DNA of 64,000 nt from contig NZ_CP061336.1 in assembly GCF_005473905.2 (NCBI RefSeq), forward strand, positions 3,092,501-3,156,500, written 5' to 3'. A program made the position numbers and the translations under genes. Below the pieces are notes generated by a model. That model made no database searches. It saw only the letters and a list, made by a program, of their open reading frames with translations, and had not been told where the DNA came from. Source of the stretch: Ruminiclostridium herbifermentans. GTDB taxonomy: Bacteria > Bacillota > Clostridia > Acetivibrionales > DSM-1351. Below, in pieces: positions 1 to 64,000 of this stretch. Every line of letters starts with the position of its first letter. Position 1 is the first letter of the stretch.

Positions 1-27
1 ATATCATACAATTATTTCCGAATGATT

Positions 28-735
28 TCAATATATTGTAGTACCAATTTCTTCACCCTTAACGGCCCTTATAATATTATCAGGATTATCTAGTCCAAAT
101 ACCAGCATTGGTATTGAATTGTCTTTACAGAAGGAAGCAGCTGTTGAATCAATTGCTGATAATCCCTTATTTAAATATTCTTGATAACTAATCTTGTCAA
201 ATTTAATAGCATTAGGATTTTTGGATGGATCGCTATCATAAATTCCATCAACGTTTTTCGCCATTAATATTGCCTCTGCATTTATTTCAGCAGCTCTTTG
301 TGCTGCTGCCGTATCTGTTGAAAAATAAGGATTTCCCATTCCACATGCAAAAATAACTATTCTCTTTTTCTCTAAGTGTCTTACAGCTTTTCTTCTGACA
401 TATGGCTCAGCAATTTGTTTCATCTCAATAGCTGTCTGAACTCTAACAGGTATTCCTCTGGATTCTAATGCATCCTGCAGTCCAAGCGAATTAATAACTG
501 TAGCCAGCATTCCCATGTGATCTGCAGTAGTTCTATCCATTCCTACACCACTTCTGCCTCTCCAGAAATTGCCTCCACCTACAACAATAGCTATTTCAAC
601 ACCTAACTCATGAGTCTTATATATTCTATCACATATCTCATTAATAGTATCAGTATCAATACCGCTGCCTTTTTCTCCAGATAATGCCTCTCCGCTGATT
701 TTTAACAATATTCTTTTGTATTTTAGTTCAGTCAT
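28..735 (-). CDS. pyrH: UMP kinase PyrH
   Basis: Phosphorylates UMP to UDP in pyrimidine nucleotide synthesis; cytoplasmic and normally hexameric. The 235-residue length is usual for bacterial UMP kinase. The N-terminal [12 protein letters not shown] lysine motif and the GGGNFWRG phosphate-binding glycine stretch (about residues 53-60) are diagnostic of this amino-acid-kinase-fold family. An AGGAG ribosome site precedes the ATG. It is the third gene of the conserved rpsB-tsf-pyrH order, where it usually precedes frr, which would lie beyond the left edge. Identity is certain from motifs and context. Confidence 0.98.
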
Positions 736-803
736 AGTTCTCCTCCATCCAAAACTATTAATATGCTATTTTATTCTATTTTTTTTTAAAAAAGGCCTTA
801 ATA

Positions 804-832
804 AGGGGAACATACACTAAATATGTTCCCCT
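804..832 (-). terminator. Hairpin between tsf and pyrH
   Basis: The 10-bp stem GGGGAACATA/TATGTTCCCC with a 7-nt loop lies just after the tsf stop. The T-rich run comes only about 15 nt further on, so it could be a partial terminator, a processing site or an mRNA-stabilising hairpin that sets the tsf to pyrH ratio. Confidence 0.6.
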
Positions 833-840
833 AAAATGAC

Positions 841-1488
841 TTAACCGCCTATTTGCTTCATAACTTCATCAGCGAAGTTTTCTTCTTTCTTATCTATACC
901 TTCGCCTCTTTCAAATCTAGCGAATCTTCTGATAGAAATATTCTCACCAATATGAGCTATTTTTTCTTTTAATAATTGGTCAATAGTTATATCAGGATCT
1001 TTGATATATGCCTGATCTAACAAACATTTTTCAGCATAGAATTTTTCAATTCTACCTTCAACCATTTTTTCAATGATTTTTTCAGGTTTTCCTTCATTTC
1101 TAGCTTGCACTCTTAATATTTCTTTTTCATTCTCAAGAACTGCAGCTGGTACATCTTCTCTTCTAACATATTCAGGACTGCTAGCAGCTATTTGCATTGC
1201 AATATCCTTAACAAATGTTTTAAATTCCTCATTTTTTGCAGCGAAATCTGTCTCAATATTTACTTCAACGAGAACACCAATTCTTCCGCCACCATGTATA
1301 TAAGCTTCAACTAAACCTTCAGCAGCAACTCTTCCTGCCTTTTTAGCAGCTTTAGCTATTCCTCTTTCTCTTAAGAGCTCAATTGCTTTTTCTTCATCGC
1401 CATTAGTTTCTGTAAGAGCTTTTTTACAATCCATCATTCCTGCTCCGGTTCTTTCGCGGAGCTGCCTTACCATTTCAGCAGTAATCAT
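841..1488 (-). CDS. tsf: Elongation factor Ts
   Basis: Guanine-nucleotide exchange factor that regenerates EF-Tu-GTP during translation elongation. The N-terminal UBA-like segment [19 protein letters not shown] and the core motif [10 protein letters not shown] (about residue 80) are the classic EF-Ts signatures. At 215 residues it is a compact form, shorter than the roughly 280-300 residues of many bacteria. It starts at ATG with a GGAGG site a few bases upstream and lies 128 bp downstream of rpsB, consistent with co-transcription. Confidence 0.98.
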
Positions 1489-1616
1489 TTTTTATCCTCC
1501 AAACCGTATAAAATAAGATACATTATTAAGTTTTTTATACGACATATTAATCAATATATATCATATATCAATATATAACGAAGTTGGCTACCCAACCTGT
1601 TTAATTATCAATCAAA

Positions 1617-2363
1617 TTATTCAGCAACAACTTCTTCTGCTTCATTAGCTTCCACAGTAGTAGTTTCAGCTTGTAACTGTTCTCCCTGACGGCCTTCGAT
1701 AATAGCATCAGCAATTTTAGCAGCAATTAACTTTACAGCTCTTATTGCATCATCATTACCAGGGATAACAAAATCTACTTCATCAGGATCACAGTTTGTA
1801 TCAACTATAGCTACAACTGGAATACCAAGCTTTTTAGCTTCAAGAATTGCATTTCTTTCCTTGCGTGGGTCAACAACAAACATTGCTCCCGGAATCTTCT
1901 TTAAATTCTTGATACCGCCAAGGTTCTTCTCAAGATCTTCCATTTCCTTCTTTAACTTGATAACTTCTTTCTTAGGTAGAACTTCAAAAGTTCCATCTGC
2001 TTCCATTGCATTTAACTCATTTAATCTGTCAATTCTCTTACGGATAGTCTTGAAGTTTGTGAGCATTCCACCTAACCATCTGTTGTTTACGAAGAATTGT
2101 CCGCTTCTCTCAGCTTCTTCTTTAATAGAATCCTGAGCTTGTTTCTTTGTTCCTACAAAAAGAACATCCTGACCAGCCATTGCTACTTCTCTAATAAAGA
2201 AGTATGCATCGTCAACTTTCTTTACTGTTTTCTGCAGGTCTATGATGTATATACCATTACGTTCTGTAAAGATATACTCTGCCATCTTAGGATTCCATCT
2301 TCTAGTCTGGTGACCGAAGTGAACACCTGCCTCCAAAAGTTGTTTCATTGAAATAACTGCCAT
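1617..2363 (-). CDS. rpsB: 30S ribosomal protein S2
   Basis: Small-subunit ribosomal protein of 248 residues. Motifs include [20 protein letters not shown] at the start and the [12 protein letters not shown] and VDPRKE segments. The reading frame stays open upstream to 2414, but the start at 2363 (MAVISMKQ) is preferred: it matches the family N-terminus and has a perfect GGAGGTGTT ribosome site. First gene of the rpsB-tsf-pyrH set. The acidic C-terminal tail is usual. Confidence 0.98.
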
Positions 2364-2406
2364 ATTAATAACACCTCCGTTAAAGTTAATACCTCCGCAC
2401 CATTTT

Positions 2407-2452
2407 AAACTCAAACAAAATATTTTTATTGAGTTTAATCAGCCTTAGCTGA
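2407..2452 (-). promoter_or_regulatory. Two hairpins in the rpsB leader
   Basis: On the transcript strand a TCAGC/GCTGA hairpin with a 4-nt loop (2439-2452) is followed by an AAACTCAA/TTGAGTTT hairpin (2407-2436), ending about 45 nt before the rpsB start. The spacing is right for autogenous control by S2 or for an attenuator, but I do not recognise a named leader family. There is no U-tract directly after either stem. Confidence 0.4.
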
Positions 2453-2778
2453 CACTCTAACAAACTGATAGATGCGTGTGTATTTTTTCCGCTAGTTAGT
2501 ATAACATATTGTTTAATATTAATCAATCTTTATGTTGATAATTATTTTTATTTTTTTAATTTAACTTTTTTAGTATTTTTTCTACCACTTCTACTAATTA
2601 ATTTTTCCCTAAAATACAGTTTTAAAACTAAGTTGTACAAATGTAACTAAAATAAGATAGTATTACATCAAATTATTGTTATATTTTTTATTATTTGACA
2701 TATATATACTTTATTTGTATAATAAGTATTGCTTTTTCACACACTCTTACTCAAAGTAAAGGATATGGAGGTATTCAA

Positions 2779-4566
2779 ATGAAAAAAAATCTAAAATTCA
2801 AAGCATTATGCATTATATTATCATTTCTGATGATACTTCAAATAATACCAGTTAATTTCACAATATTTAACACAGTTATAGGATCAAATTCAGCAAATGC
2901 AGCTGTGGCAACATTAGAAAACGGTGACTTTGAAGAAGGCTCAAATTTTCAGCCTTATAACTGGTCAGAAGATATGTACTATAACGATGGTCGTACTACA
3001 TATAGCTGGTCAAGTTCAGGAATAGGCGGCAGTGGTTGTATAAGTATAAATTCAACAGATTTCAATGATGCAAGGGTTGTTCAGACAGTACAGGTTAGAC
3101 CTGGAAAAACATACTCCCTAAGTGCATATGTAAAGGGTGAAAATATTATTGCAGACCAAGGTGCAACTATTGGAGCAAACATATGCCTCATGGGCGGTTG
3201 GACTGTTAGCAGTAGTACAGATTCTACAGGTACCTTTGGTTGGAAGCAAATAAATCTTACTTTCGTTGCACCATCAAGCGGAACTGTACAAATAGGATGT
3301 AGATTAGGATTTTACAGCAATTTAATGAAAGGTACAGCATATTTTGATAACGTAACACTAACAGAAATAGATGATTTTGAGACAGGATATTCTGCACCTT
3401 TAGACTGGTCAACAAGTGCTAATTGGAATGACGGAAGAACTACTTTTACTTGGGAATCTACTGGAGGATTAAGTAACAGTAAGTGCATAAGCATTAATTC
3501 AACAGATTACAATGATGCACGTTGGGTACAGACAATACAGCTGACACCCGGTAAGGTATACTCTTTGTCAGCTTATGTAAAAGGTGAAAATATTACTTTA
3601 GACCCTAATAATGACGATGGAAAACTAGGTGCAAATATCTCAGTATTGGGTGAATGGCCAGCAAGCGCATCTGCAGACTCTACAGGAACCTTCAACTGGA
3701 AACCTATAACTTTCAATTTTTTGGTTCCTGAAAGCGGCTATGTCACCATTTCATGCAGACTAGGATTCTATAATAGCGGCGCAAAAGGTAAGGTATACTT
3801 TGATAATCTTACTATATCCGGTGAATCTGAACTTGAAGAACGAAGCGGTAATTATGTAAGATTACATTTAACCCCTAGCCAGTGGTCAGGGTTTACTGGA
3901 ACAAATGATATGAGATGGATAAATCATCTGGACGCTGCTTATCAAGCATATGCAAATTTGGTAGGTTTTACTCCTTATGGCGGATCAAAAATCAACATAA
4001 TGTCTTCTCATATGTTCTCAGGCTGGGTGGCTATCGCTGGTAATCCTATCCACTGGAATCATCCGTATATAGCTGATGAAATAGTTAGCATAAATGCAGA
4101 CGATCACTGGTCCTTTGGTATTCTTCATGAAATAGGACATGATTTTGATTATGATGGTTGGAATTGGGATGCAGAATTCTGGGCTAACACTAAGATGTGT
4201 TATGTGCTTGAGTCTCTTTATGGCAAGATTAAAGGAGGTAACGGTAATTTCTACTACGGAGCACAGATTGAAAATATGTATAAATCAATCTCATCCGGAT
4301 GTTATGACAATACTATAGCACAAGGTACATATAATAATGATGGTGCTACCTATTGCTTCCTAAGAATAAAGAATGCTATTGGATGGACTCCATTCCAAAA
4401 TACATTCTACTACTTTAAGAATAACAATATAAATCCATCCACAAAGGTAGCAAAATTTGATTTATTCTTGGATAAATTATCAGAATACTCAAACTTTAAT
4501 GTAAGATCAACATTCTTACCAGGAGAATTAGATACAATAAGAAACTACCTAATAGCAAACCCATAA
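2779..4566 (+). CDS. Secreted M60-like metallopeptidase with two carbohydrate-binding-like modules
   Basis: Predicted 595-residue secreted protein. The start at 2779 is chosen because GGAGG lies 7 nt upstream and the product then begins MKKNLKFK plus a hydrophobic signal peptide. Two homologous beta-sandwich modules follow (about residues 45-200 and 200-360). They share SINSTD(F/Y)NDAR, PGK(T/V)YSLSAYVKGENI and SCRLGFY-like segments typical of CBM4/9-like domains. The C-terminal domain carries HEIGHDFD with a downstream Glu (about 15 residues on), the HExxH(x)nE zinc site of Peptidase_M60 enzymes, which cut mucin-like glycoproteins. No dockerin or sortase signal is visible, so it is probably released. 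Single-gene transcript with its own terminator. Confidence 0.8.
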   Translation: MKKNLKFKALCIILSFLMILQIIPVNFTIFNTVIGSNSANAAVATLENGDFEEGSNFQPYNWSEDMYYNDGRTTYSWSSSGIGGSGCISINSTDFNDARVVQTVQVRPGKTYSLSAYVKGENIIADQGATIGANICLMGGWTVSSSTDSTGTFGWKQINLTFVAPSSGTVQIGCRLGFYSNLMKGTAYFDNVTLTEIDDFETGYSAPLDWSTSANWNDGRTTFTWESTGGLSNSKCISINSTDYNDARWVQTIQLTPGKVYSLSAYVKGENITLDPNNDDGKLGANISVLGEWPASASADSTGTFNWKPITFNFLVPESGYVTISCRLGFYNSGAKGKVYFDNLTISGESELEERSGNYVRLHLTPSQWSGFTGTNDMRWINHLDAAYQAYANLVGFTPYGGSKINIMSSHMFSGWVAIAGNPIHWNHPYIADEIVSINADDHWSFGILHEIGHDFDYDGWNWDAEFWANTKMCYVLESLYGKIKGGNGNFYYGAQIENMYKSISSGCYDNTIAQGTYNNDGATYCFLRIKNAIGWTPFQNTFYYFKNNNINPSTKVAKFDLFLDKLSEYSNFNVRSTFLPGELDTIRNYLIANP

Positions 4567-4594
4567 TACTAATAATAGTGTGAAAAAACATGTT

Positions 4595-4686
4595 AAGGCT
4601 GATGCATTATAATTACAAACCACAATACCATCAAATTGATAAACATATGTATTGTGCAGTTAGTTTTTATATGCATCAGCCTTTTT
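4595..4686 (+). terminator. Terminator after the M60-like gene
   Basis: The outer stem AAGGCTGATGCAT (4595-4607) pairs with ATGCATCAGCCTT (4671-4683) and runs into a T-tract. An inner CACAATAC/GTATTGTG hairpin (4621-4656) sits in the loop. The other strand has only AAC in place of T, so it favours plus-strand termination. Confidence 0.8.
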
Positions 4687-4880
4687 ATACTGATTTACTA
4701 CTTAATTATATATAATTAATCACCAGCATCTACTTCTATTAATCAGGACCTATATTTATCTTGCAATAAATCTACTATACTTCATGTAGAAATGCTTTTT
4801 GAAAAGCTTTTAATTTTTATTGTAAATAACTTTTCCATTTACATATTTGACGACTCTGCATTTTCAGCTAAAAAACTGAA

Positions 4881-6218
4881 TTATGTTGATCGCGCATCAA
4901 CTTTTGGCAAATGTTTTTCATATTTACGAGATATTGCTCTGGCGCAATAAGGTACTCCTCGTGTTACCCAATCAAAACACCAGGCAATCCATATTCCCAT
5001 AAGTCCTAACGAAGTATATCTTACCATTAAGTATCCTCCAAGCACTCTTACCAGCCACATACTTGATATTGAAACTATGGTGATAAAAACAGAATCTCCT
5101 GTGCTGCGTAAACAAGCGGGAACAATAAATCCAGCCGGCCAGAATATTGGTATACATACCAATGTCAAATAAGTAACATGTAATGCCATTACCAACACAT
5201 CATCAGCAGGTGCATATAGTCTTATGAAACTTTTTACAAATGGGAAAAATACTAATGATACACCCCCAAGAAGTACCATAGCATAAAGTGTTAATTTTTT
5301 TATCATCTGTCTCAATTCATCCCGTAAACCAGCCCCAGCATAATATCCTATTACTGATACCGATACAATAGCAACCGCATTTCCTGGAATATTTATAATA
5401 GCATTCATAGAGCCAGCAATAGTATTTGCAGCCAGCGCAGCTGTTCCTAATGATGTAATAAATGTCTGAACCAATAGCTTTCCGCCATTAAATACAAGAC
5501 TGTCCAAGCCTGCTGGAATACCTATAAATAAAACTGGCTTCAATATCTTAAAAGAAATTTTATAGGATTCTCCCTTAATACTTATTCTATTGTCCGTAAA
5601 TAATGGATGAACCAATACCAGCATTCCAAATAGCCTTGCTGATATCATTCCAATTCCAGCACCAAGAACACCCAATTTAAAATAAAAGATGCATAAAGCT
5701 CCCACTAAAACATTAACAATATTTGAAGCAACAGCTGCAGCCATTGATGCTCTGAAATTATTATTTGCCCTTAAAATTCCTGTAAAAACATTGAATAAGC
5801 CTAAAAATGGATATGAAATTGCAGAACATATTAAGTAAGTTTTAGCCGCAGATTTTACAATTTGCTCAGCACTTCCAAATAGAGAATTAATAATTTGCTC
5901 TCCAAACAAATACAGCCCAAAACCAGTAAGGGCTGATAGAAATAAAACCGTTGCTATTGATTGGGTTGCTGTCCTAGAAGCATCCTTATCATTTCCAGAA
6001 CCTAAATGCTGAGATATTACAACTGTAGCTCCCATTGAGACTGCCATAAAAACATTCATTGCTACAATATTTATTGAGTCAACAATTCCAACTGCCGATA
6101 CTGCAAAAGCTCCTAATCCGCTTACCATCATGGTATTTACAACGCCAATTGCAGTAGAAAGCAGTTGTTCAATAAATGCAGGGATGAATAAACGAAGCAA
6201 ATCTTTTTTTGTGTACAA
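4881..6218 (-). CDS. MATE-family multidrug/metabolite exporter
   Basis: Inner-membrane 12-helix antiporter of about 445 residues that expels cationic drugs or metabolites using Na+ or H+. The N-terminus KKDLLRLFIPAFIEQLL and the TMMVSGLGAFAVSAVG segment match MATE half-domain 1. A second half-domain repeat begins near residue 235 (FIGIPAGLDSLVFNGGKLL). The start codon appears to be TTG at 6218, preceded by a moderate AAAGGT. No regulator is adjacent. The substrate cannot be read from sequence. Confidence 0.9.
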   Translation of the reverse strand: MYTKKDLLRLFIPAFIEQLLSTAIGVVNTMMVSGLGAFAVSAVGIVDSINIVAMNVFMAVSMGATVVISQHLGSGNDKDASRTATQSIATVLFLSALTGFGLYLFGEQIINSLFGSAEQIVKSAAKTYLICSAISYPFLGLFNVFTGILRANNNFRASMAAAVASNIVNVLVGALCIFYFKLGVLGAGIGMISARLFGMLVLVHPLFTDNRISIKGESYKISFKILKPVLFIGIPAGLDSLVFNGGKLLVQTFITSLGTAALAANTIAGSMNAIINIPGNAVAIVSVSVIGYYAGAGLRDELRQMIKKLTLYAMVLLGGVSLVFFPFVKSFIRLYAPADDVLVMALHVTYLTLVCIPIFWPAGFIVPACLRSTGDSVFITIVSISSMWLVRVLGGYLMVRYTSLGLMGIWIAWCFDWVTRGVPYCARAISRKYEKHLPKVDARST

Positions 6219-6486
6219 TAATTATCACGACCTTTAAGCACTTCACATACTTTTCAAACCAATTGTCCATTTTAACATTAAAATCATACTGAAGTATATT
6301 TCGTCATAAAAAACGATTTATTGACAATATTCATAGTTCAACTATATCATACTAAATTTTATAATACAATCATACATGAAAAATACATTTCCTCAAAATC
6401 AACTTAAATATACATTTCTGTCTAAAATATTATTTTAACAAAAGATAATATTACAAATATCTTATTTATTTAAATGATGCGCTTTT

Positions 6487-6796
6487 GAGTTCAGGTTTAA
6501 AATAATAGTACTGGCTTACTGGTACTCCCGTACAAACTTATCTAAATGGGCTACTCACAAGATATTTGCTGAATTTGTATTGGTTCATAATAGTTAATTA
6601 TACCGCCTTACCACACTCAGCATCCATGATTCGTTGTTTCTCTAAAAACTACATCGTGTATGTTTCACGGTATAATTTAACTATTCTTCACCAACAAATT
6701 CAAACAAATATCTTAAATCAAGTACCCCATTTATCTAAGTTGTTCTCGCGTACTAGTATAAGCAAAAAGCAGTTATCTGCAAACTCAGTTTAAAAT
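6487..6796. repeat. 310-bp imperfect palindromic element, copy at 6.5 kb
   Basis: The two arms (6487-6605 and about 6668-6796) are diverged inverted repeats. For example, GATATTTGCTGAATTTG at 6559 pairs with CAAATTCAAACAAATATC near 6697, and both ends read ATTTTAAAC(C/T)GA inward. The centre (minus strand) contains CATGGATGCTGAGTGTGG, related to the CCATGGATGG core at 11.5, 46.0 and 63.6 kb. The arms match a second copy at 48.3-48.6 kb. The 75-codon plus-strand frame inside looks like a by-product of the palindrome. No transposase is encoded. Confidence 0.7.
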
Positions 6797-6872
6797 AAAT
6801 TAGTACAATGAGATAATACATCTCATACCAAACTCAAAAGCACACCATGTTAGTACAAGATATACTTTCAAG

Positions 6873-9245
6873 TTACTTTTGCATTTTCATTGCTCTCATT
6901 GCATTTATTATTGCTATTAAGGCAACTCCAACGTCAGCAAATACAGCCTCCCACATAGTAGCAATTCCAAAAGTTCCAAGTATCAGTACCAAAATCTTAA
7001 CACCCAATGCAAATGATATGTTCTGCCATACTATATTTCTAGTTCTTTTGGCTATCTTTATGGCTGTAATAATCTTTGAGGGTTCATCTGTCATTAACAC
7101 CACATCTGCAGCCTCTATTGCAGCATCGGAGCCTAATCCTACCATAGCAACTCCTACATCGGCTCTTGCCAATACTGGTGCATCATTTATACCATCTCCA
7201 ACAAAAACTACCTTGTCTTTTGTAGTCTTATGTTCAATTATTTTCTCCAATTTTTCAACCTTTTGGTCTGGCAATAATTCAGTATATACCTTTTCTATTC
7301 CTAATTTGTTTGCAATAGCTTTTCCAACAGAGTCATTATCTCCAGTTAGCATTGTTATATTTTTAATTCCTATTTCTTTAAGAGAAGTAACAGCATTTTT
7401 TGCATCATCTTTGATTTCATCAGAAATCACTATATGTCCTGCATATTCTCCATCTACTGAAATATATACAACTGAACCTATTACAGGTCTATCAGCCACA
7501 TCAATATTTTCTTTTTTCATTAATCTGATGTTGCCAACAGAAACCTTCTTATTTTCAATAACTGCATTAATTCCATATCCTGATATTTCATTATAATCTT
7601 TTATAGCATCCTTATTTAACTCTTTCCCATAGGCTCTTATTATTGACAATGCAATTGGATGGTTAGAGTATGATTCTGATAAAGCAGCAAGTTCTAAAAG
7701 TTCTTCTTTACTAATTTTACCCTCGGCATTAATCTCAGTAACATTAAAGGTTCCTTTTGTTAAAGTTCCGGTCTTATCAAATACAACTGTATCAACATTA
7801 TTAAGTGCTTCAAGATAATTGCTGCCCTTAACAAGTATACCGTTTCTTGAGGCTCCGCCTATACCTCCAAAAAAGCTTAATGGTATTGATACAACCAGTG
7901 CACAAGGACATGATACAACTAGAAATACTAATGCTCTATAAATCCACTCTCCAAAAGTAGCATCCTGAATAATCAGAGGTGGTAATAAAGCTATTACTAC
8001 AGCAGATAAAACTACTATTGGTGTATAATACTTTGCAAATTTAGTAATAAAATTCTCAGTTGGAGCCTTTTTGCTGCTAGCATTCTGAACTAGATCAAGA
8101 ATTTTAGACACTGTGGTTTCACCAAATTCTTTTGTAACTTCAATAGTTAAAACACCACTGTTATTTATAAAGCCAGCTAAAGCCTCATCTCCTGCTGCAA
8201 GTTCCCTCGGAACTGATTCTCCTGTTAAAGCTGATGTATCAACTCTTGATTTTCCTTCAATAACTTTTCCATCAAGAGGAATTTTTTCCCCTGGCTTAAT
8301 TATTATAATGTTTCCAACCTTAACCTCTTCGGGAGTTACTCTTTTTATTTCACTGCCAACTTTTATATTAGCAAAATCCGGTCTTATATCCATTAATGCT
8401 GTAATTGATTTTCTTGAGCGGTTTACAGCATAATCCTGAAAAAATTCTCCAACTTGATAAAAGAGCATAACTGCTACACCTTCTGGAAACTCTTTAATAG
8501 AAAATGCTCCTATGGTAGCTACTGCCATCAAAAAGTTTTCATCAAATACTTGCCCTCTTATTATATTTTTTATGGCTTTTATCAAGACATCTAAGCCCAC
8601 AAATAGATATGCAATAAAAAACAGTGCAAATTCAATCCAAAAGGGTACTTTTAATAATAATGCAATACTAAATAAAACAACACTTATTCCGAAGCAAACT
8701 AATTTCTTTATATTATTATTAAATTCTATATGATTATCCCTCTCAACCTGATTTTTTCCATTTCCACGTTCTGTAATCATATCCTCATCTATTATTTCTA
8801 TCCCATCTTCCAATCTCTTTGCTGCTTTTATAGCAGCTTCTGTCACTTCCTTCATTCTATTCTTTTCACTAAATTCTATAATTAATTTATTAGTAGCAAA
8901 ATTCATGGTTGCGTTCTTGATGCCATCAATTTTATTAATCTCTTTTTCAATTTTTGATGCACAATTAGCACAATCTAAGCCAATTACCTTAAAAACCTTT
9001 TGTGACATTTTTTCTGTATCCTTTTCTTTTATGATAACATTTGGCTCTAATCTTAATATAATTTCATTTGCCTGCTTTAGTATTTCATCAATTTTTTCTA
9101 TGTGTCCAGTTTCTATTGTTAATGTCTTTGAAATAAAATTTACAGAAGCAGAATTTACATTAGAAATTCGCGATACTTTCTGTTCTATTTTATTAGCACA
9201 TTGAGCACAATTTAATCCTTCTAATATAATCTCTTTTTTAACCAT
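6873..9245 (-). CDS. cadA: Heavy-metal P1B-type ATPase (Cd2+/Zn2+/Pb2+ exporter type)
   Basis: 790-residue metal efflux pump. It has two N-terminal HMA domains with CxxC metal sites (GLNCAQC near residue 11, GLDCANC near residue 89). Transmembrane helices follow, then a TGES actuator loop (ALTGESVPRE), the SCPCALV transmembrane metal site, the DKTGTLTKG phosphorylation site, an SNHPIAL HP motif and the GDGINDAP hinge. The CPC motif and overall form match ZntA/CadA more than CopA. The start has AGGGGAT upstream. No ArsR/CadC repressor gene is adjacent, so regulation must be elsewhere. Confidence 0.93.
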   Translation of the reverse strand: MVKKEIILEGLNCAQCANKIEQKVSRISNVNSASVNFISKTLTIETGHIEKIDEILKQANEIILRLEPNVIIKEKDTEKMSQKVFKVIGLDCANCASKIEKEINKIDGIKNATMNFATNKLIIEFSEKNRMKEVTEAAIKAAKRLEDGIEIIDEDMITERGNGKNQVERDNHIEFNNNIKKLVCFGISVVLFSIALLLKVPFWIEFALFFIAYLFVGLDVLIKAIKNIIRGQVFDENFLMAVATIGAFSIKEFPEGVAVMLFYQVGEFFQDYAVNRSRKSITALMDIRPDFANIKVGSEIKRVTPEEVKVGNIIIIKPGEKIPLDGKVIEGKSRVDTSALTGESVPRELAAGDEALAGFINNSGVLTIEVTKEFGETTVSKILDLVQNASSKKAPTENFITKFAKYYTPIVVLSAVVIALLPPLIIQDATFGEWIYRALVFLVVSCPCALVVSIPLSFFGGIGGASRNGILVKGSNYLEALNNVDTVVFDKTGTLTKGTFNVTEINAEGKISKEELLELAALSESYSNHPIALSIIRAYGKELNKDAIKDYNEISGYGINAVIENKKVSVGNIRLMKKENIDVADRPVIGSVVYISVDGEYAGHIVISDEIKDDAKNAVTSLKEIGIKNITMLTGDNDSVGKAIANKLGIEKVYTELLPDQKVEKLEKIIEHKTTKDKVVFVGDGINDAPVLARADVGVAMVGLGSDAAIEAADVVLMTDEPSKIITAIKIAKRTRNIVWQNISFALGVKILVLILGTFGIATMWEAVFADVGVALIAIINAMRAMKMQK

Positions 9246-9933
9246 TTTAATCCCCTTTTTTGAAATTAATATATCTTAAAGCCAAATACTTATCTTCTAA
9301 AAATCCTATGATACTGGTCTAGTTTTACATCATCAGCAGAAGTTAACATAGAAGGCATAAGACAAATAAAAACTCCAACCTGCATTCAAAATAACTTACA
9401 AGCTTAATTAGCCGTAAAAAACGATGTAGCATCTTTGTAAATAAATAGCGTCTAAATATATTTATCGTCATAAATACTTAAACCGTAACTTTTTTAGTCA
9501 AAATTAACTTTAAATATGCTGTAAACATGCTGTTTAATATCATTTTCATATATACAGGCCCTCAATCCTAGGAGTATAAAGAAAACCATTATGCACTTCT
9601 GTTAAATAATTTTTCTATATAGCATATGCACTAACCCTAAGTACTTCTATGTATTTAACTTTAAAACTTTTATACTAACATCGATTATAATCACGTGAAT
9701 ATATGAGTATTTGTTCATATGTTTATTATATTAGTTATTTTTAAGAGAGTCAATATTATTTTTGGTTTTTTTCCTATTAATTCCTAAATATCAATAAATA
9801 TTAAAATTCTAATCTTTAATTCTATTTTTATACAGTATATAATGTTATTGTGCTCTTTAACGTTGAAACTATGGCAATTTTGGGGGGAAAATTAACTATA
9901 GTGAAAACCTATTTATTTTAAGGAGGGCTTTAT
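9246..9933. other. Intergenic region between divergent cadA and the DUF3237-dockerin gene
   Basis: A 690-bp AT-rich stretch with no credible ORF. It must hold both divergent promoters. A possible -10 (TATAAT, 9836-9841) lies about 95 bp upstream of the dockerin gene. I see no strong hairpin or operator. Confidence 0.5.
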
Positions 9934-11211
9934 ATGTATAATTTCTCATTTAGAAAAGTTTCTTTTTTAGCAATATTGATTGGTCTTTTGTTTTTTTCGT
10001 TCATGATTATGGGAGCATCTGCTGCTACGCAGTCGGTGGGAGGTACAATTTATGGAGATGTCAATATGGATAATGTAGTTGATGCAGTGGATTTAGCACT
10101 AATAAAGTCTTATCTCTTAGGAAAGACAGATACTTTGCCAAATTTAGAAGCTGCGGATGTTAATGGTGACGGTTCGGCTGATGCACTTGATTTTGCTGAA
10201 ATGAAAAAATACCTTTTAGGAATTATTTCAGAGTTTCCTGCTAGCCAAAATAATAATAACAGTGACAAGACTTTGATTCCACACGAATCATGGACATGTG
10301 GAATGTCCTCTGGAATACCAAAGCCAGAAAAAGGAACACTTGTTTTTGAAGCTACACTGAAGCTTGATAAAAGTTATAATTTAGGAAAAACCCAATATGG
10401 ACAGAGAAAAGCTTTTGTTATTCAAAATAGTTCAATAAACTCTTCAAAATTTAACGGTACTGTAATGTCTGGAGGTCTTGACTTCCAGTTAGAACTTTCA
10501 AATGGTGTAATAGAAATCGAACAATTGTTAATGATTAGAGCAAATGACGGAAGCTACATACATCTTAGAAGTGCTGGAACAGGTATAAATCAAAATGATG
10601 TGAGAATTGTATATGACTTTGAAGCTCCAAACTCAAGTTCATCAAACTGGCTCAACTCTGGCAAATTTGTTGGAAGACGTACTGTAGACACAGCAACTAA
10701 TACAATTAAAATAAGTGTTTATGACGTGTCAAATATTTCTCTAGACACAGCAAATGCAGTAAAAATAACTAAACCTACTGATGTGCCATATCAGCCATGG
10801 AACTATAGATTAGCATCGAATGAAAGAAGAGGCAATGTGTTTATAACAGAGCAGGTTGCCTTAGGAGGAAGTCAATCAGTTGGAGCAACTAAGAATGGCA
10901 GAAACAGAAATGTTATTCCAATAACTGGCGGCACTGTAACTGGAAATTTAACAGCTAAAATAATTGCAGCTGGTGCTGATTATCAGAACCTATCCAATCC
11001 AATGACAATTGATGCTAGATATCTTTGGGAAACTAATGACGGTGAAATAATTATTGTTAGAAATGGCGGACAATTTGGTTCTCTTGTTCCTACATTCGAG
11101 GTTAGAGCAGATAGTAAATATTCATACTTAAATCAAAAGTTATATTTAAGTTCCGATCCAGGTATGGGTGGTAATGGTGTTTCAATTACATTCTATGAAA
11201 GTGTGAAGTAA
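9934..11211 (+). CDS. Cellulosomal protein: N-terminal type I dockerin plus DUF3237-like domain
   Basis: 425 residues. A signal peptide (to about residue 31) is followed directly by a dockerin with two calcium-binding repeats, GDVNMDNVVDAVDLALIKSY and ADVNGDGSADALDFAEMKKY, then an Asn-rich linker. The C-terminal part contains GRNRNVIPITGGTVTGNLTAKI and DARYLWETNDGEIIIVRNGG-like segments characteristic of DUF3237. The region between about residues 110 and 270 is not recognised. Dockerins are usually C-terminal, so the N-terminal position is noteworthy. Docking to a scaffoldin on the cell surface is expected; catalytic activity is unknown. Strong AAGGAGGG ribosome site. Confidence 0.82.
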   Translation: MYNFSFRKVSFLAILIGLLFFSFMIMGASAATQSVGGTIYGDVNMDNVVDAVDLALIKSYLLGKTDTLPNLEAADVNGDGSADALDFAEMKKYLLGIISEFPASQNNNNSDKTLIPHESWTCGMSSGIPKPEKGTLVFEATLKLDKSYNLGKTQYGQRKAFVIQNSSINSSKFNGTVMSGGLDFQLELSNGVIEIEQLLMIRANDGSYIHLRSAGTGINQNDVRIVYDFEAPNSSSSNWLNSGKFVGRRTVDTATNTIKISVYDVSNISLDTANAVKITKPTDVPYQPWNYRLASNERRGNVFITEQVALGGSQSVGATKNGRNRNVIPITGGTVTGNLTAKIIAAGADYQNLSNPMTIDARYLWETNDGEIIIVRNGGQFGSLVPTFEVRADSKYSYLNQKLYLSSDPGMGGNGVSITFYESVK

Positions 11212-11301
11212 TAATATGCTTTTTTAGATGTAATATGACTTTATACTATAATTGTCTCAAACTTCATATTTGAATATACAGCTTAAATTATAATAATATC
11301 A

Positions 11302-11603
11302 GGTGTGGTAGCATTATCAATGGAAAGTTGCGTTAGAAATAATTGCATGAATTAGTTGTATGAGAAAAGCTTGCTGAATGAATATAATTTAGTATTTTTG
11401 AAATTAACATAAGCATTATTCGTTTATGTTTATAATAATTCAGCAAGCACTAAGTACTTTTGCTGAAAAACCGATACGATGTCGGTTTTAGCACACTATG
11501 AACCATGGATGGTGAATGTGTGCGACAGCAAAAAAACTGAGGTGAATCATTACTAATTCAAGCAATTATTTTGGCAACAAACCATTGATAATTCTACCAC
11601 ACC
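11302..11603. repeat. 300-bp nested palindromic element, copy at 11.3 kb
   Basis: An outer stem of about 55 bp, imperfect (GGTGTGGTAGCATTATCAAT at 11302 against ATTGATAATTCTACCACACC ending 11603), encloses two inner structures. One is a GCTTGCTGAAT/ATTCAGCAAGC hairpin (about 11368-11448). The other, about 11462-11533, is a TTTTGCTG/CAGCAAAA stem holding an AACCGA/TCGGTT hairpin and a GCACAC/GTGTGC stem around ACCATGGATGGT. The core is shared with the 46.0 and 63.6 kb elements. Downstream of the DUF3237-dockerin gene; no ORF inside. Confidence 0.7.
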
Positions 11604-11976
11604 AATAGATTTTTATTTGTGAAATCTGAGTAATTTATATTTAAGAACCACATCTCTGTAGAAAATATGGAAATGTGGTTCTTTTCATGTCATAGGTGAT
11701 TATCTTATATCTAATTGATACTATTAATAGTGCAAAACTCCAATTACCTAGCACAACCAACAAGGTTAACTAAACAGCTTAGATTCAAGTGGTTATTTGA
11801 TACCTAGACAACCAACACAACCAACAAAATTATCTAGACTGCTTTACACAATTATTTATGGTATTCCCATTCCTATATGCAAATTTTGCTGAGCAAGATT
11901 TCACAAAACATTTATAGAGCATTCCAAACATGAATTTTGAGATTTTTTTACTCTTCATATTGGACGCTATAAAATG

Positions 11977-13698
11977 CTAGCGATATGCATTCTCCTTTTT
12001 TTTTCTTTCATTTTCAATGGCTTGCAATGCTTCTGTTTTACTTCCTGTGGTGGATCGAATGGAGTAAGCTATGTTAACAATATGGTCCGATATCCTTTGC
12101 AATGAAAACAAAACGGAATAAATGCTTTTTGATACCTCAACTGGGTACATGCCAGAACTTAGGCGTACCACATGTTCGTCACGGGTAGAAGCTATCTGCT
12201 TTTTAATTTCCTTGTGAAGATTTGAAATCTTCCTAAAATTCTCCGTTCTACGCTTTGAAAACGCATCAAATCCTAAGTTAAACATTTCGCATATATTCCT
12301 GTAGATTAGGTCAAGTTCTTCTTTGGTCTGATCTAAAAACTTTACATTATTTTCTTTCATATAATTAGTTTCTTTAACCATAAGTACCGCATAATCACCC
12401 AACCTCTCAATATCATTTGTTACATGATGCAATCCTCCGATTAGTTTTTCATCTTCAGCAAATTTATTCACTAATGAAATTTTGATGAAAAAGTTTGTGA
12501 GCTTATTGGTTAAGAAATCAATACGATATTCAACATCGGAAATTAATTTACTTTGACTCATATCTTCATTTACTAATGATGCATAAGCACGATCAATATT
12601 CTCCTTTGCGAGAATAGCCATATCATGCATTTCCTTTAATGCTTGTTCAATAGCTACCACTGGAGTTTGCAAGAAATGCTCATCAATATACGATACTTCT
12701 TCCAACTTCTGTTGCTTATCTTTAACTAACCTTGTAACTAAATTGACTAACGGGTCTATAAATATCAGTAACACCAAGGTGTAAATCGTATTATAAATTA
12801 GGTTAAATGTTGCAAGGCTAAACTGAGGGTTTTGCGGGAATAAACTTTCAAATATATTGATAATGGGTGTTCTAAAAAGAACTAGAATAATAGAAAAACT
12901 CACTGCTCCAATTACACTAGTAAGCAGATGGAATAATGCGATACGCTTTCCGTTAGCATTCGTGGATAAAGATGCCATAATGCCATCGCTACAGGTTCCT
13001 ATATTTGCTCCCATCACTAAGAAAAACGATTGATCTATATTATTGATAACTCCTGTAGCCAAAAAAGCTATAAAAACACCCGTTGCTGCTGTAGATGACT
13101 GAATAATTCCTGTAAAGAGAATTCCTAATATCACCAGCAAGATAGGATTTTGCATAATTTCATATTTGAACACTTTAGAAAGTTGTATGCTCAGTGTTGA
13201 ATCTGCCCCACCAATTGCAGTTCCCATTACTTCCATACCTATAAACAACATTCCAAATCCTATTAAAAATGGCGCAATTTTATTAAGAGTTTCGTTATTA
13301 GTTGAAAAAACGATGATGACACCAACAAACGCAACCGCTGCAAAAACAGAACTAATGCTAAAGCCGCCTTTGCTTATTCCAGAAAGAGCAAATATAAATG
13401 CTGTAAGCGTGGTACCAACTTTAGCTCCTAAGATAAAGCCTGAACCTTGCTTAACTGTTACAATATTGGCATGAGCAAGTCCCACTGTCATAATGGAAGA
13501 AGCTGAAGAAGATTGTACCAGTGCAGTAGCTCCGACTCCAATTCCATAATTAAAGATACTGTTTTTATTGATTTTTTTAAAAAGGTTTCGTATTCCTGAA
13601 CCTGCACTTCGTTCCAAACCAGAGCTCATCTGCTTCATACCAAACATAAATACAGCGACTCCGCCTAACATAAGTAGTAAATTCATCAAAATTTCCAT
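11977..13698 (-). CDS. Na+/phosphate cotransporter family protein with PhoU-like tail
   Basis: 573-residue inner-membrane protein. The N-terminal part (to about residue 310) has two Na/Pi-cotransporter repeats with paired QSSSA/QSSTA motifs (ALVQSSSASSIMTVG near residue 60, GIIQSSTAATGVF near residue 200). The C-terminal cytoplasmic part (about 340-560) is helical and PhoU-like. It probably imports phosphate or a related anion with sodium. GGGAGATT ribosome site. Monocistronic; no pho box recognised. Confidence 0.88.
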   Translation of the reverse strand: MEILMNLLLMLGGVAVFMFGMKQMSSGLERSAGSGIRNLFKKINKNSIFNYGIGVGATALVQSSSASSIMTVGLAHANIVTVKQGSGFILGAKVGTTLTAFIFALSGISKGGFSISSVFAAVAFVGVIIVFSTNNETLNKIAPFLIGFGMLFIGMEVMGTAIGGADSTLSIQLSKVFKYEIMQNPILLVILGILFTGIIQSSTAATGVFIAFLATGVINNIDQSFFLVMGANIGTCSDGIMASLSTNANGKRIALFHLLTSVIGAVSFSIILVLFRTPIINIFESLFPQNPQFSLATFNLIYNTIYTLVLLIFIDPLVNLVTRLVKDKQQKLEEVSYIDEHFLQTPVVAIEQALKEMHDMAILAKENIDRAYASLVNEDMSQSKLISDVEYRIDFLTNKLTNFFIKISLVNKFAEDEKLIGGLHHVTNDIERLGDYAVLMVKETNYMKENNVKFLDQTKEELDLIYRNICEMFNLGFDAFSKRRTENFRKISNLHKEIKKQIASTRDEHVVRLSSGMYPVEVSKSIYSVLFSLQRISDHIVNIAYSIRSTTGSKTEALQAIENERKKKENAYR

Positions 13699-14328
13699 TT
13701 TTAATCTCCCGTATTATCAATTTCTCATTCAAATTATATTGCAAAAAGCTTTTCTTTGCGTGTCTTGTTATGTGTATAAGAATACGCTTTATTACCCTCT
13801 ATTGTATCCTGTAACCTAATTTTATAAACAAAGGCCATTTTATATGAGTCGACAGTAAAGTTATTGCCTTGCAGCAAAGTCATCTTTGTTATTATTCTTA
13901 TTATGCCCATATCGTTTGACTTACAGCAGTAGAAGAATTAAAATTCATTTGCAGAAAAGACTTAATTAAATCAAGCATTACAGTTTTTAGGCAAAAAACA
14001 AGAACACCAAGCTAAGATTTTGTCAATAATTCCCTATTATGTCTTAAAGCACATAACTCCCCTCTTCTAACTTTTTATTGGAGAGGGAAACCGTAATTAT
14101 TTATACCATAATAGCCTAAATTTGTACACTAAATTTATGTTAATTTTTATGACAAAAATAGATTTCTATAAATTCACAGATACTATTCATCTTATTAAAT
14201 TAGATTAGTCTATGAGTGTTTAATTTTTTCAATGATTTCTTTAAAAAATATTATATAAAACTATACAATCATTGACATTTAATTACTTTTATATAAAATA
14301 TAAATAAAACTATTGCAATAGCTATTAA
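13699..14328. other. Intergenic region without recognisable features
   Basis: About 630 bp of AT-rich sequence between the Na/Pi transporter start and a decayed peptidase gene. No ORF with a ribosome site. The only structure seen is a weak CCCCTC/GAGAGGG pairing near 14058-14092. Confidence 0.4.
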
Positions 14329-14619
14329 AGTCTCTACAGTACCTATTCTGATAGTTCATCTCCAACATATACCACTTTTAAGAATGCAGTTGATGCTGGT
14401 AAATCTTCGATTTTCGGAGCTGGTGTGGAATACACAGACGGAACACGAGTTGGACATGCAGTCTCAGTTGTTGGTTATCGCTCAGCAAAAGACAGTAACA
14501 ATAAATTATATCAATACATATACATAGCAGATGGATGGTATAGCACATTAAGATATATTTGTATAAGTGATACACAATATTTCAAAGATACTTACAGTAC
14601 AGTATTGACATTTAAATAA
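14329..14619 (+). pseudogene. C-terminal remnant of a papain/C39-like cysteine peptidase
   Basis: An open frame without a start or ribosome site, preceded in frame by TAA at 14326. It encodes about 96 residues including VGHAVSVVGYR and YIYIADGW, which resemble the catalytic-His region of C39-like or papain-fold peptidases. The Cys-containing N-terminal half is missing. Also possible: a C-terminal domain of a bacteriocin-processing-type protein. Confidence 0.55.
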
Positions 14620-14636
14620 ATAATCAAACATTTAGC

Positions 14637-14674
14637 GAGGATGTCTCCACTCTTCTTTCTGTTGGAACATCCTC
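14637..14674. terminator. GAGGATGT/ACATCCTC hairpin
   Basis: An 8-bp stem with a 22-nt loop just after the peptidase remnant and 33 bp before the next start. It lacks a T-tract, so the terminator role is uncertain. Confidence 0.35.
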
Positions 14675-14706
14675 CATAATATCATTCTGATTACTTGGAG
14701 GTAATT

Positions 14707-15162
14707 ATGATTCTCAGTAAAAAGTTATTTTACAACAAAAAAATTATATTATTTATTCTCTTTTTGTTATTAATTTCGGTGGGGGTGATTTTAGCTGTGC
14801 TAAAACCAAATGAAAATAGTGGAAACAATGGTACAAATATAGGAAATGCGCATTTACTTATTAATAAAGTAAGGGTTGCGGAAATTAAATCAGAGCATTC
14901 CATTATTGTTGAAGTTTTAGATGGCAGCAAATCAACAGAAGGTGAATATTCGCTTGTAAAGGGAGATATTATTTGCGTTAATTATTCTGACACAAATGAG
15001 CGAGCCATTGAGTTAATCAGTAAATTAAATGCTGGAAGCATTGTAAACATATCGCGGCATAATACTACTAAACCAAGTAACATCAAGCCTTATAAGACAT
15101 TAGAATGCACTGGAATTGATATTTACGATTCAGATGGTGAAAATGTCATTGAATATTTTTAA
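14707..15162 (+). CDS. Small membrane-anchored protein of unknown function
   Basis: 151 residues. The start at 14707 is chosen because GGAGG lies 5 nt upstream; a TTG four codons earlier overlaps that site. One N-terminal transmembrane segment (about residues 11-31), then a soluble beta-rich domain (about 45-151) with no motif I recognise. It follows a peptidase remnant on the same strand, so it may be the surviving partner of a decayed locus. Function unknown. Confidence 0.6.
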   Translation: MILSKKLFYNKKIILFILFLLLISVGVILAVLKPNENSGNNGTNIGNAHLLINKVRVAEIKSEHSIIVEVLDGSKSTEGEYSLVKGDIICVNYSDTNERAIELISKLNAGSIVNISRHNTTKPSNIKPYKTLECTGIDIYDSDGENVIEYF

Positions 15163-15305
15163 TAAGTTTTCAAATTCGCCAACACTATTACGAGACCGGA
15201 ATACCTTAGTGTAATTATATCACTACAAATAGCTTATAATTCAGTCAAAATTTCCTCGCCAAATACTAGAAATCAACAAAACATTCTTTTAATTGTACTC
15301 AAAAA

Positions 15306-15360
15306 AACCGACCTCCTATACAATATTAGAATTTTTAGGTCTAACATATGGAGGTCAGTT
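15306..15360 (-). terminator. Terminator after the alpha/beta hydrolase
   Basis: On the minus strand a GACCTCC...GGAGGTCGG stem is followed directly by seven T residues. It fits termination of the gene ending at 15436. Confidence 0.75.
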
Positions 15361-15435
15361 CAAGTTCAAATAATTCGGTATTTTTATATTAATAATTTTC
15401 AACTTTTTTATTATAGCTCTTTACATTGCAAAACC

Positions 15436-16248
15436 TTATTCTTCTATAAATTTAACCAATTCATCGTTGAATTTATCGCGTTCATCATAGAAAGTGGCAT
15501 GACCGCTGTATTTAAATGGTATAAGCTTTGAGTTTTTAATTGTTTGGTTTTGTATTTCACCTAGTGTAAATGGAACGACTTTGTCATGAATGCCATGAAT
15601 GATTAATGTCGGAACATTTATTGCATTTAAATCAGAGAATAATACTTCATTTATCCAAGTATTTGCAATAGCTGCTGTTGACCACCCAGCTGCCTGTAAT
15701 CCTATTTGAAAGAACCAATCTGATAATGCTTCGCTTATACGCTGGTAGAAAAATATATCGCCGAAATCCTGAAGCATTTTTGGTCGATCATTATATGTTC
15801 CCTGAATAATTTTTAAAACTATTTCTTTGTCTATACCATAAGGAAAATTAGGACGTTTTATAAGACTAGGAGCTGCCGCAGCAAAAAGAGCTAGTTTTGA
15901 TACCCCATATCCGCTGTGCCTAGCCATATATCTTATTGCAATAGCTCCTCCAGTTGAATGTCCACCAAGTGTGAAATGTTTTAATTTGAGTGCATCAATC
16001 ACATATCGAACATCGTCTGCCAATCGGTTATAATCATATCCATTCCAAGGTCTATCTGAATTTCCGAATCCTCTTGTGTCTATTCCTATGCATCTGTAAC
16101 CCTGCTTTGGAAGCTGGTTAAACTGATATTCAAACAAATTGCTGCTCCCAGGCCAGCCATGCAGAAATATTATTGTCCTATTTCCCCCTGGGTTAAGATC
16201 CTCAACATAGATATTCACATTTGCTTCAACAGTAACATAGTATCCCAC
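15436..16248 (-). CDS. Alpha/beta-fold hydrolase (haloperoxidase/esterase-like)
   Basis: 270 residues. The oxyanion-hole motif FLHGWPGS (about residue 33), nucleophile elbow GHSTGG (about residue 98), acid region HGIHDKVVP and catalytic His in YSGHATFYDE outline the full Ser-Asp-His triad of non-haem chloroperoxidase-like hydrolases. A GTG at 16248 is the likely start because GGAGG lies 5 nt upstream; the frame is open 4 codons further to a GTG that overlaps this site. No signal peptide, so cytoplasmic. Substrate unknown. Confidence 0.85.
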   Translation of the reverse strand: MGYYVTVEANVNIYVEDLNPGGNRTIIFLHGWPGSSNLFEYQFNQLPKQGYRCIGIDTRGFGNSDRPWNGYDYNRLADDVRYVIDALKLKHFTLGGHSTGGAIAIRYMARHSGYGVSKLALFAAAAPSLIKRPNFPYGIDKEIVLKIIQGTYNDRPKMLQDFGDIFFYQRISEALSDWFFQIGLQAAGWSTAAIANTWINEVLFSDLNAINVPTLIIHGIHDKVVPFTLGEIQNQTIKNSKLIPFKYSGHATFYDERDKFNDELVKFIEE

Positions 16249-16305
16249 AGATACCTCCACTAATTAAATTTTTCACCTATAATATTTATTCTTTTAGACG
16301 TATAA

Positions 16306-16653
16306 TTATGAATGATTAGTAGATAGAAAAGGGTTCTTGACATACTTCTTTTGTGCCTTTGAATGTATTTTCCATATCTTGTGGAAACAGTCAGAAGGAG
16401 TCATGCTTATATCTTTTGCACCATATTGTTTCAATATCTTCATGCCGTCTAATGATATATCGCTATCATTATGCAAACTTCTGAATGAATAACCAGAAAT
16501 CAATATCCCTGGAATATTATCTATGGTATTTATACATTCACCAGTCGACGCATCCCATTCCTTTATTCTGCAATCCCAAGAATAAGTGAGTATCCTTTTG
16601 CAGTCAGGGCTGTACACCGCACTGGTTACTACATTAGAATGACCTTGATAGGT
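16306..16653 (-). pseudogene. Remnant of a WD40-repeat protein
   Basis: The frame is open from 16653 (after an in-frame TGA) to the stop at 16306. It shows a WD40 blade, GHSNVVTSAVYSPDCKRILT then WDCRIKEWDASTGECI. No start codon with a ribosome site exists. It reads as the C-terminal end of a longer propeller protein. It has the same strand and order as the SIR2 fragment at 17983-18369, so both may be ends of one lost SIR2-STAND-WD40-type gene (inference). Confidence 0.55.
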
Positions 16654-16800
16654 TCATATGCATTTACCTGTCAATCTTGATTTTTTATTATAACAAAAAT
16701 TGCAACATATTACAGATATATAGAAACAAACTCATATTATGTTATATATTTCCGTTTTTTTATGATATAATTAAAAATAAAAGTCAAAAGGAGAGTTGAA

Positions 16801-17295
16801 ATGATGAATAAAAGAATTCAAAATGATAGTTCATTAGTAGTGAAAAAAAGGTTGATAACAGAATTTAAACAAGCAGTAGCTATTCTATTGGCTTTACTAG
16901 TATTATTTTTACCATTAGCTTCAAATGCACATTCTGGCAGAACTGATTCCTCTGGAGGCCACAGAGATAACAATAATAAGTCTGGTTTGGGTTCATATCA
17001 TTACCATCATGGTTATGGCCCTCATTTACATACAAATGGTGAATGTCCATATTCAGTCACAACTAAAGATACTAAAAAGTCTACATCTACAAATGCTGAA
17101 AAATCTATATCCCTCACAAAGTCAAAAATCATTCAAATTCAGGAAAAGTTGAATAAATTAGGATATGATTGCGGTAAAGCTGATGGAGTGATAGGAAATA
17201 AAACAAAAGCTGCTATAAAAGCATTTCAAAAAGAAAAGGGATTAGTGGTCGATGGAGTTATTGGTTCTAAAACCCTTAAGGCTCTTGGATTATAA
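16801..17295 (+). CDS. Secreted YHYH-motif protein with peptidoglycan-binding domain
   Basis: 164 residues. A hydrophobic signal segment (about residues 25-43) is followed by a His-rich motif, SGLGSYHYHHGYGPHLH, ending in GECPY, as in the YHYH family. The C-terminal domain IIQIQEKLNKLGYDCGKADG...AFQKEKGLVVDG is PG_binding_1, which anchors proteins to peptidoglycan. An AAGGAG site precedes tandem ATG codons at 16801 and 16804. Likely a cell-wall protein; the His cluster could bind metal. Its own terminator follows. Confidence 0.8.
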   Translation: MMNKRIQNDSSLVVKKRLITEFKQAVAILLALLVLFLPLASNAHSGRTDSSGGHRDNNNKSGLGSYHYHHGYGPHLHTNGECPYSVTTKDTKKSTSTNAEKSISLTKSKIIQIQEKLNKLGYDCGKADGVIGNKTKAAIKAFQKEKGLVVDGVIGSKTLKALGL

Positions 17296-17368
17296 TTAAT
17301 TTGTAGCATTTTAAAAGTTATATAACAAATTTAAGTCTATAAAGCTGTATTCCCTATAAAAGTGAAAT

Positions 17369-17418
17369 GTATTTTTCTAAGTTTTCAGCTTCGCTATACC
17401 TTTAGAAAAATACTTTTT
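17369..17418 (+). terminator. Terminator after the YHYH protein gene
   Basis: The 12-bp stem GTATTTTTCTAA/TTAGAAAAATAC (17369-17380 and 17402-17413) is followed by TTTTTG. Confidence 0.75.
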
Positions 17419-17540
17419 GTTTTATTTGAATCTAAATAAATTATTGATATTATTGAAACTGTAGCAAATAGAAAAAATGATATTCCGACAAATTCAATTG
17501 TAAGAGTCAAAAATTATTGCAATAACAAATGAAATATATA

Positions 17541-17607
17541 TAAAGCACCAATCATTATAATTGGTGCTTATATATAAAACTTTATTACATTTGCTTTATA
17601 GGAATAT
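17541..17607. repeat. Duplicate of the sigK 3' flank
   Basis: The hairpin AAGCACCAAT/ATTGGTGCTT plus the trailing AAAACTTTATTACATTTGCT matches 21793-21860 beside sigK almost base for base. Together with the sigK-like remnant at 19648-19756 this indicates that the sigK 3' region was once duplicated here. Confidence 0.6.
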
Positions 17608-17644
17608 TATTCCTTCAATTATTTGTTTTTTACTTTATCATTCT

Positions 17645-17984
17645 CTATTTATTTAGAGGATAATTTGTGTTGCTAAGTATTTCACTAACTATCATAGACA
17701 AGTCGACATCATCAATTATTCCATTTCCATCTTGATCAGCGTCATACTTTGATGTATCTGTGTCTGATGCAGCATATCCATAGTACCAAGCATCAATTGC
17801 AAGGTCTAAAAGTGTATATTCTCCTGAACGATTAACATCGCTTATTATAGGTTCTATCAGAATTAACTTTTGACCGCAATTTTCTTCTTTAACATCTTCT
17901 TCAAGTGTTGAATTGTCTGCAATTCGCCCATTTGTAATATCAATTTTTGCTTGGCCTGGTGCTTTTGCTTTAAATGTAACCTTC
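17645..17984 (-). pseudogene. C-terminal remnant of a cohesin-like/dockerin protein
   Basis: A reading frame ending at 17645 encodes a FKAKAPGQAKIDITNGRIAD tail of a cohesin-like fold, then dockerin-like DVNRSGEYTLLDLAIDAWYY and a second repeat DADQDGNGIIDDVDLSMI. It is clearly homologous to the end of the intact protein at 57379-60024 (DITKGRVSDG, DVNRDGEFTLLDLAIVARHY). The N-terminal part is gone: at about 17984 the sequence switches abruptly to the SIR2 fragment, in another frame. Confidence 0.75.
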
Positions 17985-18369
17985 AGTCAAAATTAGTAGT
18001 AATTACTGGCCCACAGGCTAAACGTGGCAATAATGAAACAGCACCATCGAGAGCAGCGTTTTGTAGCTTTTTCTTATCAAATGACATCTCCATAAAATCA
18101 TCAAAATCACGCTTTCCCATATCATTAATCAGTTCCCCGGCTGCTTCCTCAAATAATCCCTTTTTCAGCATTTCACTAATCTCATTATATCTGTCAACTT
18201 CTTTCGCCATATTTAAAAGAAATGTTTCCCATAAAGGATATATTGGGCAAGACATTCCAGCACCCACAAACGGAATGATGTTTAATGGAGATTTCATCTG
18301 CTCAACTAATTTTTCAAAATTAAATTGATTATTACCTATTTGCATTAATTCTTCAAAGGAAATACTCAT
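17983..18369 (-). pseudogene. N-terminal fragment of a SIR2-domain protein
   Basis: 128 codons with a good AGGAGA start site. It shows the NAD-binding entry motif IIPFVGAGMSCPIYPLW and ends at GPVITTNFD followed by a stop, exactly at the join to dockerin sequence. SIR2 domains of this type are NADase effectors of many anti-phage systems. Here only about the first third of the domain remains, so it should be inactive. Confidence 0.7.
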
Positions 18370-18595
18370 AATCTTCTCCTGATATTTATGTAGTTATAAG
18401 ATATGGCAAAAAGTAAATATGTTATTTTTTATGGTATTATATTCCTTAAGTATATCAAATAATTATGAAGAAAAATACTAAAATTTAGGACACAGAAAAT
18501 TATTAAACAAAACTTTCAATATGTGACACAATATAGTAAAATAGATTCACAAATACATAAATAGCAGAAATAAAAATAAAACAGAGGTGAAAAAT

Positions 18596-19375
18596 ATGAA
18601 AAAGCTATCAATACTTACATGCTCAATCTTTTTTCTTGTTATGCTGTCCGCCTGCGGTCAGTCAGTTACTACAAATCAGGTATCCTCGCAAACAGCCCAA
18701 AAAGCATACAGTGCAGCTGCAGAATTACTTACTAGTGTAAAAACAACTCAGGCTTTTTCAGAAGAACAAATTCCATCAGAAGATGTTGAAGCAATCTTGA
18801 AAGCAGGCATCAATGCACCAAGTGCCATGAATACACAGCCCTGGCATTTTTCTGTTGTTACAGACAAGGATGTGCTGGAAAAAATATCTGGAGATATGAG
18901 TGGAGGTATGCCAGGTGGAGCTCCACCGAAGGGTGCTGTTCCACCAAAAGATGCATCTAAGCCACAAGGAACTCCTCCGCAGGGTGAAGCAGACAAAGTT
19001 CCGTCTAATCCACCTCCAGGTACAGGGATGCCTAAGTCAGGAGTCAAAAAAGCAGGTATAGCTGATGCACCGCTGGTTATTATTATTTCCTGTAAGGAAG
19101 GCTCTCAATTCGATGCTGGACTAGCTTGCCAGAACATGGCTGCAGAAGCACAATTGCTGGAATATGGTTCAAAAATTCTTACCTCTCCCACAATTGCGCT
19201 CAATAGCAGCAAACAGGCAGAATACAAAAAGCTCTTGGGAACACCTGATGATCATACCTTTGTAGCGGCGTTGCTGGTTGGAAAAGCTTCATCGTCAGAT
19301 GATAAAGTGGATAGTGTGTCAAGTGCTAGTGTCCGTAATTCTTTTTCTGATATGGTCACATATGTAAAACCATAA
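18596..19375 (+). CDS. Nitroreductase-family lipoprotein with a Pro/Gly-rich insert
   Basis: 259 residues starting at ATG 18596 (AGAGG upstream; a GTG three codons earlier overlaps it). The N-terminal lipobox LSACG implies an exported lipoprotein. After about residue 55 it follows the nitroreductase fold (EDVEAILKAGINAPSAMNTQPWHF, later DAGLACQNMAAEAQLL). Unusually, a 55-residue Met/Gly/Pro-rich segment (about 103-155) interrupts the domain. Extracellular placement of an FMN-type fold is atypical; flavin loading is uncertain. Followed by a strong terminator. Confidence 0.75.
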   Translation: MKKLSILTCSIFFLVMLSACGQSVTTNQVSSQTAQKAYSAAAELLTSVKTTQAFSEEQIPSEDVEAILKAGINAPSAMNTQPWHFSVVTDKDVLEKISGDMSGGMPGGAPPKGAVPPKDASKPQGTPPQGEADKVPSNPPPGTGMPKSGVKKAGIADAPLVIIISCKEGSQFDAGLACQNMAAEAQLLEYGSKILTSPTIALNSSKQAEYKKLLGTPDDHTFVAALLVGKASSSDDKVDSVSSASVRNSFSDMVTYVKP

Positions 19376-19417
19376 TTTTAATTAACTAAGTGATTTATTG
19401 TTGAGCAAATAAGCCTC

Positions 19418-19460
19418 AAAAAACCTCCTGTTGCAGTGAATGCAAGCCAGGAGGTTTTTT
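19418..19460 (+). terminator. Terminator after the nitroreductase lipoprotein
   Basis: Stem AAAAAACCTCCTG/CAGGAGGTTTTTT (19418-19430, 19448-19460), 13 bp with a terminal T-run. It could also stop transcription in the other direction. Confidence 0.85.
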
Positions 19461-19647
19461 GCTGTGCTACCAGCATGGTCGCCATCTAGTCTATGTAGGT
19501 ACTATGTCGGGTTGCCAGTGCCAGCTGTAGGCATGCTATATATAATTTGATTCTCGTGTATTTCCCACTATTTTGCTCCTACAGTATTGGGGTCATTTGC
19601 TACTACATCGTCAATAACATTGTGCAATCTTATCATATTTCCATCAA

Positions 19648-19756
19648 GTAGTTTTCTTCAATTCTTGATATGTATGTTCTAGAAATCCCAAGCATTTTAG
19701 CAATTTTTTCTCTGAGTTTACTTGTTCCTTTACAATACGGGTTTTAATTCTGGTAC
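19648..19756 (-). pseudogene. Remnant of a second sigK-like C-terminus
   Basis: Minus-strand sequence encodes GTSKLREKIAKMLGISRTYISRIEE, the region 4.2 helix-turn-helix of SigK, with frame damage on both sides. It aligns with 21893-22020 of the intact sigK. Just beyond it, a short open frame ending at 19568 (RLHNVIDDVVANDPNTVGAK) is an unrelated gene end I do not recognise. Confidence 0.6.
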
Positions 19757-19813
19757 ATCTGGTTTTTCAATATAATATACTTGAGTTTACAAAAATCCAT
19801 TACACTAAAAAAT

Positions 19814-19999
19814 TTATTTTTTACTTTTCTTAATATCTCTTATTAATATGGACTTATCGATATTATCATATTTGGTTACTGCTATGTTTTTTGATAAGGA
19901 CAATGTTTTATCCTTGGCATCTATTAAAAACATTCCATATTCAAAAGCAACAGATGCATAAGTATTTGGAAGATCACTTTTCTTTAATAGCAAAAGCAA
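19814..19999 (-). pseudogene. Small unrecognised coding remnant
   Basis: 61 codons. The frame continues upstream for about 10 more codons before a stop, with no ribosome site, so it looks like the C-terminus of a lost gene rather than an intact small gene. No motif recognised. Confidence 0.3.
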
Positions 20000-20079
20000 C
20001 TTATCACCTATTTTTGCTTTAGTTTGAAATCGTCACTTCCTGCCTTTCCTAGTTGATTAATTTACATAACACACTCATT

Positions 20080-20613
20080 TTACACTTGCTTTGATTGATT
20101 TATAACTGTAATTTCTCTTGTACATATATTTAAGTCTATTGTCACTACATTATCCCAGTTACAAAGCTCAACTGCTTCAATCCTCAAAGAATTTTTATTC
20201 CATCCACAAAATTTAATCATGTCTAAATGGATCGGTAGTGTTATCTCGCTAGTATCCCTTATATTATTATTGATTACATATACTCCGTAGTAGTCTGATA
20301 TAATGAATTCTCCATTTGGTGAGGCAGTCACATCGATATATTCAGGCCTGTCTATATAATCTATTAACTTACCATTTATTCTACTTATTTGATACATATA
20401 GTCTGATGTAAGAATCACTATATTTTCATTCTTATCAGAATATGCAAAGTTCCTAAATTCACCTCGGAATTCTCCACACCACTCCTCATAATCATCATTT
20501 CTAAATTTAAGCCACGTCCAAATTTGTGAATTCCAAGAACTTTGAATATCATATATAACTTCTTTATATATACCAGATTTAGGTATATGTATTTGTTCTA
20601 CATCTATTATCAT
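20080..20613 (-). CDS. Unrecognised 177-residue protein
   Basis: Starts at ATG with GAGGTGG upstream. Trp- and acid-rich, with strands that resemble propeller-like blades (VILTSDYMYQISRINGKLIDY and YIDVTASPNGEFIISDYYG). No signal peptide or membrane segment, so probably cytoplasmic. Its place in a zone of gene remnants and the lack of partners suggest an accessory gene, possibly an immunity-type or lone propeller protein; that is a guess. Confidence 0.5.
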   Translation of the reverse strand: MIIDVEQIHIPKSGIYKEVIYDIQSSWNSQIWTWLKFRNDDYEEWCGEFRGEFRNFAYSDKNENIVILTSDYMYQISRINGKLIDYIDRPEYIDVTASPNGEFIISDYYGVYVINNNIRDTSEITLPIHLDMIKFCGWNKNSLRIEAVELCNWDNVVTIDLNICTREITVINQSKQV

Positions 20614-20842
20614 TTAAACCACCTCAAAATCTTAAATCCTTTTCAGGTTTTTATCTGCAAAAATTAATTCACTTTGAGTTAATCAAAATTTTTGTTCTCT
20701 CTAGTCCTTTCAGTAATATTTCAACATTTTTTATGAAAAGCAATTTCAATAAAAAAGTCATTAATCATTTCGTAAATAGTTCTCCAAACATTTAATGTTA
20801 TTCTTTTATTTGTCATCCCAATAGTATTATCCCCATTCAAAT

Positions 20843-20943
20843 GAGGGCTTAATATTAGCCCCTCTAGAGCATTGTTTCCGGTTACGCCTAAAGGCTTGGT
20901 TTCGCAATACCTTTTTTACTGGTAGCCTCTTAAAAGATGCTCT
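20843..20943. ncRNA. Candidate structured RNA/leader of unknown class
   Basis: The hairpin GAGGGCT/AGCCCCTC (20843-20864) abuts a multibranch fold closed by AGAGCAT/ATGCTCT (20866-20872, 20937-20943). Inside lies an ATTG/CAAT helix with GCC-TAAA-GGC at its tip and a TACC/GGTA pairing. Much GC-richer than its surroundings. On the minus strand it sits about 230 nt upstream of the gene starting at 20613, so a leader is possible. I compared it by eye with common riboswitch cores and found no match. The rest of the 20614-21441 gap is AT-rich and featureless. Confidence 0.35.
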
Positions 20944-21441
20944 CTATTACTTATTATTTTTCTAACTTAGTTCTCCTTTCATGAAGACATTAAAAATTTC
21001 TTATATACATACATAAAAACTTTATTATAGTTTTTATATATTATTAAAACTACAAACTTCCTAATATATATTAACCATTATATTACCACTTTCCCCTCTA
21101 ATTCTACACCCCATTCTCAATACCCTTCGATTTATTAATTTTTTTACCTATTTTGTATATTTGTGCCGATAAAAAATATCCGTAGAATAATATACAAAAT
21201 TGTGTGATTTCTCAGCTACAAGTATCTGTATTCCTCGTTTTGAACAGCTAAAATCTAACCATCTATTATGTTTTATATAAAAAATCAAAAACAGATATTA
21301 TAAATGTCATTGTAAGCAGAATAAGGATATCAATATTTCTAATCTCAAATAACTATCAAAACTTCATCACAAATAATTTTTATATTCATAATTATTTTTC
21401 GCGCATATATTTGTACATAATTAAGCTATAAATATGGTATA

Positions 21442-21786
21442 ATGCAAATTCAAAATTATGTGAAAGAATATGCCACAAATACGAACTATAACAGACCTAG
21501 AAATACAAATGAAATATCTGATTTATGTCACAAGCATAACGAGCCAATATTTATAACAAAAAATGGATATGGCGATTTAGTTGTGATGAGTATTGAAACA
21601 TATGAACACCAGCTTGCACTGGTTGATGTATATAGAAATCTTGCACAAGCTGAGCAGGAAATAGCTAATGGTACTCCTTTACTAGATGGAAAAAATGTCT
21701 TTAAAGCATTGAGGAAAAATATACCAGAGGATAATTACAGTTTGAAATTCAGTAAAAAAGCCAGCCCAACACGTCAAAACCCATAA
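21442..21786 (+). CDS. Orphan Phd/YefM-type antitoxin-like protein
   Basis: 114 residues with the Phd/YefM core NEISDLCHKHNEPIFITKNGYGDLVVMSIETYE. No RelE/Doc-type toxin gene follows; sigK lies convergently next door. A TATAAT (21435-21440) sits immediately upstream of the ATG with no ribosome site between them. The N-terminus RPRNTNEIS looks as if it lacks a few residues compared with family members that read RPISDLRN. It may be a solitary regulator or a decaying gene. Confidence 0.6.
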   Translation: MQIQNYVKEYATNTNYNRPRNTNEISDLCHKHNEPIFITKNGYGDLVVMSIETYEHQLALVDVYRNLAQAEQEIANGTPLLDGKNVFKALRKNIPEDNYSLKFSKKASPTRQNP

Positions 21787-21792
21787 TTAGCA

Positions 21793-21820
21793 AAGCACCA
21801 ATCCTTTTCGATTGGTGCTT
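21793..21820. terminator. Convergent terminator between the antitoxin-like gene and sigK
   Basis: An 11-bp stem AAGCACCAATC/GATTGGTGCTT with a 6-nt loop placed between two convergent genes. A near-copy is at 17543-17569. Confidence 0.65.
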
Positions 21821-21870
21821 CACGCTTAAAACTTTATTGCGTTTGCTTGATAGGGGGATCATGTTTCCTA

Positions 21871-22581
21871 TTAGTAGCCATCAGGTTTCAGTTCTTTGCT
21901 TAATTTCTTTATTGCCTTCTTTTCGATTCTTGATACGTATGATCTTGATATCCCAAGCATTTTTGCTATTTCTCTCTGAGTTTTACTTGTTCCGTTTTGC
22001 AAACCGTATCTTAACTCCAGTACAACCTTTTCTCTGTTTTTAAGAGTTGCTTTCATTTTGCTATAGAGCTTCTTAACCTGCATTTTTAGTTCGACCTCAT
22101 CCACCACTGACTCAGAGTCATTGCTAATCAGGTCGATAAGCGTAATTTCATTGCCTTCCTTATCCACTCCAATTGGGTCTTGTAGTGAAACCTCATTTTG
22201 AATCTTTTTAGTTGCTCTAATCTGCATTAAAATTTCATTTTCAATACATCTAGCAGCATAAGTTGCAAGACGAGTACCCTTATCCATGTTGAAGGTTGAT
22301 ATTGCTTTAATTAATCCTATTGTGCCTATAGAAATAAGGTCATCGCTATCATTGCCACAAGAGCCATATTTCTTTACAATGTGTGCAACAAGCCTTAAGT
22401 TTCTCTCAATCAGAACATTCCTTGCTTCCTCATTGCCATTTTTATATGCCTCAACGTAGTACATTTCCTCCTCAGGACTTAATGGCTGAGGAAAGGAATT
22501 CACATTTGAAACGTAACCCAGCATGAGGAAAATGTTGTTTAGCAGCCCACTAACAATTGCTGGAAATAGCATTTCTACCAA
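21871..22581 (-). CDS. sigK: Sporulation sigma factor SigK, uninterrupted
   Basis: Late mother-cell sigma factor controlling spore coat and cortex genes. From the TTG at 22581 (AGGAGG 8 nt upstream) it encodes 236 residues, beginning with a short hydrophobic pro-like segment. It contains region 2 motifs NLRLVAHIVKKYG, DDLISIGTIGLIKAI and KGTRLATYAARCIENEIL, and the region 4 helix-turn-helix QREIAKMLGISRSYVSRIEKK. There is no skin-type insertion. It lies about 240 bp downstream of the last cotJC exon on the same strand, so the split coat gene and the sigma factor are neighbours. Confidence 0.95.
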   Translation of the reverse strand: MVEMLFPAIVSGLLNNIFLMLGYVSNVNSFPQPLSPEEEMYYVEAYKNGNEEARNVLIERNLRLVAHIVKKYGSCGNDSDDLISIGTIGLIKAISTFNMDKGTRLATYAARCIENEILMQIRATKKIQNEVSLQDPIGVDKEGNEITLIDLISNDSESVVDEVELKMQVKKLYSKMKATLKNREKVVLELRYGLQNGTSKTQREIAKMLGISRSYVSRIEKKAIKKLSKELKPDGY

Positions 22582-22816
22582 GCAAGGCACCTCCTACAAT
22601 AATGAAGCATGATATATGTCAGAGAGTATTATATTAATACTCCAAAAATAGTGTACCTTTCTAGTTTATGATAGAAGCAAGTAAATATTGTCTGTCCACA
22701 AAAAATAATATTTATCTGACTTTAATCAATAACAGAGGCTTCACATAAATCTAATAATGCGGTAGATTTATCAATGGTCTTTTGACAAAATAATTGCTGA
22801 AAATAATTTACTAATC

Positions 22817-23235
22817 CTATTTCTTGTCAAATTGTGGATTATAAGCATAGTAATTCTTAGAATCCATTTTTTCTTGTGCAACTCTCAGTGCTTCACCAAA
22901 ACGCTGGAAATGTACAATCTCTCTTTCACGCAGGAACTTGATTGGATCCCTTACATCTGGGTCATCTGCAAATCTGAGAATATTGTCGTAGGTAGTTCTG
23001 GCTTTTTGTTCCGCAGCTAAATCTTCAGTTAAATCAGTTATTGTATCTCCTTTTGATTGAAATACTGTTGCTGTAAATGGCATACCGGACGCTGCAATAG
23101 GATATAATGCTGTTGTATGGTCTACAAAATAGGTATCAAAACCGCTTGCCTTAATTTCATCAATTGTCAGTCCGCGTGTAAGCTGATAAACTATGGTCGA
23201 AACCATTTCCAAGTGCCCCAATTCTTCTGTACCTA
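22817..23235 (-). CDS. cotJC: cotJC exon 4 of 4 (spore coat manganese catalase, C-terminal 138 residues)
   Basis: Encodes the Mn-catalase core from GTEELGHLEM (Glu and His metal ligands) through DLTEDLAAEQKARTTYDNIL to FLREREIVHFQRF (last His ligand) and an NPQFDKK end. The frame runs upstream to an ATG at 23257, but there is no ribosome site and the residues before GTEEL no longer match the family. The first metal-ligand Glu and about 60 N-terminal residues are absent. They occur on the same strand at 30604-30624, 45907-45987 and 51647-51738. Joining at the TAGGT core restores DIGTEELGH in frame. Alone, this piece should be inactive. Confidence 0.93.
23231..23235 (-). other. Element 3 attachment core, 3' exon side (TAGGT)
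   Basis: The minus strand reads GTAGGTACAGAAG here and ATAGGTGTATCG at 30600-30611. The shared TAGGT is in the same codon phase (x-TA-GGT). Recombination between the two copies would delete 7,373 bp and give GAC-ATA-GGT-ACA-GAA. Confidence 0.8.
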
Positions 23236-23400
23236 CTATGTTATCGATAAGGTACATTCTGAACCCGTTCTTTAAGATTGAAATTCCATTTTAAAGTTGT
23301 AATCAGTGTCTCCTTATTGTTTAGTAAATTTTTTCTTTATGGCTGTAATCTATTTACAAGGTTGTAACTCGTTCCTCCCCATTGATTAATAATTCATTAA

Positions 23401-23455
23401 GCCAAAAACCGAAACAATGTGATTTTAATCCGCTATGAATCAATAATTTTTAATG
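23401..23455 (+). repeat. Decayed copy of the CCATGGATGG-core repeat
   Basis: AAAAACCGAAACAATGTG and CCGCTATGAATCA followed by TTTTTAATG match the 11.48-11.53 kb core (AAAAACCGATACGATGTC, CACACTATGAACCATGGATGG) with many changes. It lies between recombinase 1 and the element end, as the 46.02 kb copy does in element 1. Confidence 0.4.
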
Positions 23456-23477
23456 TTTAAAGGCTATCAATTTATCA

Positions 23478-25079
23478 TTAAATTTCAATAATAAGTTCAT
23501 AAACTGCATTATAATTTTCTCCTCTGCCAACCGTATTATAATGAATTTTTATAGAAGCCGGCATATATGATAAATATATTTCTAAAGTTTTGTTTTTGAA
23601 TACGATGATTTTATCAACCATTCTTTTATATATCTCGTTAAAATCATTGCCCTTTAGTCCGTTTAACATTGCCTTTATTCTATCAGTATATAATTGCAAA
23701 TTATCTTCTTTGCTTTTAAAATTATATTTCTCTATAGACTCAACTTCATTTTTTAATTTTTCAATTTCCTTGTCATACTTTTTAATCATTAAAATCATAT
23801 CATCTTTTGATATGCTGCCCTCTATCTGCAAATTGATAACATCCTGCTTTTTCTCAATTAGTGTGTCAATTTTTCTTAATAATGGCTCAAGGCTTCTGAT
23901 ATTCTGGCCATGCTTTAATTTCTTAATTTCAGTCATTAATTCTGCTAATATCTGCTCCTTATCATAGCTGATTAATTGTAAGATATAATTAACTGCATCG
24001 CTCACTATAATATGATTAATACTTTCATTGTTACATCCGATTGTATTTCCATTTTCATCAACTCTTCTTTTTCCTTGTGTTTTCGCTTGTTGGCATATCC
24101 ATGCTATGTAGCGTGCTCCATTTTTTAGCTTTTTACTTTTACAAATAAATTTACTACCGCATTCACCGCAAATTACTTTTCCTGAGCACCAATATCTATT
24201 GCTATACTTGCTTCTTTGCTCCCCTGAACTAGTTCTTTTTTGCAATTCCAGCTTAGTTTTCTCCCACAGGTCTCTTTCAATAATTGGTGAATGGTGATTT
24301 TTTATGTAAACAAATTCCTCCTCACCTTCATTGTACTTCTTTTTGTGATCCAAATAGTCAGGTGTTATTGTTTTTTTCTGTAATAAATCACCAACATACT
24401 TTTCATTTTTTAAAATTTTTAGAATTGCTCCATTTGACCATTTATTTCTATGCTTTTTAGATTTAATACCAGCCTCATATAATTCTCTTGCAATAATGTG
24501 AGTACCCTTCCCCTCAATTGCGTATTTATGAAAAATCATTCTTACAATTTGGGCCTCTTCTTCATTTACTGTTAAAACACCTTTTTTGAGCGAGTATCCT
24601 AATAATTCTCTGCCAAATACAACCCCTTGCTCCATCCTTCTTTTTTGTCCCCATTTTACTCTTTCAGAAGTTCTTCTGCTTTCATCCTGTGCAATACCTG
24701 CCATAATTGTAAGTCTTAATTCTCCATCACCATCTAGAGTATTTATATTATCATTTATAAAAATCACACCAATTCCCAATTTCCTTAGCATACGAGTATA
24801 TTCTATACTATCCAATGTGTTTCTCGCGAATCGAGATATTTCTTTAGTTAAAATCAAATCCAGCCTCCTATTTCGTGCATCCTCAATCATTCTTTGAAAT
24901 TCAATTCTGTTTTTCACCTGGGTGCCGCTAATGCCTTCGTCTGCATATATGTCAACCAATTCCCATTCGCCTTTGCTTTTTATATAATCATTAAAATATT
25001 TTTTTTGACTCTCAAGAGAATTTATTTGGTCATCTTTATCTGTTGAAACCCTGCAATATGCACCAACTTTAACTTTCAT
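23478..25079 (-). CDS. Large serine recombinase of element 3
   Basis: 533 residues. N-terminal resolvase domain with the catalytic Ser at residue 12 (GAYCRVSTDK), EGISGT, and the ISRFARNT arginine motif. A recombinase domain follows (about 160-260; GYSLKKGVL, KNEKYVGD), then a zinc ribbon (CSGKVICGECGSKF...CNNES) and a coiled coil (about 380-470). It is transcribed toward cotJC exon 4, with its stop 243 bp from the inferred att core. It should catalyse attL x attR excision of element 3. No frame damage is visible. Confidence 0.95.
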   Translation of the reverse strand: MKVKVGAYCRVSTDKDDQINSLESQKKYFNDYIKSKGEWELVDIYADEGISGTQVKNRIEFQRMIEDARNRRLDLILTKEISRFARNTLDSIEYTRMLRKLGIGVIFINDNINTLDGDGELRLTIMAGIAQDESRRTSERVKWGQKRRMEQGVVFGRELLGYSLKKGVLTVNEEEAQIVRMIFHKYAIEGKGTHIIARELYEAGIKSKKHRNKWSNGAILKILKNEKYVGDLLQKKTITPDYLDHKKKYNEGEEEFVYIKNHHSPIIERDLWEKTKLELQKRTSSGEQRSKYSNRYWCSGKVICGECGSKFICKSKKLKNGARYIAWICQQAKTQGKRRVDENGNTIGCNNESINHIIVSDAVNYILQLISYDKEQILAELMTEIKKLKHGQNIRSLEPLLRKIDTLIEKKQDVINLQIEGSISKDDMILMIKKYDKEIEKLKNEVESIEKYNFKSKEDNLQLYTDRIKAMLNGLKGNDFNEIYKRMVDKIIVFKNKTLEIYLSYMPASIKIHYNTVGRGENYNAVYELIIEI

Positions 25080-25239
25080 AGATTAGCACCTCATAATAAT
25101 GCCCATTATATTTGCTCAAATTCTAAGCTAAAAATTGTAGGTGTAATAAATCTTTATTTACTAAATGCAATTAATTTATTAGAAAATCTTATGTAAATAT
25201 ATTAATCTAAATTAACTTGCTCATTAATTTCAGCAGCTT

Positions 25240-25401
25240 TCAACGACGCATCAATTGATGGTTTTTAATTATCTGATCAATTTGCTCATATGTCAACAAT
25301 TTTTCACTGTGCAATTGATATAATATGCTCAATTTAAACTGACCTATAAAAATTTCTTTTTCCTCAGGAGTTAACTCAATTTTATCATTTTTTATAAGCA
25401 T
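25240..25401 (-). CDS. Small protein upstream of recombinase 1 (candidate directionality factor)
   Basis: 53 residues from the ATG at 25401, which has GGGGTG upstream; the frame is open to an ATG 11 codons earlier. Charged and helical (IELTPEEKEIFIGQF, LLTYEQIDQIIKNHQ), with a SHOCT-like C-terminus. It sits 160 bp upstream of the recombinase on the same strand. Small basic or helical proteins beside serine recombinases often act as recombination directionality factors; that role is inferred from position only. Confidence 0.6.
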   Translation of the reverse strand: MLIKNDKIELTPEEKEIFIGQFKLSILYQLHSEKLLTYEQIDQIIKNHQLMRR

Positions 25402-25569
25402 GCCGATTTCACCCCAATATATAATATTCTCCATAAAAAAAAGTGCCCCAATTTAGTAGCACTCCTATAGAAAAATATTTTGATAATAGAGAATAATCAT
25501 ATGCAAAGGCTTATTCAAACCAATAATAATTTTATCCGCTTGAAAAAGATACATCTGAATTGTTAGAAA

Positions 25570-26645
25570 TTGAAGCTGATCTTCCAAGAAACAAGCAAAT
25601 GTGGTGTTGCTGCGCAGAGCCTTACACAATAAAAATATGGCAGAAGTCAGGAATCAACTCTATAAAAAAGACACAACTAAATTGATAGAAATGGCAATTG
25701 CAGCTGACCTTCCAAGTAACAAGCAGATTTGGTATTCCTGCGCAGAGCCTTACACAATAAAAATATGGCAGAAGTCAGGAATCAACTCTATAAAAAAGAC
25801 ACAACTAAATTGATAGAAATAGAAATTACAGCTGACCTTCCAAGTAACAAGCAGATTTGGTATTCCTGCACAGACAATAAAAATATTGCAGAAGTCAGGA
25901 ATCAACTCTATAAAAAAGACACAACTAAATTGATGGAAATAGAAATTACAGCTGACCTTCCAAGTAACAAGCAGATTTGGTATTCCTGCACAGACAATAA
26001 AAATATTGCAGAAGTCAGGAATCAACTCTATAAAAAAGACACAACTAAATTGATAGAACTGGCAATTGTAGCTGACCTTCCAAGTAACAAGCAAATGTGG
26101 TGTTGCTGCGTAGAGCCTTACACAATAAAAATATTGCAGAAGTCAGAAATCAACTCTATAAAAAAGACACAACTAAATTGATAGAACTGGCAATTGCAGC
26201 TGAAATCCAAGTAACAAGCAGATTTGGTATTCCTGCACAGACAATAAAAATATTGCAGAAGTCAGGAATCAACTCTATAAAAAAGACACAACTAAATTGA
26301 TAGAAATGGCAATTGCAGCTTACCTCCAAGTAACAAGCAGATTTGGTATTCCTGCGCAGAGCCTTACACAATAAAAATATTGCAGAAGTCAGAAATCAAC
26401 TCTATAAAAAAGACACAACTAAATTGATAGAACTGGCAATTGCAGCTGAAATCCAAGTAACAAGCAGATTTGGTATTCCTGCGCAGAGCCTTACACAATA
26501 AAAATATGGCAGGAGTCAGGAATCAACTCTATAAAAAAGACACAACTAAATTGATAGAACTGGCAATTGTAGCTGACCTTCCAAGTAACAAGCAAATGTG
26601 GTGTTGCTGCGTAGAGCCTTACACAATAAAAATATGGCAGAAGAC
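25570..26645. repeat. Nine-unit decayed coding tandem repeat, 120-128 bp period
   Basis: The marker AAGCA(A/G)AT(G/T)TGG recurs at 25593, 25721, 25849, 25969, 26089, 26216, 26335, 26462 and 26590. Spacings are 128, 128, 120, 120, 127, 119, 127 and 128. The 120-bp units are 40 codons and translate in frame on the plus strand (KLIELAIVADLPSNKQ, DNKNIAEVRNQLYKK). Units with an extra 8 bp (around GAGCCTTA) or a missing base break the frame. The 40-residue motif resembles leucine-rich-variant or HEAT-like repeats. No start codon with a ribosome site or complete frame spans the array, so it is a dead repeat-protein gene. Confidence 0.8.
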
Positions 26646-26692
26646 AATATCAAATCTATAAATTTATTGAATTGAAAAGTTAAGTTATTATA

Positions 26693-27964
26693 TTATGTGG
26701 TTGCTTGAAAGATAAACCAGCCATCCTCAACTGAAAACTGGTATACACCACCATTCTTTTCCACAATATAATCCATGCTTTTTGTGCCAAAGCCATGCCC
26801 CTGTTCCTTTGATACAGGCATACCATTTTGAAATATTGGCTCAAGCTGATATCTGTTGCGGATATCAATACAAAGCTTGTTATTCTTGGAATACATACGT
26901 AACCGTATAATGCGCTTATTGCTGTCAAATATATGTTCCGAGGCCTGTATAGCGTTTTCCAAGGCATTTGACAATAGCGAACAAAGTTCGGTGTCGCTAA
27001 AGGGCAGCGAATCAGTAAGCTTCAAATCTATCTCTAACTGGACTCTCGACTGTTTTGCTTTAGTGGCAAAGTTGGACAAAATCAAATTGACAGTTTCGTT
27101 TTGACAATAGCGTACGGGCGTAATAGCGTCCATGTCAGACTGAGCAGTCTGTAGATATTTTTTAATCTCCTCTATTTGACCCTTAGCTGCAAGTCCCTGT
27201 AATAAAGCGAAATGGTGGCGCATGTCATGTCGATAGGATGCGGCAATCTGCTGCATCTGCTTCAGAGAATTAAATTCAGTTTGGGTCTGCCGAAACTGGG
27301 TATCCAAAATATCCCTCTCTCTTTGTATTCTTGTTTGTTTCTGCGTTTCTGAATAGTACATTAGTACAAACACAAAATAAAATGCAGATGTCACGAAGGG
27401 CATGAACTGTACGGCTACTCGAGCCCCACTATATAAAAAATCGGTGTAAACAATGGTTGCATAGTCAAATAGATAGTAAAAGGCCGGTATAGCACCAAAT
27501 AGCAGACAGGACTTCACCGAGCGTTCCATGAGATGTCTAACAGACATCACAACATATCTATGCAAAAGCCAGTACATCAGAAACGCGGTGGCAATATATC
27601 CAACATGATCCATAGATGCACTGTCAAAGATTTCTCCTATAACAGCACCAATCCAGCGTGGAGGTTGACAGCATAGAAATGATACAAACACACTGGTTAA
27701 TGAAATAAGCCATGAGCGCTTTATGTAAAGAGCAATAAAAATAGCAACCGGCAAGTGAGAAATCAGAGGATATATTTTAAGAGTTACTTCCATACCAAAG
27801 GAAGCTAAGAAGATTATTTGTAAAATAAATAATATGACAGTAAAGCAACCGACAGCTAAATGATTTTTCCATGTACGAACCAGCCCAGCAAAACTAACCG
27901 CAACTGCCGTGCCAAACAGCAGGGCAATATAGTAACGAGAGAATTCTATGACAGTTTCTATCAT
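26693..27964 (-). CDS. AgrC-like sensor histidine kinase (GHKL)
   Basis: 423 residues. The N-terminal half carries about six transmembrane helices. The cytoplasmic part has the SYRHDMRHHFALLQGL H-box (about residue 248), the N-box LLSNALENAIQAS and the G-box GHGFGTKSMDYIV of HPK10/AgrC kinases. Such kinases sense peptides and phosphorylate LytTR regulators. It lies 4 bp downstream of a LytTR gene that lacks a receiver domain, so its phosphotransfer partner is missing locally. Element 3 has no AgrB/AgrD genes. Confidence 0.88.
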   Translation of the reverse strand: MIETVIEFSRYYIALLFGTAVAVSFAGLVRTWKNHLAVGCFTVILFILQIIFLASFGMEVTLKIYPLISHLPVAIFIALYIKRSWLISLTSVFVSFLCCQPPRWIGAVIGEIFDSASMDHVGYIATAFLMYWLLHRYVVMSVRHLMERSVKSCLLFGAIPAFYYLFDYATIVYTDFLYSGARVAVQFMPFVTSAFYFVFVLMYYSETQKQTRIQRERDILDTQFRQTQTEFNSLKQMQQIAASYRHDMRHHFALLQGLAAKGQIEEIKKYLQTAQSDMDAITPVRYCQNETVNLILSNFATKAKQSRVQLEIDLKLTDSLPFSDTELCSLLSNALENAIQASEHIFDSNKRIIRLRMYSKNNKLCIDIRNRYQLEPIFQNGMPVSKEQGHGFGTKSMDYIVEKNGGVYQFSVEDGWFIFQATT

Positions 27965-27968
27965 CTGC

Positions 27969-28259
27969 TTATACTCCCTCCATTTGATATTTCAGATATT
28001 GCTGCTTAATTTCACGCACCTTGCCCTGTGCAACAGGGATAGTTGAAAGTGTCTGCAGTACAATTTGCTGCTTTTCAATGGCATCCACATACTGCATATT
28101 AACAATATAGGAGCGATGTGTTTTAACAAAGCACCCAAATTTCAGAAGATTATCGCAGACAGAGGAAAAAGACTCTTTACATTCAATCACCTTTCCAGAA
28201 CGCAAGTGATACAACACATTTCTGCCGATTACTTGGGCAAAAACCAAATTAGAAATCAA
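27969..28259 (-). CDS. LytTR DNA-binding protein without receiver domain (truncated AgrA-type)
   Basis: 96 residues forming only the LytTR domain (FAQVIGRNVLYHLRSGKVIE, KTHRSYIVNMQYVDAI, IPVAQGKVREIKQQYLKYQM). The frame opens after a TGA, with TTG at 28259 as the only start-like codon and no ribosome site. A strong AAGGGGG-ATG sits about 20 nt further up in another frame and gives only MKSTENIDF. A one-base change would fuse that start to the LytTR domain. Either a natural LytTR-only regulator with a sequence error, or a truncated pseudogene. Confidence 0.65.
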   Translation of the reverse strand: MISNLVFAQVIGRNVLYHLRSGKVIECKESFSSVCDNLLKFGCFVKTHRSYIVNMQYVDAIEKQQIVLQTLSTIPVAQGKVREIKQQYLKYQMEGV

Positions 28260-28736
28260 TATTTTCTGTTGATTTCATAAATATAACCCCCTTAATATGT
28301 AGAATTTCAATTGGTAAATTTTTCATATAACACAAACTTTTTTATATCTGAATAACATGTAACAAAAATATACCATGTATTTTATTCAATACATTATAAA
28401 TACCACTACTTTTATGAACCAAAACATAAATTGTAAAATTTTAGTTATATTTGTTATTTATTTTACATTTTTAAAATATATTTAGTTTTTTGGAGTGCCC
28501 TAAAAACACATCTTTGAATTAGATATACAGGAACTGGTACAAATCCCTTATACCATCTCTACCGGTACCTTTATTGTACAACAATTAAAACCTTCGTTAA
28601 GTGTGGCAAGAGACACAATAATGATTGTCTGTTGCAAAATAACAATTTCTATATACAGATGGCTTATTACTAAAAATAGTACGAAGAGCAAGAATATATT
28701 AATGCAAAGTTTGGTTATAAATTGATACTAAAAAAC
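28260..28736. other. Intergenic region upstream of the LytTR gene
   Basis: AT-rich, no ORF. It contains TGTTGCAAAATAACAATTTCT (28632-28652), resembling the stem-loop arm at 39868-39880, and scattered GGTACC-like inverted motifs (28530-28570). Nothing assignable. Confidence 0.3.
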
Positions 28737-28853
28737 AGGTGAAGAACAAGTCTTGCAGCCAACACAACTGAACTAAGCAGCTGTGAGTATTAACCAAAAG
28801 CAAGATTTCTTGGTCATACAGTCGGCGGAATTGCTTATGCTTGCTCTTCACCT
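28737..28853. ncRNA. Structured element, copy 1 of a two-copy motif
   Basis: The outer stem GGTGAAGA(A)CAAG / CTTG(C)TCTTCACC closes a branched fold with an internal hairpin (CCAA...TTGG flanked by GTAT/ATAC). It aligns along its whole length with 60413-60521. Conserved bases are concentrated in GTGAGTATTA, CCAAG..TTGGT, ATAC and GTCGGC, while stem bases covary (for example CTTGCTCTTCACC against CTTGTTCTTCACC). It lies 128 bp beyond the stop of the manganese catalase gene. Strand of expression unknown. Confidence 0.6.
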
Positions 28854-28980
28854 CAATTATTTCATCGTCAATTTAGGGAGTGAACCATAAATATATACTG
28901 TACGGGAGTACTTATTTAAAATTTTACTTATAATACTATTTCTTATTTTAAAAGCCCTATTTAAAATATAGTTTTAAGTT

Positions 28981-29670
28981 TTACATTTTAGTCCCCGTAG
29001 TATTTGGAGAATTAAAGCTAGGTGGCTGAGGATTATTTGCATTAAAAAATTGATCTCCTGGGGTTGAAAGATTAAAGTATAGCTTAGAGTCTTTTGTTAT
29101 TCCCCAATCCTTCAAAGAGCCAGTATCCTGCAATCTGTTAAAAGCTTCTCTGAACATGGTGTTATGTGCTTCTTCACGATTGAGCAGAAAATCAATTGTT
29201 TCTCTAACACCTTTATCAGTTATCTGTCTGTATAGATATTGATAAACTACTTTTGCTCTCTGTTCAGCAGCAATATTTGATAATATATCAGCAGCAAGAT
29301 CGCCTGTTTCTTCAATATATGCAGCTGTCCAGTATTGTCCAGATGCACTTGTTAAACCTGGTGTAAGTCCAGTAGAAACATGAGCTTGAATAGTTCCTAC
29401 TGTTGCATCTTTTGCATCAAGCACATGCCCATTTAGTAAGTTAACAGTAGTAGCTACCATTTCCATATGACTCAATTCTTCTGAGGCAATATCCAAAAAT
29501 AAATCCTTGATTTCTGGATCCTTAATGCGAAGACTCTGAGACAAATACTGCATTGCAGCTTTTAATTCTCCATGCGGCCCTCCTAATTGTTCCTGCATCA
29601 TACTTGCGTACATTATGTTAGGTCCATCAACTTTAACCTCGTGTAATAAAGCTTTATCATGTTTAAACAT
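28981..29670 (-). CDS. Manganese catalase family protein
   Basis: About 229 residues from the likely start MFKHDKALLHEV at 29670. The di-manganese ligands are visible: GELKAAMQYL (first Glu), ASEELSHMEM (Glu and His), SNIAAEQRAKVVYQ (Glu) and EEAHNTMFREAF (His). It decomposes H2O2 and is typical of spores or stationary cells. The best ribosome site (AGGAGG, 29732-29737) serves an ATG at 29721 that is in frame but meets TGA after six codons (MSFILW-stop). Translation must restart at 29691, 29682 or 29670, or read through. Confidence 0.85.
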   Translation of the reverse strand: MFKHDKALLHEVKVDGPNIMYASMMQEQLGGPHGELKAAMQYLSQSLRIKDPEIKDLFLDIASEELSHMEMVATTVNLLNGHVLDAKDATVGTIQAHVSTGLTPGLTSASGQYWTAAYIEETGDLAADILSNIAAEQRAKVVYQYLYRQITDKGVRETIDFLLNREEAHNTMFREAFNRLQDTGSLKDWGITKDSKLYFNLSTPGDQFFNANNPQPPSFNSPNTTGTKM

Positions 29671-29910
29671 ATTTATGTCCATGCCTGTCATTTGGCTTAA
29701 TCACCATAATATAAATGACATGGACTAAACACCTCCTTTAAATGTAAACTAAGTATTTTTCATAACATACATTCATTCTTTTGTAGCCTTTACTATTAAA
29801 ATAAAAGTATACCTTGAAAATTATTGAAATAAACAATACTGTAAATTGAATACTAGTATGGATTTAATAGTTTAAGATTTTTAGGTGTATTTACATTTTG
29901 GAGATATAAA

Positions 29911-29953
29911 AAGAGAAGATAAGCTTTTTAATTAAGCTTATCTTCTCCTTTTA
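29911..29953 (-). terminator. Terminator after the element 3 abrB-like gene
   Basis: Stem GAGAAGATAAGCTT/AAGCTTATCTTCTC with a T-run on the minus strand, 120 bp after the stop at 30073. The remainder of 29722-30072 is AT-rich without genes. Confidence 0.75.
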
Positions 29954-30072
29954 TATCTTTCCATTCATCATTAGCATACTTAACTTTTGTAAATCCCAAC
30001 TAAGCAGATAAAAATAGAACTTCTGTTTCAATATCATTTTTCTCAAAAAATAATATCCTCTATTTATATCTA

Positions 30073-30315
30073 TTAGTCCTTCTTCAACTCATTCATGCAT
30101 GATTGACATATATTTTTACCTTTGTAATTGGTTACATTTGATGCATCATTGCAAAAAATGCATGCAGGTTCGTACTTCTTCAATATAATTGTTGACTCAT
30201 CTACATATATTTCCAAAGCATCCTTTTCCTCAATATTAAAGGTTCTTCTTAACTCAATTGGTAATACTATTCTTCCTAATTCATCTACTTTTCTTACTAT
30301 TCCTGTCGATTTCAT
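30073..30315 (-). CDS. AbrB/SpoVT-family transition-state regulator with zinc ribbon
   Basis: 80 residues from the ATG at 30315 (GGGAG upstream). N-terminal swapped-hairpin DNA-binding domain KSTGIVRKVDELGRIVLPIE, then a C-terminal CIFC...CQSC pair that could bind zinc. About 85% identical by eye to the protein at 52600-52842, so one copy rides on element 3 and the other lies outside all elements, next to the cotJ operon. A regulator of this class could link element behaviour to the transition state. Confidence 0.88.
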   Translation of the reverse strand: MKSTGIVRKVDELGRIVLPIELRRTFNIEEKDALEIYVDESTIILKKYEPACIFCNDASNVTNYKGKNICQSCMNELKKD

Positions 30316-30603
30316 AAATGTGTGTCTCCCTTTCATTATTTTATTTCCTTAGACATTATTTTACTATATCTCCTACTATATGTCAACAATTTTCGTATAT
30401 TTTGTCGTAAAAAATATTAATAGCACTTTTTTTAGAAGGATATCAACAAAATAACAGCCCTAAAGTATGCATCAATAGCCAATTTCAGCTGTATTTATTA
30501 AATAATTACTCCAAATCAATTTCCAGCTAAAAAGCATATGGTTTTGTTCATATATTTGTTAAGTCAGTGAAATACATTAGATGTATCTTTTCGATAACGA
30601 TAC

Positions 30604-30608
30604 ACCTA
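30604..30608 (-). other. Element 3 attachment core, 5' exon side (TAGGT)
   Basis: Partner of the core at 23231-23235. Reads ATAGGTGTATCG on the minus strand; sequence after TAGGT belongs to the element. Confidence 0.8.
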
Positions 30609-30624
30609 TGTCGGTAAGAACCCC
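30604..30624 (-). CDS. cotJC: cotJC exon 3 of 4 (micro-exon)
   Basis: The minus strand reads GGG-GTT-CTT-ACC-GAC-ATA-GGT, encoding GVLTDIG, exactly the residues missing between the end of exon 2 (YKEVKG) and the start of exon 4 (GTEEL). Only 18 bp are unique after sharing the GGG and TAGGT cores. Outside these bases the match to the family stops on both sides. In situ it is flanked by in-frame stops, so it is meaningful only after excision of elements 2 and 3. Confidence 0.88.
30622..30624 (-). other. Element 2 attachment core, 3' exon side (GGG)
   Basis: The minus strand reads GCAAAAGGGGTTC here and GTTAAGGGGATT at 45904-45915. GGG in matching codon phase is shared, with AA two bases before it in both. 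Only this phase gives an open frame; aligning the four G residues directly shifts the frame to a stop. Confidence 0.65.
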
Positions 30625-30829
30625 TTTTGCTATTCTGTACAAATGTATATAGGTTACTATAATAGTTAATATTATCAATTTACTCTTTCAGTTGATATTT
30701 AAGTGTTTAAACTTATAAAATGAAAAGTTAATTAAATAAAATAACTTGGTTTACTTGGTAACCACCATAAGTAAATTTAAATATGGAAGGACTTTTCATC
30801 CCAAATCTAAGTTAATTATTAAATTTGTT

Positions 30830-32476
30830 TTAATTTTTTGCACTTTTGTAGAGTATATCATCATAAGACTTGTCTAGCATATTCCAGACAATGTAAATAT
30901 ACCTATGTTCCTTTCCGTCATCATCAAATATCGTATAAGCTTCAATCCTATTAATTATTTTTTTTAATTGGGCATTGTCAAGATTATCTATGTCAACATT
31001 ATTGAGAAAATCAATATAATTATTATATTTAAGAAGTGCTTGCTTCTTTTCCTCATCAATGTTCTTCAATTTAGTCAGCTCTTTGCTTATAGCTTTTTTA
31101 CTGCTTTGCAATTCATCATTTTGCTGCTTATACTGTTCTTCACCAATAATATCTTTTGAAAACAGTCGTAAATTAGCTGACATCTGAGCTTTTATATCGT
31201 CCAATTGATGCTGAAGTTCCTTTATCTTTTCAGTTAGTTCCTCAGCACTAAAGTAGGATTGCATATATTGCGAAAACATTTTGTCCAGATTTTCTTTGTT
31301 TAATCTTAAATTTTCAATTTCCTCTTTAACCCTTTTAATCAGCACTTCTTCATGCCATGAATTTCTATACCTGCAAATATCATTATGATACTTGTCATGC
31401 TGTATACAAACCCACTCAATTCCAGTATTTCTAGTCCCATCTTTGCGCTTCCAGCCCCATAATTTCTTTCTCCGCATTGCCATTCCACAATTCCGGCAAA
31501 ATAAAAGATTACTGAATAAATGTGCATTACTGGGTCTATTGCTATTACTAAACATCTCTTTTCTAATTATAGTTTGTTTTTGAACTTTGTCAAATATTTC
31601 ATCAGATACAGCCCGTAAATCCTCCCTTTCTGTAATAATCCAACTCCCTTCATCTATGGGTTTACGGCTTCTGTATATTTTTCCTTTATGCTCAAATCTA
31701 TCTATATTAATATCAGTATTAACCACTGTATGAGTTATCTGTCTTCCAACATATATTTGATTAGCTAAAATATAATATATCTGAGGTGTTGACCATTTTC
31801 GTCCCTTTTGGGTAGGTATATTTTCTTTATTCAGATATTTTACAATACGAGTACTTCCCCAGCCTTCCAAGTACAAATCAAATATTTTTTTGACCACTTC
31901 AATTTGTTCCGGAATGGGTACTAAAAATCCATTTTTAGATTTGTAGCCATACGGACAAGCACTTGTAAACTTCCCTGCTTCCTGAGCCTTTCTAATGCCA
32001 AATTGAACTGCTGTGCTCTTTGCTCTGCTTTCTTCTTGAGCCATTACAAATAATATATTAATAGTTGCTTCATTAGCAGGATTAGAACTATCTAGCCAGC
32101 CATCTTCAAAAATAACTTTAATGCCCATTACTTTTAACTTTTTAATAATTCCAGCTCCATCTTCAACATTTCTAGCCCATCTCTGAACATTCTTTACCAA
32201 TATTGCATCAAACTCTTTTCTATATGCACATTCAAGCATATACTTAAATGCACCTCTATTTTTTAATTTGGTACCTGAAATACCTTCGTCTGCAAATATT
32301 GATTTAATATATCTAGTGTATTCTTTTTTACCATCCTTACAATAGTACATTCCACAATCTGCACCTTCAAAGCCTTTTTTATTAAACAATTCTGTGTAAT
32401 GCCTAATTTGATTTTCCAGACTTGTCATTTGCTCAGGATTATCACTTGAAACTCTGCAATAAGCAACACATTTCAT
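30830..32476 (-). CDS. Large serine recombinase of element 2
   Basis: 548 residues. The catalytic Ser is residue 10 (AYCRVSSDN). The arginine motif is altered (VQRWARNVED rather than SRFARN). Recombinase domain about 180-290 (PYGYKSKNG), zinc ribbon CRNCGMAMRRKKLW ... CIQHDKYHNDICRYRN, and a long coiled coil (about 420-510). Same strand as cotJC and points to exon 3. Sequence clearly different from the other two recombinases, in keeping with a different core. Appears intact. Confidence 0.94.
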   Translation of the reverse strand: MKCVAYCRVSSDNPEQMTSLENQIRHYTELFNKKGFEGADCGMYYCKDGKKEYTRYIKSIFADEGISGTKLKNRGAFKYMLECAYRKEFDAILVKNVQRWARNVEDGAGIIKKLKVMGIKVIFEDGWLDSSNPANEATINILFVMAQEESRAKSTAVQFGIRKAQEAGKFTSACPYGYKSKNGFLVPIPEQIEVVKKIFDLYLEGWGSTRIVKYLNKENIPTQKGRKWSTPQIYYILANQIYVGRQITHTVVNTDINIDRFEHKGKIYRSRKPIDEGSWIITEREDLRAVSDEIFDKVQKQTIIRKEMFSNSNRPSNAHLFSNLLFCRNCGMAMRRKKLWGWKRKDGTRNTGIEWVCIQHDKYHNDICRYRNSWHEEVLIKRVKEEIENLRLNKENLDKMFSQYMQSYFSAEELTEKIKELQHQLDDIKAQMSANLRLFSKDIIGEEQYKQQNDELQSSKKAISKELTKLKNIDEEKKQALLKYNNYIDFLNNVDIDNLDNAQLKKIINRIEAYTIFDDDGKEHRYIYIVWNMLDKSYDDILYKSAKN

Positions 32477-32547
32477 AAAACTTCTGCTCAGCTCCTATAT
32501 CACTTAATATAACAACAAATATATTTACATTAAATATTTGGGCTTAT

Positions 32548-32736
32548 TTATTGCAGGAACAATTTCTGATTGACCAATGACTCCCATTTGATATATAGTT
32601 CTTCGGGAATGGGTTTTAATCCATATTCATATGTAATAATATCATTAACTCTTATATTAAGAAGTTCTGACAATTGTTCATCTGACAAATCATTATCTCT
32701 CACTCTTAATAAATATAGTTGACGCCCAGTTAACAT
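32548..32736 (-). CDS. Small protein upstream of recombinase 2 (candidate directionality factor)
   Basis: 62 residues, ATG at 32736 with a GGAGGTTGAATT site. Contains a helix-turn-helix-like stretch LSDEQLSELLNIRVNDIITY. It lies 72 bp upstream of the recombinase on the same strand, the position of the 53- and 42-residue ORFs in elements 3 and 1. Role inferred from position. Confidence 0.65.
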   Translation of the reverse strand: MLTGRQLYLLRVRDNDLSDEQLSELLNIRVNDIITYEYGLKPIPEELYIKWESLVNQKLFLQ

Positions 32737-33000
32737 ATAAATTCAACCTCCACTACATACTATTCAGGCAAGTAAAAAATGTAGCTTTATTAACTGGAGT
32801 TTTTAATAAGAAATAGTTAGCATTGTATAAATATATAATCTCGATGCGTTTTGTCGAATTTTGTTGATTTTTATGGTTTTGTTTGATATAATTAAATAGT
32901 ATCTATCACAAAAAATACATACAATCTATACGCTTTACCACATTATTACATCTTAACTATATTTTCCTATGACTGCATTAATTTATAGGAGGTTTTTGCT

Positions 33001-33054
33001 ATGGCTGCATTAATTTATAGGGAAGCAACCAAATATGTAATTTTAATGCAATAA
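33001..33054 (+). CDS. 17-codon ORF in the chemoreceptor leader
   Basis: ATG with a perfect AGGAGG 8 nt upstream encodes 17 residues (MAALIYREATKYVILMQ), 60 bp before the chemoreceptor start. Its first 20 bases nearly repeat the 20 bases just before its ribosome site (CTGCATTAATTTATAGG twice). It could be a leader peptide or a by-product of a 31-bp duplication. The rest of 32737-33114 shows no gene. Confidence 0.3.
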   Translation: MAALIYREATKYVILMQ

Positions 33055-33114
33055 CATTAAACAGATATGTAATTTCACGCCAAACTCAAAATCATAAAAA
33101 TTGGAGATGACTTT

Positions 33115-35109
33115 ATGAAATTTAAAAGTATTACAAAACAAATTACTTTATTATTTGGAATTTTAATGTTTGTAATCTCTGCAGGCTTAGGAGGTATTTC
33201 CAACATTACTTCTAGCAATGCACTAAAAATAAATGTAGACCAAAATCTCTTAGAAATAGCCCAAGCTGATGCAAAAATTATTAATGAAAAAGTAAATAGT
33301 CAACTCAATGCCTTAGAAGCAATAGCAAATAGTCCATGGATAAAAAGTAATGATATTACAATTGACGAAAAAATGTCCTATCTTAATGATGAAGTAAATC
33401 GAAGTGGATATAAAACTTTAATGATTGCAGATACTAATGGTGTTGCCCGCTTGACAACTGGAGAAACTATTGATGTTAAAGATAGGGATTACTTTATTAA
33501 AGCTTTATCAGGAAGTACTGCTGTTTCAGATCCCATAGCCAGCAAAACAGACGGAAGCCTAGTTGTAGCATTTGCAGTTCCAATTAAAGAAGGTAATTCA
33601 GTGAAAGGTGCACTCATAGCTGGACGAGATGGCAATGAGTTAAGCAATTTTACTTCTGAAATGCAGTATGGTGAGCAAGAAGTCTTTATGATCAACAATG
33701 AAGGCACTACGGTAGCAAGTAAAGATCCAAGCCGTGTCTTGTTCAATATTAATGAACAATATAAAGCTAACCCAGCAATAGAAGGATTATATAATATTCA
33801 AATGAAAATGGCTGCTGGTGAAAAAGGTGTAGCTGAATATGATCTTAATGGTGTAACTAAATACGCTGGATATTATCCTGTTGAAGGTACAAATTGGTCA
33901 TTAGGTATAACAGCACCAAAATCAGTGGTTATGGCTAATATAAGCAATTTAACCAGGTCAATGCTACTGGTATTTGTTATCTTTCTATTGCTTAGCTTAA
34001 TAATAACTATATTGATTTCTCGCAGTATCTCCAAACCAATCAAAGAGGCCACCAAATGTCTAAATGATATATCTACAGGAGACTTTACAGTAAGTATTTC
34101 TCAAAAGCTCCTAGCAAAGAAAGATGAAATAGGTAGTTTGGCCAATTCGCTTGACAAGATGCAGAGTTCAATACGCACCATGATGAAAGCAGTTGTTGAT
34201 GAATCCTCTAATGTCAGTCAAATGCTAATCGAAATAAACAAGGATATGCAAAGCTTGAATGAAAACATCGAAGATATTTCCTCCACTACAGAACAATTGT
34301 CTGCAGGAACAGAAGAAACAGCTGCTTCAAGTGAAGAAATGAATGCAACTTCTTTAGATGTAGAAAAAGCAATTGAGTCAATTGCTACAAAAGCCCAAGA
34401 AGGTGCAACAACTGTTAACAAAGTAAGTACAATGAGTGAACAAATGAAGGTAAAGGCAATCGCTTCTAAACAAGAAGCTCTGGAGATATTCAGCAGAACA
34501 AAGGCCAATTTGCAAAGTGCAATTGAACAAGCCAAGGCAGTCAATCAAATTAATGAATTATCTCATGCTATACTGGAAGTTACAACCCAAACCAATTTGC
34601 TGTCTTTGAATGCAGCTATTGAAGCCGCTAGGGCAGGAGAAGCCGGCAAGGGATTTGCAGTGGTAGCAGATGAAATCAGAAAGTTAGCTGAAGACTCAAA
34701 AGCTTCTGTATCGCGAATTCAAGAAGTTACAAATGAAGTTCTGGAAGTAGTAAATGATCTATCCTCAAGTTCTATGGAAATTATGGAGTTTATTGATAAA
34801 AAGGTACTCAATGATTATGAAGGCTTAGTAAAAACTAGTGAGAGTTATAATGAACACTCTATAGTGATTAACGACATAGTAACTGATTTCAGCGCAACCT
34901 CAGAGGAACTTTTGGCATCCACGCAGAACATGATTAAAGCCATATCACAGATAACCACAGCTGCCAATGAAGAGGCTGTAGGAGCAACAAATATTGCCCA
35001 GAAAACAGCAGTAATTGTTAATATGGTTGAAAAGGTCGTAAACCTATCAAGTAAGTCAAATGATAAATCAGAATCTCTGATTAAGATAGTTAATCAATTT
35101 AAGATATAG
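33115..35109 (+). CDS. Methyl-accepting chemotaxis protein
   Basis: 664 residues. TM1 near residues 10-30, an extracellular dCache-type sensor (about 35-275; [11 protein letters not shown] and [15 protein letters not shown] are typical), TM2 about 283-303, HAMP about 305-358, then the cytoplasmic signalling hairpin with the highly conserved tip [20 protein letters not shown]. It relays ligand state to CheA/CheW. The sensor type often binds amino acids or organic acids. Only gene on the plus strand of element 2; no che genes nearby. Confidence 0.93.
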
Positions 35110-35194
35110 TTCATACTAATTATCTAATGCTAAAATGAACGGGGACGCTGTAATAAGTTTTGTTGAGAGTATGTGAAGTTTTTCTGTAAAATTA

Positions 35195-35230
35195 AAGGTA
35201 TGGAGGCCGAAAGATTAGCTTCCATACCTT
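35195..35230 (+). terminator. Hairpin after the chemoreceptor gene
   Basis: Stem AAGGTATGGA/TCCATACCTT with a 16-nt loop, 85 bp after the stop. The T-tract is poor. Confidence 0.5.
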
Positions 35231-35431
35231 GTTTACAATAAAAGCTAAATTTCTTAGAATGAAACATAGTAAATATATTCTCCTTTGATACTATATATTA
35301 GTATGGAGGAATTTGGATGAAAAAATAACATTCCTGTTATTTTTCCATCCATTTCTTGTTCATGCTACAATCAGAGAAGTATTGGGGTCTGACAACTACC
35401 CTTTTTGTTAAGAATTTAAGTATTAACTAGA

Positions 35432-35500
35432 GAAGAGATTTTTTTATGAGTGTTTACAAAAAGATTTTAAGCAATTTTACGTTATAATCTCTTCGCCTTT
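35432..35500. terminator. Hairpin between convergent chemoreceptor and esterase genes
   Basis: GAAGAGATT (35432-35440) pairs with AATCTCTTC (35486-35494), followed on the plus strand by GCCTTTTT. A long 45-nt loop makes it a moderate candidate. Confidence 0.45.
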
Positions 35501-35515
35501 TTCCCTAAAACATAA

Positions 35516-37915
35516 TCATTTGCTGTCCAAGAACAAATCTGGCAAGATATTGTATAGGTAACGATTCACGCAGGTCCAGTTGTGAGCTCCGCCATTTAAT
35601 GTTAAGTAATAGAAGTTACCCTTTCTCAAATCTGCTGAGTAAACAAATATATCAGTAAGCTTCTTCATTTCATCAACCTGAGCGTTCATTCCACTATAAG
35701 CCAAATCAGCAGTACCTGTTGCACAGAAAATTCTTATATCATCTTTTGTGTAACCCGCCTTTTTAGCGATTTCAGCTAAATATTTAGCCCTAATCTCATC
35801 ATCAGTTCCTGTGAAATTATATCCTTCTTTCTTTATTGAGTCTATATCCTGAAAACACCATAAACTAATTGGAATATAGTATTTAAAATAATCTATACTA
35901 TAAATGTAGTTAAACCATGTGCAAGCAGAGCCCATTGAGAATCCGCCAACAGCCCTGTGATTTCTTGCTGCAATCAAGTCTTTTTCACTGGTAGACTCCG
36001 CATATACATTAAATTTCCCTTCGATTGTAGGTATGATATCCTTCACTAATTCATTATGGAAATTCTTAATACGGAACATTCCATCTTCATTCTGTCTCTC
36101 AGGACTAAATGGAGCTGTATTATACCAAGTAGGAGTAACGATAATGGTTGGCTTCATCTTACCATCAGCAATCAAATTATCAACTACTCTCATAAGTTCT
36201 GTATTCTGATTAACATCACCAAAAGCAGTGTGCTGGCTCTCAGCATTACCATGAATCAGGTATAGTATATCATATTTCTTGGTTTTATCGTTGGCATCAT
36301 ATCCGTGAGGAAGATATACAAGCATATACTTGTCTAAATCTTTTGCTTCTTGGTCGTAGGTATTAGTTTTGTAGTCAACTCTTACAATAGTTCCTCTTAT
36401 GTTCTCTGGATCTGACGTCCTGTATGCTTTTGGTATATCTCTGCACTCTTTTTCGTCAAAGGATAAGTCATTGTGTACCAAGTTATCAATAGCAGCCTGT
36501 AATTTTATGAGCAATTGGTCAAATTGTGCCTGTGTTGAAGCTTTATCAGCAATGGCAGCTTCTGATTCTTTAATTAGTGAATCAACTACATCACCGTTAG
36601 AATAACGTTGCAGTTCTATATCCTTTGCACTAATAACTAATGATTTCAAATCATAATAGTTTGGTTTTGATATAGAATTAGGACCTTTACCAGTTAAAAT
36701 CAATTGGCCAAACTTTGATGTATCTTGGTAAGCAGTACCAGTAGTATCAAATATATTAATCGTTGCTATTCTTGTGCTGCCTGTTGCATCATTAATCTGA
36801 CCTTCCATCCCCATTACCTTACCATTAGCTGGAGTCTCAGATAATGCAACACGGCCTTCAATTACATAACCGTCTGCTACTACCTTTGCAGCTGAATACA
36901 AATTGGTTAAATCACCATGGTCAGCGGATCTCTCATTTTTGAAATTAATTCTAAACTGACTATCATCGCCTTCATATATACCACATCTCTTATTATCTTC
37001 GTCTAGGAAAAATTCGACGCTATCCTTTTCATAAACATTTCCGGAAGCATCAGAAATGTTAGCATCCTTTACTTCAGCCAAAAAATACACAGCATAATCA
37101 TCCCACAATACCCTCAAAGTAGCTGTCGTATCAGTACTGCCAGATATCTTTGTAAATTTTACAGGCTCAGCAACATTCCAAGCATCTTCAATTTCTCCGT
37201 CAATATCATCTGGTGCGCCATAGTAAGCAACAACTCTTCCGCTGGCATCAAGACCATTCGCATCTACTTTAACCCTTTGAATCTCTTGCTCTCCAATATT
37301 TGCCATATCATAGCCCAGCACCTCCGCAAGAGTCTTTGTTCCTCCAGCCACTGGAGTATTAAGAGCTTCAATAAGCGCAGTTACCAAATTAGCATTGCTT
37401 ATCTGACCTTTTACAGTACTAATCTTGGTAAGACCCTTTTCAGCTGCAAACTTAATTGTGTCTGCATATATATAGTCTTTCCCTGCTTTGTAGCCCAATA
37501 CTTCAAGCACTATTTTATAAATCATCTGGGCTGTAGCTGGGCCATTAGGATCAAATTTGTCTCCGCCTATACCATTCCAACCCAACTGCGGATTAGCCTT
37601 CAAATATGCTAAAACATTTCTTCCTTCTTTCCAAGCTAATGAATCAGCATCAACAAAATTTTCTTCAGATGAAAATTTAAGTGCTTCATCCAATAATCCA
37701 TACAATTTAAGAGAAATTACTGCAGCTTGAATTCTTGTAGTTCCTTTTGCAAGATATTCTGCATTTACACCATTTCCATCGCCATTAATAATATTAAGCT
37801 TTTCCAAATATTGTGCATCAGTATTAACATTATCAACAGCAAATGCAGGTAACGAAAATGTTACAAGCACACACATTGCTAAGACTGCTGCAATTAACTT
37901 TTTAAGATTCCTCAT
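35516..37915 (-). CDS. Surface-anchored SLH - CBM9 - CE1-type esterase
   Basis: 799 residues. Signal peptide (LPAFA cut near residue 27), S-layer-homology region (about 30-205), a CBM9/DOMON-like module (about 215-415; FWDDY-type core at RVLWDDYAVYFLAEVKD), a helical linker (about 425-480), and a C-terminal esterase (about 500-799). The esterase has LIHGNAESQ, nucleophile GGFSMGSAC and His in GGAHNWTCV, as in feruloyl/acetyl-xylan esterases of family CE1. The SLH part holds the enzyme on the wall rather than in the cellulosome. Last gene of the sugar-uptake block, so it probably releases substituents from xylan-derived chains for import. Confidence 0.88.
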   Translation of the reverse strand: MRNLKKLIAAVLAMCVLVTFSLPAFAVDNVNTDAQYLEKLNIINGDGNGVNAEYLAKGTTRIQAAVISLKLYGLLDEALKFSSEENFVDADSLAWKEGRNVLAYLKANPQLGWNGIGGDKFDPNGPATAQMIYKIVLEVLGYKAGKDYIYADTIKFAAEKGLTKISTVKGQISNANLVTALIEALNTPVAGGTKTLAEVLGYDMANIGEQEIQRVKVDANGLDASGRVVAYYGAPDDIDGEIEDAWNVAEPVKFTKISGSTDTTATLRVLWDDYAVYFLAEVKDANISDASGNVYEKDSVEFFLDEDNKRCGIYEGDDSQFRINFKNERSADHGDLTNLYSAAKVVADGYVIEGRVALSETPANGKVMGMEGQINDATGSTRIATINIFDTTGTAYQDTSKFGQLILTGKGPNSISKPNYYDLKSLVISAKDIELQRYSNGDVVDSLIKESEAAIADKASTQAQFDQLLIKLQAAIDNLVHNDLSFDEKECRDIPKAYRTSDPENIRGTIVRVDYKTNTYDQEAKDLDKYMLVYLPHGYDANDKTKKYDILYLIHGNAESQHTAFGDVNQNTELMRVVDNLIADGKMKPTIIVTPTWYNTAPFSPERQNEDGMFRIKNFHNELVKDIIPTIEGKFNVYAESTSEKDLIAARNHRAVGGFSMGSACTWFNYIYSIDYFKYYIPISLWCFQDIDSIKKEGYNFTGTDDEIRAKYLAEIAKKAGYTKDDIRIFCATGTADLAYSGMNAQVDEMKKLTDIFVYSADLRKGNFYYLTLNGGAHNWTCVNRYLYNILPDLFLDSK

Positions 37916-38108
37916 ACTCTCAAATCCTCCTAAGTAGAATAAATTTAAGCTTGCCTTTTAAAACGCCTAGATTAAATTAATTTTTTGGTTATATGCACCA
38001 CCAAAAACACTTGTAGTTTTAGTGGCTTAATAATACACCTTGGTCGCACATACTTTATTTTCGAACTATTACAATCAGCGGCGACAAATCTTTTTTTCTA
38101 TAAAAGCT

Positions 38109-38948
38109 CTATCCCTTCACTGCACCAGCTACTAAACTTTTTTGAACCTGTTCACTAAGCAGTACATATATTATTACCGTCGGTAATGTAGCAATTACAA
38201 GGCCGGCGCCGATAGGCCCCCATTCAGTTACATATGTACCAACCATAGACATAATACCAACTGTAATTGTTTTTAATTGATCTTTACTAATAAATGTAAT
38301 AGCAAACATCAGTTCATTCCATGAAGCCAAATATGTAAAAATAGCAACCGTTGCTATTGCTGGCCTTATAAGAGGAATTACAATTACAGAAAAAATACGG
38401 TAAATTGAACATCCATCAATAGCTGCCGATTCTTCCAACTCCCTAGGAATGCCTTTCATAAAGCTGCTAAATAATATAATGGCCATAGGAAGGCCAAACG
38501 CTGTATATGGAATAATAAGAGATAAATATGTATTGTAAAGATTAATATTTTTAAGAATAATAAACAGAGGGAGTAGTGCTGCATGTACTGGAACCATCAT
38601 CCCTAGTAAAAAAGCAATCATCGTAGCATTGCTAAGTTTCCATTTCATTCTACTAATAGCATATGCAGTCATGGATGCTAAAATAATTACTGCAATAATA
38701 GTAACTCCAGTTACAAACGCACTGTTAAAGAAGTATTTAAGTACACTTGCCTGAGTAATTGCGTTAGTATAGTTCTCCCACTTAGGAGGATTAGGCAGAC
38801 CAGCAACATTTCCTCCATAAATTTCATTATTATCTTTAAGGGAAAACAGAACCATCCAGATAAGAGGATATATCTGTATAATAGCATACAATATAAGAAA
38901 AAGCTGTATAAAAAACTTTGCCATCTTTCCTTTTATCAAATTATTCAT
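38109..38948 (-). CDS. Sugar ABC transporter permease, MalG type
   Basis: 279 residues, six membrane helices. Contains the EAA-loop EESAAIDGCSIYRIFSVIVI that contacts the ATPase subunit. Second permease of a CUT1-type importer with the genes at 38967 and 39951. The MsmK-type ATPase is not in the window and is usually shared. 18 bp from the upstream permease. Confidence 0.94.
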   Translation of the reverse strand: MNNLIKGKMAKFFIQLFLILYAIIQIYPLIWMVLFSLKDNNEIYGGNVAGLPNPPKWENYTNAITQASVLKYFFNSAFVTGVTIIAVIILASMTAYAISRMKWKLSNATMIAFLLGMMVPVHAALLPLFIILKNINLYNTYLSLIIPYTAFGLPMAIILFSSFMKGIPRELEESAAIDGCSIYRIFSVIVIPLIRPAIATVAIFTYLASWNELMFAITFISKDQLKTITVGIMSMVGTYVTEWGPIGAGLVIATLPTVIIYVLLSEQVQKSLVAGAVKG

Positions 38949-38966
38949 AAAGTCTCACTCCAAAAC

Positions 38967-39836
38967 CTATTCTGTTTTAAATACCTTGTCTAAAATAATA
39001 GTAAATACCAAACATTCTATAATTATAAATACAGCCATTGCGCTGCCATATCCATATTGATATGAATTAAAAACAGACGAATACATCAGGGTACTTGGCA
39101 CTTCAGTTGCATGTAAAGGACCGCCATTTGTTAAAACATAAATTAAGTCAAATACTTTAAGTGACCCTATCAGTGAAAATATTAAGCAAACCTTTAAAAT
39201 AGGCTTCAACAATGGTATTGTAATTTTAAAAGCCGTATTAATTTTTGATGAACCATCTATTTCAGCAGCTTCATATATTTCATCTGAAATTGATTTTGCC
39301 CCTGAATACATAATCAACATGTGGTATCCTACATATTGCCACAATGTAGGAATGAATGAGCATACTAAAGCTGTATTTTCTTTTCCTAACCAATCATACG
39401 CTAAGTTTTCCAAGCCTATACTTTTAAGCAGTGCGTTCAGCAAACCATAGTCTGCATTATAAATTTTTGTCCATAACTGACCAATAACAATTGTTGAAAT
39501 TATTACAGGAATAAAATAAATAGTTCTATATAACTTTTCTCCTTTTACTCCATTTGCCAATATAAGTGCCAGAACTAGCGAAATACTAAGTTGTATAAAT
39601 ATTGACGCAAAAGCAAATAAAAAAGAATTAAGAATAGATTTAAGAAAAACATCGTCTGAAAACAATTTTATATAATTATCAATTCCAATAAATGTACCCT
39701 TTCCAATCCCATCCCAGTCCAATGTACTATAATAAGCTGACATAAATATTGGAAGAAATACTATTACACAAAAAACAATTAATGTTGGGATTACAAAAAT
39801 GCAAATAGCTTTTTTATTAGAAAGAACTGAGTCCAT
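38967..39836 (-). CDS. Sugar ABC transporter permease, MalF type
   Basis: 289 residues with six helices and EAA motif YEAAEIDGSSKINTAFKITI. N-terminus KKAICIFVIPTLIVF fits CUT1 permeases without a long extra domain. Partner of the MalG-type permease. Separated from the binding-protein gene by 114 bp that hold a strong stem-loop. Confidence 0.94.
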   Translation of the reverse strand: MDSVLSNKKAICIFVIPTLIVFCVIVFLPIFMSAYYSTLDWDGIGKGTFIGIDNYIKLFSDDVFLKSILNSFLFAFASIFIQLSISLVLALILANGVKGEKLYRTIYFIPVIISTIVIGQLWTKIYNADYGLLNALLKSIGLENLAYDWLGKENTALVCSFIPTLWQYVGYHMLIMYSGAKSISDEIYEAAEIDGSSKINTAFKITIPLLKPILKVCLIFSLIGSLKVFDLIYVLTNGGPLHATEVPSTLMYSSVFNSYQYGYGSAMAVFIIIECLVFTIILDKVFKTE

Positions 39837-39864
39837 GAAAGTATACCACCTTTAAAAGCAAGTA

Positions 39865-39913
39865 GCTGTTGCAAAACAACTATTGATTATATTATTTCTT
39901 GCTTTGCAACAGC
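39865..39913 (-). terminator. Stem-loop between binding-protein and permease genes
   Basis: An 11-bp stem GCTGTTGCAAA/TTTGCAACAGC with a 27-nt loop and no T-tract. Hairpins in this place commonly stabilise the 5' message so that binding protein exceeds permease. The loop TTGATTATATTATTTCTTG recurs at 63573-63591. Confidence 0.7.
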
Positions 39914-39950
39914 CCCTCAAAATATAATTAAGTTCTGTATTTACACTTCA

Positions 39951-41282
39951 TTATTCTTCTGCTGGGTCAACCTTAGCCATTTCCTTACAGAATTGTTCTG
40001 GAGTTATTTTCTTTGCTAAAAGTTCTGCAATAAGGTTCTTATGAGTTTCAGAAGATGTTGCTGGAAGAACTGTATCCCACCAAGGAATAAAGGACTTACC
40101 TGTTGCCATTAATGCTCCAGATTGTTTTGATAGATCTGAAAGCTTAGAAGTATCTAATCCATCTGTCTTCCATGCTGGCAAACCAGAACCATTTAGGAAG
40201 CCTTCCTTACCTGCTGCTTCACTAATGAATAATAAGAATTCTGCTGCTTCCTTAGGTGCTGCTGTTTTTGCATTGATGTAGAAACTATCAATACCGCCAC
40301 CGTAGAAATCTGTTACCGCACCTTTTCCATCAGTAAATACTGGGAATGGTATTGCCTTTACTTTTCCTTTAGTTGCTGCGTTTTTGTCTTCTATTGCTAC
40401 GTCAACCCAAGCACCTTGGTATAGCATTGCAGCTTTTCCTTGTGTAAAGGAATTTCTCATATCTTCAAAGCTAGTACTAAACATGTTGTCATTAAATGCT
40501 TTTTCATCTACTAACCTTTGAAGCTTAGCTGCAGCTTCAATAAAGTCTGGTGAATCAAACTTTTTAGGGTCTTTCATAGCTTCAATACATGCTTGGTTTC
40601 CTGCCTGTCTCATAGCTATGATATCAAACCAGTACATTCCAGGCCATCTATCCTTTTCACCAATAATTGCAGGAGTAATACCAGCAGCACGCAAAGCTCT
40701 AACTGCTTCAATAAGTTCATCATAATTTGTTGGTATTTTTGCATTTGCTTTTTCAAATAATTCTGTGTTGCAATAGAAGTTTGCAATAAATGTAAACATT
40801 GGAACACTATAAACTTTACCATCAAATGTACAACTTTCTAATGTTCCATCAACTAGCTTACTTTTTGTTGCATCATCTAAATACTCATCAATAGGAAGAA
40901 TATTTCCATTCTTTATGTAAGGACTTACAAAGCTTCCACCCCACATATAGAAAATGTCTGGTGCTTCATTTGCAGCTAGTGCTGTTTTTATTTTAGTCTT
41001 GTACTGTTCACCTGTTACTCCGTCAGCTACAATTTCTATTTCTGGATGCTGTTCATTCCATACTTTTAAATTGTTCTTCAGAGAATTTGTTGCTGGGTCA
41101 GTTTCTGCAACCCATTGATGCCACATTGTTAATTTTACTGGCTTTGCAGATTCAACTGCTGTGCTTGCTGGTGCTGAACTACTTTCTGTGTTTTCTGTAG
41201 AACTATCACCACATGCGCCCATACTTAATGCTAAAGACAGGGCTGTTGTTACACCTAACACTTTAAGTAATAACTTTTTCAT
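39951..41282 (-). CDS. Sugar-binding lipoprotein of ABC importer
   Basis: 443 residues from ATG 41282 (AAGGAGG 7 nt upstream; the frame opens 16 codons earlier). Lipobox SMGACGDSS, then a family 1 solute-binding fold (LTMWHQWVAETDPATNSLKN; GAWVDVAIEDK; AAEFLLFISE). Captures an oligosaccharide outside the membrane for the two permeases downstream. The ligand is not predictable; the neighbouring esterase suggests a substituted xylo-oligosaccharide. Confidence 0.93.
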   Translation of the reverse strand: MKKLLLKVLGVTTALSLALSMGACGDSSTENTESSSAPASTAVESAKPVKLTMWHQWVAETDPATNSLKNNLKVWNEQHPEIEIVADGVTGEQYKTKIKTALAANEAPDIFYMWGGSFVSPYIKNGNILPIDEYLDDATKSKLVDGTLESCTFDGKVYSVPMFTFIANFYCNTELFEKANAKIPTNYDELIEAVRALRAAGITPAIIGEKDRWPGMYWFDIIAMRQAGNQACIEAMKDPKKFDSPDFIEAAAKLQRLVDEKAFNDNMFSTSFEDMRNSFTQGKAAMLYQGAWVDVAIEDKNAATKGKVKAIPFPVFTDGKGAVTDFYGGGIDSFYINAKTAAPKEAAEFLLFISEAAGKEGFLNGSGLPAWKTDGLDTSKLSDLSKQSGALMATGKSFIPWWDTVLPATSSETHKNLIAELLAKKITPEQFCKEMAKVDPAEE

Positions 41283-41406
41283 TAATTTAACCTCCTTGAG
41301 TTTCGTGTTAATTTTTAAACAACGCATCAATTATAGCAGTGATATTGCTCAAACTAAATTCAATATTATTGCATTAACATTCAAAAATTTATCATTCAAA
41401 AATTCA

Positions 41407-43014
41407 TCATTTGCGATATGTGTTAATAGACAATCCCGTGTATTTTTTAAATAGTATGCTAAAGTAATGGGGGTCTGGTATTCCAATCATTTCACCTATT
41501 TGATATCCCTTAAATTCTGTTTCTTTAAGAAGCTTTTCGGCCTTGGCTATTCTTAGTTTTGTTATATATTCCACAAGGGTTTGTCCAGTTTCTTGCTTGA
41601 ATATACGGCTGAGATGGCTAGAACTTATGTAAAACTCTTTTGCTATGCTTGCAAGTGAAAGTTCAGCATTGCTTAAATTATCTGAAATATAATCCTGTAT
41701 CTGTCTTACTTGTTTACCTGCTTTAGTATCATTCATTCGTTTTAACTTGATTATTATATTGTCAATCAATTGTTTGAAATACACCTTAAACTCCGGTAAA
41801 TTGTCTATTTTGACAATATCATTATATGGCTGGCTTTTTTGCTCCCAGATATCTGTCATATCAATATCAAAATCCATAATTATTCTTAAACATGCAGATA
41901 GCAAGTCAAATGCATCCAATCTTACTCTGTCAATAGTACTGTTTCCTTGATATGAAATACGACCAAACAATTCTTCAAGGAATTCTTCAACTTTTTCACT
42001 TATTCCAGCTTTTATTGAAAATACAATTTTTTCAATTAATTTTTGATTATTATTACTATGATTTTCTGCTGCATAATCAATATCATGATAGCTAATAACT
42101 TGATTATTACCTAAGACCATTTTATAGTTTAGAGCTTCATATGCTTCCTTATAGCTTAATTTGATATTTTCCTCGCCATAATAAGCAGTTCCTATACCAA
42201 TACCTAAAAAACATTTAAAGTTGTTCATTAGCATTATTTTAAACATTTCACAGCATTCATATATATCCAGCGATGGATCATTAAATATGATAACAATCTT
42301 TCTGCTATTATCCAAAAATACATGGTTGTATATATCCTTCTGGAAAAACTTTTTAATTAAATCCACACATTTAATTGATAGAAGTATCTGAGCTTCTTCT
42401 TTATTTTCAACTGCTGTATTCCTAAGTTTTTCCCATACCTCTATTACTGCAACCTGAAATAAATTAGAACTGATATTCTTGTTTACTCCGAAATACTCCA
42501 TCTTTTCTTGTATTTCTTCTTTGCTAAGTTCACCATATATCAATGCATTTAAAAATTTCTCTTTCAAATATGGAAGGTTGTCTTTTATTTTCTGTTTCAA
42601 TAATTCATATTCTTGTAAGTGATTCTGTTCCTCAAGAATTTTGCTTTTCAATCTTAACGCAATACCCGTAATCTCTTGTACATTTATGGGTTTAAGAACA
42701 AAGTCAGAAATACCAAGCTTTACACAGCTTTTTGCATATTCAAATTCATCATGACCAGTAATAACTACTATTCTTATGTGCGGATATTTTTCAGTAACTA
42801 CTCTGCTAAATTCTATTCCGTCCATACAGGGCAAGCAAATATCAGTAAATATAATATCCGGTACTATCTGTTCTATCATAGTTAAGGCTTCTAATGCACT
42901 AGCCGCCTCTCCTGCAATTTCCATACCAAGTTCCTGCCAATTGATACGTATTTTCAGGAGATTTCTTATAAGTCGTTCATCATCTACTATTAAAACTTTC
43001 AAGGGTTGGCACAT
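41407..43014 (-). CDS. YesN-type response regulator with AraC domain
   Basis: 535 residues from ATG 43014 (GGAGG upstream). Receiver domain (about 1-125; VLIVDDERLIRN, phospho-Asp in IIFTDICLPCMDG, Lys in FVLKPINV), a central helical region, and a C-terminal AraC helix-turn-helix pair (SLASIAKEFYISSSHLSRIF). Overlaps the kinase gene by 35 bp and precedes the binding-protein gene. Likely activates the importer and esterase when the kinase senses sugar or loaded binding protein. Confidence 0.94.
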   Translation of the reverse strand: MCQPLKVLIVDDERLIRNLLKIRINWQELGMEIAGEAASALEALTMIEQIVPDIIFTDICLPCMDGIEFSRVVTEKYPHIRIVVITGHDEFEYAKSCVKLGISDFVLKPINVQEITGIALRLKSKILEEQNHLQEYELLKQKIKDNLPYLKEKFLNALIYGELSKEEIQEKMEYFGVNKNISSNLFQVAVIEVWEKLRNTAVENKEEAQILLSIKCVDLIKKFFQKDIYNHVFLDNSRKIVIIFNDPSLDIYECCEMFKIMLMNNFKCFLGIGIGTAYYGEENIKLSYKEAYEALNYKMVLGNNQVISYHDIDYAAENHSNNNQKLIEKIVFSIKAGISEKVEEFLEELFGRISYQGNSTIDRVRLDAFDLLSACLRIIMDFDIDMTDIWEQKSQPYNDIVKIDNLPEFKVYFKQLIDNIIIKLKRMNDTKAGKQVRQIQDYISDNLSNAELSLASIAKEFYISSSHLSRIFKQETGQTLVEYITKLRIAKAEKLLKETEFKGYQIGEMIGIPDPHYFSILFKKYTGLSINTYRK

Positions 43015-44887
43015 AATTACCTCCATTGTCTTGCTCACTTTTATTACATGTTTCACCTTCTATTGCCAAAGGCAGCAGGATAACAATTTTCGTCCCTTTA
43101 CCTTTTTCACTGTACAATTGAAAGGCTGCTTCATTGTTGCAGTATATTTTCAAGCGTTCGATGGTTCCTCTAAGTCCAAAGCTGGATTCAGCACTTCCCA
43201 CCTTACTGTCCAATATCTTCTGTATTTCATGCTCACTCATTCCTACTCCATCATCCTCTATACAGATGCAAACCTGCTGAGCTTCTTTCTTTATATCAAT
43301 ATTTATACTTCCAGGTATGCCCTTTGCACGTATACCATGGTAAAGTGAATTTTCAACAAGAGGCTGCAAAACTAGCTTTAGAATTTTTGTATCAAGACAG
43401 CTTTCATCAACATTATAATTAACTTCAAACATATCTTCGTATCTAATTTTCTGAATCTTCAGATAGTTTTTCACAATATCAAGTTCTTCACCAAGTGTAA
43501 TTACTTCTCTACCCTTACTAACGCTATGCCTGTAATAGCCTCCTAATGCATCAACAAGGTCACATACCTCATTTATCCTGCCTGATAGAGCAAGAGAATT
43601 AATTGAGTCAAGTGTATTGTATAAAAAATGGGGCTTAATCTGCGCCTGCAAAACATTGAGTTCTGCTTTACGGATTGTCTTTTGTTCTGCTATAACTCTT
43701 TTAATCAGTTTCTGTATCTCTCTTATCATCATATTGTAGCCATCTCGCAGCTGCCCTATTTCATTGTTCCCCTCATTTATGTTAACTTCTTTGAACTCAC
43801 CACACTTAACTGCATTCATAGATTTTAACAGCTTACGAATGGGTACAGTAATCCATCTTGAAATAACTATAGTTCCCATGAACAGAATAATGCTGTTTAA
43901 AAAGATAGTAATAAAACCTACAAACCCCATTTTTTCAGATTCATACGAAACCTCTGCAAAAGGTATTGCACTAATTATAGCCCAGTTATGACGTTCCTCA
44001 AGTACGAATGATATAAGATATTCAGTATTATTCAATTTTTTTGTTATGTATCCATGATCACTGCCGTCAAATTTGCTCAAAAGGTTTTTAATTTCAACCT
44101 CGTCCAGTATTGGCTCAACTGGCTGATTACCTTCTTTGGTATGATTAACGGGTATAATACATTGTCTATTTTTATCCCAAAATGTGATGCTGGTGTTATT
44201 ATAGTTATCCACAATATTTGCATAGCATTCCTTAAATGCCTTATCTGTAATATTAATTACCAGCACACCTAAATTATTTGTATTGTCAATATCCCTTATT
44301 AACCTAATCATAGAAATATAGTTACCGTTTGGGTCTATTTCAAAAGCACCATCTCCATTTATACTCAGTATATATGCGCCTTTTTTATCAAGGACTTCTT
44401 TATACCACTTGGCTTTTTTCACATTTTTTAGTGTAAATTGTATTGGATTCTGATCACTTACAAAATAATAGTGTTCTGTATTGTCAAATATATAAACAGA
44501 TGATATGCTTTGAATGGTTTGAATCATGCTGTATATGTATCCTCCCACTCTTGATTGAGCGTTTAAATCGGAGTATATATTTCCTGTTCTCAAAATAGTT
44601 TGAAGGTCATGGTCAGATAAAATCATTTTTGAATAATTGTTTACATTATCAAAAAATAAATCTACATTTGATTTTATTGAATATAAGGTCTGAACTGAAG
44701 CCTCATTGACCTTTTGGTGTGCAATATTCATATATATTTGCCTGTAAAGCAGACTGCTGATAAATAGTGAGATAATCATGACAATGAAATAAAACAAAGC
44801 TATCCTTAAACTTATTTTTAAATCCTTAATTTGTCTCTTGATTTTGATTATAAATTTAAAAACACCAATTTGCTTATGCCATTCCAT
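42980..44887 (-). CDS. YesM-type sensor histidine kinase
   Basis: 635 residues. TM1 about 27-47, an extracellular Cache-like sensor (about 50-325), TM2 about 310-335, HAMP (ISRWITVPIRKLLKSM), His-kinase domain with QIKPHFLYNTLDSINSLAL (phospho-His), N-box LVLQPLVENSLYHGI and G-box DDGVGMSE/GLRGTIERLKIY. First gene of the block kinase-regulator-binding protein-permeases-esterase, all on the minus strand. Confidence 0.94.
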   Translation of the reverse strand: MEWHKQIGVFKFIIKIKRQIKDLKISLRIALFYFIVMIISLFISSLLYRQIYMNIAHQKVNEASVQTLYSIKSNVDLFFDNVNNYSKMILSDHDLQTILRTGNIYSDLNAQSRVGGYIYSMIQTIQSISSVYIFDNTEHYYFVSDQNPIQFTLKNVKKAKWYKEVLDKKGAYILSINGDGAFEIDPNGNYISMIRLIRDIDNTNNLGVLVINITDKAFKECYANIVDNYNNTSITFWDKNRQCIIPVNHTKEGNQPVEPILDEVEIKNLLSKFDGSDHGYITKKLNNTEYLISFVLEERHNWAIISAIPFAEVSYESEKMGFVGFITIFLNSIILFMGTIVISRWITVPIRKLLKSMNAVKCGEFKEVNINEGNNEIGQLRDGYNMMIREIQKLIKRVIAEQKTIRKAELNVLQAQIKPHFLYNTLDSINSLALSGRINEVCDLVDALGGYYRHSVSKGREVITLGEELDIVKNYLKIQKIRYEDMFEVNYNVDESCLDTKILKLVLQPLVENSLYHGIRAKGIPGSINIDIKKEAQQVCICIEDDGVGMSEHEIQKILDSKVGSAESSFGLRGTIERLKIYCNNEAAFQLYSEKGKGTKIVILLPLAIEGETCNKSEQDNGGNYVPTLESFNSR

Positions 44888-45123
44888 TAGATAAATACCT
44901 CACTATTATTTTACATACAATTTTTAATTACAACCTCCAGCATAGCCAATTAAATTGGAGGTGCTTCAAACCTAAAAAATGTCATTATTTACTTAGTCAA
45001 ACAAGTGAAGCTTCATTTTATATAACTACATTCTATACAATAAGTATATACTGTATTTTTTACTAAATTATAGCATGAAGTGCTTTTTTTTCAATACTAA
45101 TCTATTTGTAGAGGCAGTCTTAC

Positions 45124-45693
45124 TTATATCTTCTTACTAGCAGTTTGACTTTTTTTATATATATAAATTCCGGCTATGCAAAATATTAAACCGATAATAG
45201 CTGGTTTTAATATGGTCATTCCAGCTTCTCCACTAAATATAACACTCCACGCAATCTTTAATATAGCAGCCCCAATAACAACTCCTAGAAGTAGTCTCCA
45301 GTTTCTTTTCCAGGCTGCTAATATAAGTGCAATAAAAAACATCGGAACAGTTAAACTCATTATAATTTTAGGAGTTGTCCATTCTCCCTTTAAATATTCC
45401 ATTTCATAGGCAAGAAATGTCATTATCTGCGGACTACTTGTTTCAGGTGAAGGAAACCAAAACATACTAGTAAACAGAGCAAATATTGTTGCAAATATTC
45501 CAGTTAAGCTTTTCTTAAAAGCAAATACTATAATTGGAATAATAAACAAAGGTCTTATATACCAACTCAATACATTATGGTGTCTAGCAAATGCCCAGTT
45601 GAAGAATATATCATTTGTTAAAAATAGTATTACAAATACTACAGTAGCAACTGCAAAAATTATTCCAAATATACAATCCATTTTTTTAGTCAT
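45124..45693 (-). CDS. Unrecognised membrane protein
   Basis: 189 residues with six predicted hydrophobic helices and few charges except a Lys-rich tail (YKKSQTASKKI). ATG with AGGAGG upstream. It stands alone between the sugar block and the element 2 end. No family motif recognised; could be a small transporter or sensor component. Confidence 0.6.
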   Translation of the reverse strand: MTKKMDCIFGIIFAVATVVFVILFLTNDIFFNWAFARHHNVLSWYIRPLFIIPIIVFAFKKSLTGIFATIFALFTSMFWFPSPETSSPQIMTFLAYEMEYLKGEWTTPKIIMSLTVPMFFIALILAAWKRNWRLLLGVVIGAAILKIAWSVIFSGEAGMTILKPAIIGLIFCIAGIYIYKKSQTASKKI

Positions 45694-45906
45694 AAGTACC
45701 TCCTTAATATCTGAATAAGCTTTATTCCGTTAAAAATAATGCTAAGTCGTAAATCAACTAGTTTAATTAGTAGATTCACTAAAATTAATATTTGAAACAC
45801 TATCAAACTTGCTTCGCATGTATTATTATAATCTATTAGAAATTTTATAACGACCAAAGAATAAACAACGTAAAACTTTACAAATCAATATACAAAAATA
45901 AAAAAT

Positions 45907-45909
45907 CCC
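45907..45909 (-). other. Element 2 attachment core, 5' exon side (GGG)
   Basis: Partner of 30622-30624. Minus strand GTTAAGGGGATTTT; exon sequence precedes GGG and element sequence follows. Confidence 0.65.
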
Positions 45910-45987
45910 CTTAACTTCTTTATACGGCATAGTATATCTTTGACTTAAATAGCGCAATGAAGCACCTAGTTCACCATCCGGACCGCC
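45907..45987 (-). CDS. cotJC: cotJC exon 2 of 4
   Basis: Minus-strand codons for GGPDGELGASLRYLSQRY and TMPYKEVKG, the canonical second helix of CotJC with the first metal-ligand Glu (E35 in the rebuilt protein). The family match begins at the GGCGG core (45983-45987) and ends at GGG (45907-45909). Beyond both it stops abruptly. It has no start codon in situ. Exon 1 ends QYGG at the same core, so joining gives TAT-GGC-GGT-CCG-GAT in frame. Confidence 0.93.
45983..45987 (-). other. Element 1 attachment core, 3' exon side (GGCGG)
   Basis: Partner of 51647-51651. Minus strand AAAACCGGCGGTCCGG; the element ends before GGCGG and exon 2 follows. Confidence 0.82.
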
Positions 45988-46020
45988 GGTTTTCATGTTT
46001 TCTTAATAAAGATTTTTATA

Positions 46021-46090
46021 AAAAAACGACACCATGTTGGTTTTAGCACACTATAATCCATGGATGGTGAATGTGTGACAGCAAAAGCAC
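46021..46090 (+). repeat. CCATGGATGG-core repeat at the element 1 end
   Basis: GACACCATGTTGGTTTTAGC then CACACTATAATCCATGGATGG and TGAATGTGTGACAGCAAAA match the 11.48-11.54 kb core nearly base for base. Its left outer arm is degraded. It lies between recombinase 3 and the exon 2 boundary. Confidence 0.65.
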
Positions 46091-46197
46091 TGAATTAGTA
46101 GGTTCAAATAGTTCTGCTATAATTGTCTTAGTATCTTTCAGCAAGTAATTAAATACATCAGAGCTAAAATATATTAATATATCTGCAAAGGGAATGT

Positions 46198-47826
46198 TTA
46201 TTGAATAAAATTAAACTCAAATTTCATAGAATAGTCATCATTAATATATATTCTTTTAACAATTTTTCTTATGATTTCTTCTTTAATTTCGTAGTCAAGA
46301 ATACTAAAATTATCTAATAATTCATTGACTTTATCTCTTATTATATTGAATTTAACTTCAGCGGAATTTAACTTATCATCTATGTTTAGTCTATTAATCA
46401 AGATTTCAAGTTTTCTGGTGTAATTTTGCTTTTGCTCTCGTAGCTGGTTCATTCTGCACTTATATTCATCTAAAGTTATTATATCAGCTTCAAATGCCGT
46501 CTGCTGTTTTATTATAGCTGCGTTGACAGCCTCTATCTTATCTTTTAAAGATTCACATTCTTTTCTTTCAATTTCAAGTTTATTGTTATATATGTATTGT
46601 TTGTTACGAACTAAATCATCAAGCATATCATACGATTTTATTTGCTTCTTTATTTCATCCATTACCAGTTCTTCCACTACATCCATTCTATAATATGAAA
46701 GCTTACTGCCACATTTGCCATCAGACTTTTTATCAAAATAGTAATAATAGTAATCATTTTCATTTCTGTCCTGTTTATTTATATCCTTCGCATAGGCCTT
46801 AGGGAGTTTTATTCCATAAATTTTGCCCCCACAACACGCACAATATAGTAATCCTGAAAGTAAATACTTCTTTGTACTGCTCCATTCCTTACTATCATTT
46901 TCTTTTCTCTTTTGAATAATCTGCTGGATTCTATCAAATTTTTCTTTTGTAATAAGAGCAGGATGCGTATTTTCCTTTACAATCCAATCCTCCCTCGGTC
47001 TTACCATTCTTTTAGCCTTTCCATTACTGTCTCTTATCCTAATTGTTGCATTATATATTGTCACACCTAAATAGACAGGATTAGTCAAGATAGCACGAAT
47101 TGAATTGGTACACCATTTACCACCGCTTTTTGTAGTAATTCCATTTGAATTTAAATACTTGCATATTTTAAGTCTGCCCCAGCCCTGCAAAAACTTATCA
47201 ACTATTAGCTTATAGATATAAGCAGTATCAGGGTTAATTACAAGCCGCTGCTTATCTTCTGACAACATATACCCAAGTGCAGGACATGGCACATTTGCTT
47301 TGCCTTCTTTTGCCTTGAGGAGTTGAGTTATCTTTACTCTTGAACTGGTAACTTTTCTTTCCTTTTGTGCTAGACCAGCATGGATAATTAAAAGGAATTC
47401 ATCATCATCTGTCCTGCTATCATACCCTTCTTTTATTGAAATAAAAAAAGCGCCCTTGTCAGCAAGACTTCTTTTCAGTTCAATTACATCCATAATATCC
47501 CTTGAAGTTCTAGATATTTCTTTAGTTACAATACCTTGAACCTTTTTAGAAGCTACATCATTTTTTAATCGTATCATTTCGTTTCTCATATAGCTATAAG
47601 CACCAGTTTTAATATCTATGTAAAAATCCACAATATTATATTTATTTATTTGAGCCCACTCAGTAATGTACTTTTTCTGATTTTCTATAGAGGTTTTCTG
47701 ACTGTCCTTGGTAGTAGATATTCGTATGTAACCACCAATATTTAAACCTGTTTCACCTTTTGTATTTCTATAATCAGTATATTTCTCAAGCCTATTTCCA
47801 CTTACAATTGGAGGAGTATACTCCAT
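46198..47826 (-). CDS. Large serine recombinase of element 1
   Basis: 542 residues from ATG 47826 (AAAGGAG upstream; the frame opens 10 codons earlier). Catalytic Ser at residue 37 (GGYIRISTTKD) after a longer N-terminal extension. ISRTSRDIMDV replaces the usual arginine motif. Recombinase domain PALGYMLSEDKQRLV, zinc ribbon CACCGGKIYG, long coiled coil near 400-490. Points to cotJC exon 2. Intact. Confidence 0.94.
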   Translation of the reverse strand: MEYTPPIVSGNRLEKYTDYRNTKGETGLNIGGYIRISTTKDSQKTSIENQKKYITEWAQINKYNIVDFYIDIKTGAYSYMRNEMIRLKNDVASKKVQGIVTKEISRTSRDIMDVIELKRSLADKGAFFISIKEGYDSRTDDDEFLLIIHAGLAQKERKVTSSRVKITQLLKAKEGKANVPCPALGYMLSEDKQRLVINPDTAYIYKLIVDKFLQGWGRLKICKYLNSNGITTKSGGKWCTNSIRAILTNPVYLGVTIYNATIRIRDSNGKAKRMVRPREDWIVKENTHPALITKEKFDRIQQIIQKRKENDSKEWSSTKKYLLSGLLYCACCGGKIYGIKLPKAYAKDINKQDRNENDYYYYYFDKKSDGKCGSKLSYYRMDVVEELVMDEIKKQIKSYDMLDDLVRNKQYIYNNKLEIERKECESLKDKIEAVNAAIIKQQTAFEADIITLDEYKCRMNQLREQKQNYTRKLEILINRLNIDDKLNSAEVKFNIIRDKVNELLDNFSILDYEIKEEIIRKIVKRIYINDDYSMKFEFNFIQ

Positions 47827-47867
47827 TGTGCATTCACTCCTTTCAAATTGCCTCAAATAATATTTAT

Positions 47868-47996
47868 CTATGCCTGAGACCTCTGTTTTATTTGCTGATT
47901 TTTTAGCTTCTCATTAGAATATAAAGAATTGCTTTTCATCGCTTCTCTGATTAATATTTCAATGACTTCTTCAATTACATCTTTTTTAGTGGTCAT
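47868..47996 (-). CDS. 42-residue protein upstream of recombinase 3 (candidate directionality factor)
   Basis: ATG at 47996 with GGATGGAGG upstream; product MTTKKDVIEEVIEILIREAM and a Gln/Lys-rich tail, a single charged helix. Ends 41 bp before the recombinase start, on the same strand. It matches the small-ORF position in elements 2 and 3, though the three small proteins share no clear sequence. Confidence 0.6.
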   Translation of the reverse strand: MTTKKDVIEEVIEILIREAMKSNSLYSNEKLKNQQIKQRSQA

Positions 47997-48312
47997 ACCC
48001 AACCTCCATCCTCTATTTTAGAATAAAATTTTAGTGAAACTATATTTGAAAAATATCAGAATATCTCCTTATCAATAGAAGCTCGAAAAAGCACTATGTT
48101 TGCACATACTATGTTTTCGAGCTAATAATCGCCAATATACTTTATGAATATATTTGTATGTATGTTACATTAATATCTAAACGAATAGAAAAAGCTAGCA
48201 AAATTATATTAATAAATTCCAGTATTAGAATTTGATATCTCGCCAATTAAAGTTTAAAATTAGAATTGATAACTCTAATATTCTTATGAATTGAATTTAC
48301 TCGTTGTGCTAA

Positions 48313-48595
48313 TATTTTAAGCAAAGTTTGCAGGTAAACTACGTATTGCTTATTTGGGTACACAAGTACAAATTAGATAAATAGGATATTTAATTAAAGA
48401 TATTTATTTGAATTAATAGATAAAAATAGTTAATTATGACAACGTAAAATGAGGTATAGACACTAAAAATAGAAATGAAGTATAATTAACTATGAATCAA
48501 CCATTACAATTTCAACAAATTTCTTGGTAGTATACCATTTAAGTAAGTTTGTACGAAAGTACCAATAAGACTATACTTTAAACTTACCTGAAAGG
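48313..48595. repeat. Imperfect palindromic element, copy at 48.3 kb
   Basis: Homologous along both arms to the 6.5 kb element. Examples are GTTTGCAGGTAAACTACGTA against GTTTGCAGATAACTGC and AAGTTTGTACGAAAGTACCA against AAGTTTGTACGGGAGTACCA. The arms are inverted repeats of each other (TTTTAAG at the left, CTTTAAACTTACCTGA at the right). The core has decayed and lacks CCATGGATGG. No ORF. Confidence 0.7.
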
Positions 48596-48711
48596 TTCAA
48601 TAAATAATTAAAACAATACTTTTTATTCTATTAAACACATAAAAACTTAATTAGTTCTGAGACAATTAGTAAAAAACCAAGTCATATATTAAAATATTCG
48701 CCACAATAAAT

Positions 48712-48755
48712 CAACATTTTGTTGTGCATATACTGACTTTACAATTTTTTGTTGT
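48712..48755 (+). promoter_or_regulatory. Two palindromes upstream of the XRE regulator
   Basis: CAACATTTTGTTG (48712-48724) and ACAATTTTTTGTTGT (48741-48755) precede a likely promoter (TTGATT at 48761, TATAAT at 48785-48790, 18-bp spacing). They suit binding by the XRE protein itself (inference). Confidence 0.5.
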
Positions 48756-48811
48756 ATTTTTTGATTGAAATTGACATATAGTTGTATAATAATTCATATA
48801 GGAGAATTTAT

Positions 48812-49171
48812 ATGCACAAAAATATGAGCAAACTTTCAATTAGACTGAGAGAACTTCGAGAAGAGAAGAAATTATTGCAAAAGGATATAGCTAATTTGCT
48901 AAATATTACTGCTAGTGCTTATGGTTACTATGAGCAAGGTAAAAGAGAGCCAGACACACATACTGTTAAATCTCTTGCTGATTTCTATAATGTGAGTACT
49001 GATTATTTACTAGGCAGAACAAATAATAGACGTACAGAAGTTCAAATATCCTGTATTGAAAATTCTCTTATTGCTGCTATTGATAGTCTTAGTCCTCAAA
49101 GCAAAAAGGAACTTGAAAAGTATGTCCAATTGCTTAAGCTAAAGGATTTAATGGAAAATATCAATAGTTAA
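48812..49171 (+). CDS. XRE-family transcriptional regulator
   Basis: 119 residues from ATG 48812 (AGGAGA upstream; the frame opens earlier). N-terminal HTH_3 domain: LRELREEKKLLQKDIANLLN, then ASAYGYYEQGKREPD and NVSTDYLLGRT. The C-terminal helix (about 85-119) may dimerise. Typical of repressors controlling integrated elements or adjacent peptide systems. It lies upstream of the AgrC-like kinase with a 184-bp AT-rich gap. Confidence 0.88.
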   Translation: MHKNMSKLSIRLRELREEKKLLQKDIANLLNITASAYGYYEQGKREPDTHTVKSLADFYNVSTDYLLGRTNNRRTEVQISCIENSLIAAIDSLSPQSKKELEKYVQLLKLKDLMENINS

Positions 49172-49355
49172 ATAATGCCTGCATCAGAAAAAGATACTTC
49201 TTAAGAACTGAACTTTAATTTTTATATTAAATTCAAGTTGCAATATATAATAATTTAATTAATTATATATATTAAGAGAAATATACTTATAACTTAATCA
49301 AATTTATTGATAGAACCTAAATATTACATAATATTTAGGCATGGAGGGAATTTAG

Positions 49356-50648
49356 GTGTTATTATTAGGTCAAATTTTAGTTAATACTCTCTTTGCAATG
49401 ATTACTGCATATCTGATTTATTTATTTTTAAAATCAAATTTTAGTATTATACTAGAACGAAATTATTTACTTTTATTTCTAGTTTTAAATGGACTATTAA
49501 ATGGAGTTCTTTCTACGTTATGGATGACTGTTCTTCCCATACCATACAACTTGCAATTTATAAAGACCTTACTGCTTTTCATACTAAATATCATAATAAT
49601 AAAGTATTTTTTACATGTGGAATGGATTAAATCAGTGCTGTCATTTTGCATTATTATATTATTTGTAGGAATTGGAGACTTTACCATACCTTTGATTACT
49701 TATCTATTTGGATTTACTGTAACACCTGATTTAATAAACACCGATCTTTTCTTATTCTTTATTTTAAACATATATATATTTGCTATAGCATTTGCTCTTG
49801 TAATATTGTCACCTTTTGCAAAAACAATTAAAAATATTAAAAACTTAACACCAGTTGGTTTTTTAATAGTTATCACACTTGCTATAATGACATCCTACCT
49901 GGCAATAGGCTATATAGTTGAATTTGATCCAGTTACTTATATTGTATTGTTTTTATCATCTCTAATATTCTTTATATCTTCCGTTTGGTATATCAGTATT
50001 TACCATAAATATGAAATACAAAAGGAGGAGCAGCATCAGCAAACCTTCTATAATGAGTCACTTGCTAATACACTTCAGGACTTAAAGCGTATAAAGCATG
50101 ATCAAGTAAATCATTTGTCTGTATTACATGCAATGCTCCAAATGAAAAAATATGATTCCGCTCAGTCATATCTTAAAGAAATGTTACATATAACTGAAAA
50201 CATTGGAAGTATGTCCATATACGATATAAAAAATGTAGGTCTTTTCGGTATAATTTCTACAAAAGTAAATTATGCGAAAAATAATGGAATTGAATTTGAC
50301 TTAAAAGTTTTTGATGTAGTAGATTCAATTCCCAATGTGAAAATCTCAGATCTATGTGAGGTTATTGGCATTTATTTAGATAATGCTTTAGAAGAAGTAT
50401 TAAATAATGGAAAGCTAAGAATTGAAATGCAAATAGAAACTACCGACAAAGATATTGTTCTAAAAATTTCCAACGAATGTATTGCTGAACCAGATTTAAA
50501 GAAATCCAAAAAAGGAGAAGACAGAGGAAATGGACTTATAATAGCAAATAAAATACTAAGTTCATATAAAAACATTATACACACAACATCCTTTGACAAG
50601 GAAACGATGGTATTTTCACAAGCTCTAAGCATAGCAAAAGAGGCTTGA
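49356..50648 (+). CDS. AgrC-like sensor histidine kinase
   Basis: 430 residues, GTG start with GGAGGG upstream. About six N-terminal membrane helices (1-215), H-box LKRIKHDQVNHLSVLHAML, N-box IGIYLDNALEEVL, G-box EDRGNGLIIANKIL: the GHKL/HPK10 type that reads cyclic peptides. Convergent with agrBD, sharing a bidirectional terminator. No AgrA-type regulator is in element 1; the nearest LytTR protein is the truncated one in element 3. Confidence 0.9.
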   Translation: MLLLGQILVNTLFAMITAYLIYLFLKSNFSIILERNYLLLFLVLNGLLNGVLSTLWMTVLPIPYNLQFIKTLLLFILNIIIIKYFLHVEWIKSVLSFCIIILFVGIGDFTIPLITYLFGFTVTPDLINTDLFLFFILNIYIFAIAFALVILSPFAKTIKNIKNLTPVGFLIVITLAIMTSYLAIGYIVEFDPVTYIVLFLSSLIFFISSVWYISIYHKYEIQKEEQHQQTFYNESLANTLQDLKRIKHDQVNHLSVLHAMLQMKKYDSAQSYLKEMLHITENIGSMSIYDIKNVGLFGIISTKVNYAKNNGIEFDLKVFDVVDSIPNVKISDLCEVIGIYLDNALEEVLNNGKLRIEMQIETTDKDIVLKISNECIAEPDLKKSKKGEDRGNGLIIANKILSSYKNIIHTTSFDKETMVFSQALSIAKEA

Positions 50649-50663
50649 CAGCCTCTTTTTTTT
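50636..50663. terminator. Bidirectional terminator between the AgrC-like kinase and agrD
   Basis: AAAAGAGGC-TTGACA-GCCTCTTTT plus further T residues. It overlaps the last codons of the kinase and the agrD stop. Confidence 0.8.
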
Positions 50664-50796
50664 ACTTAAGTAATGATTTAGGACATTCCCTCTGATAAAA
50701 AGCCCATATCCAACAAGCATTCGCAGATGTAGTAGCAGCAAACATTCCTAATAACGACAGAACAGATAAGACCATCAACTTAATTTTAAACCTCAT
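50662..50796 (-). CDS. agrD: Cyclic-peptide autoinducer precursor AgrD
   Basis: 44 residues. Amphipathic leader MRFKIKLMVLSVLSLLGMFA, then ATTSANACWIWAF with the ring Cys at residue 28, and a charged tail YQRECPKSLLK resembling the conserved PK(E/S)L end of AgrD proteins. ATG overlaps the agrB stop (ATGA) and has AGGTGGG upstream. AgrB would cut the tail and close a thiolactone from Cys28 to residue 32 or 33 (CWIWA or CWIWAF); the exact ring cannot be read from sequence. Tryptophan-rich rings occur in clostridial signals. Confidence 0.88.
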   Translation of the reverse strand: MRFKIKLMVLSVLSLLGMFAATTSANACWIWAFYQRECPKSLLK

Positions 50797-51374
50797 ACTA
50801 TCCCACCTCTCTTGTTTTTTGTTAATTTATACATTATTGGAGTAACATTAAAAGTCGATATTAAAGTAATGATAGAAATAATATTTGAGTAAATACTAGG
50901 AGTAAAAAATGTAGTAAAGAAGTAAATTAATAATACAATGATTCCCTTAATCTTCAATTCTTTTTTTCTCTTTAGTGTTATTATAGGCTTTGTAACCAAG
51001 TCAGCAGGAGCATATAATATTGCCAAAACAATTGCTACAAGAAATAAAATCACATTAAAATGTCTGATACTTATTATCTCCGATAAATAAATGCTGCCAA
51101 AAATAATTGTAAAATGAGTTATTAAGCATCCAAGCTGTGTTTTGGCATGAACCCCGCCTAAATATGACTTATTTACCGCAAATACAATAACGGCAACTAA
51201 GGCATAATCTAATTTGCCTAAAATTTGTGCAGTAATCAATACTGCAAGTAATTTTAAAACATCAGAAAAAGCTGTATATAATCCATAGTCAATTTGCTCT
51301 GCTTTTTCTTCTGTTATACCGGGAACATTTAATACAATCTGTTCCGTTAACTTTTTTACAATTTTAGACAACAT
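50793..51374 (-). CDS. agrB: AgrB peptide-processing membrane protease
   Basis: 193 residues with several membrane helices. The catalytic His and Cys lie in GGVHAKTQLGC, spaced 7 residues as in AgrB. N-terminal LTEQIVLNVPGITEEKAEQI and YGLYTAFSDVLKLL fit the family. Processes the AgrD precursor encoded just downstream with a 4-bp overlap. Carried on element 1. Confidence 0.93.
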   Translation of the reverse strand: MLSKIVKKLTEQIVLNVPGITEEKAEQIDYGLYTAFSDVLKLLAVLITAQILGKLDYALVAVIVFAVNKSYLGGVHAKTQLGCLITHFTIIFGSIYLSEIISIRHFNVILFLVAIVLAILYAPADLVTKPIITLKRKKELKIKGIIVLLIYFFTTFFTPSIYSNIISIITLISTFNVTPIMYKLTKNKRGGIV

Positions 51375-51646
51375 ATTATCACCGTATACTACATTTTACA
51401 CCATTATATCCTATTTTACATCATTTGTCGATATTTATATAAAAAAAGATTAATATAAAAATATTATGTTAATTTTTATATTCCAAATTATAATTAATCT
51501 GACAACTATATACTTTAACTTCATTATTTAAGCTAAATTTAGTTTATGGATTGCAGATTAGTTATGTAACACCTGTGGTATGTAACTTTTTCATAAATAG
51601 TTAAAAGGGCTAATATATTGCTAACTAATAAAACGTGAAATCCAGC

Positions 51647-51651
51647 CCGCC
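51647..51651 (-). other. Element 1 attachment core, 5' exon side (GGCGG)
   Basis: Minus strand CAGTATGGCGGGCTGG; exon 1 ends at GGCGG and element sequence follows. Confidence 0.82.
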
Positions 51652-51738
51652 ATACTGAGTTATAATTATTTTTGCAAGAGCAGGATTAGGGTTTTTTATT
51701 TTTACAGGATACTGCAGCTTTTTTTCATAAATCCACAT
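51647..51738 (-). CDS. cotJC: cotJC exon 1 of 4
   Basis: ATG at 51738, 3 bp after the cotJB stop, with GAGGT upstream. Encodes MWIYEKKLQYPVKIKNPN and PALAKIIITQYGG, the unmistakable CotJC N-terminus. In the present arrangement the frame runs six codons into the element (LDFTFY) and stops at 51625, giving a 37-residue stub. The family sequence resumes at 45987. The rebuilt protein from exons 1-4 is 199 residues, the usual length. Confidence 0.94.
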
Positions 51739-51741
51739 ATA

Positions 51742-52014
51742 CTATACCTCACTTCCAATTTCCCACGGCCATGGACTATCAATCCATTTCCATGATGATA
51801 AATCAAAATCGTAATTATCAATTGTAACTGGTCCATATTTTTTTGAGAATTCTCTCTCTGCCTGATTTTTTAAATCACGATATTGTTTAAAATACGATAA
51901 TGCTATCTTGTCATTTGGATGAGTATCCAAAAAAAGCGCAACCTCATCCATGGCAAAATCATAAGCCTGCATTTTCCACATTAGCATTTCTCTTTCACTC
52001 ATATTTGCCTTCAT
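51742..52014 (-). CDS. cotJB: Spore coat protein CotJB
   Basis: 90 residues. The motifs LMWKMQAYDFAMDEVALFLDTHP and YGPVTIDNYD followed by WKWIDSPWPWE are characteristic of CotJB. GGGAGGT ribosome site. It overlies the mother-cell side of the coat in a complex with CotJA and CotJC. Lies 6 bp after cotJA and 3 bp before cotJC exon 1. Confidence 0.95.
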   Translation of the reverse strand: MKANMSEREMLMWKMQAYDFAMDEVALFLDTHPNDKIALSYFKQYRDLKNQAEREFSKKYGPVTIDNYDFDLSSWKWIDSPWPWEIGSEV

Positions 52015-52020
52015 ACTTTT

Positions 52021-52275
52021 TTACCTCCCCCCCAAGAATGGCTTATCAAGGCTTGGGAATAAAGTACCTCTTTTTAGTGCTTCATTTGCTTCATATGGTG
52101 TTTCCCATTCTTGATTTAGGACATATGCCATCGCTAATACCATGTTGGGACACTTTTCTCTCTCTTTATCATTGTCTTCATTATTGTGCTGTTCCATTGC
52201 AAGTTTTTCATTTGTTATCTCCATTTCACTCATATCCTTATATGGGAAGCCATATGGAACTCTAAAATCAGTCAT
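52021..52275 (-). CDS. cotJA: Spore coat associated protein CotJA
   Basis: 84 residues. The LAMAYVLNQEWETPYEANEALKRGTLFPSLDKPF region is the CotJA signature, read here as LNQEWETPYEANEALKRGT then FPSLDKPFLGGR. First gene of the cotJ operon, normally transcribed by the mother-cell sigma-E. A CATATCCT about 50 bp upstream may be part of such a promoter, but the -35 is unclear. Confidence 0.93.
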   Translation of the reverse strand: MTDFRVPYGFPYKDMSEMEITNEKLAMEQHNNEDNDKEREKCPNMVLAMAYVLNQEWETPYEANEALKRGTLFPSLDKPFLGGR

Positions 52276-52508
52276 TGTACTACTCCTTCTTTACTAAGAA
52301 TAATCATATCTCTATTTACAGGATATGAATAAACTATATTCTAGGTTACATAATGTAGATTACATAAAGAAGTAAAAATATACTTAACTTTGTATTATTT
52401 CTGGTTGAAGATATAGGTCAATATAAAAACTTATAGAAGAATTGAATTTAATTAATTACTGACTTAAATCTTATCCAAGATTGCAGCCATGTACTGGGTA
52501 CACGCATA

Positions 52509-52543
52509 AAAAAACCGCTAATTCCAATGAATTGCGGTTTTTT
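52509..52543. terminator. Bidirectional terminator after the second abrB-like gene
   Basis: AAAAAACCGC/GCGGTTTTTT with an inner AATTC/GAATT pairing. It follows the gene ending at 52600 on the minus strand. The rest of 52276-52508 is the cotJ upstream region. Confidence 0.85.
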
Positions 52544-52599
52544 ATAATTAAATTTATTTACTTAAGGTTAAGCTTTCGATAATTTTTGACATAATATTA

Positions 52600-52842
52600 T
52601 TAAGCATTTTTTAACTCTTTCAAACAATTTTGACAGATATTTTTGCCCTTATAATTAATTATGTTTCTTGCATCAGCACAAAAAATACATACTGGCTCAT
52701 ACTTCTTTAATATAATAGTTGCTTCATCAACATATATCTCTAAAGCATCCTTCTCCTCAATATCAAAAGTTCTCCTTAATTCTATTGGCAAGACTATTCT
52801 GCCAAGTTCATCTACTTTTCTTACGATTCCTGTTGATTTCAT
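52600..52842 (-). CDS. AbrB/SpoVT-family regulator with zinc ribbon, chromosomal copy
   Basis: 80 residues: KSTGIVRKVDELGRIVLPIE DNA-binding fold and a CIFC...CQNC pair. About 85% identical by eye to the element 3 copy at 30073. Lies directly upstream of cotJA on the same strand, outside all three elements. A typical role is repression of stationary-phase genes. Confidence 0.9.
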   Translation of the reverse strand: MKSTGIVRKVDELGRIVLPIELRRTFDIEEKDALEIYVDEATIILKKYEPVCIFCADARNIINYKGKNICQNCLKELKNA

Positions 52843-53070
52843 TATTTTTTCTCTCCCTTACAATATATCATATGTTTTTACATTATATTACATTGTATTT
52901 TATCAATTGTCAATGTTTGGTAATATTTTTATTACATAATTTTCATGATTTTACTAATGAATCCATAGTTATGCTCTTTTTTTCTTGTTTTTTCATTTTT
53001 TTCTAATATTGTATAAAAATAAATTTATTAATAATATCAATCCTTACTTTTCATTTTACATATCAGTTTT

Positions 53071-53112
53071 CTACTAAAAAATAACCCTCAACCGGGGTTA
53101 TTTTTTTAGTAG
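53071..53112. terminator. Terminator after the solute-binding lipoprotein
   Basis: CTACTAAAAAATAACCC/GGGTTATTTTTTTAGTAG, a 17-18 bp stem with terminal T-runs on both strands. The remainder of 52843-53208 is the AT-rich abrB upstream region. Confidence 0.85.
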
Positions 53113-53208
53113 TTTATATTTTAAATTTAGAAAATACATTTTATTTTCTTAGTTCTAAAAATGTTCTAAAAATATGTTACACTTACTTACTTTAGTATTG
53201 CCATTAAT

Positions 53209-54531
53209 TTATTTTTTTCTGTGTTCATTAAGATATTCAGTTAATACTTTTTGTTCATGGTATGTTGATTCATTAATTTTTGATATAGATAAGTTAAAAA
53301 TATCATCAGCACTTTTGTTATCCATATTGTTATATAAAATATCCATAAATATTGAAAAATTATTGTTATCTAACATAGTAGGATAACGAAGCGGAATTTT
53401 ATTAATAAGTTCATCATACAACTGCATTGATTTTTGTCCACCAAGATATTCACTTTGTTTATCTATTTGTATAGTTATGCTTTTATAATCATTTACCAAA
53501 TATGTTTTCAGTATATCCCAAGCTTGTTTTTTATGTTTACTTGTAGATGGTATTGAGCCATAGTATGAACTTTGATATCCATAAATATCTAAAGGCAATC
53601 TGGTTGCTCTCCATTTCCCAGCCTGTTCAGGTGCAAAACCCTGTAAATGCGATTCGCCCCATTTATTAATATACATCATAGCAATCTTATCCTCTTTTAT
53701 TAATTTTTGACCATCTGGCCCCCAAACATTAACTTTACTAGCTAAGCTCTGTCTATGCGCTTGAATAGTAAGTTTAAGAGACTCTCTAACTTTTTCATTA
53801 TTAACAATTAAATTCATATTATCATCATAAAATCCATAGTTTCTCAGTGCTTGCTGAAAAATTTCTTCATTCCATTGGAGAACATGTATACCATCTTTTT
53901 GTAGTTCCGTAGCTATTTTCATCCAACCCTCTAAAGTTGAAATATAATTCCCTAGTTCCTCAGGATCGGTAGGAAAACCATACTTTTCTAATATATCAGC
54001 ACGATAAAATGTTACCATTGGAAACTCTGGAAAAGGTAATGCTAAAAGTTTACTATCATCAAAAGATTTGCAATGTTCCAACTCACGCTCATTAAAAATT
54101 GACTTTATACTATTAAAATCATAATCAGGCTTCAATAAATCCTCAAAACCATCTAAAGAGTTAAAATTGCCAAAGCCCTCTCTGTAATATGTAATCATAT
54201 CAATTGGTTCATTTGCTGCTAATGCTTTAGTTACCTTCTCATAATCTGGCCCATCAAAACTAACAATTTTTAAATTAGCCTTTGGATATCTTGAAAGAAC
54301 CGCATTCTCTAAATATTGTTCGATAATTGCGTTATTCCATACTACAAAATCAAACTCATCCTCATCATTATTTTCAATACTTTCCTTATTCTCAATAAGT
54401 TCTATACTCACACTGGCTTCACTTGGCGTAACAATTTTGTCAACATCAATATTTTTATCATTAGTACTGCAGCTAGTAAGAGATATACAAGCAAAAACAA
54501 CAGATAAGATTACAGCCTTAATATTTTTCAC
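53209..54531 (-). CDS. Extracellular solute-binding lipoprotein
   Basis: 440 residues, GTG start with AAAGGAG upstream. Lipobox LTSCSTND near residue 20, then a family 1 binding-protein fold (IEQYLENAVLSRYPKANLKI, GWMKIATELQKDG, HKKQAWDILKTYL). No permease genes are near; instead it lies 24 bp downstream of a GGDEF membrane protein. It probably acts as the ligand-binding partner of that sensor rather than of a transporter (inference). Confidence 0.87.
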   Translation of the reverse strand: MKNIKAVILSVVFACISLTSCSTNDKNIDVDKIVTPSEASVSIELIENKESIENNDEDEFDFVVWNNAIIEQYLENAVLSRYPKANLKIVSFDGPDYEKVTKALAANEPIDMITYYREGFGNFNSLDGFEDLLKPDYDFNSIKSIFNERELEHCKSFDDSKLLALPFPEFPMVTFYRADILEKYGFPTDPEELGNYISTLEGWMKIATELQKDGIHVLQWNEEIFQQALRNYGFYDDNMNLIVNNEKVRESLKLTIQAHRQSLASKVNVWGPDGQKLIKEDKIAMMYINKWGESHLQGFAPEQAGKWRATRLPLDIYGYQSSYYGSIPSTSKHKKQAWDILKTYLVNDYKSITIQIDKQSEYLGGQKSMQLYDELINKIPLRYPTMLDNNNFSIFMDILYNNMDNKSADDIFNLSISKINESTYHEQKVLTEYLNEHRKK

Positions 54532-54554
54532 GACACAACAACTCCTTTATGTTT

Positions 54555-56426
54555 TTATAGTTCAGAATAAAAGAAATATTTATTACCACCTGAGTTTTTA
54601 GCTTTATACATTGATGAATCAGACTTTAAGAAAATACTATCAATATCTTCTCCATCTTCGGGAAATACACATATGCCTATGCTTATGCCTGGAGTTAATT
54701 CAATGTTATCTATTTGCTTAGGCTTGTTTATTGTACTAATTAGTGCCTCAGCCAAAATTTGTATATCATCCTTGTTATCATATATAAACTCAATAACAAA
54801 CTCATCTCCACCCATTCGAGCTATAAATGAACTGTTATTATCATAATTCTTAAGCACACTATCCATATTATAAGCCACTAGCTTTAAAAGCTTGTCTCCA
54901 GCTGAATGTCCGTAAGTATCATTGACTGCTTTAAATTTATCTAAATCTATAAAAAAGAATGCAATTCCTTGTTTATTGGAAAATTGATCATCTACATAAA
55001 AGTTCGTTATATCACTTTCAACTTTTTTAATAAAATAAGGTCTATTTGGCAATCCTGTCAAAGAATCAAAATGCGCTTGATCAAATAGTAAACGCTCAGA
55101 TTCCTGAAGCTTCTTATTAGTGGCTTCAACATTTTTTATCATACTGCTCAAATTATCTACCATTAATTTAAAATTAGTTGTCAGTGAATCAATTTCATAT
55201 ATATTACTACTTGCAAACTCAACTGTTTCATTGTTTTTCAGCTTTTGAGGTAATCCACTAGTTATACTTATTAACTCAAATATTGAATTTAACATAAATC
55301 TTTTCATAATGATAAAGAAAATACCCACAAATAAAGATATAGGCAAAATCAATTTTAGTAAATTAAAATAGAAATTTATTGTTTTATCTTTATATGCTGA
55401 TTCTGATACAGAAACAATTACTTTAAATTTATCTATTGAAGTTTCATAGAAAAAAGCTTTATCTCGACTGTAATCTTTAACGATAAATCTATCATCTTTA
55501 GGTGCCACCCATCTATAAACTTTTGGTTCAATCTCCTTAATGCTGCCTTTTTTTATCCAGTCTAATCCTTCTTTCATATAGTCAGCAGTATTTTGACTAG
55601 CTATTACTTTATTACCTAAATCTATTAAATGGAAATTAACAGAATTGTCTGCTCTTGATACATATATTTTCACATTATCAATCAAGTCATAAACCGCAAT
55701 GGGTTTTAACAATTTTAAATCTCTTATTTCTTGCTCACTCCAAGTATTTAGCTTCTTGTTTATATATTCAGAAGCACTTTTCAAATCATTAATAGCAGTT
55801 TTAGTAATCTGCTCTTGGTTACTTGAATTAGTTGCAATGGAAAGCAAAAGAATTGGTACTACGACACTAGCTATACTTACTTGTATAACTAAACTAGATA
55901 GTGTAAAAGATTTTGGACGATCATATGTAAAATCAATTATCTTTTCTAAAGGCATATAATCTAAAATCATTTTACTAATTAAAGCATTAAATACCCTATT
56001 CAAAAATATCATAACTATACTGAATACAGACTCTACACTAATGCTGCCATGATTATAGCTGGTTGCCAAAATCACTGGAAAATAAAGGCACAAACCAAAT
56101 ATAATAACCTCTAATATTATATTTTTTTTATTATTTTTATATAGAATCCAAACGTAATAAATCTCAACTATATTAACAAGAGTAATTATGTTAAATCCGT
56201 TTATTGCAACAAAAAAACAATTTAATATTGTTATTATTATTAGGCCAACATTACTTCTTGTTATACCAATTATAATAAAAATAAAAATACTGCTTAGTGT
56301 TACGAAAAAATTCAAATTTTGCTGTTGTAATATAAAATCACTAATCAATGCACAAAAAGCAAGAATAATAAGAAAAGCATACATAGCAAAATGGCTATTC
56401 TTATTTTTGTGTATCTGTTTTTTCAT
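54555..56426 (-). CDS. Membrane-bound GGDEF diguanylate cyclase
   Basis: 623 residues. An N-terminal block of about seven membrane helices (1-170), another helix near 185-205, an extracellular region (about 210-350), a further helix (355-375), a HAMP-like and coiled segment, then a GGDEF domain (LTGLPNRPYFIKKV; FFIDLDKFKAVNDTYGHSAG; MGGDEFVIEF) with all catalytic residues. Makes c-di-GMP, which controls motility and attachment. Paired in an operon with a sugar-binding-type lipoprotein. Confidence 0.9.
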   Translation of the reverse strand: MKKQIHKNKNSHFAMYAFLIILAFCALISDFILQQQNLNFFVTLSSIFIFIIIGITRSNVGLIIITILNCFFVAINGFNIITLVNIVEIYYVWILYKNNKKNIILEVIIFGLCLYFPVILATSYNHGSISVESVFSIVMIFLNRVFNALISKMILDYMPLEKIIDFTYDRPKSFTLSSLVIQVSIASVVVPILLLSIATNSSNQEQITKTAINDLKSASEYINKKLNTWSEQEIRDLKLLKPIAVYDLIDNVKIYVSRADNSVNFHLIDLGNKVIASQNTADYMKEGLDWIKKGSIKEIEPKVYRWVAPKDDRFIVKDYSRDKAFFYETSIDKFKVIVSVSESAYKDKTINFYFNLLKLILPISLFVGIFFIIMKRFMLNSIFELISITSGLPQKLKNNETVEFASSNIYEIDSLTTNFKLMVDNLSSMIKNVEATNKKLQESERLLFDQAHFDSLTGLPNRPYFIKKVESDITNFYVDDQFSNKQGIAFFFIDLDKFKAVNDTYGHSAGDKLLKLVAYNMDSVLKNYDNNSSFIARMGGDEFVIEFIYDNKDDIQILAEALISTINKPKQIDNIELTPGISIGICVFPEDGEDIDSIFLKSDSSMYKAKNSGGNKYFFYSEL

Positions 56427-57047
56427 TCTGTAATTCCCTCCATATAAGGGTTGAGTAAAATTAATTAAGCAATTTTAAATTTATATAATTATAAAAAGTT
56501 CTTTATTTTTTGACACGTTTAGCCAAAATACCTTATTCATATTATCATTGTATCATATTTTTCTAATTTGAACACCCTCTTATTATATTAAAATGCAAAA
56601 ATCGATTTATATTTTGCAAAAGTCAAAAACAATTACTTAAATATCCGATATATCAACCGATAGTTAGATTCCAACAACACACTCAAAAAATATGCTTTGT
56701 GAGTTATTATTGCTAGAAAAAACATTGTATAGACCTGTTTTAGTAGTTAGTCATAAATCAAAATTATCTAACCCTAGTTAATATCATTAAAAAGCATAAT
56801 TAGTCTGAAAAGAAGCTGGAGAAAGCAAGAAATATTATATTCCGACAACAAGCCTCTTAATCAGCATTAAAATGCATAATGTGTCAATGGCTTGCTCCCA
56901 AAATTAACCTTTAATAAATGCTGTTATAATAGATTAAGTTTATAAAATATAACTTGAATAAAATCCTTCTAATTTTGAAATGATATGATATTATAATACG
57001 AGACTTTAGCCAATAATAATCGGCTTTTGTGAAAGGAGTTAATTTTA
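56427..57047. other. Intergenic region upstream of a small ORF
   Basis: 620 bp, AT-rich, no credible ORF. A TATAAT (56932-56937) about 110 bp before the 57048 start is a possible promoter element. No repeats recognised. Confidence 0.4.
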
Positions 57048-57176
57048 ATGAATAAAGGAAAAAAGAACAAAACAACCTCAAAACCAAATTCGCAAAACAA
57101 GTCAGAACAAGCTATAACGCAAAATCCATCCAATCCAGAATACAACAATAAGAGTAAAGGCGAATTAGATCGTTAA
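57048..57176 (+). CDS. 42-residue hydrophilic protein
   Basis: ATG with AAAGGAG upstream; product rich in Lys, Asn, Gln and Ser (MNKGKKNKTTSKPNSQNK...SKGELDR), lacking hydrophobic residues, and followed by a strong terminator. The composition resembles small acid-soluble or other spore-core small proteins, but no family signature is seen. Confidence 0.6.
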   Translation: MNKGKKNKTTSKPNSQNKSEQAITQNPSNPEYNNKSKGELDR

Positions 57177-57252
57177 AAGAATTACTATTTCACAGGTCAA
57201 CTTGTTTTATTAGTTAACTGAGTAGTTTAAATAGTGCAAAAATATTAATAAT

Positions 57253-57297
57253 AAAATGCCATTAAAACACTCTTTAAATTTTAATGGCATTTTTTAT
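57253..57297. terminator. Terminator between the small ORF and the Big2/dockerin gene
   Basis: AAAATGCCATTAAAA/TTTTAATGGCATTTTT, 15 bp, with T-runs on both strands. Confidence 0.85.
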
Positions 57298-57378
57298 TTA
57301 TATGTCTTGATGCTATACGTAAGTATAACCTTAAAATATTCGGGGCAATATGTGACTTATATTTATATACTGTTAATG

Positions 57379-60024
57379 CTATACTTTATAATTTGGGTTA
57401 GCTAGCATATACCTTGCTATTTGAGTCAGATCTCCTTTATCTATTGCTTGATTTATGTCTATATCTGTATTATATTGAGGAAGCGCAGCTGGATCTTCTC
57501 CATAATGTCTTGCAACAATTGCCAAATCCAAAAGAGTGAATTCTCCATCTCTATTTACGTCTCCTAATTTAGGATCCAATATTATTATTGTAGCTTGTCC
57601 ACATTCTGAGTCTTTCAGGCTTTTCTCCATTTCTATACCATCGGATACTCTACCCTTGGTTATATCAATTAAAGCTTCTCCTACTTCTATTGTTTTGAAG
57701 TTCAGCTTTAACAATGTTTTTTTAGTATTGATAATATTTTCTAGACCTTTACTTGCTAATATAAATCTTAACTCTCCTGATTGAATATCATTTTTAATTA
57801 ACATAATACCATCAACTTCTTCTGCATTTATAAACTGCAGCTTTGAACTATCGTATTTTATTATTACATCCTCTGCTGCTATTTCTTTTATATTATCAAT
57901 AATCAAGTTTACTGATACAATATGATTTAGCTTTGCATTTTCTAATTCTGGTTCTATGTATAAGACAGGCAGCAAAGCAGAAACATTAACTGAGCAATTA
58001 GCTGATATATCTGTGCCTGCTATTTGAGCAGTTATAATGGCTGTACCTACACCAATAGCTGTTACATTTCCGGCTACATCAACAACTGCAATTGTTTCAT
58101 CACTAGACTTCCATACTATGCTTGAGGAAGCTGTAGCTATTAGCTGATGCGTTTCTTCTTGTATTAGACTTAGTTCTGTTTTATCTAATGAAATGCTATA
58201 AATGCTTACATTGCAATACACTTTAATGCCAGTACCGCGTATTTGCGCTGAAATTACTGCATTTCCCGTTCCTACTGCTTTTACATTTCCTTCTGAATCC
58301 ACAGTAGCTATTGATTCATCACTCGACTTCCAATCAATGCCTGTTGTTATAGGGTATGAAGCAATTACCTCAAGAGCGGTAGTTTCATCAACTGCAAGGT
58401 TTATTTTTTCTTTATTCATACCTACATTAACTACATTAACTTCACATGTAGAAATAGTATCTGTATCAGCTAATTGTGCTGTTATTATTGCTTTTCCTGT
58501 TTTAAGCGCTGTTACATTTCCAGCATTGTCTACTGTTGCTACTAGCTCGTCGCTTGATGTCCATTTGATATCTGAATTTGTATAAGAAATGCTTGTTACT
58601 GTTGCATTTAGTTTAGCGGTACTGCCTTCCGCCAAAACAATTGAATTTTGGTCTAATTCTATTTTGCTCGAATACATATATGTACTATGAGTAGTTTCTG
58701 AATAGTTTCCAGCCTTGTCTATAGCTTTGATATGAATGTATATAGGCTTATTTACATCTAAATCAGAAAGTGGAACTGATATTGATAAATCAGTTGTATC
58801 AACCACATTATCAGGTTCAGTATTTTCTATATTATCTATCACATATGAATATCCTGCTAATCCAGATGTGTTTATAGCTGAAACAGTATCAGAAATTATT
58901 TCTGGAGCTATGTAATTTGTTGCCTTTACATAGTATTTATACTCAGTTCCATTATCCTTACTTTTTGAATAATTTACAGTCAAATTTTTATTGTCATCAG
59001 ATATTTTGTTAATTATTACTTTATCAGGATTTGAAATATCTTGGGACTTGTGGTCATCGCAAGAATTTTCACTTGTTAATTGAGCTAGATAGAATAAGGT
59101 ATTCGCTATTAACTTTTGTTCATCTTCTGTTGCCTCTCCATTTGAATGACCTGTCTGTATCATTGCACAGTTATTCCATGTAGTTAAATAAAAATTACTA
59201 AATTTCTTTAGATTTTCTGGAGCATTCCAAACATATAACGAATCATCCGGATAAGTCATCCATATATCACCTAAAGCAAAATTTGATGTAGAATGTGACA
59301 ATGGAACAGTTAGCTTTGTACCCACATCTCCTATATTCCAAGGATAATTTGTTAATAACCCTTTCTTTTTTACTGTAATTTCAGTTCCAGCAAATCCAGC
59401 ATAATAATTATAGCCTTCATCTATTCCTGAATAGTTATTTTCCCAGTTGCCCACCTTGATATTAAAATAAGCTCTTAGTTTGTTCAGACCTGAGTTATTC
59501 CAATGATAACCTATTGTGTCATGTCCCGCTAAAACTCCTCTTCCAGTTTTAATAAAGTCTTCTATATATATTAATGCCAAATCATTGAAATTTATTTCAT
59601 TATTACAATTCCATGCTCCGAAATAAATAACATCATATTTCCAATTACCATTAGTATCCTTCATATATATTTCAGGATTATTATTGAAATTAGTAATACT
59701 AACTTCATCAACTGAAATAAGACCTCTGCCATACCCATTAGTTTCCATCCATGTTTTTAAGTTATTACCCACATCTGGATAAACATTCAATACTTTTACA
59801 TCACATTTTGCAGGTATACTTTGATAAATTTCTTCATCTTGCCCTTTTGCATAAACAGTATAAGTATAACCTGCTCCAAGGTTTGTCCAATTGAGCTTCA
59901 TATAGTTTTCACCTGCAATTGGTGTAGCAGTAATACTTAATCTTGCATCTGCAAATACACTTGTTGGCAATAGTAGCATAAATATAATTGTTATGCTGGT
60001 TAATAATTTTACTAACTTTTTCAT
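57379..60024 (-). CDS. Secreted multidomain protein: Big2 repeats, cohesin-like domain, dockerin-like end
   Basis: 881 residues. Signal peptide to about residue 25. An unrecognised N-terminal domain (about 30-330; VIYFGAWNCNN, GRGVLAGHDTIGYHW resemble ThuA/DUF5057-type segments). A fibronectin-like stretch, then three Big2 Ig-like repeats (WKSSDESIATVDSEGNVKAV and similar, about 455-680). A cohesin-like domain (about 690-800) and a divergent dockerin (DVNRDGEFTLLDLAIVARHY). A truncated relative of its last 110 residues is at 17645-17984. Possibly a structural or wall-bound cellulosome component. Confidence 0.78.
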   Translation of the reverse strand: MKKLVKLLTSITIIFMLLLPTSVFADARLSITATPIAGENYMKLNWTNLGAGYTYTVYAKGQDEEIYQSIPAKCDVKVLNVYPDVGNNLKTWMETNGYGRGLISVDEVSITNFNNNPEIYMKDTNGNWKYDVIYFGAWNCNNEINFNDLALIYIEDFIKTGRGVLAGHDTIGYHWNNSGLNKLRAYFNIKVGNWENNYSGIDEGYNYYAGFAGTEITVKKKGLLTNYPWNIGDVGTKLTVPLSHSTSNFALGDIWMTYPDDSLYVWNAPENLKKFSNFYLTTWNNCAMIQTGHSNGEATEDEQKLIANTLFYLAQLTSENSCDDHKSQDISNPDKVIINKISDDNKNLTVNYSKSKDNGTEYKYYVKATNYIAPEIISDTVSAINTSGLAGYSYVIDNIENTEPDNVVDTTDLSISVPLSDLDVNKPIYIHIKAIDKAGNYSETTHSTYMYSSKIELDQNSIVLAEGSTAKLNATVTSISYTNSDIKWTSSDELVATVDNAGNVTALKTGKAIITAQLADTDTISTCEVNVVNVGMNKEKINLAVDETTALEVIASYPITTGIDWKSSDESIATVDSEGNVKAVGTGNAVISAQIRGTGIKVYCNVSIYSISLDKTELSLIQEETHQLIATASSSIVWKSSDETIAVVDVAGNVTAIGVGTAIITAQIAGTDISANCSVNVSALLPVLYIEPELENAKLNHIVSVNLIIDNIKEIAAEDVIIKYDSSKLQFINAEEVDGIMLIKNDIQSGELRFILASKGLENIINTKKTLLKLNFKTIEVGEALIDITKGRVSDGIEMEKSLKDSECGQATIIILDPKLGDVNRDGEFTLLDLAIVARHYGEDPAALPQYNTDIDINQAIDKGDLTQIARYMLANPNYKV

Positions 60025-60220
60025 TTTGTGTTCCTCCCCGTTTTTTTGTATAATTATACATTACTTTGTTTTTAAGGAACAACTTCTTTATTTTTACATT
60101 ATTATGTGTAACAAGTATAAATCTGATAATCTTATATAGTTAAATCTAGCATTTTACATCAATGTACGGTAATAGAGTTCTAGAACAAGCAAAATGACAT
60201 ATTTTGTTTGTTCTTTACGA

Positions 60221-60260
60221 AAAAACTCCAGCTGCTGATATTACGCAACTGGAGTTTTTT
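60221..60260. terminator. Terminator downstream of GH9
   Basis: AAAAACTCCAG (60221-60231) and CTGGAGTTTTT (60249-60259), 11 bp with T-runs on both strands. It serves the minus-strand GH9 transcript. Confidence 0.85.
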
Positions 60261-60412
60261 AATAAATTTATATACTTTGTAGTTCAAAAATAAACTTCTA
60301 AAAACAACATTTTCTGTATACCGAAGTCTTATTTCTATAAAATAGCACGTGAGTGTAATATATATTATTGCGAAGCTCGGTAAGAAATTGATAATTGTTG
60401 TTAGATATAATA

Positions 60413-60521
60413 GGTGAAGAACAAGTATTACATCCGATACAGCGGAAGTAAGTAACTGTGAGTATTAGCCCAAGACAGGATGTCTTGGTAATACGGTCGG
60501 CTAAAGTACTTGTTCTTCACC
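60413..60521. ncRNA. Structured element, copy 2 of a two-copy motif
   Basis: GGTGAAGAACAAGT (60413-60426) pairs perfectly with ACTTGTTCTTCACC (60508-60521). Inside, GTATTA/TAATAC and CAAGACA/TGTCTTG stack into a long hairpin, and CCGA/TCGG can close a third helix. Homologous over its full length to 28737-28853. It lies 12 bp beyond the GH9 stop, before that gene's terminator, so on the minus strand it would be a 3'-UTR element. Confidence 0.62.
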
Positions 60522-60533
60522 GCTTTTAAATAC

Positions 60534-62462
60534 TTAAACCGGCAGTTTTGTTACTTGACCTAATAAATATTTCTTAATAACTGCGAAATCAAGTGCATCA
60601 ACACTGTTATCACCGTTTACGTCAGCTAATTTCATTCCGTCTTTTCCAGGGAAATTGCTTATCTGTCCCATGAGATACTGCTTAATTAATGCAAAGTCAA
60701 TTGCATCAACTGTATTATCACCATTAACATCACCATATAGTTGTTGTGATGTTGGATATCCATTTACGAAACCTGCTAATGCATATATAAGTGCCCCATT
60801 CCAGTTAATAGCAACTTCATTTGTTTCATAGCTGTCTTGATTATCAACCCAGCTTGTTGCACTTGGCCAACCTCCGCCAATTAGATAACCTGGCCATGGT
60901 TCAGCTATAGAGTCTGCTCCAGAAGGTCTGTGATGAGGATTTTTAGGAGGATTGATACCTAAGCCTGTTACAAAAGAGCGATTGAAATAATTTCTTCCAA
61001 ATAGGTGTCCCAGCGCATCAAGTGAAGCATTTATATAATCCTCGTCTGGAGAAATTTGATTTGCAATTTGCAAAATCATGGTCTGTCTAGCTACTGTACC
61101 GTTACAGCCCCAATAGTAAGTGCTTCCAAGAGTCCTTCCATATCCATGATCTCTAGCCGTTTTAGATATTGTATATGCACATGATAAAAGTGAGTTCTTT
61201 ATATTATTATAGAGGGATTCATTTTTACCTGATCTTGTTGAAAGTAAGTATGTAAACATTCCTAAGTTATTAACATTTGCCCAGTCGAAATCCGCATCAA
61301 TTTTAGGAGAGAATGAATTTGCCCTTGATTCAAAGTCATTCAAATAAGTACTATCACCTGTAGCTTCCCACATTTCTGCTGCTGCCCAAAGTCTGTCGTC
61401 AGAGTCATTTGAATCATATTCTCCAGTGCCGTAAGCACTTTGTTCAGGTTTCACATTATTAGGATTTGCTTTCAAAGCTTGATAACTTACTTTTGCAGCA
61501 TTTAAACATTTATCTGCATACTGTGCATCATATGGTCTGAATGCTCTCGATGCCATTGCCATCATAGCTACAAAATCCGCTGTTGCAGCACTTCCCCATG
61601 GTGTGAAAAATCTTTCAGCTGATTCTTGTTCTGGTGGAATAAAACCGCCAAAGCCTTTAGTTGTTAGCTTATGACTTACCTTACCGCTGCCATCTGGGTA
61701 CTGCATAGTAAAAAGCCAATCAATTTCATACTTTATTTCATCTAAGAAATCTGGCAATGAATTATTATTCTCAGGCATTGTAAGTTTAATGTCTTTAAGA
61801 CTGTCACCAAACTGCTCCCATGCAAAAAGCATAGAACCTACAGTAATACCAGCGTTAACTACATATTTGTTGTAGTCTCCAGCATCATGCCAGCCTTTTG
61901 TTCCGTTCGCCCTTGTATGCTGTCCTGTTATAGCATCTAAATATGCGTCATTTGTATGACATGCGCCATGAGAAAATGTTTTTCCATTATAATTTGCAGA
62001 TACTGATGTTCCACAGCGTGCCAAGTACATTGCAAGCATGGATGCCTTATATGGTTCTAAATAGATATCCTTTCCAATTTTAAAAGTAGTACTTTTCCCT
62101 ATACCTGGAACTATAAGTATATAAGAGCCCTCCTGTGTAACCGGTGAGAAATCTGCAATATACACCTGCTCATTAGTATCTGAATTTCTCATTGAAGTTG
62201 GTCTTCCTGTAAACACTACTTCACCGTTATCTTTTACAAGTTTAAATTCAGAAAAATTTGATGCAATTGTTGCTTTCTTTACTTGTTCTGGTAAAAATCC
62301 AATAGAATTCAATCTGATTCTGTTATCAAACTGATAATTATTGACTTGTAAGCTTTCTGCCGATACATTGGCTATAGGGGAAACCAGCAATGATAGCGCA
62401 ATAGCACCGCTTAAAAGTAAGCTTATAGCCTTTTTCATTTTGAATTTGCCTATTATACTCAT
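60534..62462 (-). CDS. Cellulosomal GH9 endoglucanase with type I dockerin
   Basis: 642 residues from ATG 62462 (TAGGAG upstream). Signal peptide ending near SAE, an Ig-like domain (about 40-130; IRLNSIGFLPEQVKKATI), then a GH9 catalytic domain with GWHDAGDYNKYVVNAG (catalytic Asp pair), the NPHHRPS region and the general acid Glu in YETNEVAINWNGALIYAL. C-terminal dockerin with repeats GDVNGDNTVDAIDFALIKQY and ADVNGDNSVDALDFAVIKKY. Cleaves cellulose within the scaffoldin complex. Confidence 0.95.
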   Translation of the reverse strand: MSIIGKFKMKKAISLLLSGAIALSLLVSPIANVSAESLQVNNYQFDNRIRLNSIGFLPEQVKKATIASNFSEFKLVKDNGEVVFTGRPTSMRNSDTNEQVYIADFSPVTQEGSYILIVPGIGKSTTFKIGKDIYLEPYKASMLAMYLARCGTSVSANYNGKTFSHGACHTNDAYLDAITGQHTRANGTKGWHDAGDYNKYVVNAGITVGSMLFAWEQFGDSLKDIKLTMPENNNSLPDFLDEIKYEIDWLFTMQYPDGSGKVSHKLTTKGFGGFIPPEQESAERFFTPWGSAATADFVAMMAMASRAFRPYDAQYADKCLNAAKVSYQALKANPNNVKPEQSAYGTGEYDSNDSDDRLWAAAEMWEATGDSTYLNDFESRANSFSPKIDADFDWANVNNLGMFTYLLSTRSGKNESLYNNIKNSLLSCAYTISKTARDHGYGRTLGSTYYWGCNGTVARQTMILQIANQISPDEDYINASLDALGHLFGRNYFNRSFVTGLGINPPKNPHHRPSGADSIAEPWPGYLIGGGWPSATSWVDNQDSYETNEVAINWNGALIYALAGFVNGYPTSQQLYGDVNGDNTVDAIDFALIKQYLMGQISNFPGKDGMKLADVNGDNSVDALDFAVIKKYLLGQVTKLPV

Positions 62463-63197
62463 TATTAGCACACTCCTATTATTTTTATTATGCAAGGAAC
62501 ATTACTTATCCTGTTTTTCAAAAAATCATCTAATTATATCATTTGATTTGAGGTTAACCAAAATCCTAGCATGTCTTAATACGAATTTTAAATTCTCGTA
62601 TTTAAAACAGCTTTTGGTCTTAATTTGTTTATACTCCCTCCTTTCATTAAAAAAATAACACATTACCTTCTCTCTTCACCAAATAAAATTAATAAAGTAT
62701 TTTAAAGATAGATAATATGTTAGTTATTTCATGAAAATTGTAATATATCAGACCAGCAATACAAAAGATAATAGCTGTACAATGGGTCATAAGTTAATGA
62801 ATAATGGTTTATTTATTTAGAGTAAAAATAATTTTCAAATAACCAGTCTGTTGAAAAACAGATATAAATACCTTGTCAAAATTTATCAAATATAGCCGTA
62901 ACCACATTATATACACTTTGTACAATATTTACAATAAGATGTTTTATTGAATTGGTTTGTTTACTTATTAAATTTGTTTGATTTCATATTGTATAGTTTA
63001 ATTTTTTATTATTTTAGTTTGATTTTTTACTTTCATCTAATATTAAGTAAATAATCTCTCAACAAAATCGACTATTATATTACATAAATTTAATGTTGAA
63101 ATTATATCAACAATACAACATCATCAAAAATATGACTTTTTATAAAGCATATCATGTTTTACATGTAAAAAAACAATATAGAGAATATTTCAGTTTC
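62463..63197. other. Upstream region of the GH9 gene
   Basis: 735 bp of very AT-rich sequence without a credible ORF. It should hold the GH9 promoter; no catabolite-repression box recognised. Confidence 0.4.
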
Positions 63198-63559
63198 AAT
63201 GTCGGGAGCAAGCCTTAGTTCATATTCGTGGAAGTACTATTTCCAGAGCAAGCCATAGGTCATGTTCACGGAAGTACTATTTCGGAAGCAAGCCATAGAT
63301 TATCTGCAGGGGAGTACTATTTCGGGAGTAAGCCATAGATTATCTGCAGGGAAGTTCTATTTCGGAAGCAAGCCATAGATCATCTGCAGGGAAGTACTAT
63401 TTCGGGAGTAAGCCATAGATTATCTGCAGGGAAGTTCTATTTCGGAAGCAAGCCATAGATTATCTGCAGGGAAGTACTATTTCGGGAGTAAGCCATAGAT
63501 TATTTTCACGGAAGTACTATTTCGGAAGCAATCCATAGATTATATTCACGAGAGTACTA
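63198..63559. repeat. Nine-unit 40-bp noncoding tandem array
   Basis: The marker AAGCC(A/T)TAG recurs at 63210, 63250 and every 40 bp to 63530, with no spacing variation. A typical unit reads TTTCGGAAGCAAGCCATAGA then TTATCTGCAGGGAAGTACTA. The first two and last two units are the most diverged. The 40-bp period is not a multiple of three and no frame spans the array. No spacers, so not CRISPR. Confidence 0.9.
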
Positions 63560-63657
63560 TTTAAGCAGTTTGCTGTTGATTATATTATTTCTTGTTTTAA
63601 GTATATCTTTAAGCACACTATGAACCATGGATGGTAAGTATGGAAAGTCTGCTTAAA
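63560..63657. repeat. Short palindromic element with CCATGGATGG core at 63.6 kb
   Basis: TTTAAGCAG (63560-63568) pairs with CTGCTTAAA (63649-63657). Inside lie AAGCACACTATGAACCATGG and ATGGTAAGTATGG, the same core as at 11.5 and 46.0 kb, and GATTATATTATTTCTTG, shared with the loop at 39883. It begins exactly where the tandem array ends. Confidence 0.6.
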
Positions 63658-63751
63658 ACATTTATAAACTAAAAAACTCATTTTAGGAAATATGTTAATA
63701 CCACACACATTGGCAAAAATGCTTGCGTTCTAATTAATGTGTTTAATTAAT

Positions 63752-63810
63752 ATGTGTAAACCAAAAAAGGTATTTGCTAAAATAGCAAATACCTTTTTTG
63801 GTTTACACAT
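63752..63810. terminator. Perfect 28-bp hairpin, bidirectional terminator
   Basis: ATGTGTAAACCAAAAAAGGT... (63752-63779) is the exact reverse complement of 63783-63810, with only AAA between. T-rich tracts occur within both arms. It lies 67 bp after the stop of the minus-strand gene at the right edge. Confidence 0.75.
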
Positions 63811-63876
63811 AACATAGAATTTAGGAAAGTTTTTTATTAGAATTAGAATTTTGCTTAATTAATTTATAACTACTTA

Positions 63877-64000
63877 CTATTGCAAACAAGCTACCTTTTC
63901 AATATCATTTTTGAATCCTGAATGTGAATACTTACCTACAAATTCATCAAAATTCCTAAAGGTATTAAACATTGACATAATTTTGTTGCAATCCCAATCC
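63877..64000 (-). CDS. C-terminal end of a gene cut by the window edge
   Basis: The minus-strand frame is open from the edge to TAG at 63877 and encodes 40 residues (DWDCNKIMSMFNTFRNFDEF ... KNDIEKVACLQ). Not recognised; only the tail is visible. A strong hairpin terminator follows. Confidence 0.5.
   Translation of the reverse strand, partial: DWDCNKIMSMFNTFRNFDEFVGKYSHSGFKNDIEKVACLQ

Follow-up and report, generated by a model that had tools for sequence, protein, structure and literature searches.

The spore-coat catalase gene cotJC of Ruminiclostridium herbifermentans is split by three serine-recombinase elements, two of which flank a 21-nt exon

The gene cotJC, which encodes a spore-coat manganese catalase, lies on the minus strand of the chromosome (4.82 Mb, single contig) of R. 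herbifermentans, a cellulose degrader, where it is interrupted by three elements that each carry a large serine recombinase (LSR) of their own. We analysed this locus within a stretch of 64,000 nt, referred to here as the window, whose relevant features are listed below in the direction of cotJC.

52275-52021, minus strand: cotJA, uninterrupted
52014-51742, minus strand: cotJB, uninterrupted
51649-51738, minus strand: cotJC exon 1, codons 1-30, following intact cotJB and cotJA
45985-51648, minus strand: element 1, 5.66 kb, between the GG/GG centres of codon 31, with attP dyad
47868-48002, minus strand: 44-aa ORF adjoining LSR1 and kept in relatives, candidate directionality factor
46198-47856, minus strand: LSR1 of element 1, 552 aa (Pfam Resolvase, Recombinase, Zn_ribbon_recom)
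45913-45984, minus strand: cotJC exon 2, codons 31-54, 72 nt
30628-45912, minus strand: element 2, 15.3 kb, between the AA centres of codon 55, with attP dyad
32548-32736, minus strand: 62-aa ORF adjoining LSR2, 70% identical in G005 and G006, candidate directionality factor
30830-32476, minus strand: LSR2 of element 2, 548 aa (Pfam Resolvase, Recombinase, Zn_ribbon_recom)
30607-30627, minus strand: cotJC micro-exon, codons 55-61 (KGVLTDI), 21 nt from centre to centre
23234-30606, minus strand: element 3, 7.37 kb, between the GG centres of codon 62, with attP dyad
25240-25434, minus strand: 64-aa ORF adjoining LSR3, with 56-59% identity to its counterparts in four relatives, candidate directionality factor
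23478-25079, minus strand: LSR3 of element 3, 533 aa (Pfam Resolvase, Recombinase, Zn_ribbon_recom)
22817-23233, minus strand: cotJC exon 4, codons 62 to stop, 417 nt, containing GTEELGH (Pfam Mn_catalase)

Crossover registers were assigned by reconstructing attP at each junction in all possible registers and scoring the inverted symmetry of its arms over 30 arm positions. In every species or almost every one, a single dyad centre per site was conspicuous: the inverted arms flank a shared crossover dinucleotide, and each element has one common centre. For element 1 this centre is GG at codon 31, which scores 21/30 in the window and a mean of 20.8/30 across 10 species, compared to about 5-12 elsewhere. 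Element 2 is centred on AA at codon 55 (left 45912-45911, right 30627-30626), with the attP dyad TATACA-N16-AA-N16-TGTATA and a mean of 20/30 in 4 species; its margin in the window is modest, at 17/30 versus 15/30 when another centre in that register is taken. Here frame and symmetry point to the same register, and in G005, AA is the only dinucleotide near the codon register that both ends of the element have in common. Element 3 is centred on GG at codon 62 (left 30606-30605, right 23233-23232), with a mean of 14/30 in 6 species; the score is only 9 in G004 and reaches 22/30 in G014. All three centres fall at codon boundaries (phase 0). Three other joins were discarded: the longest end identity of element 2, AAGGGG, gives a frameshift, and the dyad test was used in its place; a GG centre for the same element, considered by eye, was dropped because AA centres the TATACA/TGTATA arms exactly; and the core ACATAG for element 3, which would add a Val to the protein, failed the dyad test.

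With these registers the four segments measure 90, 72, 21 and 417 nt, and joining them yields an intact CotJC of 199 aa. Composites of ~195-205 aa without stops were likewise obtained in 10/10 species where assembly was possible, so that the interrupted sporulation gene is otherwise intact. Whole-gene pN/pS values of 0.02-0.14 (0.02-0.09 within G005/G006/G007, about 0.14 to the window) show that purifying selection acts on the split gene. A full-length manganese-catalase paralogue, 37% identical to CotJC, is encoded within element 3 (28981-29691, minus strand) and is the only uninterrupted CotJC relative found in the window genome; several relatives carry a homologue of it elsewhere in the chromosome.

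The shortest segment, AAA GGG GTT CTT ACC GAC ATA, encodes the conserved sequence KGVLTDI directly before the EELxH motif. An earlier note on this DNA had placed GGG-GTT-CTT-ACC-GAC-ATA-GGT between two elements, and this sequence is indeed present at 30624-30604 on the minus strand, each neighbour having its own LSR. Its further claim that the piece supplies the residues missing from the protein is borne out insofar as this is a genuine coding exon, but the residues number seven (KGVLTDI, 30627-30607) rather than six. Similarly, the two sites do interlock there as the note proposed, with cores that the dyads relocate to AA of codon 55 and GG of codon 62. The same 21-nt piece lies between homologous elements in G005, G006 and G007, making four species with the window. 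Among these three it shows synonymous differences only (pS 0.38-0.56, pN 0), in keeping with the remainder of cotJC, and relative to the window there is a single amino-acid difference, V/T at codon 57. Because the changes among relatives are synonymous, selection on the seven codons appears to act through the protein. A composite pattern of the element 2 arm motif, micro-exon and element 3 arm occurs once in the window versus 0.00 expected from 100 shuffles, which says only that random sequence does not yield it, the pattern having been written from known examples. When one genome per GTDB species was scanned with the pattern, the micro-exon was found elsewhere only in R. papyrosolvens C7, one of the three other Ruminiclostridium species that contain it.

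All three recombinases have the full set of LSR domains, and in the window each lies at its element's 3′ end, on the same strand as cotJC. Between species the small ORF beside each LSR is kept and most of the cargo is not; since conservation beside the recombinase is expected of directionality factors such as CD1234 and GirX, we regard these ORFs as candidates for that role. A family match above the cut-off was not found for the 62-aa and 64-aa ORFs. The larger ORFs of elements 2 and 3, read by eye, comprise transport, regulator, histidine-kinase and catalase genes, and a pattern search of viral contigs (IMG/VR) found no relatives of LSR2. Element 1 carries a helix-turn-helix regulator and AgrB/AgrC-like quorum-sensing genes (48782-51374, by eye), and element 3 contains a tandem array at 25568-26662 with a period of 128 bp, 8.8 copies and 89% matches. 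Two very similar AbrB/SpoVT-like genes were also observed on the minus strand, one inside element 3 beside the micro-exon (30073-30336) and one upstream of cotJA (52600-52842), with a homologue (66-67%) in the element 3 region of G004.

Across the genus, cotJC exon 1 is split off at site 1 in 11/11 genomes, all of which have an LSR1 orthologue at this site; the remainder of cotJC was not located in G008. Element 1 occurs alone in G001, G003 and G010, together with element 3 in G002 and G004, and with both other elements in G005, G006 and G007; element 2 without element 3 was not seen among the 11 genus genomes. LSR2 orthologues 73-74% identical occupy the same site in G005/G006/G007, as do LSR3 orthologues (64-66%) in G002/G004/G005/G006/G007. 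The pattern extends to other families of the order, where the same three positions of cotJC are interrupted: relatives of LSR1 (51-57% identical) at site 1 in G014, G015, G018, G028, G030 and G031, of LSR2 (63-65%) at site 2 in G028 and G032, and of LSR3 (58-62%) at site 3 in G011 and G014. Each LSR family is tied to one of the three sites across these families, where AA-centred and GG-centred dyads recur. Element 2 without element 3 is found in G028 and G032, and element 3 without element 2 in G002, G004 and G014. Because each occurs without the other across the order, the genome comparison identifies elements 2 and 3 as independent of each other, as the earlier note had assumed, and their different centres (AA, GG) and arm motifs agree with this. 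By the same token, because sites 2 and 3 are each found occupied with the other empty, the micro-exon arises when elements fill both.

The orientation of the elements varies. Judged by LSR strand and side, all three in the window (23234-51648) are opposite to most relatives examined, in which the LSR lies on the strand opposite cotJC and nearer the 5′ end; element 1 of G009 resembles the window. With tsf as reference, the cotJ locus too is inverted compared to several relatives, and the element arms are near-palindromic in G000 (arm-swap test). Identities between the window and G002/G004-G007 are about 61% for LSR1, 74% for LSR2 and 65% for LSR3, with 81% for CotJC, values compatible with independent insertion and with inversion of the elements alike. 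Several relatives have further LSR genes within about 10 kb upstream of cotJ (for example G002:C1:504066-505382 and G007:C1:1671495-1672499), which perhaps mark another interrupted gene.

The spacing of the two inner crossover sites bears on how elements 2 and 3 could leave. Exactly 19 bp separate the AA dinucleotide of element 2 from the GG dinucleotide of element 3, a centre-to-centre distance of 21 bp. In the A118 system, attB requires specific sequence extending ~19 bp to either side of its 2-bp crossover and, beyond this, about 3 bp of additional DNA (PMC3556126), and the zinc-domain motif occupies attP positions 16-24 and attB positions 11-19 (PMC3783163). The arm motif of element 2, which follows N16 from AA, fits the attP position, and the micro-exon offers the ~19 bp per side of an attB half-site when A118, rather than LSR2 or LSR3 themselves, is taken as the yardstick of length. 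Because this spacing equals an A118 attB arm, the micro-exon appears to form one complete half-site common to both elements, serving attB2 as its right half and attB3 as its left. The earlier note had argued that each site must reach into the neighbouring element and that excision order may consequently be constrained. Neither point is upheld by the 19-bp spacing, which provides a full A118-type half-site with either or both elements present; and since either att site keeps its sequence out to 19 bp from the crossover whether or not the neighbouring element is there, neither element would have to leave first and either order appears possible. Since the half-site is shared, a recombinase subunit bound for one element should exclude that for the other, and the two excisions would probably be mutually exclusive and sequential, in either order. 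For the fuller proposal, that 21 bp of coding sequence double as an attB half-site for two recombinases whose deletions exclude one another, the last of them gating production of the protein, we see the chances as evenly balanced.

An obligatory order, in which one element must go before the other has a proper site, would draw on the overlap of sites 2 and 3 by a whole half-site and on the roughly 3 bp of flanking DNA that A118 attB wants beyond its 19 bp. We consider it unlikely, given that 19 bp of sequence are available on both sides in every state, that the extra flank is thought to provide backbone contact only, and that each element exists in nature without the other. A joint departure in which elements 2 and 3 form a single composite unit (45.9-23.2 kb), the event that the earlier note had named as its own refutation and which would make the 21-nt piece a leftover, accords with their adjacency and would also preserve the frame, the micro-exon being 21 nt. 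It is nevertheless highly improbable: the outer centres (AA versus GG) are unmatched and their arms differ, the elements are each found without the other elsewhere, and the conserved KGVLTDI right before the EELxH motif would be deleted.

Two further readings dispense with excision. Were cotJC dead in this strain, the elements would be no more than ordinary insertions, and what is left of the gene would be a pseudogene in decay; excision itself is inferred rather than directly seen, and the full-length paralogue inside element 3 could be taken to point the same way. We regard decay as quite improbable in light of the frame kept in all fragments, the stops found in 0/10 composites, the low pN/pS, the intact state of cotJA, cotJB and all three LSR genes, and the split at site 1 in every genome of the genus. 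Alternatively, the elements might be retained, with the protein produced from a joint transcript or by translational bypass. We found no support for this, the insertions measure 5.7-15.3 kb and bear recombinase-type attP dyads, and to our knowledge no transcript or bypass mechanism operates at such a size; its probability is close to nil.

We therefore return to excision, and consider it very likely that cotJC is a programmed split gene, interrupted by three independent LSR elements that each have their own excision and of which two share a half-site. In the proposed scheme the three elements would occupy three phase-0 attB sites in a highly conserved part of cotJC, and at sporulation each LSR, together with a small directionality factor, would most likely cut its own element out of the mother-cell chromosome. 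Excision would restore full-length CotJC, and the spore genome would retain the elements. LSR2 and LSR3 would use one 19-bp half-site, read from opposite ends, such that elements 2 and 3 leave sequentially and never at once, with either able to go first. Excision in the mother cell with the aid of a small factor is probable by analogy to skin, SPbeta and gin. A sigma-K-like promoter lies upstream of the element 1 module in strict form in 5 clade-A species, and three further genomes (G003/G008/G009) have a similar -10, CATATTAT. Its form is CACM-N15/16-CATANNNTA, about 127 bp upstream of LSR1 (L037, L032, L035, L039, L033). No such promoter was found at the conserved place in the window genome, and sigma-E/sigma-K scans of the element 2 and 3 modules across the genus found none. 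Timing is the weakest part of the explanation, because no promoter was found for elements 2 and 3 and that of element 1 is not conserved in the window.

Several sporulation genes are known to be interrupted in a comparable way. The skin element in sigK of B. subtilis and C. difficile, whose excision requires the 72-aa directionality factor CD1234 (PMC5025042), resembles the cotJC elements in that an LSR element splits a mother-cell sporulation gene; it differs in being one element in one gene for a sigma factor, whereas cotJC encodes a coat catalase and holds three elements, two apparently sharing a half-site. The gin element in gerE of B. cereus ATCC10987 encodes an LSR and the small directionality factor GirX of 6.5 kDa (PMC5595907), and SPbeta interrupts spsM in B. 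subtilis as an intervening element with sporulation-specific rejoining (PMC4191935). Both resemble cotJC in having a non-prophage or prophage intervening element, an LSR, a small directionality factor (in cotJC, a candidate beside each LSR) and an inverted-repeat att site on the element, although each is a single insertion without a micro-exon. Further intervening elements in sporulation genes are vfbin in spoVFB, vrin in spoVR and, in C. botulinum, yin in yabG, all of them single insertions in other genes. Outside sporulation, heterocyst-forming cyanobacteria have several interruption elements per gene in 10 genes, with four in Rivularia nifD, and these use serine or tyrosine recombinases whose gene orientation varies, according to the parts of the source available (PMC4874684); they belong to another developmental process and other genes, and those parts contain no 21-bp exon or shared half-site. 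In the open-licence PMC literature, the interrupted sporulation genes we found were sigK, spsM, spoVFB, spoVR, gerE and yabG, with cotJC not among them; searches for an interrupted cotJC turned up no paper, and the searchable portion describes no stack of three excisable elements in any sporulation gene. Relative to that searchable literature, what is new is that a sporulation gene carries such a stack, that the three-site pattern spans the order, and that a conserved 21-bp exon appears to serve as a shared half-site.

The exon between elements 2 and 3 is about as short as LSR sites permit, and thus offers a natural test of the minimum spacing of serine-integrase sites and of competition between recombinases for a common half-site. 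Together with the directionality-factor candidates, the sites are candidate parts for ordered recombinase logic. For the organisms themselves, the locus poses the question of why three recombinase families return to the same codons of a coat gene across a bacterial order.
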